DNA of 64,000 bases. Source: Chaetoderma sp. LZ-2023a (taxonomy: Eukaryota > Mollusca > Caudofoveata > Chaetodermatida > Chaetodermatidae). Made by a program: the position numbers and the translations under genes. The stretch is from contig CM067372.1 of NCBI GenBank assembly GCA_034401795.1, positions 17,759,924 through 17,823,923 on the forward strand. Direction: 5' to 3'. Shown here one piece after another: positions 1-64,000 of the stretch. How positions within the stretch are numbered: position 1 is the first letter of the stretch; each line of letters opens with the position of its first letter. Below the pieces are notes generated by a model. It saw nothing but the letters and a program-made list of their open reading frames with translations. It did not search any database and was not told the origin of the DNA.

Positions 1-249
1 CTGTCAAAGTCCCTGGTCATTGGATAAGATGTGTATTCCCCCACCACCTCTAGTCTGAAACGGCTCTTTTTCAGCAAATATATTACAGCGAGATGCAGCA
101 CTTGTCATGACTGTTCTTTGTTGTCCGATTACATTTTGTAATGTATGATCCTATTCCATTAATGTTATCTGAGCTCTTGAAGTTTTTTATACAAAATGTT
201 TGGCGTTATGCCATTTTCTAATGGCTCTTTTACATCTTTGTTTTTCTAG
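1..249 (+). other. Intron sequence upstream of the G-alpha penultimate exon
   Basis: No coding similarity is visible. The end of the stretch is a pyrimidine-rich tract finishing in TTTTTCTAG, which serves as the 3' splice site of the next exon. An in-frame TAG at 247-249 stops any upstream extension of that exon. The earlier exons of the gene must lie outside the window. Confidence 0.6.
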
Positions 250-337
250 GTCCTCTTTCTAAACAAACTCGACTTGTTTCGAGACAAGATCTTATATTCT
301 CATCGACATCTCTCTTACTTCCTACCAGATTATGCAG
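250..337 (+). CDS. G-protein alpha subunit, penultimate exon with NKxD motif
   Basis: This 88-nt exon encodes 29 residues beginning VLFLNKLDLF and ending SYFLPDYA, plus the first base of a split glycine codon. FLNKLDLF is the G4 guanine-specificity motif (NKxD) of heterotrimeric G-protein alpha subunits. The ending matches the family segment that usually reads (C/Y)(F/Y)PEY(A/T)G. The exon is bounded by TTTTTCTAG at 248-249 and by CAG|GTAAGC at 337/338. It ends in phase 1, and its last base plus GA at 4391 rebuilds a Gly codon, so it splices in frame to the exon at 4391. G-alpha subunits bind GTP at the inner plasma membrane and couple receptors to effectors. An intron between the YAG motif and the helix-5 region matches my memory of vertebrate Gi genes. 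The exon itself is short, so the gene seems to have an extra intron upstream of VLFLNK. The subclass is uncertain. Confidence 0.9.
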
Positions 338-1412
338 GTAAGCTATTGATGTTGTACTTGCTGCCAGGTTATTCAGGTAAGCTTTTCTTGTCATACTTGC
401 TGTCAAATTATACACTGCAAGTAAGCTTTTGATGGTAAGCTTCCTGTTAAATTATGATGGTAAGCTGTCATACTTCCTCATATATTATGACGGTAAGCTG
501 ACATACTTTCTGTTAAATCATGACAGTAAGTTGTCATACTTCCTGTTAAATTATAATGGTAAGATGTCATACTTCCTGTTAAATTATGACGGTAAGCTGT
601 CATATTTCCTGTTAAATCATGACAGTAAGTTGTCATACTTCCTGTTAAATTATAACGGTAAGTTGTCATACTTCCTGTTAAATTATAACGGTAAGCTGTC
701 ATACTTCCTGTTAAATTATAATGGTAAGCTGTCATACTTCCTGTTAAATTATGACGGTAAGCTGTCATACTTCCTGTTAAATTATGACGGTAAGCTGTCA
801 TACATCCTGTTAAATTATGATGGAAAGCTGTCATATTTCCTGTTAAATCATAATGGTAAGCTCTCATACTTACTGTTAAATCATAATGGAAAGCTGTCGT
901 ACTTCCTGTTAAATTATTATGGAAAGCTGTCGTACTTCCTGTTAAATTATACAGGTAAGCTGTCATACTTCTTGTTAAATTATACAGGTAAGCTGTCATG
1001 CTTCCTGTTAAATTATGACAGCAAGCAGTCATACTTCCTGTTAAATCATAATGGTAAGCTGTCATACTTCCTGTTAAATTATAACAGTAAGCTGTCCTGC
1101 TTCCTGTTAGGTTATAACATTAAGTTGTCACACTTCCTGTTAAATTATGACGATAAGCTCATACTTTAAATTATGATGGTAAGCTGTCTTACTTCCTGTT
1201 AAATTATGAGGGGAAGCTGTCATGCTTCCTGTTAAATTATGCAGGTAAGCTGTCATACTTCCTGTTAAATTATACAGGTAAGCTGTCATGCTTCCTGTTA
1301 AATTATGCAGGTAAGATGTCATACTTCCTGTTAAATTATACAGGTAAGCTGTTGTACTTCCTGTTAAATTATGACTCTAAGCTGTCATACTTCCTGCCGG
1401 ATTGTACAAGCT
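313..1412 (+). repeat. 33-bp tandem array made from the exon end and its 5' splice site
   Basis: There are about 33 head-to-tail copies. A typical unit reads CATACTTCCTGTTAAATTAT, then GACGGTAAGCTGT. The units at 1222-1252 and 1321-1351 match the authentic exon/donor junction (307-337 plus GTAAGCT) at about 25 of 31 positions. The two units nearest the exon and the last unit (1388-1412) keep the exon-like CCAGATTAT or CCAGGTTAT or CCGGATTGT core, so the array appears seeded from the exon. Nearly every unit keeps GGTAAG, AGTAAG or GGAAAG where the donor lies. Spacing is irregular at first (39, 44, 14 and 25 nt) and then steady at 33 nt from about 460. Because 33 is a multiple of three and the unit lacks stops, both strands stay open for long runs (11-residue period NYDGKLSYFLL). 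I regard those frames as a by-product. Confidence 0.92.
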
Positions 1413-1839
1413 ATTGATCAAACTACTACTATGAAGGCAATTTAGTCCAGTCAAATTAACACAAGTTTTGACAAAACCTACCACTAATTGCAACAGAGAT
1501 GCAACCACCTAGAATCTATTCAGTAGGGTCGCCTAGATGATAGGTAAAAAATCTAATAAAATATTTTGGGCGGAACATGTAGAATTCAAGATGGCTTCCA
1601 ATCGAGTATAATATGGCACATATCTCTCATATTAGACCACATAAATTTATTACGAGTAGATAGAAACATGGCCCTAATCTACTGAAAAATGATGTTTTCT
1701 GCATTCCATGACCACTCTATGATGTCACAACCCAATAGCTAGTTCGAGGTTTGCAAACCATTTCTACATTCAGGAGATCACTTAAGAAGACCACCTGTGA
1801 AAGGGACCGGGCATTTGCGCTGATAGATTCGGTATCTAA

Positions 1840-2370
1840 GTCAACAAAGCCAACCAGATCATTGGTATAATGTGAAGATCCTTTGTCTGCCTGGAGGTCA
1901 ACACGCTTGTGCTGCTGTACAAAAGCAAAATCCTAGTGAGACCACATCTAGAATATTGGAATTCTGTATGGGCCACTTTGTGTAAGAAAGATATCTGCCT
2001 AATTGAACTGTCCAGCCTCGAGCAACAAAACTGATATCAGGATTTAAAGACAGCCCATATGAAGACCACCTGAAGCCACTAAACATGCCAACTGCTGGCA
2101 CTTGCATGGCAACCTAATTGAGACGTATATGTATGGTCATGGCATGTATGATGTAAATTGTGAGACTGTTGCCAGCCAGGGACGTACATTGCAAGTGAGG
2201 CCACAACTACAATCTACTAATGCAATGCCTTAAAGGCAACAGACAGATGAGAGTCTTCGGTACTCATTTGACAATGTTACTGGAATGATCGAGGTGAGTA
2301 GGTTGTCATGATTCCTACGCTTACCACGTTCAAGGGAAGTTCTGCAAAGACCAGATTTTCAAAACTGACT
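1840..2370 (+). pseudogene. Degenerate LINE reverse transcriptase C-terminal fragment
   Basis: Conceptual translation from 1840 gives VNKANQIIGIM, a stop, then RSFVCLEVNTLVLLYKS, then LVRPHLEYWNSVW. This is the characteristic C-terminal block of RTs from CR1/Jockey-like LINEs (LYKSLVRPHLEYxxxVW). After frameshifts, GNLIETYMYGHGMYD (2106-2150) and VVMIPTLTTFKGKF (about 2301-2342) match the following conserved segments in order. Stops and frame changes show it is dead. The LINE clade is not resolvable by eye. Confidence 0.75.
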
Positions 2371-3116
2371 TTCCCATCCCGCATGTCGGCACCCACCCAC
2401 GTATACAAACATGGGCAAGAAGAACTGACTGAAGACATGGAAGAAGACAATGAAAATCTGCTACATGATGTCTAGCCTATTCAGCAGAAAAGGACTATGT
2501 AACTAGGTGATCATTTGACATGTTTTGACAAATGCCTCTACATCAAGAACAAGCCGACGAACAATCAGGTCCATGACGATGGCACCCTCAGTACAAAGTT
2601 GCACAGCCTGACTTGCAGATGCATCTCACTAGTCAGATAAAGACTGTTGTACTTCATCGCGGTAGTTGTTGGTGGCAACATGTTTAGGTATATGACCCTT
2701 TTGCTGATGTTAGAAGCTCATGGAATCTCTGATGCTTTATCATGTCAAGATGGTCATTCTGCGTTCCTTTATGCAAAATTACAGTGGCCAACCACTATGT
2801 CCTCATCCTTCGATGATTGCACACTTCCAAATAGATTGGCTTGGACACAAAATAACTTGTCACTGATGAGCTTCAGTCCGACAGCTTTGCCTATTCCAAA
2901 TACCCTGGATGTTGTATAGCACCCGAGGAAAGATAAAAAAGGATATTCTTGTAGATGTTCTTCTTTTGTACATGCCTGATTGAATTGATATTGATATATT
3001 TGAAAGCTGCTCTTTTCTTTGGTTCAAGGCGGAAATAGATATTATGCTTGTTTCCTCCAGCACGATGGATGTCAAATGGTGACATGGATGATAATAAGAA
3101 CTAAACTTTACAAGGG
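2371..3116. other. Rest of the inverted-repeat loop, no gene seen
   Basis: The sequence after the LINE fragment may include its 3' untranslated remnant. A 90-codon open frame at 2647-2919 has no recognisable domain and sits in repeat DNA, so I do not call it a gene. Confidence 0.5.
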
Positions 3117-3620
3117 AATGTAGAAATGGTTTACAAACATCGAATTTCAGTGTTAACTGTTGGTTTGTGACATCATAGAGTGGTTCCGGGGTGCTGAAGA
3201 CATGATTTTTCAGTAGATTGGGGGCATGCTTCTATCTACTCGTAATAAATTTATGTGGTCTAATATGAACCGTTACTGAGATATGTGCCATATTATACTC
3301 GATTGGAAGCCATTTTGAATTCTACATGTTCTACTCAAAGTATTTTATTAGATTTTTTACCTATCGCCTAGGCGACCCTACTGAATAGATTCGGTAATAA
3401 ATTTATGTGGTCTAAAATGAACCGTTTTCGAGATATGCCATATTATACCTGATTGATGGCCATCTTGGCAGCGATCTTGAATTCAACATGTTCCACTTCA
3501 GCGATTTTATTAGATTTTTTACTCATCATTTCTGAGACCTAAGTACACAAAATAAAAGGATTTCATTGCTGTTGCAATTGGTGTGGGTTAAACCCTAGAT
3601 TGACTGCACTAATTATTTCA

Positions 3621-4011
3621 AAACTGCCACAACATAGAAGATGCAACCCGCACCGTTATGACTAAATAGAAGAAATATTAGAGTGGGTGGCATGCTGAGA
3701 AACTACATGGAAGCATTTGTGTTGCCATCATTACTGTTGTAACACATTGCTCGTAGGATCATGGTCAGGTGCAAACATCACATTTACTTTAAAGGGATGG
3801 CAATCTAATCTCAAATGTTATATTGCACCGATAGATTATGGCTTGTAGATTCCATATCACTCATATTCTGTCACATTCTCTTATCTGTATCACAATTATC
3901 TGCTTTGTAATATCGCGTAAATGTTGAACAGTGATCACCACCATTTTGTCTCCTCAAGCGATAGTGTGTGATGCCAATGCATTACATTCATTATTATGTA
4001 ATACTCATCTC
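3621..4011. other. Intron sequence without recognisable features
   Basis: This stretch is AT-rich and non-repetitive at the scale I can inspect. I see no exon-like open frame with G-alpha similarity and no strong palindrome. Confidence 0.5.
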
Positions 4012-4101
4012 GTTGAATAGTTTGAAACTAGTTTGATTGGAAGTTGTTGCTGCCTATTACAGCAACAATATTCAGTCAAATTAGTTTCAAATTATTCAAC
4101 A
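4012..4101. mobile_element. Hairpin MITE, family 1 (GTTGAATA...TATTCAAC core)
   Basis: This is a near-palindrome. The left arm begins GTTGAATAGTTTGAAACTAG; the right arm ends AGTTTCAAATTATTCAAC, with the loop near TATTAC. It belongs to the dispersed hairpin family seen at 20718, 22319, 25616, 26593, 27256, 58361 and 59744. Confidence 0.8.
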
Positions 4102-4390
4102 GCTTACCTCTATGATTGCTTTTATACCACATTGCCAAACTGCAGCTGACACCTCATAGGCTGTAGAAATGTATCAACATTTAGCTACTAATGCCTAAAT
4201 ATCATTCGGTGTCGGCTTGATAAAAAGCTGAAATGTCAGGGATGGAATAATGGGTGGCAAATTCTATCACCTGAATGGTTAGTATAAAATAAGGTGAGAT
4301 TTCCTTTAAAAGATTAGTTGTCTAAGTTCCTAAAAATGGTTGCCATGTCGATGATTTGTGTGACTATGATCTAGTTATCTGTCATTGCAG

Positions 4391-4584
4391 GACCAAAGTG
4401 TGATGTTAACCACGCTGCCTCGTATATCCAGCACCTGTTTGTCATGCAGAGTCAGCAGAAATATGCCAAATCTGTGTACACACACCTGACTACTGCCACA
4501 GAGACGAGCAATGTTGAGGTGGTGTTTGATAGTGTGATGGACTCAATTATCCGTGGGAATCTCAGTACGACGGGACTGCTCTAA
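4391..4584 (+). CDS. G-protein alpha subunit, last exon (guanine-binding TCAT-like motif and C-terminus)
   Basis: The acceptor is TGTCATTGCAG|G. The two bases GA complete a glycine codon begun in the exon at 250-337. The exon then encodes 63 residues, starting PKCDVNHAASYIQHLF and ending GNLSTTGLL before TAA at 4582-4584. The order AASYIQ, VYTHLTTATET, NVEVVFDSVMDSII matches the family pattern AAxYIQ, IYTHxTCATDT, NVQFVFDAVTDVII. VYTHLTTATET is the G5 guanine-ring motif, with Thr where the family normally has Cys (TCAT). The C-terminus is the receptor-contact helix. Its fourth residue from the end is Thr, not the Cys that pertussis toxin modifies in Gi/Go, so the product should be insensitive to that modification. 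It is closest by eye to Gi/Go-type or Gv-type subunits; I cannot choose between them. A diverged but apparently intact 3' end. Confidence 0.92.
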
Positions 4585-4734
4585 TTTTGATCTCATTATT
4601 GTTGTTTGTTTGTATGAATCTCAAGTTACACAAATGGAATCATCTATATTGGGTATTTATCTCGCGATATGTATGGTCAGGGCTGGAAATTATTTCTACA
4701 TATTTAGCATTAGCCAAGTAGAAGTTTTCCAAGA

Positions 4735-5406
4735 TTGGTACAATTTCTAGCTTGACCAGGCTGGTGGTCTAATAACAATTTCTATCTTGAACAGGCTGGT
4801 GGGCTAGTAACAATTTCTAGCTTGGCCAGCTTGGTGGGCTAGTAACAATTTCTATCTTGACCGGTTTAGTGGGCTAGTAACAATTTCTAACTTGGCCAGC
4901 TTGGTGAGCTAGTAACAATTTATAATTAGACCAGCTTGGTGGGCCAGTAACAATTTCTATCCTGACCAGTTTGGTGGGCTAGTAACAATTTCTATCTTGA
5001 CCAGCTTGGTGGGCTAGGAACAATTTCTATCTTGACCAGCTTGGTGGGCTAGTAACAATTTCTATCTTGACCAGGCTGGTAGGTTAGTAATAATTTCTAT
5101 CTTGACCAGTTTGGTGGGGTAGTAACAATTTCTATCTTGACCAGCCTGGTGAGCTAGTAACAATTTCTATCTTGACCAGCCTGGTGAGCTAGTAATAATT
5201 TCTATCTTGACCAGTTTGGTGAGCTAGTAACAATTTCTATCTTGACCAGCCTGGTGAGCTAGTAACAATTTCTATCTTGACCAGCCTGGTGAGCTAGTAG
5301 CAATTTCTATCTTGACCAGCCTGGTGAGCTAGTAACAATTTCTATCTTGACCAGCCTGGTGAGCTAGTAACAATTTCTAGCTTGACCAGCCTGTTGTGCT
5401 AGTAAC
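4735..5406 (+). repeat. 35-bp tandem array downstream of the G-alpha stop codon
   Basis: About 19 copies of a unit that reads AGTAACAATTTCTATCTTGA followed by CCAGCCTGGTGAGCT. Copies vary mainly at GTGAGC/GTGGGC. The array starts about 150 bp after the stop codon and could lie in the 3' untranslated region. No AATAAA is visible before it. Confidence 0.9.
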
Positions 5407-5493
5407 ATTGTGTATCCTCGTTATTACATGACAGACTATAATAACCCTTGTACATGCATCAATGAGCTTACTGGGCTGGCAAAATGTCCATGG

Positions 5494-5712
5494 TGGCTCA
5501 TCCATGTTGAATGTAGTGGTCCATGGTGACTCATCCATGCAGAATGTACTGGTCCATGGTGACTCATCCTTGTTGAATGTACTGGGCCATGGTGACTCAT
5601 CCATGTTGAATGTAGTGGTCGATGGTGACTTATCCATGTTGAATGTACTGGTCCATGGTGACTCATCCATGCAGAATGTACTGGTCCATGGTGACTCGTC
5701 CATGTTGCTTTC
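5494..5712 (+). repeat. 33-bp tandem array containing TGACTCA sites
   Basis: About seven copies of a unit GGTCCATGGTGACTCATCCA followed by TGCAGAATGTACT. Most units hold CCATGG and TGACTCA, the latter a perfect AP-1/TRE consensus. Because the unit is 33 bp, a 118-codon frame (5462-5818) runs through it with an 11-residue period (VVHGDSSMLNV). I see no other sign that it is coding. Confidence 0.85.
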
Positions 5713-5934
5713 AAGCACCGATGCTCCCATGTTATTCCTAGTCACTAACAGGCATGACGAAATTGAAAATGTGTGCAGCCCATTTTCTGGGTTAAACAAA
5801 ATTGTTTTAGATAACTAATATTGTGTTGCGCAATAATTTTTGTCGAGCTCTGTAACGAAACATAGGATGGTTTGCATAGGATGGCTCAACATAGCAATCA
5901 AAATGCTGTGTGGCATGCAGATAAATGTTAAAGT
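5713..5934. other. Spacer after the 33-bp array
   Basis: Non-repetitive sequence with no recognisable gene. Confidence 0.4.
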
Positions 5935-6085
5935 TCTTCAATGTACATTTAATTCATCAAGGACTTATTTGATCTCAATAAAACTGCACAGATTTGTTCT
6001 ATACCATCATTGCATCCAGTCTACCGCATAATTAAAATAGTTTTCAAATTTCTTCCATATTTTTACAGGGATTCGGCTTGGCCTA
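5935..6085. repeat. Dispersed 150-bp repeat, copy 1, interrupted by the DIRS element
   Basis: It shares ACATTTAATTCATCAAGGA, then (T/G)ATCT(C/T)AATAAAA, then CTATACCATCATTGCATC and a following AT-rich segment with 13852-13990. AATAAA at 5978-5983 lies in it and could serve as a polyadenylation signal for an upstream transcript. The DIRS element begins at its right edge. Confidence 0.7.
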
Positions 6086-6285
6086 TTTCACATCAAGAGT
6101 ATACTTACCTCCCTAATACTTTTGATATTGCTAAATATCGGCTTTCACTCAATAAAACACTCAGATTAAAAACAGTTAGGTGCCCCTACTGGGCAGGGAG
6201 TCAGAGGTAGTCCGGCGGATGCTCGCCCCACCACCGCGCATGCGCCGACTACTACTTCCTCTTTGCTCATTTATTGGCTAAGGGT
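6086..6285 (+). repeat. DIRS left inverted terminal repeat
   Basis: It begins TTTCACATCAAGAGTATACT, continues through TACCTCCCTAATACTTTTGA and ends near GCTCATTTATTGGCTAA. Almost all of it recurs as the reverse complement at 12870-13053. The outermost 25 bases are unique to this end, as expected for DIRS, and are repeated only in the internal complementary region. Confidence 0.9.
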
Positions 6286-6368
6286 TACATGCGGTTTTGT
6301 GCTACTCTACATTTTCTGCGCGTTTACCTTGTTTTTCACTTATTTGACGGTTGTTGTACGTTCGTGTC

Positions 6369-6419
6369 ATGTCGGAAAGAGAGGACTCACCTTTGGAAGG
6401 AGCTGGATCTCTTTATCAG
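6369..6419 (+). CDS. Possible first exon of DIRS gag
   Basis: ATG at 6369 opens 17 codons beginning MSEREDSPLEGAGSLYQ, followed by CAG|GTGATT at 6419/6420. Without splicing the frame stops at 6441-6443. Joining 6419 to the acceptor TCCTGTTTCAG at 7185 is phase 0 on both sides and leads directly into the zinc-finger part of gag. A second acceptor (GTCCACAG) at 6565 would lead to an early stop. The splice is inferred from signals only. Confidence 0.45.
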
Positions 6420-7185
6420 GTGATTTCTTTGATATGCTAGCGTGTTTTGTCCCGGTTTAATGTGTTTCCGGGACTCGCGCTTACCGTGATTAGCGCCTAT
6501 TTGAGTTGGTTTTTTACAACATGGTGCTTCATAAGTCTCATTTCTCTTTGTGTTTTTGTCCACAGGTATCACGTAGAAGCTTTGATGGACTTCTCGGCAC
6601 AAGAGGATATGTTTCTCTCCACCACGGTTCCATTTCCTACTAATACTGTTAGGTTATCTAACCAAAAAATCTATGTTCAGTGAGTTGGAGGCTTATTATA
6701 AAGGTCTTCTCGCTTTGCCCTCTTGATCCAATTCCTTCCCCTTCGGTGGAGAGAGTGTAGAGGCGTACTATGGTGGAGTTCTCCGGTACATCACGTTGGA
6801 TGGTTTGTCTGTACAAGGTGTCAGGTATCTAATTATTGATAAACAAAAGGGGAGATAATTTCCTTTTTTGCCAATGCTAGAATTGGAAGGAGTTATCTCT
6901 GTATATCTGATTGTTGTGTACTCGAAATGCCAATTCAACTGGAATGTTCCGGTTACTTATACAATTCGTTCTTGCACTTGGTGCTTGTTGCGGATCGATT
7001 ATTTTTGTCACGGGATTGATGACGTCATAATCGGCCTTGGCCTTTATTAACATTTAACGTTTTGTCCAACGCTGGTTCTTCTTGACTTGCGATCTTTTGG
7101 ATCCTGTCCCTCTCTTTTTAGTTGGTTTTGAGTTCGCTAACCTTAACTATCTTGCTCATTGTCCTTGTCCTTTGTCCTGTTTCAG

Positions 7186-9234
7186 AGACCTGGTTGCCCG
7201 TCCTGCGGGAGGTTTCTGAAGAATAGATTCGTACCGCACTTGTGCTTCAGCTGCAGTCCCTGTGGACCGTTGCTGAAGTGCGATGTATGTAAGCAGTGGG
7301 GGGGAGATCTAATGTCTGATTTTCTCTCATTGCAGGCGAGGGAGAAGGTGATGGAGGAAGAGAGGAAGAAGAAGAAGGAGGGTAGTAAGAAGGGTAAGAA
7401 GAAGGCCTCATCCGCGGTGGATATGGAGGCCTTCAGGTCCGAAATGTTGCAAGAGATGCAGAGGACAATAAAGGATTTGGTCCCAGAGTTGCTTCGCAGC
7501 ATGCTTCCTGGGCCAGCTCCTTTGTTGTCCTCGGCATCTGCTTCCGAGCAGGTGATCCCCGCCTCTGAATCCGGTCTCTTTAGGTCCGGTCCGTTTGTGG
7601 ATTCAGAGGTGGCCCCTTTGTTGGGGGCAGTCCAAGACCCTGGCAGCAGGCATGGCGCCGCGCCGAGGGGCCGTGGACAACGGTTGTTGCTGGGACCCGC
7701 GGTCTGCTCATCAGACCCCGGGTATCCGCGCGCCGAAGGTGTCAAGGCCTCCTATGGCACCTTTCCTGGCCAGTCCGGGTTAGCTCTCTTTGCTGACCCG
7801 GAGTCTAATCTTTCTGGCCAGGAGGAAGAGGATCTCCTGCTAGGGTCGCCTTCTGAGGACGTGGACATGGAATACGACGTCTGTGCACCACTCGCGGGGA
7901 ATACAGGCGACGTGTTCCGTGGTTCTACTCTCGCAGGAGTAGATTTCACGGTCCAGAAGGTGTCCCTGGGCGGTGCTGTTGACCACGGATACCGCATACC
8001 TCGGCTTGCCGATGGTGTCGCTGGTGCTGGTCAGGGCCGCGGTAGGGCGGTGTTTACCCCACGCTCTGCCACGGCGCCTGCTCCTGGTCAAGCCACGGAG
8101 TTCAGCATGCCTGCTCTCTCGGGCCCGCATGCTTTTCCGGGCTTGCCAGGGGTATCAGCTTATCCGCCGTCGACGTCAACTGCGGGTGCTCTGGAGGAAG
8201 ACGAAGGCCCTCGTCTAGTAGAGCGCTCGCAGTTAGCCACGGAGGAGGATTGGTCGGACGCTTGCCAGTGGCTGGTAAGTGTTCGGCCCGATCTACCCGT
8301 GGAGCTGCCGGCTAGCCAGCGTGACCATAGGCCGTGGTTAGCTGGTAGGCCGGCGGCTACCGCTATGCCATCTCTGCCGCTGGCTGAGCATGTCGTGGAC
8401 ATGTTCGAAGCGGCGGAGGCGTCCATTAAGGTTAATGGACGTCTCGCGAAGGCCCCTCGCGAGGTGGCGAAGCGTTGCCGCATCGTGCCCCTGGACTACC
8501 AGCGGTACGGTGTGGTGCCAAAGCCAAGCGTGGATGATCGCGCGGCTTTAGGCGAAGATGCGCGGCCGGGCTCCCGTTCTGACACGGGAGTCTTGTGCTC
8601 GAACGCGTTGCGTTCGGCGAATGCCGCGCTGCGTGATGCGGAGGAGAGTGGGAGGGCGTCGATTGCCGCTCTGTCCCACGTCTCCCAGCTGCTACAGGGG
8701 GTGGTAGCGGCCTCCGCATCACGCCAGCCAAGCCCGGTAACAGTCCAGAGAGCCATCCAGGATGGTATCAACCTGGCTTTGGACTGTTTGACGCGGGCGG
8801 TGACCAGAAGTGTCCGGGCGAGGCGCACGTTTGCCCTTGACAATCTGTGCCCGTCCCAGGACCTGTATAATAGGCTGCTGCGGACGCCTATGACAGGTCC
8901 TGGTCTCTTTGGAGGTGAGGGATGCAGGCACCTCCAGGAGACGGTCACTCTGGTTAACAACCAGAGGGCGCTGCGTGAACAATTTGAGGTGCTCCGGCGG
9001 GAGCGTGTTCGCGCGGCACCCCCTGCGTATCGTCCTCTGCAGGCTCGAGGTGGTGCTGGCCAGGTCAGAGGCCAGCCACCGTCGCAACGTAGGCCTAGGC
9101 CACGTGCGATTCGGCCAGCAGCGAGGGGGGCGCAGGCTCCCCAGCCGCACCCAGCCAGACAGCCGCCCGCGCACCGTGGTGCGTGCGGCGCTGGGCGGGG
9201 CGCGCGGGGATCTGGTCGCGGCAATCGGGCCTGA
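7186..9234 (+). CDS. gag: DIRS gag-like protein
   Basis: This is a 682-codon open frame if it starts at the acceptor at 7185/7186. A TTG-initiated frame runs back to 7159 and the first in-frame ATG is at 7312. The N-terminus is cysteine-rich (CPSCGRF, HLCFSC, CGPLLKCDVC), a likely zinc-binding module that an ATG start at 7312 would lose; this favours the spliced start. A Lys/Glu-rich coiled segment follows (about residues 50-75), then a long low-complexity acidic and Gly/Pro region, a more ordered central part (around VDMFEAAEASIKVNGRLAKA), and an Arg/Gly/Pro-rich tail that ends GRGARGSGRGNRA and probably binds nucleic acid. The region is GC-rich compared with the flanks. Function as a nucleocapsid-like protein is inferred from position and composition; DIRS gag proteins diverge quickly. 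It overlaps the upstream end of the RT frame. Confidence 0.8.
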   Translation, partial: RPGCPSCGRFLKNRFVPHLCFSCSPCGPLLKCDVCKQWGGDLMSDFLSLQAREKVMEEERKKKKEGSKKGKKKASSAVDMEAFRSEMLQEMQRTIKDLVPELLRSMLPGPAPLLSSASASEQVIPASESGLFRSGPFVDSEVAPLLGAVQDPGSRHGAAPRGRGQRLLLGPAVCSSDPGYPRAEGVKASYGTFPGQSGLALFADPESNLSGQEEEDLLLGSPSEDVDMEYDVCAPLAGNTGDVFRGSTLAGVDFTVQKVSLGGAVDHGYRIPRLADGVAGAGQGRGRAVFTPRSATAPAPGQATEFSMPALSGPHAFPGLPGVSAYPPSTSTAGALEEDEGPRLVERSQLATEEDWSDACQWLVSVRPDLPVELPASQRDHRPWLAGRPAATAMPSLPLAEHVVDMFEAAEASIKVNGRLAKAPREVAKRCRIVPLDYQRYGVVPKPSVDDRAALGEDARPGSRSDTGVLCSNALRSANAALRDAEESGRASIAALSHVSQLLQGVVAASASRQPSPVTVQRAIQDGINLALDCLTRAVTRSVRARRTFALDNLCPSQDLYNRLLRTPMTGPGLFGGEGCRHLQETVTLVNNQRALREQFEVLRRERVRAAPPAYRPLQARGGAGQVRGQPPSQRRPRPRAIRPAARGAQAPQPHPARQPPAHRGACGAGRGARGSGRGNRA

Positions 9235-9244
9235 TGGGCTGGTT

Positions 9245-11337
9245 ACCGCGGTGGGAACCACTCCGGTGTTTCACGCCGAGAGGACAGTGCCACTCTTGCA
9301 CTCCTTATGTCCGCCTCTATCCCTAGGTGGACCGGTGGGCGGCCGTTTGGCCGGCCACTTGCCAGAGTGGAAGCGGTTGACTCAGGACCGTTTAGTCTTG
9401 CGATGGCTTTCAGTCGGGTATCGTCCCGACTGGATGACAGGCCCGCCATCGCGACTGTCTCTCGCGCCGATCTGGACTCCGATTCCACGGGATCCGGATC
9501 AGAGGTTGTGTATAGAGGAGGAAATAAGTTCCCTCATACTAAAAGAAGCCATTCAGCCGGCACAGAGGTGCCCGGGCTTCTATTCAACCCTCTTCTTAGT
9601 GAAGAAAAACACCGGAGGGTGGAGGCCGATTCTCAACCTCAAGCCTTTGAACAAGTTCATAGAGACGCCCAGTTTCAAGATGGAGACTGTGCGCTCGGTA
9701 TTGGCGGGGTTGGAGCGAGGAATGTGGACCGCTTCCATAGATTTGAAGGATGCGTATTTCCACATTCCCATAGAGAGGAGTTTCCGTCACTTCCTGAGAT
9801 TCGCATTAACACCTTCGGGATTTCCACGGCTCCTCGGGTCTTCACCCGTGTGGTTCTCGCGATCACTGCATACCTCCGCAGGAGAAGCATAGCAGTCCAC
9901 ACGTACATAGACGACTGGCTGTTGAAAGCACACACCCGGGAATCGTTGTCAGCCAATCTGGAGATTGTTTTGAAAACTCTCTCGGACTTGGGCTGGATGA
10001 TCAATTTCCCGAAATCAGAGCTAACTCCATCCCAGAAGTTTGTTTACCTGGACATGTTCTTCGATCTGGAGACGGGGTATGTGTACCCCACTCAGGAGAG
10101 GGTTCAAATACTCATCTCGGTAATACAGTCGGTGTGCGACAGTCGTCATGTCCTGGCACGGGTTTACTTGAGAATGCTGGGCTTGATGGTTTCTTTGGAA
10201 CCAGTCATTCCGCAGGCCGCCTTGCGCAGGCGCCCGATCCAGTTGTTTCTCATGACACAGTGGACCCAGAGTTCGGGTTCGCTGGACTCGAGTGTGTCAG
10301 TGTTGGCGCCTCTGGTTCACCACTTGCAATGGTGGTTAGCTACAGAGAATCTCTTGCCGGGGGTTTTGCTGACCCCTCCCCACCCTCAGGTGACTCTGTA
10401 TACAGATGCATCGATGGAGGGGTGGGGAGCTTGTCTGGAAGAGTCCACAGTATCAGGGCTTTGGGATCTGGATCAGTCCAAGGAACATATCAATCTACTA
10501 GAGCTAAGAGCAGTAGTCCTGGGCCTGGAACATTTCTTAAGGAATGTTCAGGGCAAGATTGTTCTGATTCGTTCAGACAACTCGACAGTAGTGACTTACA
10601 TAAACCGCCAGGGCGGAACGAAGTCGCCCAGTCTCTGTATGATGACATGGAAACTGCTTTGTTGGTGCCTGGATCATGGGATCACCTTGAAAGCAGTTCA
10701 TATTCCGGGGAGGTTAAATCTGCTAGCAGACTCATTGAGCCGAAGGATGAGTGTTTTACCCACGGAATGGCAACTAAATCAATGTGTGGCGGATCGTCTG
10801 TTCGACCATTTGGGGAAACCCAACATAGATTTGTTCGCAACGAAGAAGAATGCGAAGATGACGACGTACGTCTCTCCGATTCCAGACCCAAGCGCTTTCG
10901 CAACAGATGCGTTAGCTATCAGCTGGGAGGGAATGTATGCATACGCATTCCCCCCAGCAATCCTGATTCCAAAGGTGCTTCAGAAAATCAGGCAGCAGGA
11001 GTGCCAAGTGCTTCTGATCGCCCCGGATTGGCCAAGCCGATCGTGGTATACGGATCTGCTGGACCTTCTGGTCTGCAATCCGGTTCCGCTGCCTCTGATG
11101 GACGACCTTATCTTCCAGGGCAAGGCCCTTCACGACAATCCGTCAATGTTCCGATTGACTGCGTGGATGTTGTCAAGGAATCTAGAATTAAGGAGGGCTT
11201 TTCTGAGCAAGCGGCCATGTTTATGGCCAAAGCCAGGAGGGGGTCAACCTCCAGAGCATATAATTATAAAATCAACAGATTTGCAGAGTGGTGCTCAAAA
11301 AGATGTATTGATCCAATGGAATCATCTATTCAGGTAG
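9245..11337 (+). pseudogene. pol: DIRS reverse transcriptase / RNase H / methyltransferase-like, broken by a small deletion
   Basis: The 5' part lies in the frame open from 8909 to 9892. It has GRLAGHLPEWKRLT, GFYSTLFLVKKNTGGW and motif A SIDLKDAYFHIPI (catalytic Asp at 9740). The frame then jumps: after LRFAL (about 9810) the family needs roughly ten residues and LPFG, but the sequence goes straight to TFGISTAPRVFTRVV in the frame open to 11337. This indicates a deletion of about 30 nt that also shifts the frame. Motif C is YIDD at 9904-9915. RNase H follows, with LYTDASMEGWGA, LLELRAV, RSDNST and HIPGRLNLLADSLSR carrying its acidic residues. After it comes the DAM/N6-adenine methyltransferase-like region of DIRS elements, from DLFATKKNAK through YAFPPAILIPKVL to LTAWMLS (about 11175). 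Without the repaired frame no full RT can be made. The start codon is uncertain. Confidence 0.9.
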
Positions 11338-12176
11338 TGGCTGATTTCCTCTGTCACCTATATGATGCCTATAGCCTCAAGCCTAACTCTATTGCTGGTT
11401 ATAAATCAGCTTTAATGACTGTTATCCCTTGCTTGGCTAATAGGGGGAGTGATGAAGTAAGTACATTAAATGTATTAATTAAAGGCATGGGCAATCTAAG
11501 ACCAAGGAATCCTCCACTGATTCCGTCTTGGAGTTTATCACTGGTGCTCCAGGTACTAGGTGATAAGCCTTTTGAACTACTTAGTTCCATTTCTATGAAA
11601 ATGTTAACTCTTAAAACTGTATTTTTAATTGCTGCGGCCTCGGCGAGGCGTAGGAGTGAGATTCGCGCCTTATCAGCCGAGGTTGACCGTTTTGTGGTTA
11701 CAGGGGAAGGCCTTAAGCTTCTACCTAGGATTAATTTCTTGTCTAAAAATCAGTCATTGAAATATCCAGGTCAGCCTATTTTTTTGCCATCTTTAACTAG
11801 ATATGATCCTGGTTCTAAAGTATGGTGTCCCGTCCGGGCGCTGCTCCGGTACAGACAGCGTACTTCGGAGTGGCGTACCGACCTATCAGCTTTATGGTTG
11901 GCATATATTGAACCCCATGGTAGGGCGTCTAAGGACACCATTTCTAGGTGGATTGTGGAATGTATTCAATTTTGTCACAAATCCGCCACCGGGCGACAGG
12001 TTGACGTGGCCAAGGCTCACAGTGTCCGCGGTGTCGTGGCATCCACTGCCCTGTTTAGTGGGGTCCCTGTGGATGATATTATGTCAGTGGCTCAGTGGCA
12101 CTGTGAGTCAAGTTTTACAGACCATTACCTCCGTGACACCTCTAACCCTCTCGCCTTGTCGATTTTGAAACAATAA
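11160..12176 (+). CDS. DIRS tyrosine recombinase
   Basis: The recombinase occupies the last 340 codons of a frame open from 10134; the upstream part overlaps RT/RNase H and is a shadow. Conserved sequence begins near GFSEQAAMFMAKARRGS; the first ATG there is at 11217, so the start could be either side. The N-terminal core-binding part includes TSRAYNYKINRFAEWC. Catalytic residues are visible: Arg in SARRRSEIR (about 11652), the His-x-x-Arg box in AHSVRG (His 12018, Arg 12027), and a Trp in AQWHC. The Tyr nucleophile is in FTDHYLRD (about 12126). Length and motif order fit DIRS recombinases, which close and integrate the circular element by strand exchange. The frame is intact. It overlaps the RT frame by about 180 nt, as is usual in DIRS elements. 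Confidence 0.9.
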   Translation, partial: CVDVVKESRIKEGFSEQAAMFMAKARRGSTSRAYNYKINRFAEWCSKRCIDPMESSIQVVADFLCHLYDAYSLKPNSIAGYKSALMTVIPCLANRGSDEVSTLNVLIKGMGNLRPRNPPLIPSWSLSLVLQVLGDKPFELLSSISMKMLTLKTVFLIAAASARRRSEIRALSAEVDRFVVTGEGLKLLPRINFLSKNQSLKYPGQPIFLPSLTRYDPGSKVWCPVRALLRYRQRTSEWRTDLSALWLAYIEPHGRASKDTISRWIVECIQFCHKSATGRQVDVAKAHSVRGVVASTALFSGVPVDDIMSVAQWHCESSFTDHYLRDTSNPLALSILKQ

Positions 12177-12702
12177 CCGCTTTATGTTGTGAAGAGTGCT
12201 TCCGCATTGCTTATATACTTCGCCATTCAGCGACGGTGACAACCACTTGTCGGGACTGTATCATGCTTCTCTACTGGAATCGTGATGACAGCTTCCTAGT
12301 ACAACAAGGTCAGTCTTGTTCATGTGTTGTTCATTGTTTTGTATTGTCACGTTACCCAGTGTTATTAATATGGTGATGGTTTATGTGGGTTGTGGTTCTT
12401 TAGAGAGAGTATACGAAAATGGAGCCTTTTCGTCTCTGTCCTATAGTACTTGGCACTAGTACGAAGAGAGCATGTAGGACATTGAGGTCATTTAATCTTC
12501 CTCCCAAGGGTGGGGGGGGAGCGCATATGACAAATCGGTCATCTCTCAGGCATCGGTTGTGTTATCCGATGGTTTATCAAATCCTGACTGTGTTTTCACA
12601 CAGTTTCAGACGTCATAAGTGCCTTAAACGCTTGAAAGCGTATAGGGAAGAGCTGGTCTTTTGACCTCGCCTCCCTCCCGCCAGATTCACTTTCGAATTC
12701 TG
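12177..12702 (+). other. DIRS 3' untranslated region
   Basis: Non-coding sequence between the recombinase stop and the internal complementary region. An 81-codon frame at 12419-12664 has no recognisable domain. Confidence 0.5.
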
Positions 12703-12801
12703 GCAATATCAAAAGTATTAGGGAGGTAAGTATACTCTTGATGTGAAATAAACGAAATCTAGGATTTCTTTTTTCACGAGAGAGTTGATACTTACCTCCC
12801 T
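12703..12801. repeat. DIRS internal complementary region
   Basis: The first half (12703-12750) is the reverse complement of the left outer end, including GTATACTCTTGATGTGAAA. The second half (12751-12801) is the reverse complement of the right outer end, including the AAATCTAGGATTTC block and GAGAGTTGATACTTACC. The two halves meet at AAATAAACG, which defines the circle junction. In the DIRS model this region templates repair of the ends and circle closure. Confidence 0.92.
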
Positions 12802-12869
12802 AGATACGGACCCGGCCTCTCCGCCCCACAGAGGCTCGGTCTTCAGGCTCTTGGTAGTTGCATGTGTTA

Positions 12870-13088
12870 GCCAATAAATGAGCCAGAGGAAGTAGTAGTC
12901 GGCGCATGCGCGGTGGTGGGGCGAGCATCCACCGGACTACCTCTGACTCCCTGCCCAGTAGGGGCACCTAACTGTTTTTAATCTGAGTGTTTTATTGAGT
13001 GAAAGCCGATATTTAGCAATATCAAAAGTATTAGGGAGGTAAGTATCAACTCTCTCGTGAAAAAAGAAATCCTAGATTTCGTTTATTT
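12870..13088 (-). repeat. DIRS right inverted terminal repeat
   Basis: From TTAGCCAATAAATGAGC (12869) to GGGAGGTAAGTAT it is the reverse complement of the left repeat. It then carries its own outer end, CAACTCTCTCGTG through CCTAGATTTCGTTTATTT, which recurs only in the internal complementary region. Confidence 0.9.
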
Positions 13089-13095
13089 TGCAACA

Positions 13096-13845
13096 AAGAT
13101 TACCGTTAAAATTCGACTAAAGGACGCATTTTTTTTGGTCAAAATACATGTACTAGAAAGGGGGTGCGTCCTATAATCGAGAACATTCCTTCCGCACATT
13201 TTTTAGTTGAAATTTTTCTTAAAAAGTCACAGATTATACCACGGAAATTGAACTAAATGTTACCCTAGACCATTCGCGCCGCCTGACAACTATGTTTAAT
13301 GTATACTCCAAAAACACCAAGCGGAAGTGAAATTATTAAATTGGGGCGCCTAAATATTGCTTATTCTTTAATACATATCACTTATTACATCAAAATTAAT
13401 CCAGAATTTGACATAAAATGGCATCGAGAAAAGCTACGTGTATAAATCACGTGATTCGCCTCCAATCGCAAAAGATCTTTATTCTAATTAGAGCGTGTAC
13501 TCGGATCTAAATATTCTGGACTCGGAAATTGCTATATATCATCATTGCACAATAGGAACTGAATGTTCCCGTACTCGTTTGATAACCAACTCCCGTTAGT
13601 GCATAAGATTACACAGCGTGTCCAATCACAAAAGAGCCAGTTTCCCACTCCCGTTAGCGCATTAGTTCACACAGCGCCTCCAAACACAAAAGAGTCATTA
13701 CAACTAGTGACCATCTGAATATTCCCATACCCGTTTTATAACCAACTCCCGTTAACGCATAAGATTACACAGCGCCTCCAATCACAAAAGAGCCAGATAA
13801 CCAATATTCGAGGGCGGCCTTTAGTCAAGAAATTACGGTAGGTAA
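13096..13845. mobile_element. Non-autonomous DNA element with TACCGTWA...GACTAAAGG ends
   Basis: The left end reads TTACCGTTAAAATTCGACTA then AAGGACGC. The right end is the imperfect complement (GCGGCCTTTAGTCAAGAAAT then TACGGTA). No open frame is present. Three internal copies of a segment around CAACTCCCGTTAGTGCATAA and CAATCACAAAAGAGCCAG occur at about 13570, 13643 and 13724. The ends are reminiscent of Tc1/mariner or pogo MITEs, but I cannot confirm the superfamily. Confidence 0.65.
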
Positions 13846-13851
13846 ATATTA

Positions 13852-13990
13852 GTTTTTCAATAGACATTTAATTCATCAAGGAATTATCGGATCTTAATAA
13901 AATCTTACAAATTTGATCTATACCATCATTGCATCTGGTCAGCATTATAATTAAAATGATTTAAAAAAATTTCTATATTTTAGGTGGTTT
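13852..13990. repeat. Dispersed 150-bp repeat, copy 2
   Basis: This is the second copy of the sequence at 5935-6085, sharing CATTTAATTCATCAAGGA and CTATACCATCATTGCATC. Confidence 0.7.
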
Positions 13991-14365
13991 GGACATATCC
14001 AATCCCAACAAACTTTAAAGTTTTCTCCATACATTTAATTTATCAAGTGATATACTATTTTAAGGAATCCTTACTTTGCGACACGGCCACACATGTGTGA
14101 TAGGCAGTCTATCTAGTTATATTATTTTTGTACAGCAGTATAACCACATGAAAGAAATTGTGGGAACAATAAATCGATTACACCAATTTGTATAGTCCCA
14201 TCTAAGCAGCCATAGCTTGTTATGTGACTCCCTCGCTAGCATAAACCATACCTAGCCAATTTTCATAATGTGTATAGTGGTTGAATGTTAGTTTTCTGTG
14301 ACAAAGTGTCAGTTAGTTCATCGTGAATGATAGCGTGTATGCCGCTTAATTATCAGTATCCATTG
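13991..14365. other. No recognisable feature
   Basis: AT-rich intergenic sequence; I see no gene, array or palindrome. Confidence 0.4.
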
Positions 14366-15155
14366 TTAGCTCACCTGACTCAAATGGCCAAGTGAGCTTA
14401 TGCCATGGCAGCCATCCAATCCGTTATCTGTCCATCAAATCGCATCGCCGCCTTTACATTTTGACAGATTTCAACCGAATTTGGCTGGAAATATCCTATG
14501 GCTGTAGGCTTTTTTCTCATCCTCCTTAACCGCTTGATGTATTTCAATCAAATTTGGCTGGAAGCATGCTATGCTACTAGGCTCCAGAACCTCCGTTCAG
14601 AATTTTCATAGGTCAATCCTTTGGGTGACAATTTTAGATGTTATGAAAGATTTACCAGAAATTGTGAAAATGCATGTCCTCCTTAGCCACTTGCTGGATT
14701 TCAACCAAATTTGACTGGAAGGATCCTATTCTGGTCAAGTCCAGAACTTCTATTCAGAATTTCGAATGGTCAATTTTTTGTGTAAAAACCTTAGATTTTA
14801 TGAAAAATTTACTGGAAATTGTCAAACCAATTTAGTAGATTTGAACTGAATTTAGCTAGACATATTCTATGGTTCGAGAACATTTATGCAGAATTTTGAT
14901 CGATCCGTTTTTTTGGGTGAAAATGATTTTTTTTTTAATTTCCAGAAGTTTTTAAAACACTAATCCTTAATCAGTGGCCCAATTTTATGCAAATTTGGCC
15001 AGAAGTACCTCATCGTGATAGTTTATGAAACTACCATTTAGAATTTCCCTTGGTCGATTTTTTTTCAGTGGCTATCTTGGATTTTCATAACTTCTGAAAA
15101 TCCTATAGGAAATGAATGGGAACAGCTTTAAATGCCTTTGTCTCAAGAACAATGT

Positions 15156-16440
15156 GGGGCCATATTCACGAAGAGAGCATAACTTACGCCCTAGAGTTAC
15201 GCCTCATAGTTACGCCGTATTCACGAAGAGGGCGTAGCTTACGCCCTAGAGTTACGCCTCATAGTTACGCCGTATTCACGAAGAGGGCGTAGCTTATGTC
15301 CTAGAGGTACGCCTCATAGTTACACCGTATTCACGAAGAGGGCGTAGCTTATGTCCTAGGGTTACGCCTCATAGTTACACCATATTCACGAAGAGGGCAT
15401 AGCTTACGCCCTAGAGTTACGCCTCATAGTTACACCGTATTCACAGAGGGCATAGCTTACGCCCTAGAGTTACGCCTCATAGTTACGCTGTATTCACAGA
15501 GGGCATAGCTTACGCCCTAGAGTTACGCCTCATAGTTACGCCGTATTCACAAAAAGGGCGTAGCTTACGCCCTAGAGTTATGCCTCATAGTTACACCGTA
15601 TTCACGAAGAAGGGTGTAAATAAATGTGTCACTGTAATACATGTATGCCAGAATTCGTTGGTCACATAGGCCGCTTATTGGCATAGTAACGTATACGTCA
15701 AAAGCTGGCAAAATGTGTGGCCTTCACTACAACATAGGCTAGCTACCATCAACTCCAAATTTAGTATGTAGGCCTAATGCTAAGAAATAAATAAATAAAT
15801 AATATTCATTCAGATGTTGTATCGAGTTTGACTAATCTAGCGTATAAGCATTCCATTAGTAAAATGTGTGTCATTATAAAAAATAAGTGCTGCGAAAACA
15901 TATGTAATTTTTATATTCTTACAACTTTTACTTAACATTCTGCTACCGTATCTACTAGAGTAATCCTTTGTGGGAAAACTTGACTTGAGCACAGCGCGTC
16001 ATTCAGGACATTCACTTGCGCTCGTTGCCAGTCAATGACGTACCGCTGTACCATATTTATCAAATTGTTTCAGCTTCACATTCAGCGCACCGTGTGTGCC
16101 TTTGAATACAGAAATAGGAAAAGTATTCAGCTCAAATATTTTAAAAGCAGCTGCTATGGCGCCAAGTTAAATAACACTTAATATTTACAAAAAGTCAACT
16201 AAATGCAAATTCAATTTATAAAATCTGTAATATCTGAAATTCGACTAAAATTCGAAACCACATCAAAAATGCTGTAAATAATGACTTACGCCTTGTAGTT
16301 GGAGGGCATAAGTTACGCCCAATTTTATGGATGGGCGTAAGCTACACCCTTTTCGTGAATACCAACTTATACCACTTTGGGTGCTTAAGCCCCAGATACG
16401 TCTCTTTGAGGGCATAAACCCTCTTTGTGAATATGGCCCC
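15156..16440. mobile_element. Fold-back element with GGGGCCATATTCAC termini
   Basis: The left end GGGGCCATATTCACGAAGAG is answered on the right by CTCTTTGTGAATATGGCCCC. Inner parts also complement (ACTTACGCCC against GGGCGTAAGC). The left side has been expanded into the 55-bp tandem array at 15170-15612. There is no transposase frame. It is inserted in a family A element, whose sequence resumes after 16440. Confidence 0.75.
15170..15612 (+). repeat. 55-bp tandem array derived from the fold-back element end
   Basis: About eight copies of a unit that begins GTATTCACGAAGAGGGCGTA and continues GCTTACGCCCTAGAGTTACG then CCTCATAGTTACGCC. Some copies are 53 bp (TTCACAGAGGG). Each unit starts with the same sequence as the element terminus. 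Confidence 0.9.
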
Positions 16441-16862
16441 TGGTGTATTTCAACAAATGTTAGGTTGCTGAACTCTGATGATTGGCCCCAGAACTTCTAT
16501 TCAGAATTTTGATTGGTCCATTTTTCCAGTGGCCATATTGTTCTCGAAAATGACGTCTCAGGAACTGCTTTACAGATCAGGCTGAATCTCATTAGATTTC
16601 CTCGATAACTAAGGGTGATTAAAGTTTGTTTGCGACAACTTAATCCATGATTCGTAATCCATGATCCATGTTGGATTCTTTATTGGCTAATTCGATCTGT
16701 GTGTGGTCAGGATCCATCATTAATTTCCTACCAAATATCATTTATACTGAATTCCAATTTTGTATATTATGCTAATGCTGAATTGAAAGTATTGTCTATT
16801 CAAAGCTAAGAGTTCAAATGCTAATGTTCCAGGTGAACATTAAGGCCCTTGGATCTCTTGTT

Positions 16863-17115
16863 TGTAATGGATAACAGAAAGCTCTCAGTAATGCTTGTTC
16901 CCAAAATGCACACTAATCATATTTCACACGGGAAAGATGGCAGCAGTTTTTAGCTTTGCCATTTATAGATAAAAGCATGTTTTAAAAGAAATTTGGATAT
17001 AAATGTATTTTGGCTACAGTATATATTGAGTTCTATACACATTCTTGATAAGCTATTTTCCCAAAGATATCTTTACCCTTGCCTCGTAATGGGAAGATGG
17101 TATTGCGATTAGGTC

Positions 17116-17116
<1 letters not shown>
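16863..17116. other. No recognisable feature
   Basis: Short AT-rich spacer before the dinucleotide tract. Confidence 0.4.

Positions 17117-17202
<86 letters not shown>
17117..17202. repeat. (GT)n microsatellite
   Basis: An uninterrupted run of about 42 GT dinucleotides after CTGTCT. Apparent open frames here are artefacts of the dinucleotide. Confidence 0.95.
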
Positions 17203-17204
<2 letters not shown>

Positions 17205-17530
17205 CTGGATTTAAAAAACTACTTATCCGATTTGGCTCAAATTTTAACACAACAAAGGAACTTACCATACCAGAGGATTTACAGACCTTGGCGATGATCT
17301 GGATAAAAGAACCTGTATACTGATCGGATCGAGTTCTGGATCTCTGGATATCACAGTAAGTACTGGTCTGATTTTGTGCAAATTTAACCCAAGTAAGAGT
17401 ATACCCATACACAGAGATTCCACAACTTTGGGCTTGATCTAAAGAAATTTGGAAAATCCAAACAAATAAATCGTACAATGTCGCAAAAAATGGGGGGGGG
17501 GGGGCTGCGAAGGTCTGCAATCTCAGATTG
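17203..17530. repeat. Dispersed repeat fragment with CTGATTTTGTGCAAATTTAA
   Basis: Phrases such as GGTCTGATTTTGTGCAAATT, ACACA(A/G)... and TGGAAAATCCAAA recur in diverged form at 23730-23860. A 13-base run of G occurs near 17492-17504. Confidence 0.5.
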
Positions 17531-17843
17531 CTCTTGTTGAACTTGTTTTACTTACTGAGCTATGAATGTAATTGGCTGCTAGGTGACATAAGGCCATTGT
17601 TTATTAACACTGATACTGATAGAGTTTACATTGCATTGTGTATGTGATAATTAAACATATGAATGGTGAATTCACAGCAATTATGATGGGCACTATGTGC
17701 CAGCATTATGTACATAATTATATAGTGTTTATACTAAGTGCCACATTAATGATGAAATCATGTTTTATAGCTATTAATATATTCTTGATACACTTACATA
17801 ATGTGCTTGTTAGATGATATAATTAAATATACATATATTAATA

Positions 17844-18030
17844 TCTGCTGAAATTATATAACTGCTGAAATTTATATAACTGCTGAAATCATTATCTGCT
17901 GAAATTATATAATTGCTGAAATCATAACTGCTGAAAGCATATAACTGCTGAAATTATATAACTGCTGAAATCATAACTGCTGAAATTATATAATGGCAAA
18001 AAATTATATAACTGCTGAAATTATGTAATG
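17844..18030 (+). repeat. 17-18 bp tandem array (CTGCTGAAATTATATAA)
   Basis: About ten imperfect copies of CTGCTGAAATTATATAA, with shorter variants CTGCTGAAATCATAA. Confidence 0.85.
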
Positions 18031-18339
18031 TAACTGCTGCTAAATACTGTAACCATTTTAATCATGTAAACTGTCACATTCCTAACTAGTGTGTGTGTGT
18101 GTGCGTGTGTGTGAAGTATGTGACAGCTGAACTATTCATGCTACGCGTCCCTCTCTGAGCTCTCATACTCCTGTGTATAGACACAAGCAAAGGCCAGCGA
18201 GGTATACTAGGCATCAATCACCACAAGGTCAAGTCTCGTACATCACCATGACATTGTTATAGTTATCATTCATAGGTGTTCTAGAGCTGTATCTGTGAGA
18301 ATGTGCAATGAACAAACAGTTCTGTGATGATTTTACAGG
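18031..18339. other. No gene seen; short GT tract
   Basis: Contains a short GT-rich tract near 18089-18112 and otherwise unremarkable sequence. Confidence 0.4.
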
Positions 18340-18595
18340 GTGATTTGTTTAACCCTCAAGATTGGTCGAGAAAAGCAAGACTGTTGCTTAGTCAATATCC
18401 ATTTGCAGGTAAAAATAAGAATATTTTTGAATATTTTCAACTGGAAAGGTTTGCTCGGTTACCGAGCCTGTCATTACAGAGGTAAATTTTCAAAAGTTTA
18501 CTTCTCTTGCCTGGCAAATGGACATTCCTTAAGACCAATGCAGAGGTTGGTTTTGGTTGATTTGACCGTTATGGGGTTGAATACGCTAGTCCTTG
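18340..18595. mobile_element. Hairpin MITE, family 2 (GAGCCAGTC core), diverged copy
   Basis: The centre CTCGGTTACCGAGCCTGTCA is flanked by TTTTGAATATTTTCAACTGG on the left and TACAGAGGTAAATTTTCAAA on the right, then by ATCCATTTGCAG and GGCAAATGGACATT. The same layout is seen, better preserved, at 61946-62177. Confidence 0.7.
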
Positions 18596-18925
18596 AGGAG
18601 TTACAACATTATACTAGCTTTCTTTAGAATCCTATAACATATCACAAATTTTGTTTTAACTATTTACAAACATCCAAGCGTGACATATATTTATTGCCTT
18701 GGTAAATCCATATATGAGGTTTTCTGAGATAGCTTTAACATTTCCATCCCTGAAATCCAGCTTTTCTCAATTTCAAGTTACACTGTTGAATATTTTGAAA
18801 ATAATTTGGCGGGAAACTTTATCTTTTTCACTTCGAATTCATGTCAGAATATTCAATAGAATACTTTTTTCTTCCATAAGGCTTATTCAGTATGTAGTGG
18901 TAACCTTTGTGAAATACAGCTATTA

Positions 18926-20388
18926 TTAGCTCACCTGGCCTGAAAGCCGAGTCAGCTTATGCCATGGCAACTGTCTGTTCATCCATCAACCTTTTCTTTA
19001 CGCGACTTTTCGAGGACCACTGGGCTGATTTCAAGGCAGGACGCAAGTTTGTTCAAACGAAATCCATCGGGCAATTTAGCCAGCGGCCATCTTTTGGCTG
19101 ATTTTTTGAAACGTCAAAAAATCTTCTCCGAAGCTGCTTGGGGGTCGATTCAAATCTCATGAAACACTTGGGGGTCGATTCAATTCTCATGAAACATCAT
19201 CTAGGTCAAGAGCTGAACCAAGTTTTTTCAAGGGAACTCGATTGGCCAAATGCTTTTGTGGCCATCTTGGATGAGAGTTTTTTCACGAAAATTACTTCTT
19301 CAGAACCACTGAACAGATCGGCCCAAAATTTGATATATATGATTAGGGACTTAGACCCATTAAAATTTCTTCAAGGGAGGGTGATACATAAAAAAATATG
19401 ACCGCCATGGACCAATCTGAATCAAAATGTAGCCTGTTTGGCAGTCATATTGGTTTTTTCATTTGATGAATTTTCAAGCCGAAATTGTTTTTATATAGTT
19501 TTTTGTGTATGCTGATTTCAAATTTATCACTAGAAACTGTCGGATAAACAGTCTGGTGGCCATCTTGGATCATTGTCCTGCCAAAACTTACATGCTAAAG
19601 CAATAGGAAGATTAAAATGTCTACTCGCAAACCAACAATTTTGATTATATTTTGCAGGAAACATCCTTTGGGAATATCGACCCAAGTTTGTTCAAAGAGA
19701 GCCGATGGCCAATTTAGCCGGTGCCCATCTTAGATTTGGTCTTATTTTTTTAACTTCTTTGGAATCAATCCCCCAAGCAGGTTCAGAGAAGATTTTTTAG
19801 ACATTTCTTGGCCAATTTTAATTATATTTTGCAGGAAGCATCCTTATGGCATAGAGATCCAAGTCTGTTAAAAAACCTGATCAGCCAATTTGACCGGTGG
19901 TCATCTCTGATTTTGGCTGATTTTTAGAAACAGCTTTAAATATCTTCTCTGAAACCGCTGAACCAAGTGTGTTCAAGGGAACCTGAATGGCCTACGGTTT
20001 CGGTGGCGATCTTGGATGGCCTAGATTTTGTCAAAATGACTTCTTATCAAGAACCACTGAATGGTTGGGAGATATGCTTATGGATGAAGGGTCATTAAAG
20101 TTTGTTCAAGGGAAGCTGACACGTAAAAAATATGACCGCCATGCCATGGATGAATCAAAATTTAACGTGTTCGGCAGCCATCTTGGATTTTATGAAAATT
20201 TCTGAGAAAATCCTACAAAAGACTACTTATTAACCACTGGGCCAATATTAATTTTTTTAAAACACCTTTTAAACCTTCACAGCAATTAGATTATTAAATT
20301 CATCCAGTCGGTGATCATCTCATTTTGTTCAGTTTTGCCAGTATCCAATAATTCCAGGTGAGCGATACAGGCCCCTTGGGTCTATTAT
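18926..20388 (+). mobile_element. Dispersed element, family A, copy 2
   Basis: It opens TAGCTCACCTGGCCTGAAAG and GAGTCAGCTTATGCCATGGC, and closes CCAGGTGAGCGATACAGGCC then CCTTGGG. Internal diverged units share GGCCATCTTGGAT, TTCAAGGGA and GAACCACTGAA. The small open frames inside are interrupted and show no domain. Confidence 0.75.
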
Positions 20389-20589
20389 TAGCTGTTAAAA
20401 GCAGGTATAGAATGACATGAACAGTTGTCTTTGTGAATGACATAGGCATATCATGTGCAAAGGGGGCAGGTGTGTTGATATCTGATTCTATGTTGTTCTA
20501 AATTTGTTTATCAGTAGTTTGTTAGGTGTAATGCAGTCCGGTGTTTATTCCTGCTATCTTGTTACGTTATTAGTTAACTAATTGGTTTA

Positions 20590-20995
20590 ATGGACATTTC
20601 CAGTTTTTGCTATGCCCCGCCCATCTCTAGCTAAGCTCCACCCACACCTCGCTCATGTTGGGACCGATCGATCTCTGAGCACCCTGACTATCAATTTCCA
20701 AAAAAATACACATTTAAGCTGTTGAATATTTTGAAACCAATTTGACTGGGTGCTATTGCTGCCTAAGGCAGCAACAGCGCCCAGTCAAATTAGTTTCAAA
20801 ATATTCAACAGCATGTTTATTAAATAGCTAAGAATTACAAAGACACAATTCATACAACGTGTTGGAGTATTTGAGATTTGGTGACGGTCGATATGGAACC
20901 CTTTGTGACGCAATGATTGTGACGTCAGCATACACGCACTGAGCTGATTATGACATCATATGAGGTCTGATAATGGATGGATACTCTGGAAATGT
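20590..20995. mobile_element. Family C DNA element, copy 1, with perfect-stem hairpin core
   Basis: The ends are GGACATTTCCAGTTTTTGC and CTGGAAATGTG. The body has GCTATGCCCCGCCCATC(T)CTAGCTAAGCTCCACCCAC, a hairpin at 20718-20812, and GATTATGACATCATATGA near the right end. The hairpin has two 46-nt arms around TAA with few mismatches; it begins GCTGTTGAATATTTTGAAAC and ends TTTCAAAATATTCAACAGC. No open frame, so non-autonomous. Confidence 0.8.
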
Positions 20996-21249
20996 GAATT
21001 AAGCTTCTCATACAAAATATGAGAACATAGTTTTTGTATTATTCTTTATTTTCACTGTTATTTTGATCTGATGTTGGCTTTTCCGCATTGTGTTTTATAA
21101 ACATTGTTTCAGGCCACAAAATATCAAAATATAATTAGCCTGAAAACCGGCTGTTTTCATCTGGCAGCTGGTGATCATATCTGAAAAGCTGTCAGCTAAT
21201 ATGATAATAAGCCTACGTGGATCAGTAAAGCACATGAGCTGCTCAATTC

Positions 21250-21566
21250 AGAATGGACATTGCCAGTTTTAACTATGTCCCGCCCGTCTTTAGTTACGCT
21301 CCATCTACACCTCGCTCGTGTTGGGATAAATTGATCACTGCGCTCTTGGAATGTTAATTTCCAGAAAACTATTTGTTAGCTGTTGAATATTTTGAAACTA
21401 ATTTGATGGGGTGAACAGCGTGTTTATTAAATAGTAAGGACATACAATTTGTACAATGTGTCGGACTAATTCGAGTCATTCATGCTGTGATTGATTATGA
21501 CATCATCCTACACATCACATAGTTGATTATGACATCATATGATGGATGGATAAACTGGAAAGCTCC
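21250..21566. mobile_element. Family C DNA element, copy 2
   Basis: The ends are GGACATTGCCAGTTTTAACT and AAACTGGAAAGCTCC. The right arm of the hairpin core is missing: after GTTGAATATTTTGAAACTAA it passes directly to AACAGCGTGTTTATTAAATA. This is consistent with loss of one arm of an unstable palindrome. Confidence 0.75.
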
Positions 21567-21790
21567 ATTACAACTGGAGATAACTTTGCCGATACATGAA
21601 TCTGATCTGTCACTCAAGAATCTGATGTCATCATCCAATATGTCACATGTAAGCTGACATCGCAATCAACTTGACGTAGCTCCGTCAACAAAAGCGTGGA
21701 ACTAAAGTTTAAAAATCGAATGTCTTAATTTGATGTAACAATTTAAAGAGCATTCTGTTGAATATTTTGAAAATCCTACCTGTCACCTGA
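21567..21790. mobile_element. Element D fragment with half hairpin
   Basis: Shares CTGTCACTCAAG(A)(A)TCTGAT and TGACATCGCAATCAACTTGA-like text with 25470-25800 and 27185-27430, and ends in TCTGTTGAATATTTTGAAAA, half of the family 1 hairpin. Confidence 0.55.
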
Positions 21791-22194
21791 AATATTTCAG
21801 CCCACCCCATTTATTGACCTTGCATCATCTGTCTCCATGTATGAGTGTATTTATATATTTCTCATACATGCACATATATATCACATATTCATTGCTACCT
21901 GAAAATAAAGGTGTGGATGTACCGGCTAGACAGCTTTGTCTACCAGTAAATGTATATATAAATAAGGGCTTGTGTCAAAATAGTTTTAACTTTTACGTTC
22001 ACTATAATATATTATTATAATTATTTATTTGTTTATTATTAGCACATAGCTGTAGACAGACATTCCATATACAATTAATGTATTTTCTTTATAGATTCTT
22101 GGTTGTAACAATCAGTCCAAATGTCAATGTATAATTTTATGAAAGATCTAATATAGTGCTCTGCATAATAGATTGTTATAAGTATCAAATGAAT

Positions 22195-22562
22195 GGAGGA
22201 ATCCAGTTTTAGCTATGCCCCACCCATTTCTAGCTAAGCTCCACCCACACTGCCTGTGTTGGGATCAATCGACCCATGCACTCTATGAATCTCAATTTCC
22301 AGAAAACTATACAGGTAAGCTGTGGAATATTTTGAAACTAATTTGACTGGGTGCAACAACGACCAGTCAAATTAGTTTCAAAATATTCAACAGAATGTTT
22401 ATTAAATATTAAAAACATACAATTCGTACGTGTCAGACTATTAATCATTTGTGACGGACTATATCGCATTATTCATAACGTAATTGATTATGACGTCAGC
22501 CTACATGTGACTTACTTGATTATGGTGTCATATGATTGACTCAGAAACTGGATTCCTCAATT
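22195..22562. mobile_element. Family C DNA element, copy 3
   Basis: The terminal inverted repeat is exact over 14 bases: GAGGAATCCAGTTT on the left and AAACTGGATTCCTC on the right. The hairpin core lies at 22319-22393 with a shortened loop (GTGCAACAACGA). The same CCCCACCCATTTCTAGCTAA and GATTATGACGTCAGCC blocks as in the other copies are present. Confidence 0.85.
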
Positions 22563-22959
22563 ATTATGATGGATTTTTTCTAAATGATTTATGTATAACA
22601 TCACTGTTACGGTAATGAAACTGATTCTGTCGATACGGCATTGAAATGGATTTTGTCATGTGTAAACTCACAGAATATTAATTTTGAAACAACCATAAAG
22701 GTCAGCTGTTGCGTACTTGGCATCTATTTTGAAAGCTTAAAACTGTTTACATAATTGTTATTAATGACTATAATAATGATTATTATTGTTTTTAATAATA
22801 TAGCTGCCACTACCTCTATTTTCTAACACAATTTTATAGAGCAATTAATACACGGTTTTGAACAACAACTGAATGTACATAACAAGGCATGGGTTCAAAT
22901 TCTCTACACTGATCCACCTATGATCTGTGAGCTTGAATGTTCAATACCGATCCACCTAT
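22563..22959. other. No recognisable feature
   Basis: AT-rich spacer with ATTATT runs; no gene seen. Confidence 0.4.
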
Positions 22960-23465
22960 GTGAGCTGACGGAGATAACGGCTCACCTATGACATCACTGC
23001 TGGGCAAGTGCTGTATAACGGCCCACCTATTACATCAGTGCTGGGCAACTAGGGCAAGTGCTGTATAATGGCCCACCTATGACATCGTAGCTGGGCAAGT
23101 ACTGTATAACAGCCTGCCTATGACATCACTGCTGGGCAAGTGCTGTATAACAGCCTGCCTATGACATCACAGCTGGGCAAGTGCTGTATAACAGCCGGCC
23201 TATGGCATCACAGCTGGACAAGTGCTGTATAACAGCCCGCCTATGGCATCACAGCTGGGCAAGTGCTGTATAACAGCCCATCTATGACATCACTGCTGGG
23301 CAAGTGCTGTATAACGGCCCGCCTATGACATCACAGCTGGGCAAGTGCTGTATAATGGCCCATCTGTGAGATCACTGCTGCACAAGTGCTGTATAATGAC
23401 CCACCTGTGACATCACACCTGGGAAAGTGTTGTATAATGGCCCATCTGTGACATCACTTGGGCGC
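22960..23465 (+). repeat. 41-bp tandem array (CTGGGCAAGTGCTGTATAAC)
   Basis: About eleven copies of CTGGGCAAGTGCTGTATAAC followed by (A/G)GCCCGCCTATGACATCACAG. Outlying copies on both sides are increasingly diverged (to about 23600), which suggests an old, shrinking edge. Confidence 0.9.
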
Positions 23466-25280
23466 TCAAATCCTTGATAGCGATCCATCTCTGATGTCAT
23501 TGGTCGACTATACCGGTTTACCGCCGATGAGTTGTGGGCTCAAATACTCTATAGACATCCACCTATAACATCACTGGTAAACCCAAATGCGCTGTAATGA
23601 TCGACCTCTGACCACTCGTGGTCTCAAATACTGTTTAGCAACCCGACACAGAAGCAGTGATTATCCATTATATGATATATATAATTATCCTTCACTGGAT
23701 CTGCTTCTGATCAAATTCTGCATCAATATCTCAGAAACTACTGGTCTGATTTGGCTCCAATTTAACACAAGAAATAGTGTCACCATACAGTAGGACTGTT
23801 TAGTCATGGTCTGGAAAATCCAAAAGAATCTGTATAATATGATTTAACATTATAAACTGAGCAAATCTCCATGACTGAGAAAGCTGACATCAACAATCAA
23901 AAATTATTGTCATTTTATTTTTAAAATATCTGCAGTTGTTGGTATTTCTTGTAAAATCTACGACAAATTAAATTTGATGGCATAAGTGCGCAATGACCAG
24001 TTCAAATTAATACTGATAGCAACAGAATAATTTCATCTGCAGAGAATTGCAAATCTTCAGCTGATGAGTGACTCAAGAAGCCATAACTAGATGATCTGTT
24101 CATTTGTCTATATGTCTCTGCGACATGACATCCATCTTGGCATTTTCTTTGATAAGTAAAGATACTAACTACTATTCATTATTTCAGAAAATTACTGGAC
24201 ACTTTTTATCTCCCCCCCCCCCCCTCCACCCTGTCTGTATGCATATTTTAGCCATTTGTTTGGTAACTTAAAGAAACCGAAAAGGGAAATAACAAATGAT
24301 GTTTTTTGGTAATCTCATACCATATTAAATAAACCTACCATCGGTAAAAATGGAAATGAATCAAGATTATTTGCACAAAGGCATTTACTAAATCTAGGAG
24401 CGCTTAACTTAGAGCCAATTAGTGACCAAGCTGGTGCTTCTCACTTCGCCATGTGTCAACTGTGTGTGCAGGTATACTGCATAGGCCTACATGAATATAA
24501 CGAAAGCACACCTGAATGTAGTTATGTAAGCAGTATGAATAGTATTCTCTATAGGCACCTATGTAGAGCGATTAACTCGCTACTGCTAATTTACTATTGA
24601 TCTGTTTGAAAACGTTATATTTGAAAGTCACTTTTTCCGGTGGAAGCAACAAGTTTCGCTCAAAATGATTTCAAAATACACTGCTGGTTTCCATGGTCAC
24701 ATTATGCCTACTGAATATTTTGACATTCGTGTGACTGAATGTAGAGTCTGTCTCTGGAAACAATGGCTGTCAGTCAAATTGTTTTTAAAACTAGACACTA
24801 TTTTACCCGTAAGACGTAGTGACTAATCAGCTTAGCGCGAATATAACAGCTTATATGACCGGCTATAGCGGGTATTATTTATTCGCTCAGCATACACCAG
24901 AGCGCATGGGGCCAACTTCATCACTAATTGCTTCCCGCCAGAATGCAATAAATGGTATTTACCTGCTTTTTTTCTAATTATTCTGATTTATTCCTGTTTT
25001 TCACTGCTGGGTATACATGATTATTATATAAAGCTGTCATTCAAGGGCATATGTTAGTTCCCTGTTCCTTTCCTTTAAACTTCTACTCGAGTGTTGAGGA
25101 CACTTCATGGCTAGTTTGGTTATTGGGCTAAGAAAGGGTGTATGGGTTGATCTGTCCAACAATCCATACATCTTACTGACTATATGTGTGTCTGTGTATA
25201 TATTTGGGATTTTCGGGCGATATTTAATATAAGTATATTTTTATTCTATTTCCCTGCACTTTTTTCTATTCAATAGTGCC
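23466..25280. other. No gene supported; includes decayed repeat edges
   Basis: The first 150 bp are decayed units of the preceding array. 23730-23860 resembles the dispersed fragment at 17203-17480. A run of C lies near 24211-24223. An 80-codon stop-free stretch at about 24360-24600 lacks a start codon, splice context and any domain I know, so I do not call it. Confidence 0.4.
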
Positions 25281-25288
25281 TTGTGTGT

Positions 25289-25331
<43 letters not shown>
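25281..25331. repeat. (AT)n microsatellite
   Basis: About 24 AT dinucleotides after TGTGTGTGTG. Confidence 0.95.
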
Positions 25332-25336
<5 letters not shown>

Positions 25337-25469
25337 CTGTCTTAGACTTCCTCAGCTTTACAGACACATTGCTCGCAAGATACAGACCAGTTAGCATATA
25401 AAATTGAACAATCTGAACCTTCTGTGATCTAAGTGTTAAAACATGAATACTTTGAACACAATGGCGGGA

Positions 25470-25800
25470 TCCTGTCTGTCACTCAATAATCAATTACGTC
25501 ACTAGGTAGCTGGCATCACAATCAATATGATGGACCTCTGTTAGGAAAAATCAAAAAGTCTGTCACTAATGTGTATAAATTGGTAATTAATGAAGTTACA
25601 ATTCAATAAACATTTTGTTGAATATTTTAAAACTAATATATTACTGGGAGCTGTTGCTGCCATAAGCAAATACAGTTCCAAGTTAAATTAGTTTCAAAAT
25701 ATTTAACCGCTTTCTCCCTTTTGCGCCATTGAAATTTACATGCTGAGAATTCAGGTTTCAAAGTTTTAAATCGCTTCCAGCAAAAGTAAAACTTGTATGA
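25470..25800. mobile_element. Element D copy with family 1 hairpin
   Basis: It has CTGTCTGTCACTCAATAATC at the left and a hairpin at 25616-25708 (TTGTTGAATATTTTAAAACT ... TAGTTTCAAAATATTTAACC). CAGGTTTCAAAGTTTTAAAT and CGCTTCCAGCAAAAGTAAAA lie at the right. The same order occurs at 27185-27430. Confidence 0.65.
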
Positions 25801-25821
25801 GCTTAGCTTGAAATGGACCCT

Positions 25822-26305
25822 GGAGTAAGTGTCCGAGACTGCAATAACCTTGAATAATCAGCGAAGTATCCGAGACTGATAACCTTGAATAATCAGCGAA
25901 GTGTCCGAGACTGTGATAACCTTGAATAATCAGCGAAGTGTCGGAAACTGCAATAACCTTGAATAATCAGCGAAGTGTCTGAGACTGCGATAACCTTGAA
26001 TAATCAGCGAAGTGTTCGAGACTGCGATAACCTTGAATAATCAGCGAAGTGTCTGAGACTGCAATAACCTTGAATAATCAGCGAAGTGTCTGAGACTGCA
26101 ATAACCTTGTATAATCAGCGAAGTGTCCGAGACTGCAATAACCTTGAATAATCAGCGAAGTGTCCGAGACCGCGATAGCCTTGAATAATCAGCGAAGTGT
26201 TCGAGACTGCAATAACCTTGAATAATCAGCGAAGTGTCCAAGACTGCAATAACCTTGAATAATCAGTGAAGTGTCCAAGACTGCAATAACCTTGAATAAT
26301 CAGCA
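25822..26305 (+). repeat. 37-bp tandem array (AATAATCAGCGAAGTGTCCG)
   Basis: About thirteen copies of AATAATCAGCGAAGTGTCCG followed by AGACTGCAATAACCTTG, with little divergence, suggesting recent spread or homogenisation. Confidence 0.93.
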
Positions 26306-26363
26306 TATTGTAATAGGTTAATGGCAATATCCACATGGTAATGATTCATTATAGGATAGAAAG

Positions 26364-26465
<102 letters not shown>

Positions 26466-26532
26466 CCATAGTACTCACTTATAAACTGTATTGTCTGCAC
26501 AGTGCTTAATTAATTTGCTTGTATTTTTGCTC

Positions 26533-26692
26533 TTTAACCATTTCACTGATAAATTTCCCATATCTCAATCTCAGTGCAAACAAACAGGAAACCTGTGGAA
26601 TATTTTGAAATTAATATGACAGCAATGGCTTTCAGTCATATTAATTTCAAAATATTCAACAGAATATGTTGTGTATCGTAGTGAATTAACTT
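26533..26692. mobile_element. Hairpin MITE, family 1, with TTAACCATTTCA end
   Basis: The hairpin at 26593-26662 runs CTGTGGAATATTTTGAAATT to AATTTCAAAATATTCAACAG around a GACAGCAATGGC... loop. The outer sequences TTTAACCATTTCACTG and GTGAATTAAC are degenerate versions of the TTAACCC...GGGTTAA ends of related copies. Confidence 0.7.
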
Positions 26693-27184
26693 TTTCCGGG
26701 ATCTGTCTTTGAAAAGATTAGACAATTTGAATGATCTTTCTATAACTTAGTGATCTCTCGCCACCATGGAATAGCTGTTTTATTACAAGCTAGCCACAAG
26801 CCGGTGCTATTAATCATTATTATTCCTGAGGAAATCCTAGATTTTTAGGGATTGATATTTATCTAGTACATTTTTTGCATTATTTAAGATTCTATTGTTC
26901 CCATTATCAATACTTTATAGCATTCCTGAAGCTTTTACATACTTTCACTATATTTTTTTTATTAATTTGTAATTTTATGAAAGTATATGCCATTAGCAAT
27001 GGCAGTGTTTTTGAAATAAATGAACAACTATCAGTTGTTTAACTCATTTATGTTCTTCTGTCCTCATTTTATCTCGGCTAGCTGCCATTTCTTTAGTTTT
27101 CCTGGAGATGTTTCAGATGGAGTGTCATCAGTAGTTATGTAAGCATGGTATAGGAGCCATGGTGAGCGGGCAATAGAGGGATTT
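26693..27184. other. No recognisable feature
   Basis: AT-rich sequence without a gene or array. Confidence 0.4.
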
Positions 27185-27430
27185 CATCTGTCACTCAAGT
27201 CTGATACCATAATTAAATATGTCACATCGGAATGATGTGCAGATGATTTTACAATCTGTTGAATATTTTAAAACTAATTTGACTTGAAGCAATGGCAGCT
27301 ACATCCCCAGTCAATTTATTTTCAAAATATTCAATAGTTTAGCTGACAGTGTATAGTTAAATTGAAGTTTATATTATGGGAATTCAGATTTCAAATCGAT
27401 TCCAACACATAACAAGTTTTTAGTGAAACT
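27185..27430. mobile_element. Element D copy with family 1 hairpin
   Basis: CATCTGTCACTCAAGTCTGA is followed by a hairpin at 27256-27337 (CTGTTGAATATTTTAAAACT ... TTTTCAAAATATTCAATAG). Then comes TTCAGATTTCAAATCGATTCC, in the same order as at 25470-25800. Confidence 0.65.
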
Positions 27431-27516
27431 CAATATACGCCCGCAAAACACACATATCAGAGGTTATGTTTCTAAATTAAAATTCTTTCAGAGGAGCTTA
27501 CTTTGGCAAATATGAA

Positions 27517-30500
27517 TAAGTATCCCTGAAGTAAAGTCATGACAGTGTGTCTGCTCTAACAGAATATCACTGAAGTAAAGTCATGACAGTGTGTCTGCTC
27601 GAACAGATATCACTGAAGTAAAATCATGACAATGTGTCTGCTCTAACGGATATCACTGAAGTAAAATCATGACAGTGTGTCTGCTCTAACAGATATGACT
27701 GAAGTAACGTCGCGACAGTGTGTGCTCTAACAGATACCACTGAAGTAAAATCATGACAGTGTGTGCTCTAACAGATATCCCTGAAGTAAAATCATGACAG
27801 TGTGTCTGCTCTAACAGATATCCCTGAAGTAAAGTCATGGCAGTGTGTCTGCTCTAACAGATATCACTGAAGTAACATCGCGACAGTGTGTCTGCTCTAA
27901 CAGAATATCACTGAAGTAAAGTCATGACAGTGTGTCTGCTCTAACAGATATCACTGAAGGCAAGTCATGACAGTGTGTACTACTTTAACAGATATTCATG
28001 AAGTAAAGTCATGACAGTGCATCTGCTCTAACAGATATCCATGTAGTAAAGGCATGACAGTGCATCTGCGCTAATAGATACCATTGAAGTAAAGTCATGA
28101 CTGTGTCTGCTCTAACAGATATCACTGAAGTAACGTCGCGACAGTGTGTCTGCTCTAACAGATATCACTGAAGTTACATCACGACAGTGTGTCTGCTCTA
28201 ACAGATATCACTAAGTAAAGTCATGACAGTGTGTCTGCTCTAACAGATATCACTGAAGTAAAGTCGTGACAGTGGGTCTGCTTTAACAGATACCACTGAA
28301 GTAAAGTCATGATAGTGTGTCTGCTTTAACAGATATCCCTGAAGTAAAGTCATGGCAGTGTGTCTGCTCTAACAGATACCACTAAGTAAAGTCATGACAG
28401 TGTGTCTACTTTAACAGATATTCCTGAAGTAGAGTCATGACAGTGCATCTGCTCTAACAAATATCCATGTAGTAAAGTCATGAGTGTGTGGCTGCTCTAA
28501 CAGATATCCCTGAAGTAGTCATGACTGTGTTTGCTCTAACAAATATCCCTGGAGTAAAGTCACGATAGTGTGTCTAGTTATGACAGTGCATCTGCTCTAA
28601 CAGATATCACTAAGTAAAGTCATGACAGTGTGTCTGCTCTAACAGATATCCCTGAAGTAATGAGGGTGTCTGCTTTAACAGACACCCCAGAAGTAAAGTC
28701 ACGACTGTGTCTGCTCTAACAGATATCCCTGAAGTAAAGTCATGACAGTGTGTCCGCTCTAACAGATATCCCTAAAGTAAAGTCAAGACAGTGTGTGTGC
28801 TCTAACAGATATCATTGAAGTAACATCGCGACAGTGTGTCTGCTCTAACAGATATCACTGAAGTAAAGTCATGACAGTGTGTCTACTTTAACAGATATTC
28901 CTGAAGTAAAGTCATGACAGTGTTTCTGCTCTAACTGCTATCCCTGATATAAAGTCACGTGTGTGTGCCTGCTTTAACCGATATCCCTGAAGTAAAGTCA
29001 CGACTGTCTGCTCTAACAGATATCCCTGAAGTAAAGTCATGACAGTTTGTCTGCTCTAACAGATATCCCTGAAGTAAAGTCATGACAGAGTGTCTGCTCT
29101 AACAGATATCCCTGAAGTAAAGTCATAACAGTGTGTCTGCTCTAAAAGATATCACTAAGTAAAGTCATGACAGTGTGTCTGCCCTAACATATATCACTGA
29201 AGTAGTCATGACGGTGTGTCTGCTCTAACAGATATCACTAAGTAAAGTCATAACAGTGTGTCTGCTCTAAAAGATATCACTAAGTAAATTCATGACAGTG
29301 TGTCTGCTCTAACAGATATCCCTGAAGTAAAGTCATGGTAGTGTGTCTGCTCTAACAGATATCCCTGAAGTAGTCATGACCGTGTGTCTGCTCTAACAGA
29401 TATCACTATGTAATGTCATGGTAGTGTGTCTGCTCTGACAGATATCACTGAAATAACGTCATGACAGTGTGTCTGCTCTAACAGATACCACTAAGTAAAG
29501 TCATGGAAGTGTGTCTACTCTTACAGATATCCCTGAAGTCCTGACTGTGTGCTCTAACAGCTATCACTAAGTAAAGTCATAACAGTATGTCTGCTCTAAC
29601 AGATATCACTAAGTAAAGTCATGACAGTGTGTCTGCTCTAACATATATCACTGAAGTAAATTCATGGTTGTGTGTCTGCTGTAACAGATATCACTGAAGT
29701 AATGTCACGACAGTGCATCTGCTCTAACAGATATCCCTGTAGTGAAGTCATGTCAGTGCATCTGTGCTAACAGATACTATTGAAGTAAAGTCATGACAGT
29801 GTGCCTGCTCTAACAGATATCACTGAAATTAAATCATGACAGTCTGTCTGCTCTAACAAATATCCCTGAAGTAAGGTCATGGTAGTGTGTCTGCTGTAAC
29901 ATATATCACTAAAGTAATGTCACGACAGTGCATCTGCTCTAACAGATATCCCTGTAGTACAGTCATGACAGTGCATCTGCGCTAACATATACCATTGAAC
30001 TAAAGTCATGACAGTGTGTCTGCTCTAACAGATATCCTTGAAGTAATGTCATGAGTGTTTGTGTGCTCTAACAGATGTTCCTGAAGTAGTCACGACTGTG
30101 TCTGCCCTCACAGATATCCCTGAAGTAGTCATGACAGTGTGTCTAGTCATGACAGTCTGGCTGCTCTAACAGATATCCCTAAAGTAAAGTATGACAATGT
30201 GTCTGCTCTAACATATATCACTAAAGTAAAATCATGACAGTGTGTCTTCTCTAACAGATATCACTGAAGTAATGTCATGGTAGTGTGTCTGCTCTGACAG
30301 ATATCACTGAAGTAACATCGCGACAGTGTGTCTGCCCTAACAGATATCACTTAAGCAACGTCGCAACAGTGTCTGCTCTAACATATATCACTGAAGTTAC
30401 ATCGCGACGGTGTGTGCTCTAACAGATACCACTGAAGTAAAGTCATGACAGTGTGTCTGCTCTAACAGATATCACTAAGTAAAATCACGACAGTGTGTCT

Positions 30501-32566
30501 GCTCTAACAGATATCACTGAAGTAACGTTGCGACAGTGTGTCTGCACTAACAGATATACCTGAAGTAAAGTCATGAGTGTGTGGCTGCTCTAACAGATAT
30601 CCTTGAAGTAGTCACCACTGTGTTTGCTCTAAGAAATATCCCTGGAGTAAAGTCAAGATAGTGTGTGTAGTTATGACAGTGTGTCTGCTCTAACAGATAT
30701 CACTAGGTAAAGTCATGACAGTGTGTCTGCTCTAACAGATGCCATTGAAGTAAAGCCATGACACTGTCTGCTCTAACAGATATCCCTGAAGTAAGGTCAC
30801 GACTGTGTCTCCTCTAACAGATATCCCTGAAGTAGGCATGACAGTGTGTCTGCTCTAACACTTATCCCTGAAGTAAAGTCATGACAGTGTGTCTACCCTA
30901 ACAGATATCACTGAAGTAATGTCATGACAGTGTGTCTGATTTAATAGATATCACTGAGGTAATGTCATCACAGTGTGTCTTCTCTAACAGATATCCCTGA
31001 AGTAAGGTAGTGACAGTGTGTCTGCCCTAACAGATATCAGTGAAATAATGTCATGACAGTGTGTCTGCTCTAACAGATATCACTAAGTAAAGTCATGACA
31101 GTGTGTCTGCTCTAACAGATATCCCTGAAGTAAAGTCATGGTAGTGTGTCTGCTGTAACAGATATCACTGAAGTAATGTCACGACAGTGCATCTGCTCTA
31201 ACAGATATCCCTGTAGTAAAGTCATGTCAGTGCATCTGTGCTAACAGATACTATTGAAGTAAAGTCATGACAGTGTGCCTGCTCTAACAGATATCACTAA
31301 GTAAAGTCATGACAGTGTGTCTGCTCTAACAGATATCCCTGAAGTAAAGTCACGACTGTGTTTGCTCTAACAAATATCCCTGGAGTAAAGTCAAGATAGT
31401 GTGTGTAGTTATGACAGTGTGTCTGCTCTAACAGATATCACTAAGTAAAGTCATGACAGTGTGTCTGCTCTAACAGATATCCCTGAAGTAGTCATCAGTG
31501 TGTCTGATCTAACAGATATACCTGTAGTAAAGTCATGACAGTGCATCTACGCTAACAGATGCCATGACACTGTGTCTGCTCTAACAGATATCCCTGACGT
31601 AAGTCACGCGTGTGTCTTCTCTAACAGATATCCCTGAAGTAGTCATGACAGTGTGTCTGCTCTAACAGTTATCCCTGAAGTAAAGTCATGACAGTGTGTC
31701 TACCCTAACAGATATCACTAAAGTAATGTCATGACAGTGTGTCTGATTTAACAGATATCACTGGGGTAATGTCATCACAGTGTGTCTTCTCTAACAGATA
31801 TCCCTGAAGTAAAGTCGTGACAGTGTGTCTGCTCTAACAGATATCACTGAAATAACGTCATGACAGTGTGTCTGCTCTAACAGTTATCCCTGAAGTAAAG
31901 GCATGGCAGTGTGTCTGCTCTTACGGATATCACTAAGTAAAGTCCTGACAGTGTGTCTGCTCTAACAGATATCACTAAATGAAGTCATGACTGTGTCTGC
32001 TCTAACAGATATCCATGAAGTAAAGTCATGAGCGTGTGTCTGCTCTAACAGATATCCCTGAAGTAACGTCGCGGCAGTGTCTGCTCTAACATATATCACT
32101 GAAATAACGCCATGACAGTGTGTCTGCTCTAACAGATATCCCTGAAGTTAAGTCATGGTAGTGTGCCTACTCTTACAGATATCCCTGAAATAAAGTCCTG
32201 TCAGTGTGTCTGCTCTAACAGATATCACTAAATGAAGTCATGACTGTGTCTGCTCTAACAGATATCACTAAGTAAAGTCATAACAGTGTGTCTGCTCTAA
32301 CATATATCACTAAGTAAAGTCATGACAGTGTGTCTGCTCTAACAGATATCACTGAAGTAAATTCATGACAGTGTGTCTGCTCTAACAGATATCCCTGAAG
32401 TAAAGTCATAGTAGTGTGTCTGCTGTAACAGATATAACTGAAGTAATGTCACGACAGTGCATCTGCTCTAACAGATATCCCTGTCGTAAAGTCATGACAG
32501 TGCATGTGTGCTAATAGATATCACTGAAATAAAATCATGACAGTCTGTCTGCTCTAACAGATATCC
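27517..32566 (+). repeat. 43-bp satellite, block 1
   Basis: About 117 copies of CTCTAACAGATATCACTGAA followed by GTAAAGTCATGACAGTGTGTCTG. Main variants are ATATCCCTG for ATATCACTG, shortened units lacking TGAAGTAA, and GTGTGTCTAGTTATGACAG fusions. Blocks of several adjacent variants recur in the same order (for example around 30629 and 31373), so higher-order repeats exist. The frames read from it are by-products. Confidence 0.95.
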
Positions 32567-33377
32567 TGATATACTGATAATACAACAAGAGATGTAAGAC
32601 GTGCCACGATTAAAGTGAAACTCCTGGTTGATACATACATTCTACAAGCTAATCCTAGTCGCTTTAATCAGTTTGCTGCACCTGACACATGCCAGCTTTG
32701 TCGGCTAACAAAAGAAGACAGAACTCACTTCCTCGTAACTTGTCCAATGCTGATGGAATCCAGAAAACCGTATCTAGAAGATATCCGCTCTGTTGTACTC
32801 CAGGAGATCGACCCAGTAGCATATGATAGGCTGATTGCTGACCCAGAAAACGTGGCTCAACTAATCTTGGACCACTCCAAACTTTTCACCTGCTCCGATA
32901 TCAACCTGTCCGCAGAGAACTATCAAAAGTATCCAGAATCACACGCGCTCCCTGCTATGCCCTTCATTTGAAGCGAACCGACCTGGAAAGCCATTGTATA
33001 TAACTAAATCTCCGTGAATTTGTGCATTGTGCACATCCACCTTTTGCCGCACTGACTTTTGTCAAGCTATCACACACGAACTATGTACAGTATGCACGCA
33101 CTTCTCAACACGATCGAATTGCTTGCCTGAGCTACGGTTCCTGGAAATTAATATAACCTGGATACTCTCCCAGGAGTGTCAGTATCGTGACGGATTCAAT
33201 CCAGCTTGTGCGTGTGTGCACGGCAACATCGGTTGCTTCTTCGTGTGTTCCGAACATTAGTTAAATTAATAAAAAAAACTTTAATAATAAACTATTGTGC
33301 AACTCAAGTTGCAACTCTTCGTTACCCTGCTCGTGCCAGGGGTGAGCCCATCGAGGCTGGCGTTCCGAGTACAGATT
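32567..33377 (+). mobile_element. 5'-truncated LINE inserted in the satellite, copy 1
   Basis: The 811-bp insertion is flanked by an exact 10-bp duplication of the satellite, ACAGATATCC (32557-32566 and 33378-33387). It carries the 3' end of the LINE reading frame and a 3' untranslated region. That region includes the hairpin GCAACTCAAGTTGC and ends GGCGTTCCGAGTACAGATT. No long poly(A) tail is present. Confidence 0.9.
32579..32971 (+). pseudogene. LINE ORF2 C-terminal fragment with CCHC-type zinc-binding motif
   Basis: The open stretch reads TTRDVRRATIKVKLL, then TYILQANPSRFNQF, then CQLCRLTKEDRTHFLVTCP (a C-x2-C-x8-H-x4-C pattern), and ends at TGA (32969-32971). This is the C-terminal segment that follows RT in many non-LTR retrotransposons. 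There is no start codon because the element is truncated at its 5' end. It cannot make an active enzyme. Confidence 0.85.
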
Positions 33378-33387
33378 ACAGATATCC

Positions 33388-35838
33388 CTGAAGTAAAGTC
33401 ATGGTAGTGTGTCTGTTGTAACATATACCACTGAAGTAATGTCACGACAGTGCATCTGCTCTAACAGATATCCCTGTAGTAAAGTCATGACAGTGCATCT
33501 GCGCTAACAGATACCATTGAAGTAAAGTCATGACAGTGTGTCTGCTCTAATAGATATCCTTGAAGTAAAGTCATGAGTGTTTGTGTGCTCTACCAGATAT
33601 CCCTGATGTAAAGTCACGACAGTGTGTTTGCTCTAACATATATCCCTGAAGTAAAGTCATGACAGTGTGTCTAGTCATGACAGTCTGGCTGCGCTAACAG
33701 ATATCCCTGAAGTAAAGTCATGACAATGTGTCTGCTCTAACATATATCACTAAAGTCAAATCATGACAGTGTGTCTTCTCTAACAGATATCACTGAAGTA
33801 ATGTCATGGTAGTGTGTCTGCTTTGACAGATATCACTGAAGTAACATTACGACAGTGTGTCTGCTCTAACAGATATCACTTAAGTAACATCGCAACAGTG
33901 ACTGCTCTAACAGATATCACTGAAGTTACATCGCGACAGTGTGTCTGCTCTAACAGATACCACTGAAGTAAAGTCATGACAGTGTGTCTGCTCTAATAGA
34001 TATCACTAAGTAGAATCACGACAGTGTGTCTGCTCTAACAGATATCACTGAAGTAATGTCGCGACAGTGTGTCTGCTCTAACAGATATACCTGAAGTAAA
34101 GTCATGAGTGTGTGGCTGCTCTAACATATATCCTTGAAGTAGTCACGACTGTGTTTGCTCTAACAAATATCCCTGGAGTAAAGTCACGATAGTGTGTCTG
34201 CGCTAACAGATATCCCTGAAGTAAAGTCATGACAGTGTGTCTAGTTATGACAGTGTGTCTGCTCTAACAGATATCACTAAGTAAAGTCATGACAGTGTCT
34301 GCTCTAACATATGTCCCTGAAGTAGTCATGAGTTTGTCTGCTCTAACAGATATCCCTGTAGTAAAGTCATGACAGTGCATCTACGCTAACAGATGCCATT
34401 GAAGTAAAGCCATGACAGTGTCTGCTCTAACAGATATCCCTGACGTAAAGTCACGTGTGTGCGTGCTTTAACAGATATCCCTGAAGTAAAGTCACGACTG
34501 TGTCTTCTCTAACAGATATCCCTGAACTAAAGTCATGACAGTGTGTCTGCTCTAGCAGATATCACTGAAGTAAAGTCATGACAGTGTGTCTGCTCTACCA
34601 GATATCCCTGAAGTAGTCATGGCAGTGTGTCTGCTCTAACATATATCACTAAGTATAGTCACGACGTCTGCTCTAGCAGATATCACTGAAGTAACGTCAC
34701 GACAGTGTGTCTGCTCTAACAGATATCCCCGAGGTAAAGTCATGACAGTGTGTCTACCCTAACAGATATCACTGAAGTAATGTTATGACAGTGTGTCTGA
34801 TTTAACAGATATCACTGAGGTAATATCACAACAGTGTGTCTTCTTTAACAGATATCCCGGAAGTAAAGTCGTGACAGTGTGTCTGCTCTAACAGATATCA
34901 CTGAAATAACGTCATGACAGTGTATCTGCTCTAACAGTTATCCCTGAAGTAAAGTCATGACAGTGTGTCTGCTCTTACGGATATCACTAAGTAAAGTCCT
35001 GACAGTGTACCTGCTCCAACAGATATCACTAAATGAAGTCATGACTGTGTCTGCTCTAACAGATATCCCTGAAGTAAAGTCATGAGCGTGTGTCTGCTCT
35101 AACAGATATCCCTGAAGTAATGTCGCGGCATTGTCTGCTCTAACAGATATCACTAAGTAAAGTCATGACAGTGTGTCTGTTCTAACAGATATCCCTGAAG
35201 CAAAGTCACGACAGTGTGTCTGCTCTACCAGATATCCCTGAAGCAGTCATGACAGTGTGTCTGCTCTAACAGATATCCCTGAAGTAAAGTCATGGTAGTG
35301 TGTCTGCTGTAACAGATATCCCTGTAGTAAGGTCATGACAGTGCATCTGTGCTAACAGATACCATTGAAGTAACGTCATGGCAGTGTGCCTGCTCTAACA
35401 GATATCACTGAAATAAAATCATGACAGTCTGTCTGCTCTAACAGATATCCCTGAAGTAGTCATGGTAGTGTGTCTGCTGTAACATATATCACTGAAGTAA
35501 AGTCATGAGTGTTTGTGTACTCTAGCAGATATTCCTGAAGTGGTCACGACTGTGTCTGTTTTAACAGATATCCCTGAATTAAAGTCATGACAGTGTGTCT
35601 AGTTATGTCAGTGTGTCTGCTCTAACCGATATCACTAAGTAAAGTCATGACAGTGTGTCTGCTCTAACAGATATCACTGAAGTAATGTCACGACAGTGCA
35701 TCTGCTCTAACAGATATCCCTGTCGTAAAGTCATGACAGTGCATCTGTGCTAATAGATACCATTGAAGTAAAGTCATGACAGTGTGCCTGCTCTAGCAGA
35801 TATCACTGAAATAAAATCATGACAGTCTGTCTGCTCTA
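33388..35838 (+). repeat. 43-bp satellite, block 2
   Basis: About 57 copies of the same unit as at 27517. The variant order after the LINE (for example GTCTGTTGTAACATATACCA, then TGCATCTGCTC, then TGTTTGTGTGCTCTACCAG) is repeated after the second LINE at 40395, showing that this block plus its LINE was duplicated as one unit of about 3.3 kb. Confidence 0.95.
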
Positions 35839-36092
35839 ACAGATATCCTGATATACTGATAATACAACAAGAGATGTATGACGTGCCACGATTAAAGACG
35901 AACGTCCGTCGCAGGAGACCAACGTCTGTTGCACAGTTTGTCGGAGCTCGAGCTACACGTTCCTCGGACGCCCCAATTTTCACGTCTGCTAGCGAGGAGG
36001 CATGAGTCCGACTTTAGCGCGAACATGGTCATATTTTATAACAATTAGCGCAAGGAAAACGTACATTTAAAGGCTGACAATGGCTGGTATAG

Positions 36093-36497
36093 TACAACTT
36101 TGATTTAGATCTACAATATCGAAGACATTTCCGAAGAGAACGGGTTATTCGTGACAGGACTAATCCGATAGATATATATGATGACTTTGAATTGTACGAA
36201 CGGTATCGATTTGCTCGTATTGACATTCTTGAATTAGTTGATGAAATCCACGCTGACATAGAGCATAGAACGAACTGGAATGCGGCACTTTCACCTCTAC
36301 AGCAAGTCCTCATCGCACTAAGATTCTATGCAACCGGAAGCTACCAGACATTGACTGGGGATACGTTGAATGTCCATAAATCGACAGCTTGTCGAGCCAT
36401 CCGAAGTGTATCCTTGGCATTGGAGAGACGGCTGCAGCAACATGTGTACATACCGCAGGATGAGGATTATGTGGCAAACACAAAAACCAAGTTTGAA
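36093..36497 (+). CDS. Harbinger transposase, exon 1
   Basis: The open frame from 36093 encodes LQYRRHFRRERVIRDR, then YDDFELYERYRFAR and STACRAIRSVSLALERRL, ending KTKFE. This is the N-terminal helix-rich part of HARBI1-like transposases. It ends at GAA|GTAAGC (36497/36498) in phase 0. A TAG at 36090 precedes the frame. An ATG at 36080 (MAGIVQL) lies in another frame, so the start codon is either lost by a frameshift or on an unseen exon. Confidence 0.82.
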
Positions 36498-36595
36498 GTA
36501 AGCTCTATTGCCAAAATGTGCTACTACTGCGTGCGTGAATGTGTGTGTTTCTCTGTCGGTATGTCCATCTGTATGTCAGGCAGCATGAGTGTGCT

Positions 36596-36637
<42 letters not shown>

Positions 36638-36864
36638 TCAACAACAGCACCACCACCACCACCACCACCACCACCACCACTACCACTACTACCACCAACA
36701 CCACCACCACCACACCACCACTACCACTACTACTACCACCACCACCACCACTACCACTATCACCAATCACCACCACCACCACCACCACACCACCACCACC
36801 ACTACCACTACCAGCACCACCACCACCACTATCTCTACCACCACTACTACTGCTGCTGCTTCTG

Positions 36865-36942
<78 letters not shown>

Positions 36943-36957
36943 TTATTATTATTATTA

Positions 36958-37003
<46 letters not shown>

Positions 37004-37029
37004 GTGTTGTTGTTATTGTTATTCTACAG
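36498..37029 (+). repeat. Transposase intron filled with trinucleotide repeats
   Basis: The intron starts GTAAGC and ends TTATTCTACAG. Most of it (36596-37005) is a chain of trinucleotide tracts: CAT, CAC/ACC, ACT and ATT repeats. Because there are few stops, several frames remain open across the intron as low-complexity His, Thr, Pro or Leu runs; these are not genes. Confidence 0.85.
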
Positions 37030-37665
37030 GCAATCGCCGGATTTCCCAGCATAATAGGATGCATCGACGGGACACACATAAGGATAATGAGGCCACCTCA
37101 ACATGAATGGGAGTATGTCAACAGGAAGGGCTATCATTCAATAAACGTGCAATTGATATGTGATGCGGATCTGAGAATACTGAATTGTGTCGTGAGGTGG
37201 TTAGGCAGCACTCGTGATGCCCGGATTCTGACTGAGAGTATCATATACAACCATTTCGAGCAGTCTGATATGCAGTGTTTATTGTTGGGAGACAGTGGAT
37301 ATCCACAGAAACAATGGCTAATGACACCATTCCTCCGTACTGCTAATCGTTCGCAGGAAGCCTACAACAATGCGCATAGAGTGACACGCAGTGTGATTGA
37401 AAGGTGTAATGGGGGTTTAAAGGCCCGATTTGCATGCATACTTCAGAAATTGAAGATGTCACCAGGGAGAGCTTGCTCTGTTATAGGTGCCACCATTGTC
37501 TTGCACAATATATGCATCAATAAGAACCTACCGCTACCAAACAATTGTCAAATTCCTCCAGCGATAGATGATGCTGCCATAGACATTGCGTTGCCGCAAC
37601 GAGATGGTGTACGTGGGACAGTACGAAGGACACAGATTGTTCAGAATTTCTTCCACCGAGAGTGA
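37030..37665 (+). CDS. Harbinger transposase, exon 2 (DDE nuclease domain)
   Basis: This exon starts in phase 0 with AIAGFPSIIGCIDGTHI and ends QIVQNFFHRE before TGA. With exon 1 it gives about 346 residues, close to HARBI1 length. The catalytic triad is visible: Asp in GCIDGTHI, Asp in LLGDSGYP, Glu in VIERCNGGLKARF. NRKGYHSINVQ and RWLGSTRDARIL are also family hallmarks. AATAAA follows the stop at 37668. The nuclease would cut the element out and reinsert it. The active site is intact, although the missing left end argues against mobility of this copy. Confidence 0.92.
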   Translation, partial: AIAGFPSIIGCIDGTHIRIMRPPQHEWEYVNRKGYHSINVQLICDADLRILNCVVRWLGSTRDARILTESIIYNHFEQSDMQCLLLGDSGYPQKQWLMTPFLRTANRSQEAYNNAHRVTRSVIERCNGGLKARFACILQKLKMSPGRACSVIGATIVLHNICINKNLPLPNNCQIPPAIDDAAIDIALPQRDGVRGTVRRTQIVQNFFHRE

Positions 37666-37800
37666 ATAAATCTTAATCACACGTTCTCTTCTGCTATAAC
37701 CGGCCTCTGAAGCTGTCTTGTGAAATACCAATTTGCGGCGTGGCGTAAAAGCCGGCTATTTTTGGAAATTTACTACATGTATTTGAAAAAACCCGGTTCT

Positions 37801-38090
37801 TTAACCCGTAGAACTATGAAATTTCAAAATCTTTAATTAAATTTCATTTCGGCTTATGGCTGGTGTTCATTTTGGAAGCAATGTTGGTGAAATCTGTTGC
37901 TGTCTATGACAGCAACAGGTTTCAGCAACAATTATTTCCAAAATGTACACCAGTCTGTCTTCTTCTGACTGTGTAACCATTGACTTTCTGACATCAGTGT
38001 GCTATGGGTTCAACGAGCCAATAATTTCAATGGCAAAAATTCCAAAAATAATATTCTTTTATATTTCCAATTTTGCAATTAAAGGGTTAA
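37801..38090. mobile_element. Hairpin MITE nested in Harbinger, TTAACCC...GGGTTAA ends
   Basis: The ends are TTAACCCG and AAAGGGTTAA. The hairpin at 37860-37953 (CTGGTGTTCATTTTGGAAGC ... CCAAAATGTACACCAG, with CTGTTGCTGTC/AGCAACAG near the loop) is a different core from families 1 and 2. Confidence 0.8.
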
Positions 38091-38264
38091 TATCGGACTG
38101 TATTATGTTTGTACAAATGTGAAAAGAAATGTTTAAATGATAACCTGTTTACCAATTTGAAAAGCCAATCCAGTGTGACTCCATACGATGATGATGCTGA
38201 TGATGATGAGGTCCAGTCATCCCCAGAAGAATGGTTATCTCTTTAATGATTAAGCTGGCCCAAA

Positions 38265-38480
38265 GCGATCAATGCTGTTGTCTTGGAAAACTTCCATATG
38301 TGGGACAAGAGAAGGCTATTTTTGAAGTTTTGCCACTGGATATGACTGGCTCGATAACATAGCCTGTTATTCCAATTGTAAAATTACTAATTAGTCTTCT
38401 TTTGTCCTACCGATGGATGCTTCATATAAGTAAAATGTTATTGGCCGACTCTCGTTAATAAAAGTTAAACTAGCAAATTA
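38265..38480. mobile_element. Hairpin MITE, family 2, diverged, nested in Harbinger
   Basis: Contains CAAGAGAAGGCTATTTTTGA, GCCACTGGATATGACTGGCT then CGATAACATAGCCTGTTATT, and TTAGTCTTCTTTTGTCCTAC. This order matches the family 2 layout at 61946-62177. Confidence 0.65.
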
Positions 38481-38710
38481 TAACCTTCTATTTGTGCGTC
38501 ATTGAAAAACCTCAACAGCATTATAGCACGTGTGTAGTTCATGCTGACTATAATGTGAAAATAACATTAGTTATGCTTTAATACATTTATTTATACATTA
38601 CGCTTAAGTCGTTTCAGTGGTAACTTTTAAGAAATAATGTTCTCTTGGTCTACAAATTAACAAATTGACATTTTATCTTGGAAAATTCAAATTTTATTAA
38701 CCAAATCTTG

Positions 38711-39009
38711 TCATTGATGTGTAGCTGGTCCTGCTATTTGTGCAGATTCCAATTCTAGTCTCGCTCTTTCCTCGGCTTGGAGTTTCCGAATTTCCAATTC
38801 CAGCTTAGTCTTTTCCAATTCAATGTTTGTCTTTTGTAAGCGTACTTTAGAAATTTCTTCTTGCAGAAGAACTCTATGGAGCTCCTCCCGCGTTAGATCA
38901 CTTTCGTCTTTCTTGTCTTGAGTTTTCTTTTTCTTTTTCATTGGCTCTGTGCTAGACGGATCATCTTCATCAATCCGGATTTGTGATGATCTGACAGCTG
39001 TGATTATTG
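38711..39009 (-). CDS. Harbinger Myb-like protein, C-terminal exon (coiled coil)
   Basis: On the minus strand an acceptor CCCCTACAG opens AIITAVRSSQIRIDEDD, followed by a lysine run (MKKKKKTQDKKDES), a charged heptad-like segment (KTNIELEKTKLELEIRKL) and the end AQIAGPATHQ. The basic run and coiled coil are typical of C-terminal parts of Harbinger Myb-like proteins, which help bring the transposase to the nucleus and to the ends. A polyadenylation signal (AATAAA, minus strand) follows at about 38693-38698. Confidence 0.7.
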
Positions 39010-39019
39010 CTGTAGGGGT

Positions 39020-39417
39020 AAATGATAAAATATTAAACGTAAGAAAAAGGCTTGTAGGCCTACAGTTGAAAGGTTAAGTCCCAGTCTCATCAGCCCGCAC
39101 GATCCCCAAGAATTAACAGCACTATCTACATTTTGTAATAGGAATACAACTGATGTAATTGTCGGATTTGTTGCTGTTGCGTTTGCTACTTGTATTACTA
39201 TTAATACTACTACTACTGCCGCCGCCAACGCCGCGGCGGCTGTTGTTGTTGTTGGTGGTGGTGGTGGTGGTTGTGGTTGTGGTTGTGGTTGTGGTTGTGG
39301 TGGTGGTGGTCGTGGTCGTGGTCGTTTTGTTGCTGCTGCTGGTATTGATGATGATGATTATGATTTGTTGTTGTTGTTGCTGTTGTTGTTGTTGTTGTTA
39401 TTATTTTATGCATACAC
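39020..39417 (-). repeat. Myb-like gene intron with trinucleotide repeats
   Basis: Between the two Myb-gene exons lie GTT, GGT, TGG, GTC and GAT tracts (39180-39405). As in the transposase gene, the intron is mostly triplet microsatellite. Splice borders on the first-exon side are approximate. Confidence 0.65.
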
Positions 39418-39888
39418 GGTAGTGATTCATCCATGGTCATGGATTCTTCATGCTTACTGGTTGTTGCTGAAGTGTCAAGAGCTGGTTTCACACCATCAAT
39501 CCTACAAACACCACTTTCAGCATCGCCATCCGGTACACCAGCCACGGAAGGGGCCATCCTCGCCAATGATATCGATAATGATGTCTGTGTAACTGCCTTC
39601 CTTTGGCGGTTTTCCAGCCCCTGTCTTCGGATACTTGCATGTCGAAATGTCCTTTTTGGCATGAAATTTCAGGTCCTTCCATTTGTGAACAACTTCCTTT
39701 ACGGTGCGGTCTTTGAGACCGATTTTGTTAATCTCATCAACAATGTGTTGCCACCCATCCTGGGTTTTTTTATTTGTTACAGTAGATTTGAAGCCGGAGA
39801 GAAGCAGTGTCTTATTCTCCCTATACAGCTCAAGGAGGCGAAGAATCTCACTTTCTGAATATGGTGCCTTCTTGCTCATTTTGTCCAT
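39418..39888 (-). pseudogene. Harbinger Myb/SANT-like DNA-binding protein, N-terminal exon with frameshift
   Basis: From ATG at 39888 (minus) the frame reads MDKMSKKAPYSESEILRLLE, TQDGWQHIVDEIN and VVHKWKDLKFHAKK. This is a Myb/SANT-like trihelix domain with its conserved Trp residues. It breaks at IIGEDGPF: the expected continuation, SVAGVPDGDAESGVCRIDG, is in the next frame (open 39662 to 39213). A single-base loss near 39545 explains this. The protein normally binds the transposon ends and partners the transposase. Confidence 0.8.
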
Positions 39889-40165
39889 TGAATAACTTGC
39901 AACTGAGCAGAATATAACTTACCCGCTCTATAAAAATCTAGGTAGGACTATGTGAAATCCACATAAATGTACGCGACAAATTCACGAGTCCGCTTTGAGA
40001 ACCGGTTAATTTCAATCTGACGCCGGACTTGAAGCTCGTGTCCGGCGGCTGCTGGTCGGAGCTACGCTCTCCAACTGTGAGACGGTAGTGCCTAGGTCGG
40101 TCGGATTTGCGTCTGACGTTGACTAACGTCCGTCGTGATTTAATGTCTCAACGGTGCAACAGGCC
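39889..40165. repeat. Harbinger right terminal region
   Basis: GC-rich sequence ending GTGCAACAGGCCCC. It carries AACGTCCGTCG, which also occurs near the left end. It contains the presumed Myb-gene promoter and the right terminus. Confidence 0.55.
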
Positions 40166-40394
40166 CCTGGATACTCTCCCAGGAGTGTCAGTGTCGTGAC
40201 GGATTCAATCCAACTTGTGCGCGTGTTCCCGGCAACATCCGTTGCTTCTTCGTGTGTTCCGAACATTAGTTAAATTAATAAAAAACCTTAATAATAAACT
40301 ATTGTGCAACTCAAGTTGCAACTCTTCGTTACCCTGCTCGTGCCAGGGGTGAGCTCATCGAGGCTGGCGTTCCGAGTACAGATTATAGATATCC

Positions 40395-43300
40395 CTGAAG
40401 TAAAGTCATGGTAGTGTGTCTGCTGTAACATATATCACTGAAGTAATGTCACGACAGTGTATCTGCTCTAACAGATATCCCTGTAGTAAAGTCATGACAG
40501 TGCATCTGCGCTAACAGATACCATTGAAGTAAAATCATGACAGTGTGTCTGCTCTAACAGATATCCTTGAAGTAAAGTCATGAGTGTTTGTGTGCTCTAC
40601 CAGATATCCCTGATGTAAAGTCACGACAGTGTGTTTGCTCTAACATATATCCCTGAAGTAAAGTCATGACAGTGTGTCTAGTCATGGCAGTCTGGCTGCT
40701 CTAACAGATATCCCTGAAGTAAAGTCATGACAATGTGTCTACTCTAACATATATCACTAAAGTCAAATCATGACAGTGTGTCTTCTCTAACAGATATCAC
40801 TGAAGTAATGTCATGGTAGTGTGTCTGCTCTGACAGATATCACTGAAGTAACATCACGACAGTGTGTCTGCTCTAACATATATCACTTAAGTAACGTCGC
40901 AACAGTGTCTGCTCTAACAGATATCACTGAAGTTACATCGCGACGGTGTGTCTGCTCTAACAGATACCACTGAAGTAAAGTCATGGCAGTGTGTCTGCTC
41001 TAACAGATATCACTAAGTAAAATCACGACAGTGTGTCTGCTCTAACAGATATCACTGAAGTAAAGTCATGAGTGTGTGGCTGCTCTAACAGATATCCTTG
41101 AAGTAGTCACGGCTGTGTTTGCTCTAACAAATATCCCTGGAGTAAAGTCACGATAGTGTGTCTGTGCTAACAGATATCCCTGAAGTAAAGTCATGACAGT
41201 GTGTCTAGTTATGACAGTGTGTCTGCTCTAACAGATATCACTAAGTAAAGTCATGACAGTGTCTGCTCTAACATATATCCCTGAAGTAGTCATGAGTGTG
41301 TCTGCTCTAACAGATATCCCTGTAGTAAAGTCATGGCAGTGCATCTACGCTAACAGATGCCATTGAAGTAAAGCCATGACAGTGTGTCTGATCTGACAGA
41401 TATCCCTGACGTAAAGTCACGTGTGTGTCTGCTTTAACAGATATCCCTGAAGTAAAGTCACGACTGTGTCTTCTCTAACAGATATCCCTGAAGTAAAGTC
41501 ATGACAGTGTGTCTGCTCTACCAGATATCCCTGAAGTAGTCATGGCAGTGTGTCTGCTCTAACAGATATCACTAAGTATAGTCACGACAGTGTGTCTGCT
41601 CTAGCAGATATCACTGAAGTAACGTCACGACAGTGTGTCTGCTCTAACAGATATCCCTGAGGTAAAGTCACGACAGTGTGTCTACCCTAACAGATATCAC
41701 TGAAGTAATGTCATGACAGTGTGTCTGATTTAACAGATATCACTGAGGTAATATCACAACAGTGTGTCTTCTCTAACAGATATCCCGGAAGTAAAGTCGT
41801 GACCATGTGTCTGCTCTAACAGATATCACTGAAATAACGTCATGACAGTGTGTCTGCTCTAACAGTTATCCCTGAAGTAAAGTCATGACAGTGTATCTGC
41901 TCTTACGGATATCACTAAGTAAAGTCCTGATAGTGTGTCTGCTCTAACAGATATCACTAAATGAAGTCATGACTGTGTCTGCTCTAACAGATATCCCTGA
42001 AATAAAGTCATGAGCGTGTGCCTGCTCTAACAGATATTCCTGAAGTAACGTCGCAGCATTGTCTGCTCTAACAGATATCACTAAGTAAAGTCGTGACAGT
42101 GTGTCTGCTCTAACAGATATCACTAAGTAAAGTCATGACTGTGTGTCTGCTCTAACAGATATCCCTGAAGCAAAGTCACGACAGTGTGTCTGCTCTAACA
42201 GATATCCCCGAAGCAGTCATGACAGTGTGTCTGCTCTAACAGATATCCCTGAAGTAAAGTCATGACAGCGTGTCTAGTTATGACAGTGTGTCTGCTCTAA
42301 CAGATATCCCTGAAGTAAAGTCATGGTAGTGTGTCTGCTGTAACAGATATCACTGAAGTAATGTCACGACAGTGCATCTACTCTAACAGATATCCCTGTG
42401 GTAAGGTCATGACAGTGCATCTGTGCTAACAGATACCATTGAAGTAACGCCATGGCAGTGTGCCTGCTCTAGCAGATATCACTGAAATAAAATCATGACA
42501 GTCTGTCTGCTCTAACAGATATCCCTGAAGTAGTCATGCCAGTGTGTCTGCTCTAACAGATATCACTAAGTAAAGTCGTGACAGTGTCTGCTCTAACAGA
42601 TATCACTAAGTAAAGTCATGACTGTGTGTCTGCTCTAACAGATATCCCTGAAGCAAAGTCACGACAGTGTGTCTGCTCTAACAGATATCCCTGAAGTAAA
42701 GTCATGACAGTGTGTCTAGTTATGACAGTGTGTCTGCTCTAACAGATATCCCTGAAGTAAAGTCATGGTAGTGTGTCTGCTGTAACAGATATCACTGAAG
42801 TAATGTCACGACAGTGCATCTACTCTAACAGATATCCCTGTGGTAAGGTCATGACAGTGCATCTGTGCTAACAGATACAATTGAAGTAACGTCATGGCAG
42901 TGTGCCTGCTCTAACAGATATCACTGAAATAAAATCATGACAGTCTGTCTGCTCTAACAGATATCCCTGAAGTAAAGTCATGACAGTATGTCTGCTCTAA
43001 CAGATATCACTGAAGTAATGTCACGACAGTACATCTACCCTAACAGATATCCCTATGGTAAGGTCATGACAGTGCATCTGTGCTAACAGATACCATTGAA
43101 GTAACGTCATGGCAGTGTGCCTGCTCTAACAGATATCACTGAAATAAAATCATGACAGTCTGTCTGCTCTAACAGATATCCCTGAAGTAAAGTCATGACA
43201 GTGTGTCTGCTCTAACAAATATCACTAAGTAAAGTCGTGACAGTGTGTCTGCTCTAACAGATATCACTAAGTAAAGTCATGACTGTGTGTCTGCTCTAAC

Positions 43301-43612
43301 AGATATCCCTGAAGCAAAGTCACGACAGTGTGTCTGCTCTAAAAGATATCCATGAAGTAAAGTCATGACAGTGTGTCTAGTTATGACAGTGTGTCTGCTC
43401 TAACAGATATCCCTGAAGTAATGTCACGACAGTGCATCTACTCTAACAGATATCCCTGTGGTAAGGTCATGACAGTGCATCTGTGCTAACAGATGCAATT
43501 GAAGTAACGTCATGGCAGTGTGCCTGCTCTAACAGATATCACTGAAATAAAATCATGACAGTGTGTCTGCTCTAACAGATATCACTGAAGTAACGTCGTG
43601 ACAGCGTATCTG
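40395..43612 (+). repeat. 43-bp satellite, block 3
   Basis: About 75 copies. The first 2.4 kb repeats the variant order of block 2. From about 42350 a short higher-order unit is repeated four times (starts near 42351, 42793, 43010 and 43427), recognised by GTCACGACAGTGCATCTACT followed by CCCTGTGGTAAGGTC. Confidence 0.93.
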
Positions 43613-43979
43613 TGTAGCACGGATCGACCGGTCGGGTACCGGCCGTACCAGCCAAGCTGGATATGGGCCACCCACCCTGGATTCGTTCCTATACGTGCCC
43701 CCCCCCCCTTGGGTAGAGTAATAAGCGTGTATAAGCCTATACAAGAGGAAGTTCGTCAAAACGCGTAGAGCGCGCTAGTCGCTGTATTGACAGAGCACGT
43801 GTGCCAAAAGCGAGTGGCGCTTTTAGTGTGCTGAGTAGGCACGTCTTAATTCTTTATAATTGTTTGTTTCCGTAGAATCGATCAAGACCAGCTTTCGACG
43901 GGCTTTTTAAATCTACAAACCGTTTTAAAAATCGGTTCAGAGTTATCGCCGTTTTCCCCCTTCTAATTATGCTCAAAAT

Positions 43980-44050
43980 ATTCCCATAACCTCGTAATTG
44001 TGTGTGTGTGTGGTGTGGTGTGGTGTGGTGTGTGTATATATATATATTTT
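43980..44050. repeat. TG/TGGTG and AT microsatellite
   Basis: TGTGTGTG then GTGTGG repeats, then ATATATAT; the last part forms the tail of the SINE on the minus strand. Confidence 0.85.
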
Positions 44051-44226
44051 TTTATTGACGCACTGGCAACGTGCGGCTTCAATTTCCATGTGCTAACTTA
44101 GCCGACAGTGCTGCACCCATTAGTTTAATTTGTTGATCACCATCTCCCGGTCGGGGGATCGAACCACCATTCTGCAACTCAGCATAGCATCAGCAACCAG
44201 ACATCTTTCCACTGGAACACCGCATC
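44040..44226 (-). mobile_element. tRNA-derived SINE
   Basis: On the minus strand GCGGTGTTCCAGTGGAAAGA (box A-like region) is followed by GTGGTTCGATCCCCCGACC, a nearly perfect RNA polymerase III box B. The unrelated body ends GTGCGTCAATAAAAAAATAT, an A/T-rich tail. It is therefore a SINE and not a tRNA gene: the acceptor end does not pair. Confidence 0.75.
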
Positions 44227-47052
44227 AAGACTAAAAAGTCTAGGTTTGGCGACCAGTTTTCACATGTCTGATATACTGACACACTGACGATTCATATGGG
44301 ACTATCTGTGGATGCACCTGCCACGATATATATATATATTCTAAATAATCAGTGACTTGTGTAACACGTGACTCACTACGTCATCTTCACATCTATATCT
44401 ATCACGATATTTAGATAATTGTGTACACGTCACAGGATTACAGCACGCTGATTGGCTGGTTCAACAAATTCTGATTGGTTGAGGCAGCCAGTTACGATAT
44501 CACCATGAGTATAAAAGGGATGATTTCAGAAGATTAAGAGCATCGTCGGCCGGGGCCGAACAGTCGGGAGCTGCTTACAGCATGACAGGCTACCCGGACC
44601 AACCAGGACAGGTATAAAGCATCACCTCTCTCTCTCTCTCTCTGCCGTCTTCATCTCCGCCGAAGCAGTTCTCGACACACCGCACCAAAATTGTGTAAGC
44701 TACCGGATGGCCATCCGGGGCAATGTTAGAACTAATATACTGTTCCTGATTTAATTACTAACTGTATAGGAACTATATTATTGCGGTGGTCATTTGCGGC
44801 CCAACTATGTAATTCTACGTGACGTAGAGCAGTGATGTTCCTCGGTGGATAACTCACCGGATCTCCCACCCATGCCGAAAAGTGGATCTTCAACCACCAC
44901 ACTGCATGTCGTGTGTGTCCTGATTTACTTTTCGACCGCAGCCAAGTAAACTTTGCCCGGTGCGTCACTAGAGTTATTTGGCGCACCCAGCACCATTAAG
45001 CTTTAATATGTACAGGCATAATTACAATTATATTAATAACTCTTCTTGTTAATGGGTTATCTTAGCTTACTTAACTTACCGTCATCGGACGGGAACTTTC
45101 ATCACTACAGTATTATTATGTAGAACTTACTAACTATTCGGTAGACATTGCTTATACCGTGTTTCACTGTCCTGAGTTTGTACCGTTTCCGTCCTGGAGC
45201 AGCATGCGGAACCCTGTCTACATAGGACTACATAGATCTACATGCGGAGACGTATCCAGCTTTCAGAGAACGTGTCAACTCACATCACAAGTATAGTGAC
45301 GTCTCAATTTCAGTAATATAGTATCCCGTTATGTATGAATGGCTACTGGGTATTCGAGTAACTACACATGATATCTTTAATTACATCTTCAATTATTATA
45401 ATTTATTACTGTATAAGGGTACCGATGACTAATAGGTACCGTACCGGTCCTTGGACCGCATCTTATAATGTCCTTATTATTACTGTTTATAGTTATCCTT
45501 GTTTACTGTAAGGTGCTTTAACTAACCGCACCGTATTAGGTCTATCAACCTGTATTACCACTGTTTTAATCTAATCATCTACTGTTACCGTTTTGTACTT
45601 GGTTAGTTAGGTATATGGCCAGCGGCCATCTTGTTGATATGTTTTGCTTATTTGTAGAAAACCTAGGACTGCAGTGCATTAGGAGATACCATACAGTAAC
45701 ATTTATATTTGCATCACTTTCCCCCGCCACCAACAATTTTACACTGAGGTCGCTGTCCTGCTATAACTGTGTTTATCCCGGCATGCTACCGACTAAACCT
45801 GACTATTTAGCTCGATAGGATAGGTTTAATGTGATTAGAGACAATTTGTTCGTTAGGAGACACATGGTGTATGCCTCTTTTCCGGTCGTTGTGGTAATAT
45901 AGACACGCACCCGGCAAGGTTGTGTTAAATTGGCCAATATACCTATAAGGCCTCATATCCATAAGTTATTGTCTCTTTTCATGTTCCACTAAGCCTGATG
46001 GCTTCTTAATTGTTTGGATATCCCTACCCGCACCGTGGGCTGATCCAACTCTAGGAAACTATCTGAGGTTTCCGAGCGGTGATGACCAAGGTACAGTGTC
46101 ACATACACTCCCCCTGTATTTTAGGATACTTAGTAGTTAGTTATCCTTGCCAATGAAGGAAGCACTGCGAACACATTATAACTTTATATTATATTTCTTT
46201 GGAAAATTGTCCCCGCACCGCAGTGCATATTGGGCAACTTGAGCTTAAACCTAACAATAGGTCAATAATTAGCTCCATAGGACTTGGTGACAGATGAGAT
46301 GCGCATCTCCACCCAACTCATTAAAATGTCTGGGCAAAATGTTAGAATCTGCCATGCCCTCACGGGAAGAACATTTGTGGTGGATATTCATCTCTCTGTT
46401 CCCACCGTAATGATAGGTCAGTTATAAAGACTTGCTTGTGACAATATCACAGCACATTGGTTGGATAAAGAATGGCCCCTTTTGGCCAACACTTTTCCTC
46501 CGCTTCGGCAGTGGGGGAATTTTCCGGTAACGGAGGCCCGCGTGAGGCACTCACCTCTCGCAGATATCCAGTGACGGCGGCCTACACGAGGTTACTACTT
46601 CTCACGACAATTTTTATAGCATCTAGAAGTAATGCCCGCGTGAGGCATTACTATGCCTTTCACCATGCTAGGAGTTTCGTCTCCTCATCTTCTTCAGCGT
46701 AGAGGTATTATAACTTATATAAAGTTAATTAGTGATCTCGTATGCGGGCACCTCTTTTGCGGGGGTACCACTGCGGACTCAAGGGTCTGTGCGGTACCTC
46801 CGGTGTCTCCACGTCAAAATTGCTATGGACAGGCATACCGGTGACACCAATTCGTGGGCTGACACTGCTAAATTTAAGCGGCAATGGTCGCACGGCCCCA
46901 CTGGAACAATTGAGTTCCATCGGCCTTAGGAGCCTGTCTTTGTTGACCGCAGGACTGTGTCGCACGGGATCCGACGCCCCGAGACCGGGAGCTAACCAGC
47001 CATCTCGTGTCATCACGCACAGGTATGGCCCGACGCAACCCCGCAAGCAACA
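44226..47052. other. Non-coding body of the LTR-like insertion
   Basis: Only short open frames occur and none has a known domain. A (CT)n tract lies at 44625-44643. GTGCCAATAG-type primer sites are not evident; TTTGGCGCACCCAGCAC near 44979 was considered as a primer-binding site but lacks an adjacent CA end. Confidence 0.4.
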
Positions 47053-47272
47053 ATCTGCTCTAACAAATATCCCTAAGTAAAGTCACGGCAGTGTGTCTGC
47101 TTTAACAGATATCCCTGAAGTAAAGTCATGACAGTGTGTCTGCTCTAACAGATACCACTGAAGTAAAGTCATGACAGTGTATCTGCTTTAACAGATATCC
47201 TGAAGTAAAGTCATGACAGTGTGTCTGCTCTAACAGATATCCCTAAAGTAAAGTCATGACAGTGTGTCTGCT
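47053..47272 (+). repeat. 43-bp satellite, block 4 (last five copies)
   Basis: The array resumes after the LTR-like insertion and ends at GTCTGCTCTAAT. Confidence 0.93.
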
Positions 47273-47334
47273 CTAATAAATTAACTGGAAAAAATTGTGT
47301 GTTCGAAATGCTTCGAGATCTGTTCGGGCCAGAA

Positions 47335-47815
47335 AATTTTAATCTTTGAAAGGAGATAACTCTAGTGAATATAGGAAGATTTTGGCGAAACAAAATCATG
47401 ACACTTCACCTATACCTAACACATTTGCTGATAACAAATTGGAAGTGTAAGTTCAAAGGTCTGAGAGCTGGCTAGGGCAAGACAATTTTGACGAATTTTA
47501 ATCTTTGAAAGGAGATAACTCTAGTGAATATGGGAAGATTTTGGCGAAACAAAATCATGACACTTCACCTATACCTAACACATTTGCTGATAACAAATTG
47601 GAAGTGTAAGTTCAAAGGTCTGAGAGCTGGCCGGGGCAAGAAAGTTTTGACAAATTTTCAAGGGAGATAAAGTTATCGAATATGGGCGGATTTTGCCAAA
47701 ACGAAACCTTAGCACTTCATCTGTACCAACAGATCTGCTGAAAAAATAATTGTGAGTGTAGGTTCAAAACAGTTCGAGATCAGGACAAGAATCAGACGGA
47801 CGGACGGCGAGCACC
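47335..47815 (+). repeat. About 159-bp tandem repeat, three copies
   Basis: Copies start at about 47336, 47495 and 47653 with AATTTTAATCTTTGAAAGGA (the third has CAAGGGAGATAAAG). All have GATTTTGGC(G/C)AAAC(A)AAA and GTAAGTTCAAAGGTCTGAGA. The last unit ends with GACGGACGGACGGCGAGCAC and ACCCCCTTTGCGAGAGCATA, a pattern I associate with dispersed mollusc repeats. Confidence 0.85.
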
Positions 47816-47851
47816 ATCACATAATATGACCCCCTTTGCGAGAGCATATAA

Positions 47852-47970
47852 AAAGTGAGCGGAGCATAGCTAGAAATGGGCGGGGCTTAGCTAGAAATTT
47901 TCGGCCCATAGCTAGAAATGGTCGGGGCATACCTGGAAATGGGCGGGGCCTAGCCAGAAATGGACCCTCT
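47852..47970 (+). repeat. 23-bp tandem array (AGCTAGAAATGGGCGGGGC)
   Basis: About five copies of AGCTAGAAATGGGCGGGGCTT. The same motif in reverse order of words occurs in family C elements (CCCCGCCCATCTCTAGCTA), so the array may have grown from that element. Confidence 0.8.
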
Positions 47971-47984
47971 ATAGGTAAGAATGC

Positions 47985-48590
47985 TGCTGGATGATGTTTA
48001 CCTACACCACACTGATTGTTGGTGCAGGACTTCAATATCATGCTTCATTTGGATGACACTTACCTATATCACACCATCATCTGGATGACACTTACATACA
48101 CCACACCGATTGTTGGTGCAGGACTTCACTATCATGCGTCAACTGGATGACACTTACCTATACCACACCGATTGTTGGTGCAGGACTTCAGTATCATGTG
48201 TCAACTGGATGACTGACACTTACCTACATGCACACTAATTGTTGGTGCAGACTTCAATATCATGCTTCATCTGGATGACTGACACTTACCTACACCACAC
48301 TGATTGTTGGTGCAAGACTTCAATATCATGCGTCAACTGGATGACTGACACTTACCTACGCCACACCGATTGTTGGCGCAGGACTTCAACATCAGGCTTC
48401 ATCTGTGACACTTACCTACACCACACCGATTGTTGGTGCAGGACTTCAATATCATGCGTCAACTGGATGACACTTACCTACCCCACACCGATTATTGGTG
48501 CAAGACTTCAGTATCATGCGTCAACTGGATGACGCTTACCTACCATGCACACTGAATGTTGGCACAGGACTTCAGTATCAGGTTTCATTA
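47985..48590. repeat. 62-66 bp tandem array with AGGTAAGT on the minus strand
   Basis: About nine to ten copies of GGTGCAGGACTTCAATATCA, TGCGTCAACTGGATGACACT, TACCTACACCACACCGATTGTT. Read on the minus strand most units contain GTAGGTAAGTGTCA, a strong 5' splice-site consensus. Confidence 0.9.
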
Positions 48591-48834
48591 TAGTTACAGT
48601 GCTTGACTTCTAGCAACCACGGATGGGTGAGCACATTTGGGCATATTATACTCGCAAGTATAAGAACTAGGTCAAGCGGACATTAGTTTCTTAATATAAT
48701 ATGGGAAAGGTTAATTTTCATAGATTGGAACCAATAATAAAATATTCAGGCAGCATGTGTTGTCCAGCCCTAGACAAAATAGCGGATGACTCGACTTAGT
48801 GATTTGAATGGCATCCAGTGTCTGAAACTGAGAA
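48591..48834. other. No recognisable feature
   Basis: Short unique stretch. Confidence 0.4.
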
Positions 48835-48935
48835 TAGAGAAATCCAGTTTTAGCTATTCCCCACCCATCCCTAGTTAAGCTCCACCCACACCTTACATGT
48901 GTTGGGATCGATTGATCCCTGCACTTGGTTCAGCG
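48835..48935. mobile_element. Family C element, truncated left end
   Basis: GAGAAATCCAGTTTTAGCTA, CCCCACCCATCCCTAGTTAA and GTGTTGGGATCGATTGATCC match the left 100 bp of the copies at 20590, 21250 and 22195. The hairpin core and the right end are absent. Confidence 0.75.
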
Positions 48936-48989
48936 GAAGGCGGGGGTTATACTTTATGATGCACTGCATCACTAAAACTCAAATTTGTC

Positions 48990-49341
48990 ACTTTCAAAAC
49001 CGTCAGAAATAACGGATTGGTGGCTACCAGATTTTTTTACGGCCAAAAAACTCCCGTTAGTAAAGCAATGAGAAATTGAAAATATCGCCTCGAGAACTTC
49101 TAGACAGATTTTAACCATATTTGTTCTTGTTGTGGTACTGCCCAAACTATGTATTTCAACTAGAAAGGCTATGTAGAACACTTAGGTTTGGGCAGAATCA
49201 CAAAAAACCAAGGATGTGTCATAACAACTTTGGTTAAAATCTGTCCAGTGGTTCTCGAGGTACATAGATATTTCAACTAGAAAGGCCTTTATGTAGAACA
49301 CTATGCTCCAGGTGAGCGATACAGGCCCCTTGGCCTCTATG
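48990..49341 (+). mobile_element. Dispersed element, family A, 5'-truncated copy 3
   Basis: It ends CTCCAGGTGAGCGATACAGG then CCCCTTGG, like copy 2. The body has GA(A)CTTCTAGACAGATTTTAAC and CGAGAACTTC phrases of the family. The AGCTCACCTG end is missing. Confidence 0.65.
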
Positions 49342-49439
49342 TTTATGAATTACAACTTTTGGACAAATTTTCACCTCTCAATAGTAAAATTGTGCTTAAA
49401 ATCATTGATTTCGGCACACCATAAAATTCACGGGGAAAC

Positions 49440-50715
49440 ACCCTCATGTGACTCCTCAACTATTCAGATTACACCACTTGTGTTCTCAGATTACACCTCA
49501 TCGTATATTTTCAGATTACACCACATCATGTATTTTGAGATTACACCACATCCTGTGTTTTGAGATTACACCACATCCTGTTTTCAGATTACATCACATC
49601 CTGTTTTCAGATTACTGTACATCACATCCTGTTTTCAGATTACCGTACACCACATCCTGTTTTCAGATTACCGTACACCACATCGTGTCTTCTGATTACA
49701 CCACATCACATGTTTTCAGATTACAAGGCATCATGTCTTCTGATTACACCACATCACATGTTTTCAGATTACACCCCATCCTGTGTTTTCAGATTACACC
49801 ACATTGTGTCTTCTGATTACACCACATCATGTTTTCCGATTACACCACATCCTGTGTTTTCAAATTATACCACATCCTGTTTTCAGATTACACTACATCG
49901 CGCTTTCATATTACACCACATAGTTGTCAGATTACACTACACCATGTTTTCAGATTACACCACATTGTGTGTTTTCAGATTACACCCCATCCTGTTCTCA
50001 GATTAATACACATCACCCTTTCAGATTACACCACATCATGTTTTCAGATTACACACCACATCTTATTTTCGGATTACACCACATCATGTTTTCAGATTAC
50101 ACACCACATGTTTTCAAATTACACCACATTGTGTGTTTTCAAATTACACCACAGCGTGTTTTCAGATTACACCACATCCTGTGTTTTCACATTACACCAC
50201 ATCACATGCTTTCAGATTACAGCACATCATGTTTTCAGATTACAGCACGTTTTCAGATTACACAACATTGTGTGTTTTCAAATTACACCATGTGTTTTCA
50301 GACTACACCACATCATGTTTTCAGTTACCCCACATCCTGTTTTCAGATTACACATGTTTTTTCAAATTACACTACATCATGTGTTTTCAGATTACACCAC
50401 ATTGTTTTCAGATTACACCACATGTGTTTTCAGATTACAGCACATTGTGTTTTCAAATTACCCTACATCATGTGTTTTCAGATTACACCACATCACGTTT
50501 TAAGATTACACCACATGTGTTTTCAGATTACACTACATCATGTTTTCAGATTACATTACACCACATCACGTTTTCAAATTACACCACATTGTGTCTTCAA
50601 ATTACACTACATCATGTTTTCAGATTACACATCGTGTGTTTTCAGATTACACCACATCATGTTTTCAGATTACACCACATGATTTTAGATTACATCACAT
50701 CATGTGCGTTCAGAT
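49440..50715 (+). repeat. 22-24 bp satellite (TTTTCAGATTACACCACATC)
   Basis: About 55 copies of CAGATTACACCACATCATGTTTT with frequent one- or two-base length changes. Long open frames (DYTTSCFQITPH-type repeats) are by-products. Confidence 0.95.
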
Positions 50716-50814
50716 TAAAAGAATCTGACATGTAATACAGTTACCAAGCGGGACATCAGCTCAAATTCCAGTTCTAGTTTAATAATAGTGTCTGAATATG
50801 ACGTGAGCTATCAA

Positions 50815-53169
50815 TCATCAACAACAAAATAGCATTCACGTGATGACATCATCCCACAACAATCATTCACATGATGACGTCATACCACAATAATCATTCA
50901 TGTGATGACCCCATACCACAACAATCATTCATGTGATGACCCCATACCACAACAATCATTCATGTGATGACGCCATACCACAAAAATCATTCATGTGATG
51001 ACCCCATACCACAACAATCATTCACATGATGACGTCATCCCACAACAATCATTCACATGATGACGTCATCCCACAACAATCATTCACATGATGACATCAT
51101 ACCACAATAATCATTCACATGATGACCCCATACCACAACAATCATTCACATGATGACGTCATACCACAATAATCATTCATGTGATGACCCCATACCACAA
51201 CAATCATTCATGTGATGACCCCATACCACAACAATCATTCATGTGATGACCCCATACCACAACAATCATTCATGTGATGACCCCATACCACAACAATCAT
51301 TCACATGATGATGTCATACCACAACAATCATTCATGTGATGACCCCATACCACAACAATCATTCACATGATGATGTCATACCACAATAATCATTCACATG
51401 ATGACCCCCATACCACAACAATCATTCACATGATGATGTCATACCACAACAATCATTCACATGATGACATCATACCACAATAATCATTCACATGATGACC
51501 CCATACCACAACAATCATTTACATGATGACCCCATACCACAACAATCATTCACATGATGATGACATACCACAATAATCATTCACATGATGACCCCATACC
51601 ACAATAATCATTCACATGATGACCCCATACCACAACAATCATTCACATGATGATGCCATACCACAACAATCATTCACATGATGATGTCATACCACAACAA
51701 TCATTCATGTGATGATGTGATGCCACAACAATCATTCATGTGATGACATCATACCACAATAATCATTCATGTGATGACATCATACCACAGCAATCATTCA
51801 CGTGATGACATCGTACCACAACAACTATTCACATGATGACGTCCTACCACAACAATCATTCACAGGATGACGTCATACCACAACAAGCATTAATGTGATG
51901 ACATACCACAACACTCATTCACATGATGATGTCATACCACAACAACCATTCATGTGATGACGTCATACCACAACAATCATTCATGTGATGACATTATACC
52001 ACAACAATCATTCATGTGATGATGTCATACCACAACAACCATTCATGTGATGATGTCATACCACAACAACCATTCACCCGATGATGTCATACCACAACAC
52101 TCATTCATGTGATGACATCATACCACAACAATCATTCACATGATGATGACATACCACAACAATCATTCACATGATGGTCATACCACAACTATAATTCACG
52201 TGATGACATCATACCACAACAATCATTCATGTGATGACGTCATACCACAACAATCATTCACATGATAATATCATACCACAACAACCATTCACATGATGTC
52301 ATGCCACAACAACCATTCACATGTCATACCACAATAATCATTCATGTGATGACATCCTAGGACAACAATCATTCCCGCGATGTCATACCACAACAATCAT
52401 TCACGTGATGACGTCATACCACAACAATCATTCATGCGATGACGTCATACCACAATAATCATTCATGTGATGACATCCTAGGACAACAATCATTTACGTG
52501 ATGACATCATACCACAACAATCATTCATGCGATGACATCATACCACAACAATCATTCACGTGATGACATACCATAACAACCATTCACAGGATGACGTCAT
52601 ATCACAACAATCATTCACACGATGACATCATATCACAACAATCATTCACGTGATGACATCCTAGGACAACAATCATTCACGCGATGACGTCATACCACAA
52701 CAATCATTCATGTGATGACATACCACAACAATCATTCATGTGATGACATCATACCACAACAATCATTCATGTGATGACATCATACCACAACAACCATTCA
52801 CTCGATGACGTCATATCACAACAATCATTCACATGATGACATCCTAGGACAACAATCATTCACGTGATGACGTCATACCACACCAATCATTCACATGATG
52901 ACTCATACCACAACAGTCATTCCCGTGATGACATCATACCACAACATTCATTCACGTGATGACATCATACCACAACAATCATTCACATGACATCATACCA
53001 CAACAATCATTCATGTGATGACGTCATACAACAAGTCATTCACATGATGCATCATATTACAGCTATCCTTCACGTAATGATGTCATACCACAACAATCAT
53101 TCATGTGATGTCACACCACAACAATCTGTCACGTGATGGTGTCATACCACAACAATCATTCATGTGATG
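50815..53169 (+). repeat. 33-bp satellite with CRE-like and E-box-like sites
   Basis: About 70 copies of CAACAATCATTCACATGATG followed by ACGTCATACCACA. Many units hold a perfect or one-off CRE (TGACGTCA) next to CACATG, CATGTG or CACGTG. Variants replace GACGTC with GACCCC or GACATC. Confidence 0.95.
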
Positions 53170-53382
53170 CCGCAGGCCTGTGCTGTTATGGCAACCTGTT
53201 GAAACCGTTCTCCATGAGGTTGCCTTAATTTATTTTAGGGGACCTGAAATGGGTTACCTTAATCTGTTGATTTTAGTATGGACATCAATGAGCTTTCTAA
53301 GGTTTAGGTTACCATATGTCTCCTTAAAACATATAAGGGAACCTGATATGGGTTACCATTGGAAATATTACAACACAGGCCT
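53170..53382. mobile_element. MITE with CAGGCCTGTG terminal inverted repeats
   Basis: A 213-bp insertion that interrupts the 33-bp satellite. Its ends are exact 10-bp inverted repeats (CAGGCCTGTG ... CACAGGCCTG). GTTACC/GGTTACC and TTATTTTAGGGGACCTGAAA lie inside. The satellite resumes with TGACGTCATACC. The superfamily is not clear. Confidence 0.8.
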
Positions 53383-53545
53383 GTGACGTCATACCACAAC
53401 AATGATTCACATGATGACATCATACCACAACAATCATTCATGTGCTGACATCATACCACAACAATCATTCACATAATGACATCATACCACAACAATCATT
53501 CACCTGATGATGTCATACCACACCAATGATTCACATGATGAGTTG
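53383..53545 (+). repeat. 33-bp satellite, second block
   Basis: Five more copies of the CAACAATCATTCACATGATG unit after the MITE. Confidence 0.93.
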
Positions 53546-54470
53546 ATGACGGCACTCCATGATTCTCATGTTGTGTCGCATATCAAAAGTATGTTCACTG
53601 AATGCCATAGAAAATTGTAGTTGTGAAACTCTGAATTTTTGTCTGGACCATATTTTCCAGCGTTCACATTTAGTCATCAAACTTGGTACTAGGGGCTTCT
53701 TTTCGCGAGTGATTTGGTTCGTGGAACCAATGACCACGGACCAGAAATGCCAAAACAGCATTTATGTAAACTGACGAGGCTTGCTGATTGCAATTTCGTG
53801 CCAATGCTCTGAACCCACAAGCATTCTAAATTGCGTTAACTTCAGCAATTAATTTGATAGTAATTCGATTTAAATCGCAGACGACCACATACACTAAAAT
53901 ATTGACAAGATCTCGTCATTCAGATCTCGTCATTAAAATAACCATCGGCAACAACGAACCAAGATCATAACTCGGTCACTGGTTCGCCGAACCAAGTCAG
54001 TAAATCTTCAACTTCCAGAACGCTAAAACGCACGAACCACGGACTGCATCAGTGGTTTACTGACTCCGTCAGTCACGAAAACACGCCCATGGATGCATTG
54101 TAGTCTGAATGAGTGTCATGTATCAGTAGGTCAGCATGACCCACTCTTCATAGTTGACAGATTAAAGATTATTCTGTTCTGGGCTGCAGTTTCAAGTTTT
54201 GTACACAGTAACTAACCTTGGTGCATGGATGCATTGTAGGTGAATGTTATGTTCTTGTCTGGGCTTTAGTTTTATGACGGTTTTTTTACATTAACTAATC
54301 TTGATGGCAGAAGGGAAAACTTTTCAACTTTTTGCTCAATCTGCAAACTATTGGCAATCTGATGTTTTCTCAATAACTATATCATATAGCACACAAACCG
54401 AGAAAAGCAGATTTTGCATACGCCTCTACGCTCTGTAACGTTTTGCCTACTCAATACAAGGCAGATGTCT
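53546..54470. other. No gene supported
   Basis: Mostly unique sequence. Two diverged tandem copies of a 130-bp segment (CATGGATGCATTGTAG ... ACTAA(C/T)CTTG) lie at about 54090-54225 and 54226-54310. The 76-codon frames on both strands near 53531-53774 have no known domain. Confidence 0.45.
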
Positions 54471-54700
54471 TCTCAACCAGGTCTTAACCTTCTATGGGCC
54501 AAGATTAGTCAAGGAAATCTGCTCAGTGAATGGCCATGTGCAATACAAGAGAAGGCAACTTTGTCATCGAGCCAGCCATTCCAGTGATAAATTTTCAAAA
54601 ATAGTATTCCTTTGGCCTGCAAATGGACATTATTCCTAAAGACCATTACAGAGGCTATTCTTGGCTGGCTTGACTAACAAATGGTTAAATTAGATGAAAA
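54471..54700. mobile_element. Hairpin MITE, family 2, partial
   Basis: TCATCGAGCCAGCCATTCCA, GTGATAAATTTTCAAAAATA and CTGCAAATGGACATT mark the right half of the element. The left arm is largely missing (CAATACAAGAGAAGGC remains). Confidence 0.65.
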
Positions 54701-55004
54701 ACAAGGTGTTTCACTTCACACAAAAGTTGTGTAAATTTATTCTCTTACCAAGACAGAGCAAAGTTTACAGCAAAGTTTACACACGAATGAATACATAGAT
54801 ACATATAGCTACAAGAAGAACCTCACTAACACACTATCATCATCAGAGAAACATAATAACAGATCATTCCATAGCTGATCATACTGCTGAAACATTACCT
54901 CCCTGTGTACACAGTACCTGATGATGACATTATACCCCGTTAATTAGACACTCAAACATCTGTTAATCTAGCTGCTGGTAATATGCAGGCATTCTTAACA
55001 CAAC
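54701..55004. other. No recognisable feature
   Basis: AT-rich sequence; a minus-strand AATAAA-like signal near 54736 is the only hint of a transcript end. Confidence 0.35.
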
Positions 55005-55165
55005 TTAACCCATTCACCAATGAAGTCCCCATATCTCATTTTCAAGACAACCATACAGGAAAACTAGAATATTTTTAATCAAATTAATTTTCTGAATATT
55101 CAACAGAATAAATTTTATATCGTAAAGAATATACTTTTTCCAGAATTTGACGGTGAAAGTGTTAC
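55005..55165. mobile_element. Hairpin MITE, family 1, TTAACCC end
   Basis: The left end is TTAACCCATTCACC and the right GGTGAAAGTGTTA. Inside are CTAGAATATTTTTAATCAAA and CTGAATATTCAACAG, a shortened hairpin. Confidence 0.7.
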
Positions 55166-56100
55166 GGTTGAATGATTTTTGCCGATAGATAACAAATTGT
55201 CTCACAGAATTTTGCTCAAACCATGGCAGACAACTCTTACACATTGAAAGTAACATTAGACGTTTCCAAAGTGCAGTTATCTCCCTTCCCATAAGACACC
55301 ATCTATCTATCAATGATAAGAGTTATCTCCCTGAACATATGACCATCGATTTAACCCTTGAAATTCCATTTATGAAAGATCAATGTAGTGCGACAAGAAG
55401 GACTTGTATTAACCATTTTCAAAATATTCAGCAAGTCGAGTTTTTGCTCATTATTGTCTTGCAGGAGTTGGGAGAGCGAAGGTGGATACCATATCATCAT
55501 TTTGTCCTTGTTTTTCACTCCGATGTCCACTGTCCTAAAGATCTACTTCAACAAACTGACTATTATGACTCAGGCTATGGAAACTTTACTTGGTCTGAGT
55601 ACGGATGACTTAAGCCAGCCAGATTTGATTCAAACTTTGCTGATACAATACAGACTATATTGTCCCTATATCGTGATGTCACAATTCATAATTAATCTTA
55701 AGCTGTTGAATATTTTGAAATTAATTTGGATGGAAGCTGTCGCTGCTGAAAGCATCAATGCCTCTATTCTCTCAATATGTTTTTACCCATCAACGGATTA
55801 TTATGCAACTATTTTAGCATTTAAACATCCTATAACATTGAAATATCAGCTTATTGATTTAATCATTCACAAAATACCCATCAATCAGAGACAACAAGGC
55901 AGATGTGTGGAGACAAATATTTGATATATATGCATGATGGAGTTTTCTCAATTTCGATCACACTTTCAATGACAAAGATATCCAATGCTTTCCACTTAAA
56001 GATAGCAATACTGGAATGTTGCTGACTAGTGTGTATAACAATAACTGTAATGGTCAAGTCCATCACAAACACATTATGTAGTGCTCTAGATCTTTGTATC
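55166..56100. other. No gene supported; half hairpins
   Basis: AAGCTGTTGAATATTTTGAA at about 55690 starts a family 1 hairpin that has lost its right arm, and CATTTTCAAAATATTCAGCA at 55416 is an orphan right arm. An open frame of 178 codons (55388-55924) crosses both and is therefore repeat DNA. Confidence 0.5.
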
Positions 56101-56215
56101 AAGATAAGATTATTTTTGAAAATTTACTAATGGAATGACTGGCTTGATAACCTAACCATGAGTTGCTCGATAACCGAGTCAGTTATTCTAGTGGGAAATT
56201 TAACGCCAGAAATTT
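56101..56215. mobile_element. Hairpin MITE, family 2, diverged
   Basis: TTTTTGAAAATTTACTAATG, GAATGACTGGCTTGATAACC and CTCGATAACCGAGTCAGTTA show the core, with an insertion at the loop. Confidence 0.65.
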
Positions 56216-56945
56216 GGTTGCAATGCAACCATGAAGCTCGACTTTACAATGAACCATGAAGCTTGACTTCAAACATAAAATACATATATAGAAGGCTTAT
56301 CGATAGACTTATCAATGACCATGAACTTTGACCTCAAAGTAACTGTCACATCTCCTCTCATTAGCACGTGTCCAAGTTTGTGTGCAGCATGATTAACATA
56401 ACATGAGAACTACTAGGTTGAACTTTTATTGCTGAAAGTCATTTACCAAAATCATAATATTGAACCTTGACCTTTTGACCACAACATCATTGTATGATAT
56501 CCTACAATTATAAGGAAGTTTCTGTCCATGGTTGGGTTCAGTATACTTAAGCAAAGACTGACCATGACCTTTTAACCACAACGGTTATTATGTGATACCC
56601 TCTCATTATAAAGAGGCATATGTTCAGGTTTGTGTTCAGTATGAATAACCAAAGATGAGATATAAACAGCTAAGCTAAACTAAACGGAAAATGTTAATGT
56701 TGAAAAAAACAACATTCTTACCTAGGTGACAGGAACTGTGACATTTTGACCTCAAAGATCACCGAGTGATGCCATATCATTACAAGGAAGCATATGTCCA
56801 GCTTTGGGTCCAGTATGATTAATCAAACATAAGATATAAACTGCTAAGTTGAGCTAAATGCAAATTGGACGATGACGACGACACCGCTGCCACACCACCG
56901 GGCGACATACAGGGTATCGCAATAGCTCGTGTTAGTTTGTACAGT
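56216..56945. repeat. Dispersed repeat built of ~190-bp units (TGACCTTTTGACC...)
   Basis: Diverged units share (G)ACCTT(T)TGACCTCAAAG, GTGATACC, ATTACAAGGAAGCATATGTC and AGTATGATTAA. The run ends GACGATGACGACGACACCG and ATACAGGGTATCGCAATAGC. I associate this arrangement with dispersed mollusc repeats. Non-coding. Confidence 0.6.
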
Positions 56946-58298
56946 CGAGCAAAGATTCTTTTCTTGGTCTGCAAATAAAAACTTGTACATCAGAAAATTA
57001 AAATAATCTTGGCCAAATTTGACCACATAATGGATAAGTCGGCTGACAACTGTTAATAATCTCCCATAATGCAATACACATTCCGATGAATCCCATCAGT
57101 ATACTCAAACATCAGATTTCTGTTCTCCAATTTCTCTCTGATATAAATGAATACCGTAAGATGAACGAGGTACTTCTAATGAAAACTTGATGTGCCAATA
57201 CTACAGACAAATGTGCACCATTTAAACTCGTGATTAGACTTATTATTATAATGTAGTTATGGGATAATAATAGTAGTAATAATAATTGTTATAATATTGT
57301 TATTATTGATATGTCTAGCTATCACCCTTAGAAGCTATCATATGATAAACACTATAAACTACTTACAAGTTTCGATGAACAATACCACAGTAAACAGGTT
57401 TATAGTATTTAATGTATTATGGACAATGAATACAGACAATAAACTAGAAATTACAGTAAATATTGTAAAATTACAATATAATTACTATATATTGCCATGG
57501 GCAAAATATGCATTCACGGACCTCAGTGGAATGATTAGGTTTTGTTGTTATTGTTGCTGCATTTTTGTATATTTAATGATGTTGTGCTGGTGATGGATGT
57601 AGTTGCTGTTTGCTATTGGTTGTTATTGTTTGCTTTTGGTTGTTGTTGTTGTTGTTGCTGTACAAGATGTCTAGTATAGAAACTATATAATTACAATAGT
57701 ACAATTTCCAGCATGCATCTGAGTGCATGATTGATGACTGCTCAATAAGCGGACAAATGAAGACTTATAATTCTCAGCCTAGATTGTCTTGTAACAAACA
57801 CCCTCTAACTAACTCATATAATACTTATCTATCTGACGCTGTAAACATTCTTATATATTATATCCTAACATGTTTTCAAACTTAATATTCTTCATGTTAC
57901 ATACACCTTTTTGGTACCTTCATCCATATCCATCGTGAAACATTCAAACATGTCCTTCAGTCCTATTCCATTGCTAAATATTCAAAGTAATGTTCTTTCG
58001 GAAGATGCACAATATTCAAAGATATAACCTTTATTCAGTCAAAGTTCAGCATTCAACTTTCAGTAAACGGATGCTGTTACACATGCAAAGTTATGTCCTT
58101 CAGTTAGCATCAATTGTTTAACGTTCAAAGCCTATTATAAGAATACTATTTTCTAGAATCCTAGCATTATAAGATGGAACTTTGACATGTCATGTTAGAT
58201 ATCAATGAAAAATCAGTGAGGTATTTACACGTGCCCTGATCGAGTTACAGCGAGCCATATTCAAGTCTCATTGAGAGATTTACCAAGTCAATACAAGC
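56946..58298. other. No gene supported
   Basis: AT-rich sequence with ATT/TAA runs near 57240-57310 and TTG/GTT triplets near 57600-57660. No exon-like frame recognised. Confidence 0.4.
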
Positions 58299-58491
58299 TT
58301 AACCCTTTCAATGACAAATCACTGATGAAATAAACTTGTTATGAAATAAAGTACTGGCTACTGTTGAATATTTTGAGATTAATATGACCGGAAGCCATTG
58401 CTGCCCAATACCAATCTCAAAATATTCAACAGCTTTACTGTATGTTAGCCTTCTAATTGAAATGCAATGAATTTACTGGTGAAAGGGTTAA
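58299..58491. mobile_element. Hairpin MITE, family 1, complete with TTAACCCTTTCA ends
   Basis: Exact 12-bp ends TTAACCCTTTCA and TGAAAGGGTTAA. The hairpin core is at 58361-58432 (CTGTTGAATATTTTGAGATT ... AATCTCAAAATATTCAACAG). TTAA at both ends followed by CCC fits the target site and termini of piggyBac-type elements. Confidence 0.85.
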
Positions 58492-58654
58492 TCAGTTAGG
58501 CGTGGCTGGGAGGGTGAGAGATTTACCGAGTCAAACTATATTTGAAATTTTCCCTCTGTAAAGATAGTGATTACTTAGTCATCTGTGTTCCATAAGGCGT
58601 TCAGTTAAGACTTCTTAAGACGTAAGTTTCTTACAGTAATCTACACATTGAACC

Positions 58655-58885
58655 GTTAACACTCATCAGCCAAAAATTACTTCTGCAGGGGTCTTGAGAA
58701 ATGTTCATTTGCAGACTATGAGAAGACTATTTTTGAAAATTTACCACTGAAATGACTGGATCGATAACCGAGCCAGTCAGTGTTAAATTTTCAAAAATAT
58801 TCTTCCATTTGGTCTGCAAATGGACATTTTCTATGAGAAAGTTTAAATTTTCTTGAACAAATTCGAGGATTCAAAGGTTAAGAGA
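58655..58885. mobile_element. Hairpin MITE, family 2
   Basis: GTTCATTTGCAGACTATGAG, then TTTTTGAAAATTTACCACTG, GACTGGATCGATAACCGAGC and TTCTTCCATTTGGTCTGCAA. The ends are CGTTAACACTCA and the degenerate GAGGATTCAAAGGTTAA. Confidence 0.8.
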
Positions 58886-59394
58886 CTGAAAAGAACCATA
58901 ATATATCCAAGCAGGGCTAAACTACATTAAACATCAATAACTTAGTACATTGTATCACATGTGACGACTATTATTATTATTATTATTATTGTTATTATTA
59001 TTATTATTCAGGTTATACTACAGGTATCTTCCACCACAACATATTATCTGCATATATTAGTATTAGCTAGCACTATATTACAGGTTAACATACGAGTTTC
59101 ACTTTCTACACTTACATCTATATGTAAACATATTATTATATTAGTTATGTTCACTAATGACCCTAACTATTATACATATTATTATATTAGTTATATTCAC
59201 TAATGACCCTAACTATTATACAATATTATAAACGTGCCATTACAAAATTATAGTGTTGGAAAAAAATAATATAAAAAAAATGAATAACACAAAGCGAAAT
59301 TAAATAAGACTAATAATAATATTAATAATAAAGATCTATAATGGATAGTGATAAGCTTTTAACGTTATGGACATTACATAGAAATAACCCATTT
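58886..59394. repeat. AT-rich spacer with ATT microsatellite and a short duplication
   Basis: An ATT tract lies at 58968-59008. A 46-bp direct duplication with TATTATTATATTAGTTATRT and TCACTAATGACCCTAACTAT lies at about 59130-59222. Confidence 0.6.
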
Positions 59395-59600
59395 ATGGTC
59401 AAGCCAGCCAAATCCCGCCTCTGCAGTGGTTTTAAGGAATGCTCATTTGCAGAATAATGTTTTTGAAAATTTACAAATGGAACAACTAGCTCGATAAATG
59501 AGCCAGTCACTTCATTTGCAAATTTTTAAAAGATAGTGTTCTTTTGGTCTGCAAATGGACATTCACTAAACAACAATATGAACTTTCTTGACTAATCTCG
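59395..59600. mobile_element. Hairpin MITE, family 2, diverged
   Basis: CTCATTTGCAGAATAATGTT, GAAAATTTACAAATGGAACA, CTAGCTCGATAAATGAGCCA and TCTTTTGGTCTGCAAATGGA in the family order. Confidence 0.75.
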
Positions 59601-59734
59601 CCCATTATGGTTATTAAATGCCACTAGGGCGTTTAACTCAGCAATATAATGCCTCATAAACTTATATAGCACATCATGGCAACAAATTGACAAATCACCC
59701 CACCCAAACCAAAAAATATATTCTCTACAATAGA

Positions 59735-60035
59735 ATCCTTATTCTGTTGAATATTTTGAAATTAATATGACTGGAGACCATTGCAGCAGCAATGGCTTCC
59801 AGTCAAATTAATTTCAAAATAATCAACAGTTTTCCTGTATGGTTTCCTTGGAAATGGCATACGGGGAACATATCGGTGAAATTGTTAAACTTTTCAAACT
59901 TTCAGTCCAAATATGATCACGTCTTTACAATGTTAAAAGTACTCTGGTTTACGAATATTTTAAAATTGCTTTTCGGGTGTGGAAGCCCTTTGTTTTCAAA
60001 ATATTCAACCGCTTTGATGTATGGTTGACTTGAAA
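59735..60035. mobile_element. Hairpin MITE, family 1
   Basis: The core at 59744-59829 runs CTGTTGAATATTTTGAAATT to AATTTCAAAATAATCAACAG with CATTGCAGCAGCAATGG at the loop. A second, weaker half (GTTTTCAAAATATTCAACCG) follows at 59992. Confidence 0.75.
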
Positions 60036-60333
60036 GGTAACGAGTTGTCAGAGATGAGACGGTAAATATTTAGTACTATTTATTTACCTCTATCTTATTT
60101 AATAAACCAAATAGTTTTGCCAAAATTCATCAAGATTAATATTTTCATAAACAATCTTCAGTTCAATTGACAATCAACAAAAGGGTCAATTTTCATGAAA
60201 AGTAACTATCAGAGGAACGGTCATCATTCTTTTTTCTTAGCTTGGCAGCATTGCCCAGGAACTTTTCTATGAGAAGATAGAAATAGTTTCAAACAAATTT
60301 GAGGGTTAGGTTAATGTGAGAATAAATACATTT

Positions 60334-60672
60334 AAAATCATAAAAACAAATAAACCGGTAGATCTCATTCCAATTCCAGATCTAATGTCCTTCCACGGAG
60401 ATCTATAGTGGACATTTAGAATCATATATAACAAATAAACTGGTAGATCTCATTCCAATTCCAGATCTAGTGTCCTTCCACGGAGATCTATAGTCGACAT
60501 TTAGAATCATACATAACAAATAAACCGGTAGATCTCATTCCAATTCCAGATCTAATGTCCTCCCATGGAGATCTATAGTGGACTTTTAGAATCATACATA
60601 ACAAATAAACCGGTAGATCTCATTCCCATTCCAGATCTAGTGTCCTTCCACGGAGATCTATAGCGGACATTT
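60334..60672 (+). repeat. 85-bp tandem repeat, four copies
   Basis: Copies of AATAAACCGGTAGATCTCAT, TCCAATTCCAGATCTAGTGT, CCTTCCACGGAGATCTATAG with 85-bp spacing, over 90 per cent alike by eye. Confidence 0.93.
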
Positions 60673-60814
60673 TTAATTAGTTCATTAGATTAACCTCCTT
60701 ATTAAATCAATAGATGGCAGACAAAATGCACTGTAAACAGCTGATATCGAGAAGTTATTGGTTTCATTGGTCTGTATCAAATCTCTAATTTCTAGGTCAC
60801 ATTTAGCCTATATG

Positions 60815-61015
60815 TAGGCTGGATTCATTTTCAGTCTATTAGGCCATTACACAGTTTTTACTCGCCCACCCATTGAATAGTCCTGGGCTGAGAGAGGCAA
60901 AGAGAAGTGAATCTGCCTATGTTTTCACCGATTGTGAAATAGTTATGTACAGAGACATGAACCAGGAGCGCTGGTTAAGAATGTCAGGATGCTAACCACT
61001 AAGCCACCATTTCCT
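60815..61015 (-). mobile_element. tRNA-derived SINE
   Basis: On the minus strand AATGGTGGCTTAGTGGTTAG (box A) and CTCCTGGTTCATGTCTC (box B-like) lie about 30 bases apart. A tRNA-unrelated body follows (CCTCTCTCAGCCCAGGACTA). No acceptor-stem pairing, so not a tRNA gene. Confidence 0.6.
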
Positions 61016-61100
61016 TGTCTGCGGTTATCGAGCCAGCCATTCCAGTGCTAAGTTTTCAATAATAGTCTTCTCTTGGCCCGCAAACAGACATTCCAAAATA
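61016..61100. mobile_element. Hairpin MITE, family 2, right half
   Basis: GGTTATCGAGCCAGCCATTC, CAATAATAGTCTTCTCTTGG and CGCAAACAGACATT match the right half of the family. Confidence 0.65.
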
Positions 61101-61945
61101 CAACTGCGAAGGCCAGTTTTTGCAGAGTTAATTACCGAGTGTGTGAGAGAGTTGTCTTAATAATTATTGAAATCCTGTGAATTAGGATAAAGTGTGTAAA
61201 ACATGCTAAACAAAGGTTTTGGCAACTGAATTATAGACTACCAGTAGAATCATAAATAAACAATATATTAATTTTAATAACACTAAATAATTAAATAATT
61301 CTTAGTAATTTACTATTTAATATAATTTACATAGAACTCAATATTTTCACCATAATTTAAATATGATACATTTGTCCTTCTATATACATAAATTGTTAAA
61401 CTATTCACATGTATAGGGCTTATACTGAAACCAGATCACCTCTCTATCACCCATGTAGATATGTTCAAATGCTTAGGACAATGAGGTATTTTACAATGAT
61501 TCTACATATACACGTAATAATAATTATTATTAAACAATCATTATGATTAATTATTATAATTATTATTATTACTATACAGTACAATAATAATAATAAGTAA
61601 TTAAATAATTATAATATTCAGCTGCTTATATGTCTAAAAAGGTTAACAAACAACGACGCTACCATTCGGCTACTGGAGCGAGTGGTCCCAACACTGTTCT
61701 AACATGTCTACTACCTAGCTGGCGTATTGTGCATCGATACAGAAGCACATTAACCACAGCGAGTCTACCATGTATTAACTCCATGACTGACACATTTAAC
61801 GATGCTGCACAGTTTCTGGCTTGATGGGGCAACTGAAAAGCAAGTAATTAAACTAAATCAAAAGGTTTTTGCGCCACTCTCATTATAACACGGCCATGTA
61901 AGCATATTCTCAAACTAGGCTTATGATCCGACCTATATACTGTGA
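61101..61945. other. No gene supported; very AT-rich
   Basis: Runs of TAATTATTATT and AATAATAATAATAA at 61510-61620. A 64-codon frame at 61630-61824 has no domain. A box A-like word on the minus strand lacks box B. Confidence 0.4.
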
Positions 61946-62177
61946 TTAACCCTTTAACACCCATATCAGCCAAAAACGGGTTCTACAGTGGTCTTGATAA
62001 ATGTCCATTTGCGGGCCAAGAGAAGACAAATTTTGAAAATTTACCACTGGAATGACTGGCTCGATAACCGAGCCAGTCATTCCAGTGGTAAATTTTCAAA
62101 AATAGTCTTCTCTTGGTCTGCAAATGGGCATTTTCTGAGAAAATTGAAATTGTCTTGAATAAGGGTTAAAGGAATAA
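61946..62177. mobile_element. Hairpin MITE, family 2, best-preserved copy
   Basis: TTAACCCTTTAACACCCA starts the element and GGGTTAAAGGAATAA is its decayed right end. The core has perfect 33-nt arms (62031-62063 and 62069-62101) around ATAAC, with TTTTGAAAATTTACCACTGG and GGCTCG/CGAGCC at the neck. The stem continues outward through CCAAGAGAAGAC/GTCTTCTCTTGG and CCATTTGC/GCAAATGG with few mismatches. Confidence 0.9.
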
Positions 62178-62825
62178 GGAACTATTAAAAGATGTTGATC
62201 GTTAACTTCATAGAATGATAAAGCTACCATCATCAGTGAAACAGCTGAGATGAAGCAGAATAATACTGTCCAGCCCCTTTAACAGTCACTCTGCTGAATG
62301 CAGACACACAAATAATATTCTATATCGCCATCATATAGTCATCGTTATATTTGTATAAAGCTGATTAGATACTACCTCATAGTTAAAATTCTGATGAGTT
62401 TGAAAAAAGTTTGACTGACTATCATTGAGTGGTAGTAAATATTTTCAGTAACTGATTTTAAAATACTCAGCGGATATGATGGTACTACGTTGGTGGTACG
62501 ATGGTGATATGAGTAGCATTGTGCACAAAAATACAGTTAGTTATACAGTAATGTAATTGTCAGATCAAAATATTTGTGAACACAATTTTGCATAAGAATT
62601 GCTGAGAGAAATGAAAAGAACTGGCAAATTAAATGGTGTGTCAAGGGAGGTAATACTGTAGAGAAATCATTGTCATGATATCTATCAGCACGTTTATGCG
62701 AAGTAGAGTTAAATACCATCAGATCTATCTGCATTACAATGCTTTTAAATCTTATCAAAACTGACAAGATATAAATAAACTAGTTACATATATATATATA
62801 TCAGGCTGCCAGTGTATACATAGTA
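62178..62825. other. No recognisable feature
   Basis: AT-rich sequence without gene or array; a short AT tract near 62789-62800. Confidence 0.4.
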
Positions 62826-63054
62826 TTAACCCTTTAACTCTCAAGCTGGCCTAAAACTGAGTCTGCAAGACATCTTGAAAGATGTCCATTTGAAAACCAA
62901 GAATATTTTTGAGAAATTAGAAACTAAAATGCCTGGCTCGAAGTGCGGCATTCTAGTGCAATATTCAAAAATAATATACACTTGGTTTGTAAATAGCCAT
63001 CATCTTTGAGAAAATTTAAATTTTCTTTAATAAATTTAAGCATTAAAGGGTTAA
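62826..63054. mobile_element. Hairpin MITE, family 2, exact TTAACCCTTTAA ends
   Basis: Exact 12-bp ends TTAACCCTTTAA and TTAAAGGGTTAA, 229 bp apart. The core (CCTGGCTCGAAGTGCGGCAT) is decayed. It confirms the TTAA-CCC termini of the family. Confidence 0.85.
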
Positions 63055-63183
63055 TTATTGACTAGTACCAGTCTAGCATAAACTGTCTTTCAAGAATCGA
63101 GGAGCAGCAGCAGCCAGGTCGTCCAAACAGCCTATCTAACCATCAGTCAGTTACTATATACAGACACAGCTCATAGTACATTC

Positions 63184-63360
63184 CCAACCCTTTAACACTC
63201 AACCTAGTCTAAAACCGCTTCTGTATTGGGATTGAGAAATGCCCATTTACAGACCAAGAGATAACCGAGACAGTCTTTCCAGTAATAAATAATCTCTTAG
63301 TCTGCAAGTTAGAAACATTTTCGATAAGAAAATTGAACAAATTTGAGGGTTAAATGGTTG
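63184..63360. mobile_element. Hairpin MITE, family 2, internally deleted
   Basis: CAACCCTTTAACACTCAACC, GCCCATTTACAGACCAAGAG, ATAACCGAGACAGTCTTTCC and GAGGGTTAAATGGTTGA in order. Part of the left arm is missing. Confidence 0.75.
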
Positions 63361-64000
63361 AAGATTTTAGCAATAATTTACCCGCTTCATTTATTCAGTG
63401 AAAATAAATGTTGTTTATTTTAACAATGGTGATGTTGATAGACACAGCCACAACTTTCAGCAAAACCAATGTCAAAATAAACAACAGGTTCGATATGATT
63501 GTTAAACAATGTGATAGGAATGACCCTTTATTCAGCTATCATCGGTCTCAGAAGCATATGATACTTGTCTTTAATGAATGTCTTACGCTAATTCACACAA
63601 AACTCCATCTTAGGCTTATTAATTAATGTTAATTACAAATGTAATTATTAATTTAAGGAATTATTTAACATTTTCTTTCTAAACTGCCTTCCTTCATCAA
63701 AGTTAATTCTTTCCACGCGCTGAAACCATGAATATAGTGGAATTTTCTGATTGATAACTTTATGAATACAATTTAATTTAGATCTCACTCGGAGCACGGC
63801 ACATTACCAGGCCGTTATTTCCAAACAGACTTGACAGAACATGGATAATAAGCTGCATGGCCTTTGATCGATTCCTCAATAACACTCAGATTTTCAGGTG
63901 ATATTAATTATGGTCTAACATAGACCGCATGCTATATACCCTAGGCTGGCCACTGCTAGCTCAGTCCAATCTCCCTCAAGTTATTACAATACATCATCGT
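63361..64000. other. No gene supported
   Basis: AT-rich sequence. A 72-codon frame at 63408-63626 has no recognisable domain. Confidence 0.4.

Follow-up and report, generated by a model that had tools for sequence, protein, structure and literature searches.

An intron of a G-alpha gene in Chaetoderma sp. LZ-2023a that opens with a tandem array of splice-donor-like units, most likely a tolerated minisatellite

Why should an intron begin with some 33 versions of its own 5' splice site? In the 64,000-nt stretch of DNA analysed here, which we call the window, the penultimate coding exon of a G-alpha gene runs directly into a tandem array whose units resemble the exon end together with its donor. 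Such an arrangement might be a device that acts on splicing, a product of some dispersed repeat, or simply a minisatellite that happened to be born at an exon border. Our analysis indicates that the array is real and of a kind already described, and that a genome rich in repeats most likely produced it as a by-product that is tolerated, a regulatory device being unlikely.

The G-alpha gene and its array

The two coding exons of the window (Table 1), when joined, give the C-terminus of a G-alpha protein (Pfam G-alpha, 2.6e-19) and match the G(i) alpha chains of the PDB at about 1e-17. The exon carrying DVGGQR (MFDVGGQRSQRRKWIQCF) lies ~3.5 kb upstream of the window, and a candidate exon with LEESIHLFKSICNN / LEESIHLFKSICNNRYFRGACM is found between the two. 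The gene, which is located on contig C14, looks intact in the separate pieces that were seen. It possesses an extra intron before VLFLNK that is absent from one of its paralogs (L033). In the G-alpha-v genes of Ctenophora, Porifera, Cephalochordata and jawed vertebrates, according to PMC5896119, exon 7 is split in two.

Six paralogous G-alpha borders of the same genome were compared, about 500 nt each (L033-L038). Judged from the translations, the intron stands at the identical place and in the identical phase in five of them (L033-L037), and in the Gs-like paralog (L038) the border is some codons further on. None of the six has an array at the donor within the stretch fetched. The presence of the intron at the same position in five arrayless paralogs argues that it is older than the array. 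In the intron of the Gs-like paralog, the last about 110 nt of the fetched stretch (C9:121491110-121491220) hold, by eye, part of an array of a ~20-bp repeat with ATGTAAGTG(G), which starts roughly 240 nt after the donor.

Table 1. Positions of the features discussed, numbered from the first letter of the window
Feature	Position	Strand	Details and basis
Penultimate coding exon, G-alpha gene	250..337	+	phase 1 end; translation VLFLNKLDLFRDKILYSHRHLSYFLPDYAG
Tandem array, 33 units from exon end and donor	316..1427	+	TRF; wrap-around and MAFFT alignment; nulls
Authentic donor CAG/GTAAGC, first array unit	338..343	+	from translated borders; place and phase common to 5/6 paralogs
First two copies, 39 and 42 bp, most border-like	355..435	+	alignment
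Array interior, mostly 33-bp units (28-35), homogenised	436..1387	+	alignment, pairwise identity
Last unit, border-like CC(A/G)GATT and AGCTATTGAT, without donor GT	1388..1427	+	alignment
Possible decayed dispersed-repeat copy past the array	1404..1460	+	GTCCAGTCAAATTA identical over 14 nt
Dispersed-repeat copy with GAGGTAAGCTGTTGAA, in the array-bearing intron	4012..4117	-	alignment/core search
Terminal coding exon	4391..4584	+	GPKCDVNHAASYIQ...TTGLL stop; acceptor ...CATTGCAG at 4390
Other dispersed-repeat copies in the window	20716-20827, 22287-22423, 25554-25771, 59740-59868		also at many sampled loci

The array lies where the original prediction had placed it, from its exonic part at 316 to the last degenerate unit at about 1427, and to arrive at the predicted number of about 33 units one has to include both the real border unit and the broken one at the end. 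Exact GTAAG occurs 25 times over the 33 units, the true donor at 338 included. The strong-donor motif CAGGTAAG occurs eight times in the array region, seven of them among the 24 further GTAAG sites. The mean pairwise identity of the units at 471-1387 is 84%, and in the alignment the edge units (the first two copies and the last unit) differ from this homogenised interior. The units nearest to the exon had been described as the most exon-like, which proved correct for the first one or two (25 and 24 of 29 positions) and not beyond them, the units at 933 and 1223-1322 scoring 23-24. No gradient of exon-likeness was found along the array, border-likeness showing no trend with position (Spearman -0.03; 0.30, p 0.12, for the interior units alone). 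Clustering of like units by distance within the array is weak, with values as low in 244 of 2,000 permutations. The array was also considered as a run of coding repeats, since it holds an open frame of 262 aa and another of 213 aa on the other strand; this was rejected because long frames are expected of a stop-free 33-bp unit, and the frame of the exon itself stops at 430.

Origin of the repeat unit

The consensus of the array agrees with 23 of the 29 nt of the border, the best score among 37,683 other 29-mers sampled from the window, in any rotation, being 20. The exonic 22 nt taken alone and in any rotation are not unusual enough (16 positions, equalled in 10 of the 37,683). When they are kept in register with the donor, the maximum at 516 other GTAAG sites (about 324 kb) is 13, compared with 16 of 22 at the own border, and between the exon and the first copy 18 of 22 positions agree, a comparison in which the same sites reach at most 15. 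The borders of five paralogous G-alpha genes match the consensus at only 8, 8, 12, 8 and 8 of 22 positions. The match to the own border thus exceeds the sampled 29-mers, the GTAAG sites and the paralogous borders, and we therefore derive the unit from the exon/intron border of this gene, as had been proposed.

A search with the whole array in its own genome (2.44 Gb, 2,753 contigs), which skips very common words so that other copies may escape it, returned a single identical place, together with five weak matches of 68-72% located on contigs C6 and C13. The C13 array, in which no GTAAG unit was seen by eye, was taken as a chance match. The array on C6 (L011 3300-5200, about C6:83723600-83725500) consists of 34-bp units with 54 occurrences of GGTAAGATG and holds more donor-like units than the G-alpha array. 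It was considered as a second array made from an exon border and rejected, since its flank matches scattered copies of a dispersed repeat; this repeat, to judge by the flank, seeded the C6 array, and from the look of the units it is perhaps also the source of two arrays on C1 (C1:62483391 and C1:80793074).

The same dispersed repeat might have seeded the G-alpha array, or lent it sequence, in place of a pure origin from the exon border, and the possibility deserves attention even though we hold it to be improbable. The repeat, which carries TATACAGGTAAGCTGTTGAA, is abundant, has inverted arms and a strong donor-like TACAGGTAAG, and reads ...CAATTTCCAGAAAACTATACAGGTAAGCTGTTGAATATTTTGAAACTAATTTGACTG... 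in an alignment of 15 copies; in about 324 kb, 14 copies of its 22-nt core that differ by no more than three substitutions were found outside arrays, and BLAST gave further partial copies among the matches listed. Its likeness to the locus is considerable. The unit at 1322 shares 21 of 22 nt with the repeat and the border 17 of 19, the latter a score that 6 of 2,178 chunks attain, among them three repeat copies. The 14-nt exact match within 80 nt after the array (Table 1) belongs to a segment whose score with the repeat was reached in 1 of the 2,178 chunks, that chunk being itself a repeat copy. On the other hand, 31 of the 32 units, all but that at 834, resemble the border more closely than they do the repeat, though in many cases the margin is just one or two positions. 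Over the exonic 22 nt the repeat matches 13 positions whereas array units match up to 18, and the exon end is conserved coding sequence. Moreover, the repeat was met through the best genome match of the array, so that its likeness to the array is partly selected. The opposite relationship, in which the repeat would be a captured G-alpha exon end (FPENYTG resembling FPEYTG of G-alpha), was rejected: its scores with the paralogous borders, 16-22, are reached by 28 to 786 of the 2,178 chunks.

For an origin from the gene's own border, the units of this one assembly suggest the following course. About 39 bp across the exon end and its donor would have been duplicated in tandem. The alignment shows that the copies then dropped to 33 bp, grew in number and became homogenised within the array, its two ends remaining border-like.

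Donor retention, predicted splicing and comparable arrays

The original prediction held that nearly all units keep GGTAAG or a close form of it. This is too strong, GTAAG being intact in 19 of the 26 full-length, gap-free 33-bp interior units, where a uniform rate of change would leave 15.9. The GTAAG columns diverge from the consensus in 5.4% of cells and the other columns in 10.0%, a mean that owes much to three highly variable columns immediately ahead of the donor, and 11 of the 33 five-column windows have changed less than GTAAG. The lower divergence of the GTAAG columns and the excess of 19 over 15.9 are a mild sign of retention, and homogenisation also influences such counts. The retention of GTAAG is weak evidence either way and bears no clear mark of selection.

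The consequences of using the donors of the array can be predicted from their positions. The frame of the exon meets an in-frame stop at 430, and 22 of the 24 further GTAAG sites (from 435 on) lie beyond it. Of the two that precede it, the donor at 377 would add 39 nt in frame, that is 13 residues without a stop, and the one at 421 would shift the frame; a weak GT at 368 would add 30 nt in frame. Splicing most likely still takes place at donor 338, since the exon, at 88 nt, is short and hence favoured by exon definition, and since later donors nearly all bring a stop codon. The nine bases CAG/GTAAGC of the real donor recur unchanged in six donors of the array (377, 955, 988, 1245, 1278 and 1344), and the strength of the donor alone therefore cannot explain the choice of the first. 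If the first is indeed chosen, other factors, such as exon length, exonic enhancers or the order of transcription, would have to decide.

The original prediction knew of no described example of this scale, but two published systems have the same arrangement, namely the 'mirages' of amphioxus and the VNTR in intron 18 of human ABCA7. Amphioxus mirages are tandem repeats of exon/intron borders, found in Adh3, troponin C, the globins BflGb6 and BflGb9 and PGBD5, those of troponin C and PGBD5 having been added by the second of two articles (PMC3087553; PMC3902484). The mirages seem not to disturb regular splicing and no disturbance is reported (PMC3087553; PMC3902484); the boundaries of the clusters escape homogenisation, and the mirages vary in length (PMC3087553). 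Somatic instability also counts among the features of the class. The G-alpha array resembles the mirages: in both, splice signals are kept in many units and not in all (25 GTAAG over 33 units in our case), and in both the edge units, here the first two copies and the last, stand outside the homogenisation. The numbers differ, BflGb6 having 6 and 3 units in its two haplotypes, compared with 33 here. The G-alpha gene with its array is new relative to the genes that carry amphioxus mirages, and is known here from the sequence of one assembly.

The first GT of the ABCA7 VNTR is the donor of exon 18, its units are 25 bp long, and the reference has 23.7 copies, with alleles reaching 9.7 kb (PMC5954066). 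In the G-alpha array, too, the canonical donor of the preceding exon (donor 338) is the one in unit 1. The array differs in that about 22 nt of exon sequence can be recognised in its unit and in that its first unit, at 39 bp, is in frame, whereas retention of a 25-bp unit shifts the frame. In ABCA7 a donor lying one unit further on has a usage of 2 +/- 1%, which gives a one-unit retention; skipping of exon 19 rises with the length of the VNTR, expression is affected as well, and in 90% of the cases of one brain area the canonical transcript fell below the sum of the alternative ones (PMC5954066). By this analogy, arrays of donors need not be silent, with the difference that the links to expression and splicing were measured for ABCA7 and the G-alpha array is known from sequence alone. 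Intron gain by tandem duplication of AG/GT, as discussed in PMC3087553, shares with the G-alpha array a local duplication across splice-like sites, but the G-alpha intron is not new, five paralogs having it at the same place.

Could the array nevertheless be a working regulatory element? It might bind U1 snRNP, serve as a backup for a lost true donor, provide an isoform with 13 more residues through donor 377, or direct transcripts to decay through the donors past 430. We give this reading little credence, of the same order as a contribution from the dispersed repeat, although the array does offer 24 further GTAAG sites, seven of them the strong CAGGTAAG, a donor at 377 that is in frame and free of a stop, and GTAAG columns that diverge less than the mean of the rest, and although the length effects and low-level one-unit retention of ABCA7 (PMC5954066) lend it some plausibility. 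These points are countered by the one third of five-column windows that are kept better than GTAAG, by the arrayless donors of the six paralogous borders, by the frequency of strong-donor arrays in this genome, which is only 1.3 times that of a control motif, and by the amphioxus papers, which report no disturbance of splicing (PMC3087553; PMC3902484). The further proposal that the array buffers, competes for or regulates the choice of the 5' splice site has also to face the positions of its donors, 22 of 24 lying past the stop and one shifting the frame. A regulatory function of the array is thus not supported by these features, which indicate no function of it for the G-alpha gene.

We consider it quite probable, on the whole, that the G-alpha array is a minisatellite of the mirage type, built from the exon border of its own gene, of which the first donor is presumably used and which is a nearly neutral by-product. 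By analogy with ABCA7, donor 377 may be used at a few percent, as an expected leak that would add 13 residues in frame, and the array would otherwise be nearly neutral in a genome where minisatellites form at a high rate.

Minisatellites and donor arrays elsewhere in the genome

With a period of 10 or more and 4 or more copies as criteria, 17 minisatellites were counted in the window, 13 in the next 100 kb and 8 in ten scattered 10-kb samples. Three occurrences of CAGGTAAG at steps of 28-56 bp were found at 2,044 overlapping places, compared with 1,563 for the reversed motif (~1.3x), and the excess is present on one strand only (forward 1,223 vs 673; reverse 821 vs 890 for the reversed motif).

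The 5' flanks were examined for eight distinct arrays among the 100 places listed, all on contig C1 up to 154.8 Mb, the neighbouring clusters near 154.8 Mb being taken as one array. In two of the eight, the array opens at a coding-exon donor, an uncontrolled count. In the first (L039, C1:3947700-3948120), an exon encoding a J-domain (PF00226, 3.8e-10) ends with ...RRALIHHP, and its donor opens an array (C1:3946758-3947755) of about 29-bp units, many of them with CAGGTAAGTG. Ungapped, the exon end matches its own unit weakly, at 7 of 12 positions (equalled at 17 of 596 sites), and what makes the case is that exon end, donor and first unit follow one another without a break. In the second (L043, C1:79447530-79447950), a Kalirin-like exon (E 0.011; no Pfam match), which we take to be the SEC14 region of Kalirin, ends with CCCAG/GTAAGACACAG followed by CAGGTAAG repeats, and at its end 11 of 14 nt agree with its own unit, a score equalled at none of 596 sites. 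It is therefore likely that the genome holds at least two more donor mirages, in a J-domain gene and in a Kalirin-like gene. Among the remaining arrays, one resembles the dispersed repeat by eye (L042), one follows an open frame that looks by eye like the C-terminus of a reverse transcriptase and has no Pfam match (L045), and one has an exon-like stretch, again by eye, away from the border (L041); in the 5' flanks of the other three (L040, L044 and L046) no exon was visible by eye.

These data suggest that mirages arise alongside other minisatellites and are often tolerated. As a rough expectation, if minisatellites with units of around 35 bp arose blindly, at a density of about 0.1 per kb in 2.44 Gb with roughly 175,000 exon donors (an assumed figure, not an annotated one), several hundred of these donors would be caught, and a single array in a G-alpha gene would therefore need no special cause. 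An assembly artefact that inflated the copy number, or created the array itself, is very improbable, for although assemblies are known to go wrong at tandem arrays, the units differ from one another (at a mean identity of 84%), which helps assembly, the contig spans 178 Mb, and other loci carry similar arrays.

A bolder proposition, to which we would attach only a small chance, is that this genome repeatedly makes ladders of donors from authentic exon donors (G-alpha, J-domain and Kalirin-like), so that its cells must pick the exon-proximal one among many identical donors, and that the G-alpha ladder is used at a low, length-dependent rate, giving the isoform with 13 added residues together with transcripts targeted for decay. 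If this were true, the G-alpha ladder would offer a natural test of the way in which U1 selects one 5' splice site out of several identical ones. A series of identical donors, each at a fixed distance from the same acceptor, is something that students of splicing must usually construct for an experiment, and in a genome with several donor arrays the rules of 5' splice-site choice could be read from RNA data.

The window contains several other repeats and mobile elements. In the array-bearing intron, 1441-1740 and 3150-3600 (GGGTCGCC... / ...GGCGACCC) show an inverted similarity that looks by eye like a fold-back element. A 35-bp array (4740-5407) and a 33-bp array (5486-5707) directly follow the G-alpha stop codon and may belong to the 3' untranslated region. 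Three long overlapping open frames at 7147-12176 were named by eye as a DIRS-like retroelement; the middle frame matches RVT_1 at 2.4e-8, with RNase H below its cut-off. A large 43-bp satellite (TATCACTGAAGTAAAGTCATGACAGTGTGTCTGCTCTAACAGA) occupies 27521-35851 and 40387-43612, with further periods of 104-147 bp, and a transposase of the DDE_Tnp_4 type (9.7e-32) is encoded at 36093-37665, beside long ATC/CAC/CTA/TAT trinucleotide runs inside open frames.
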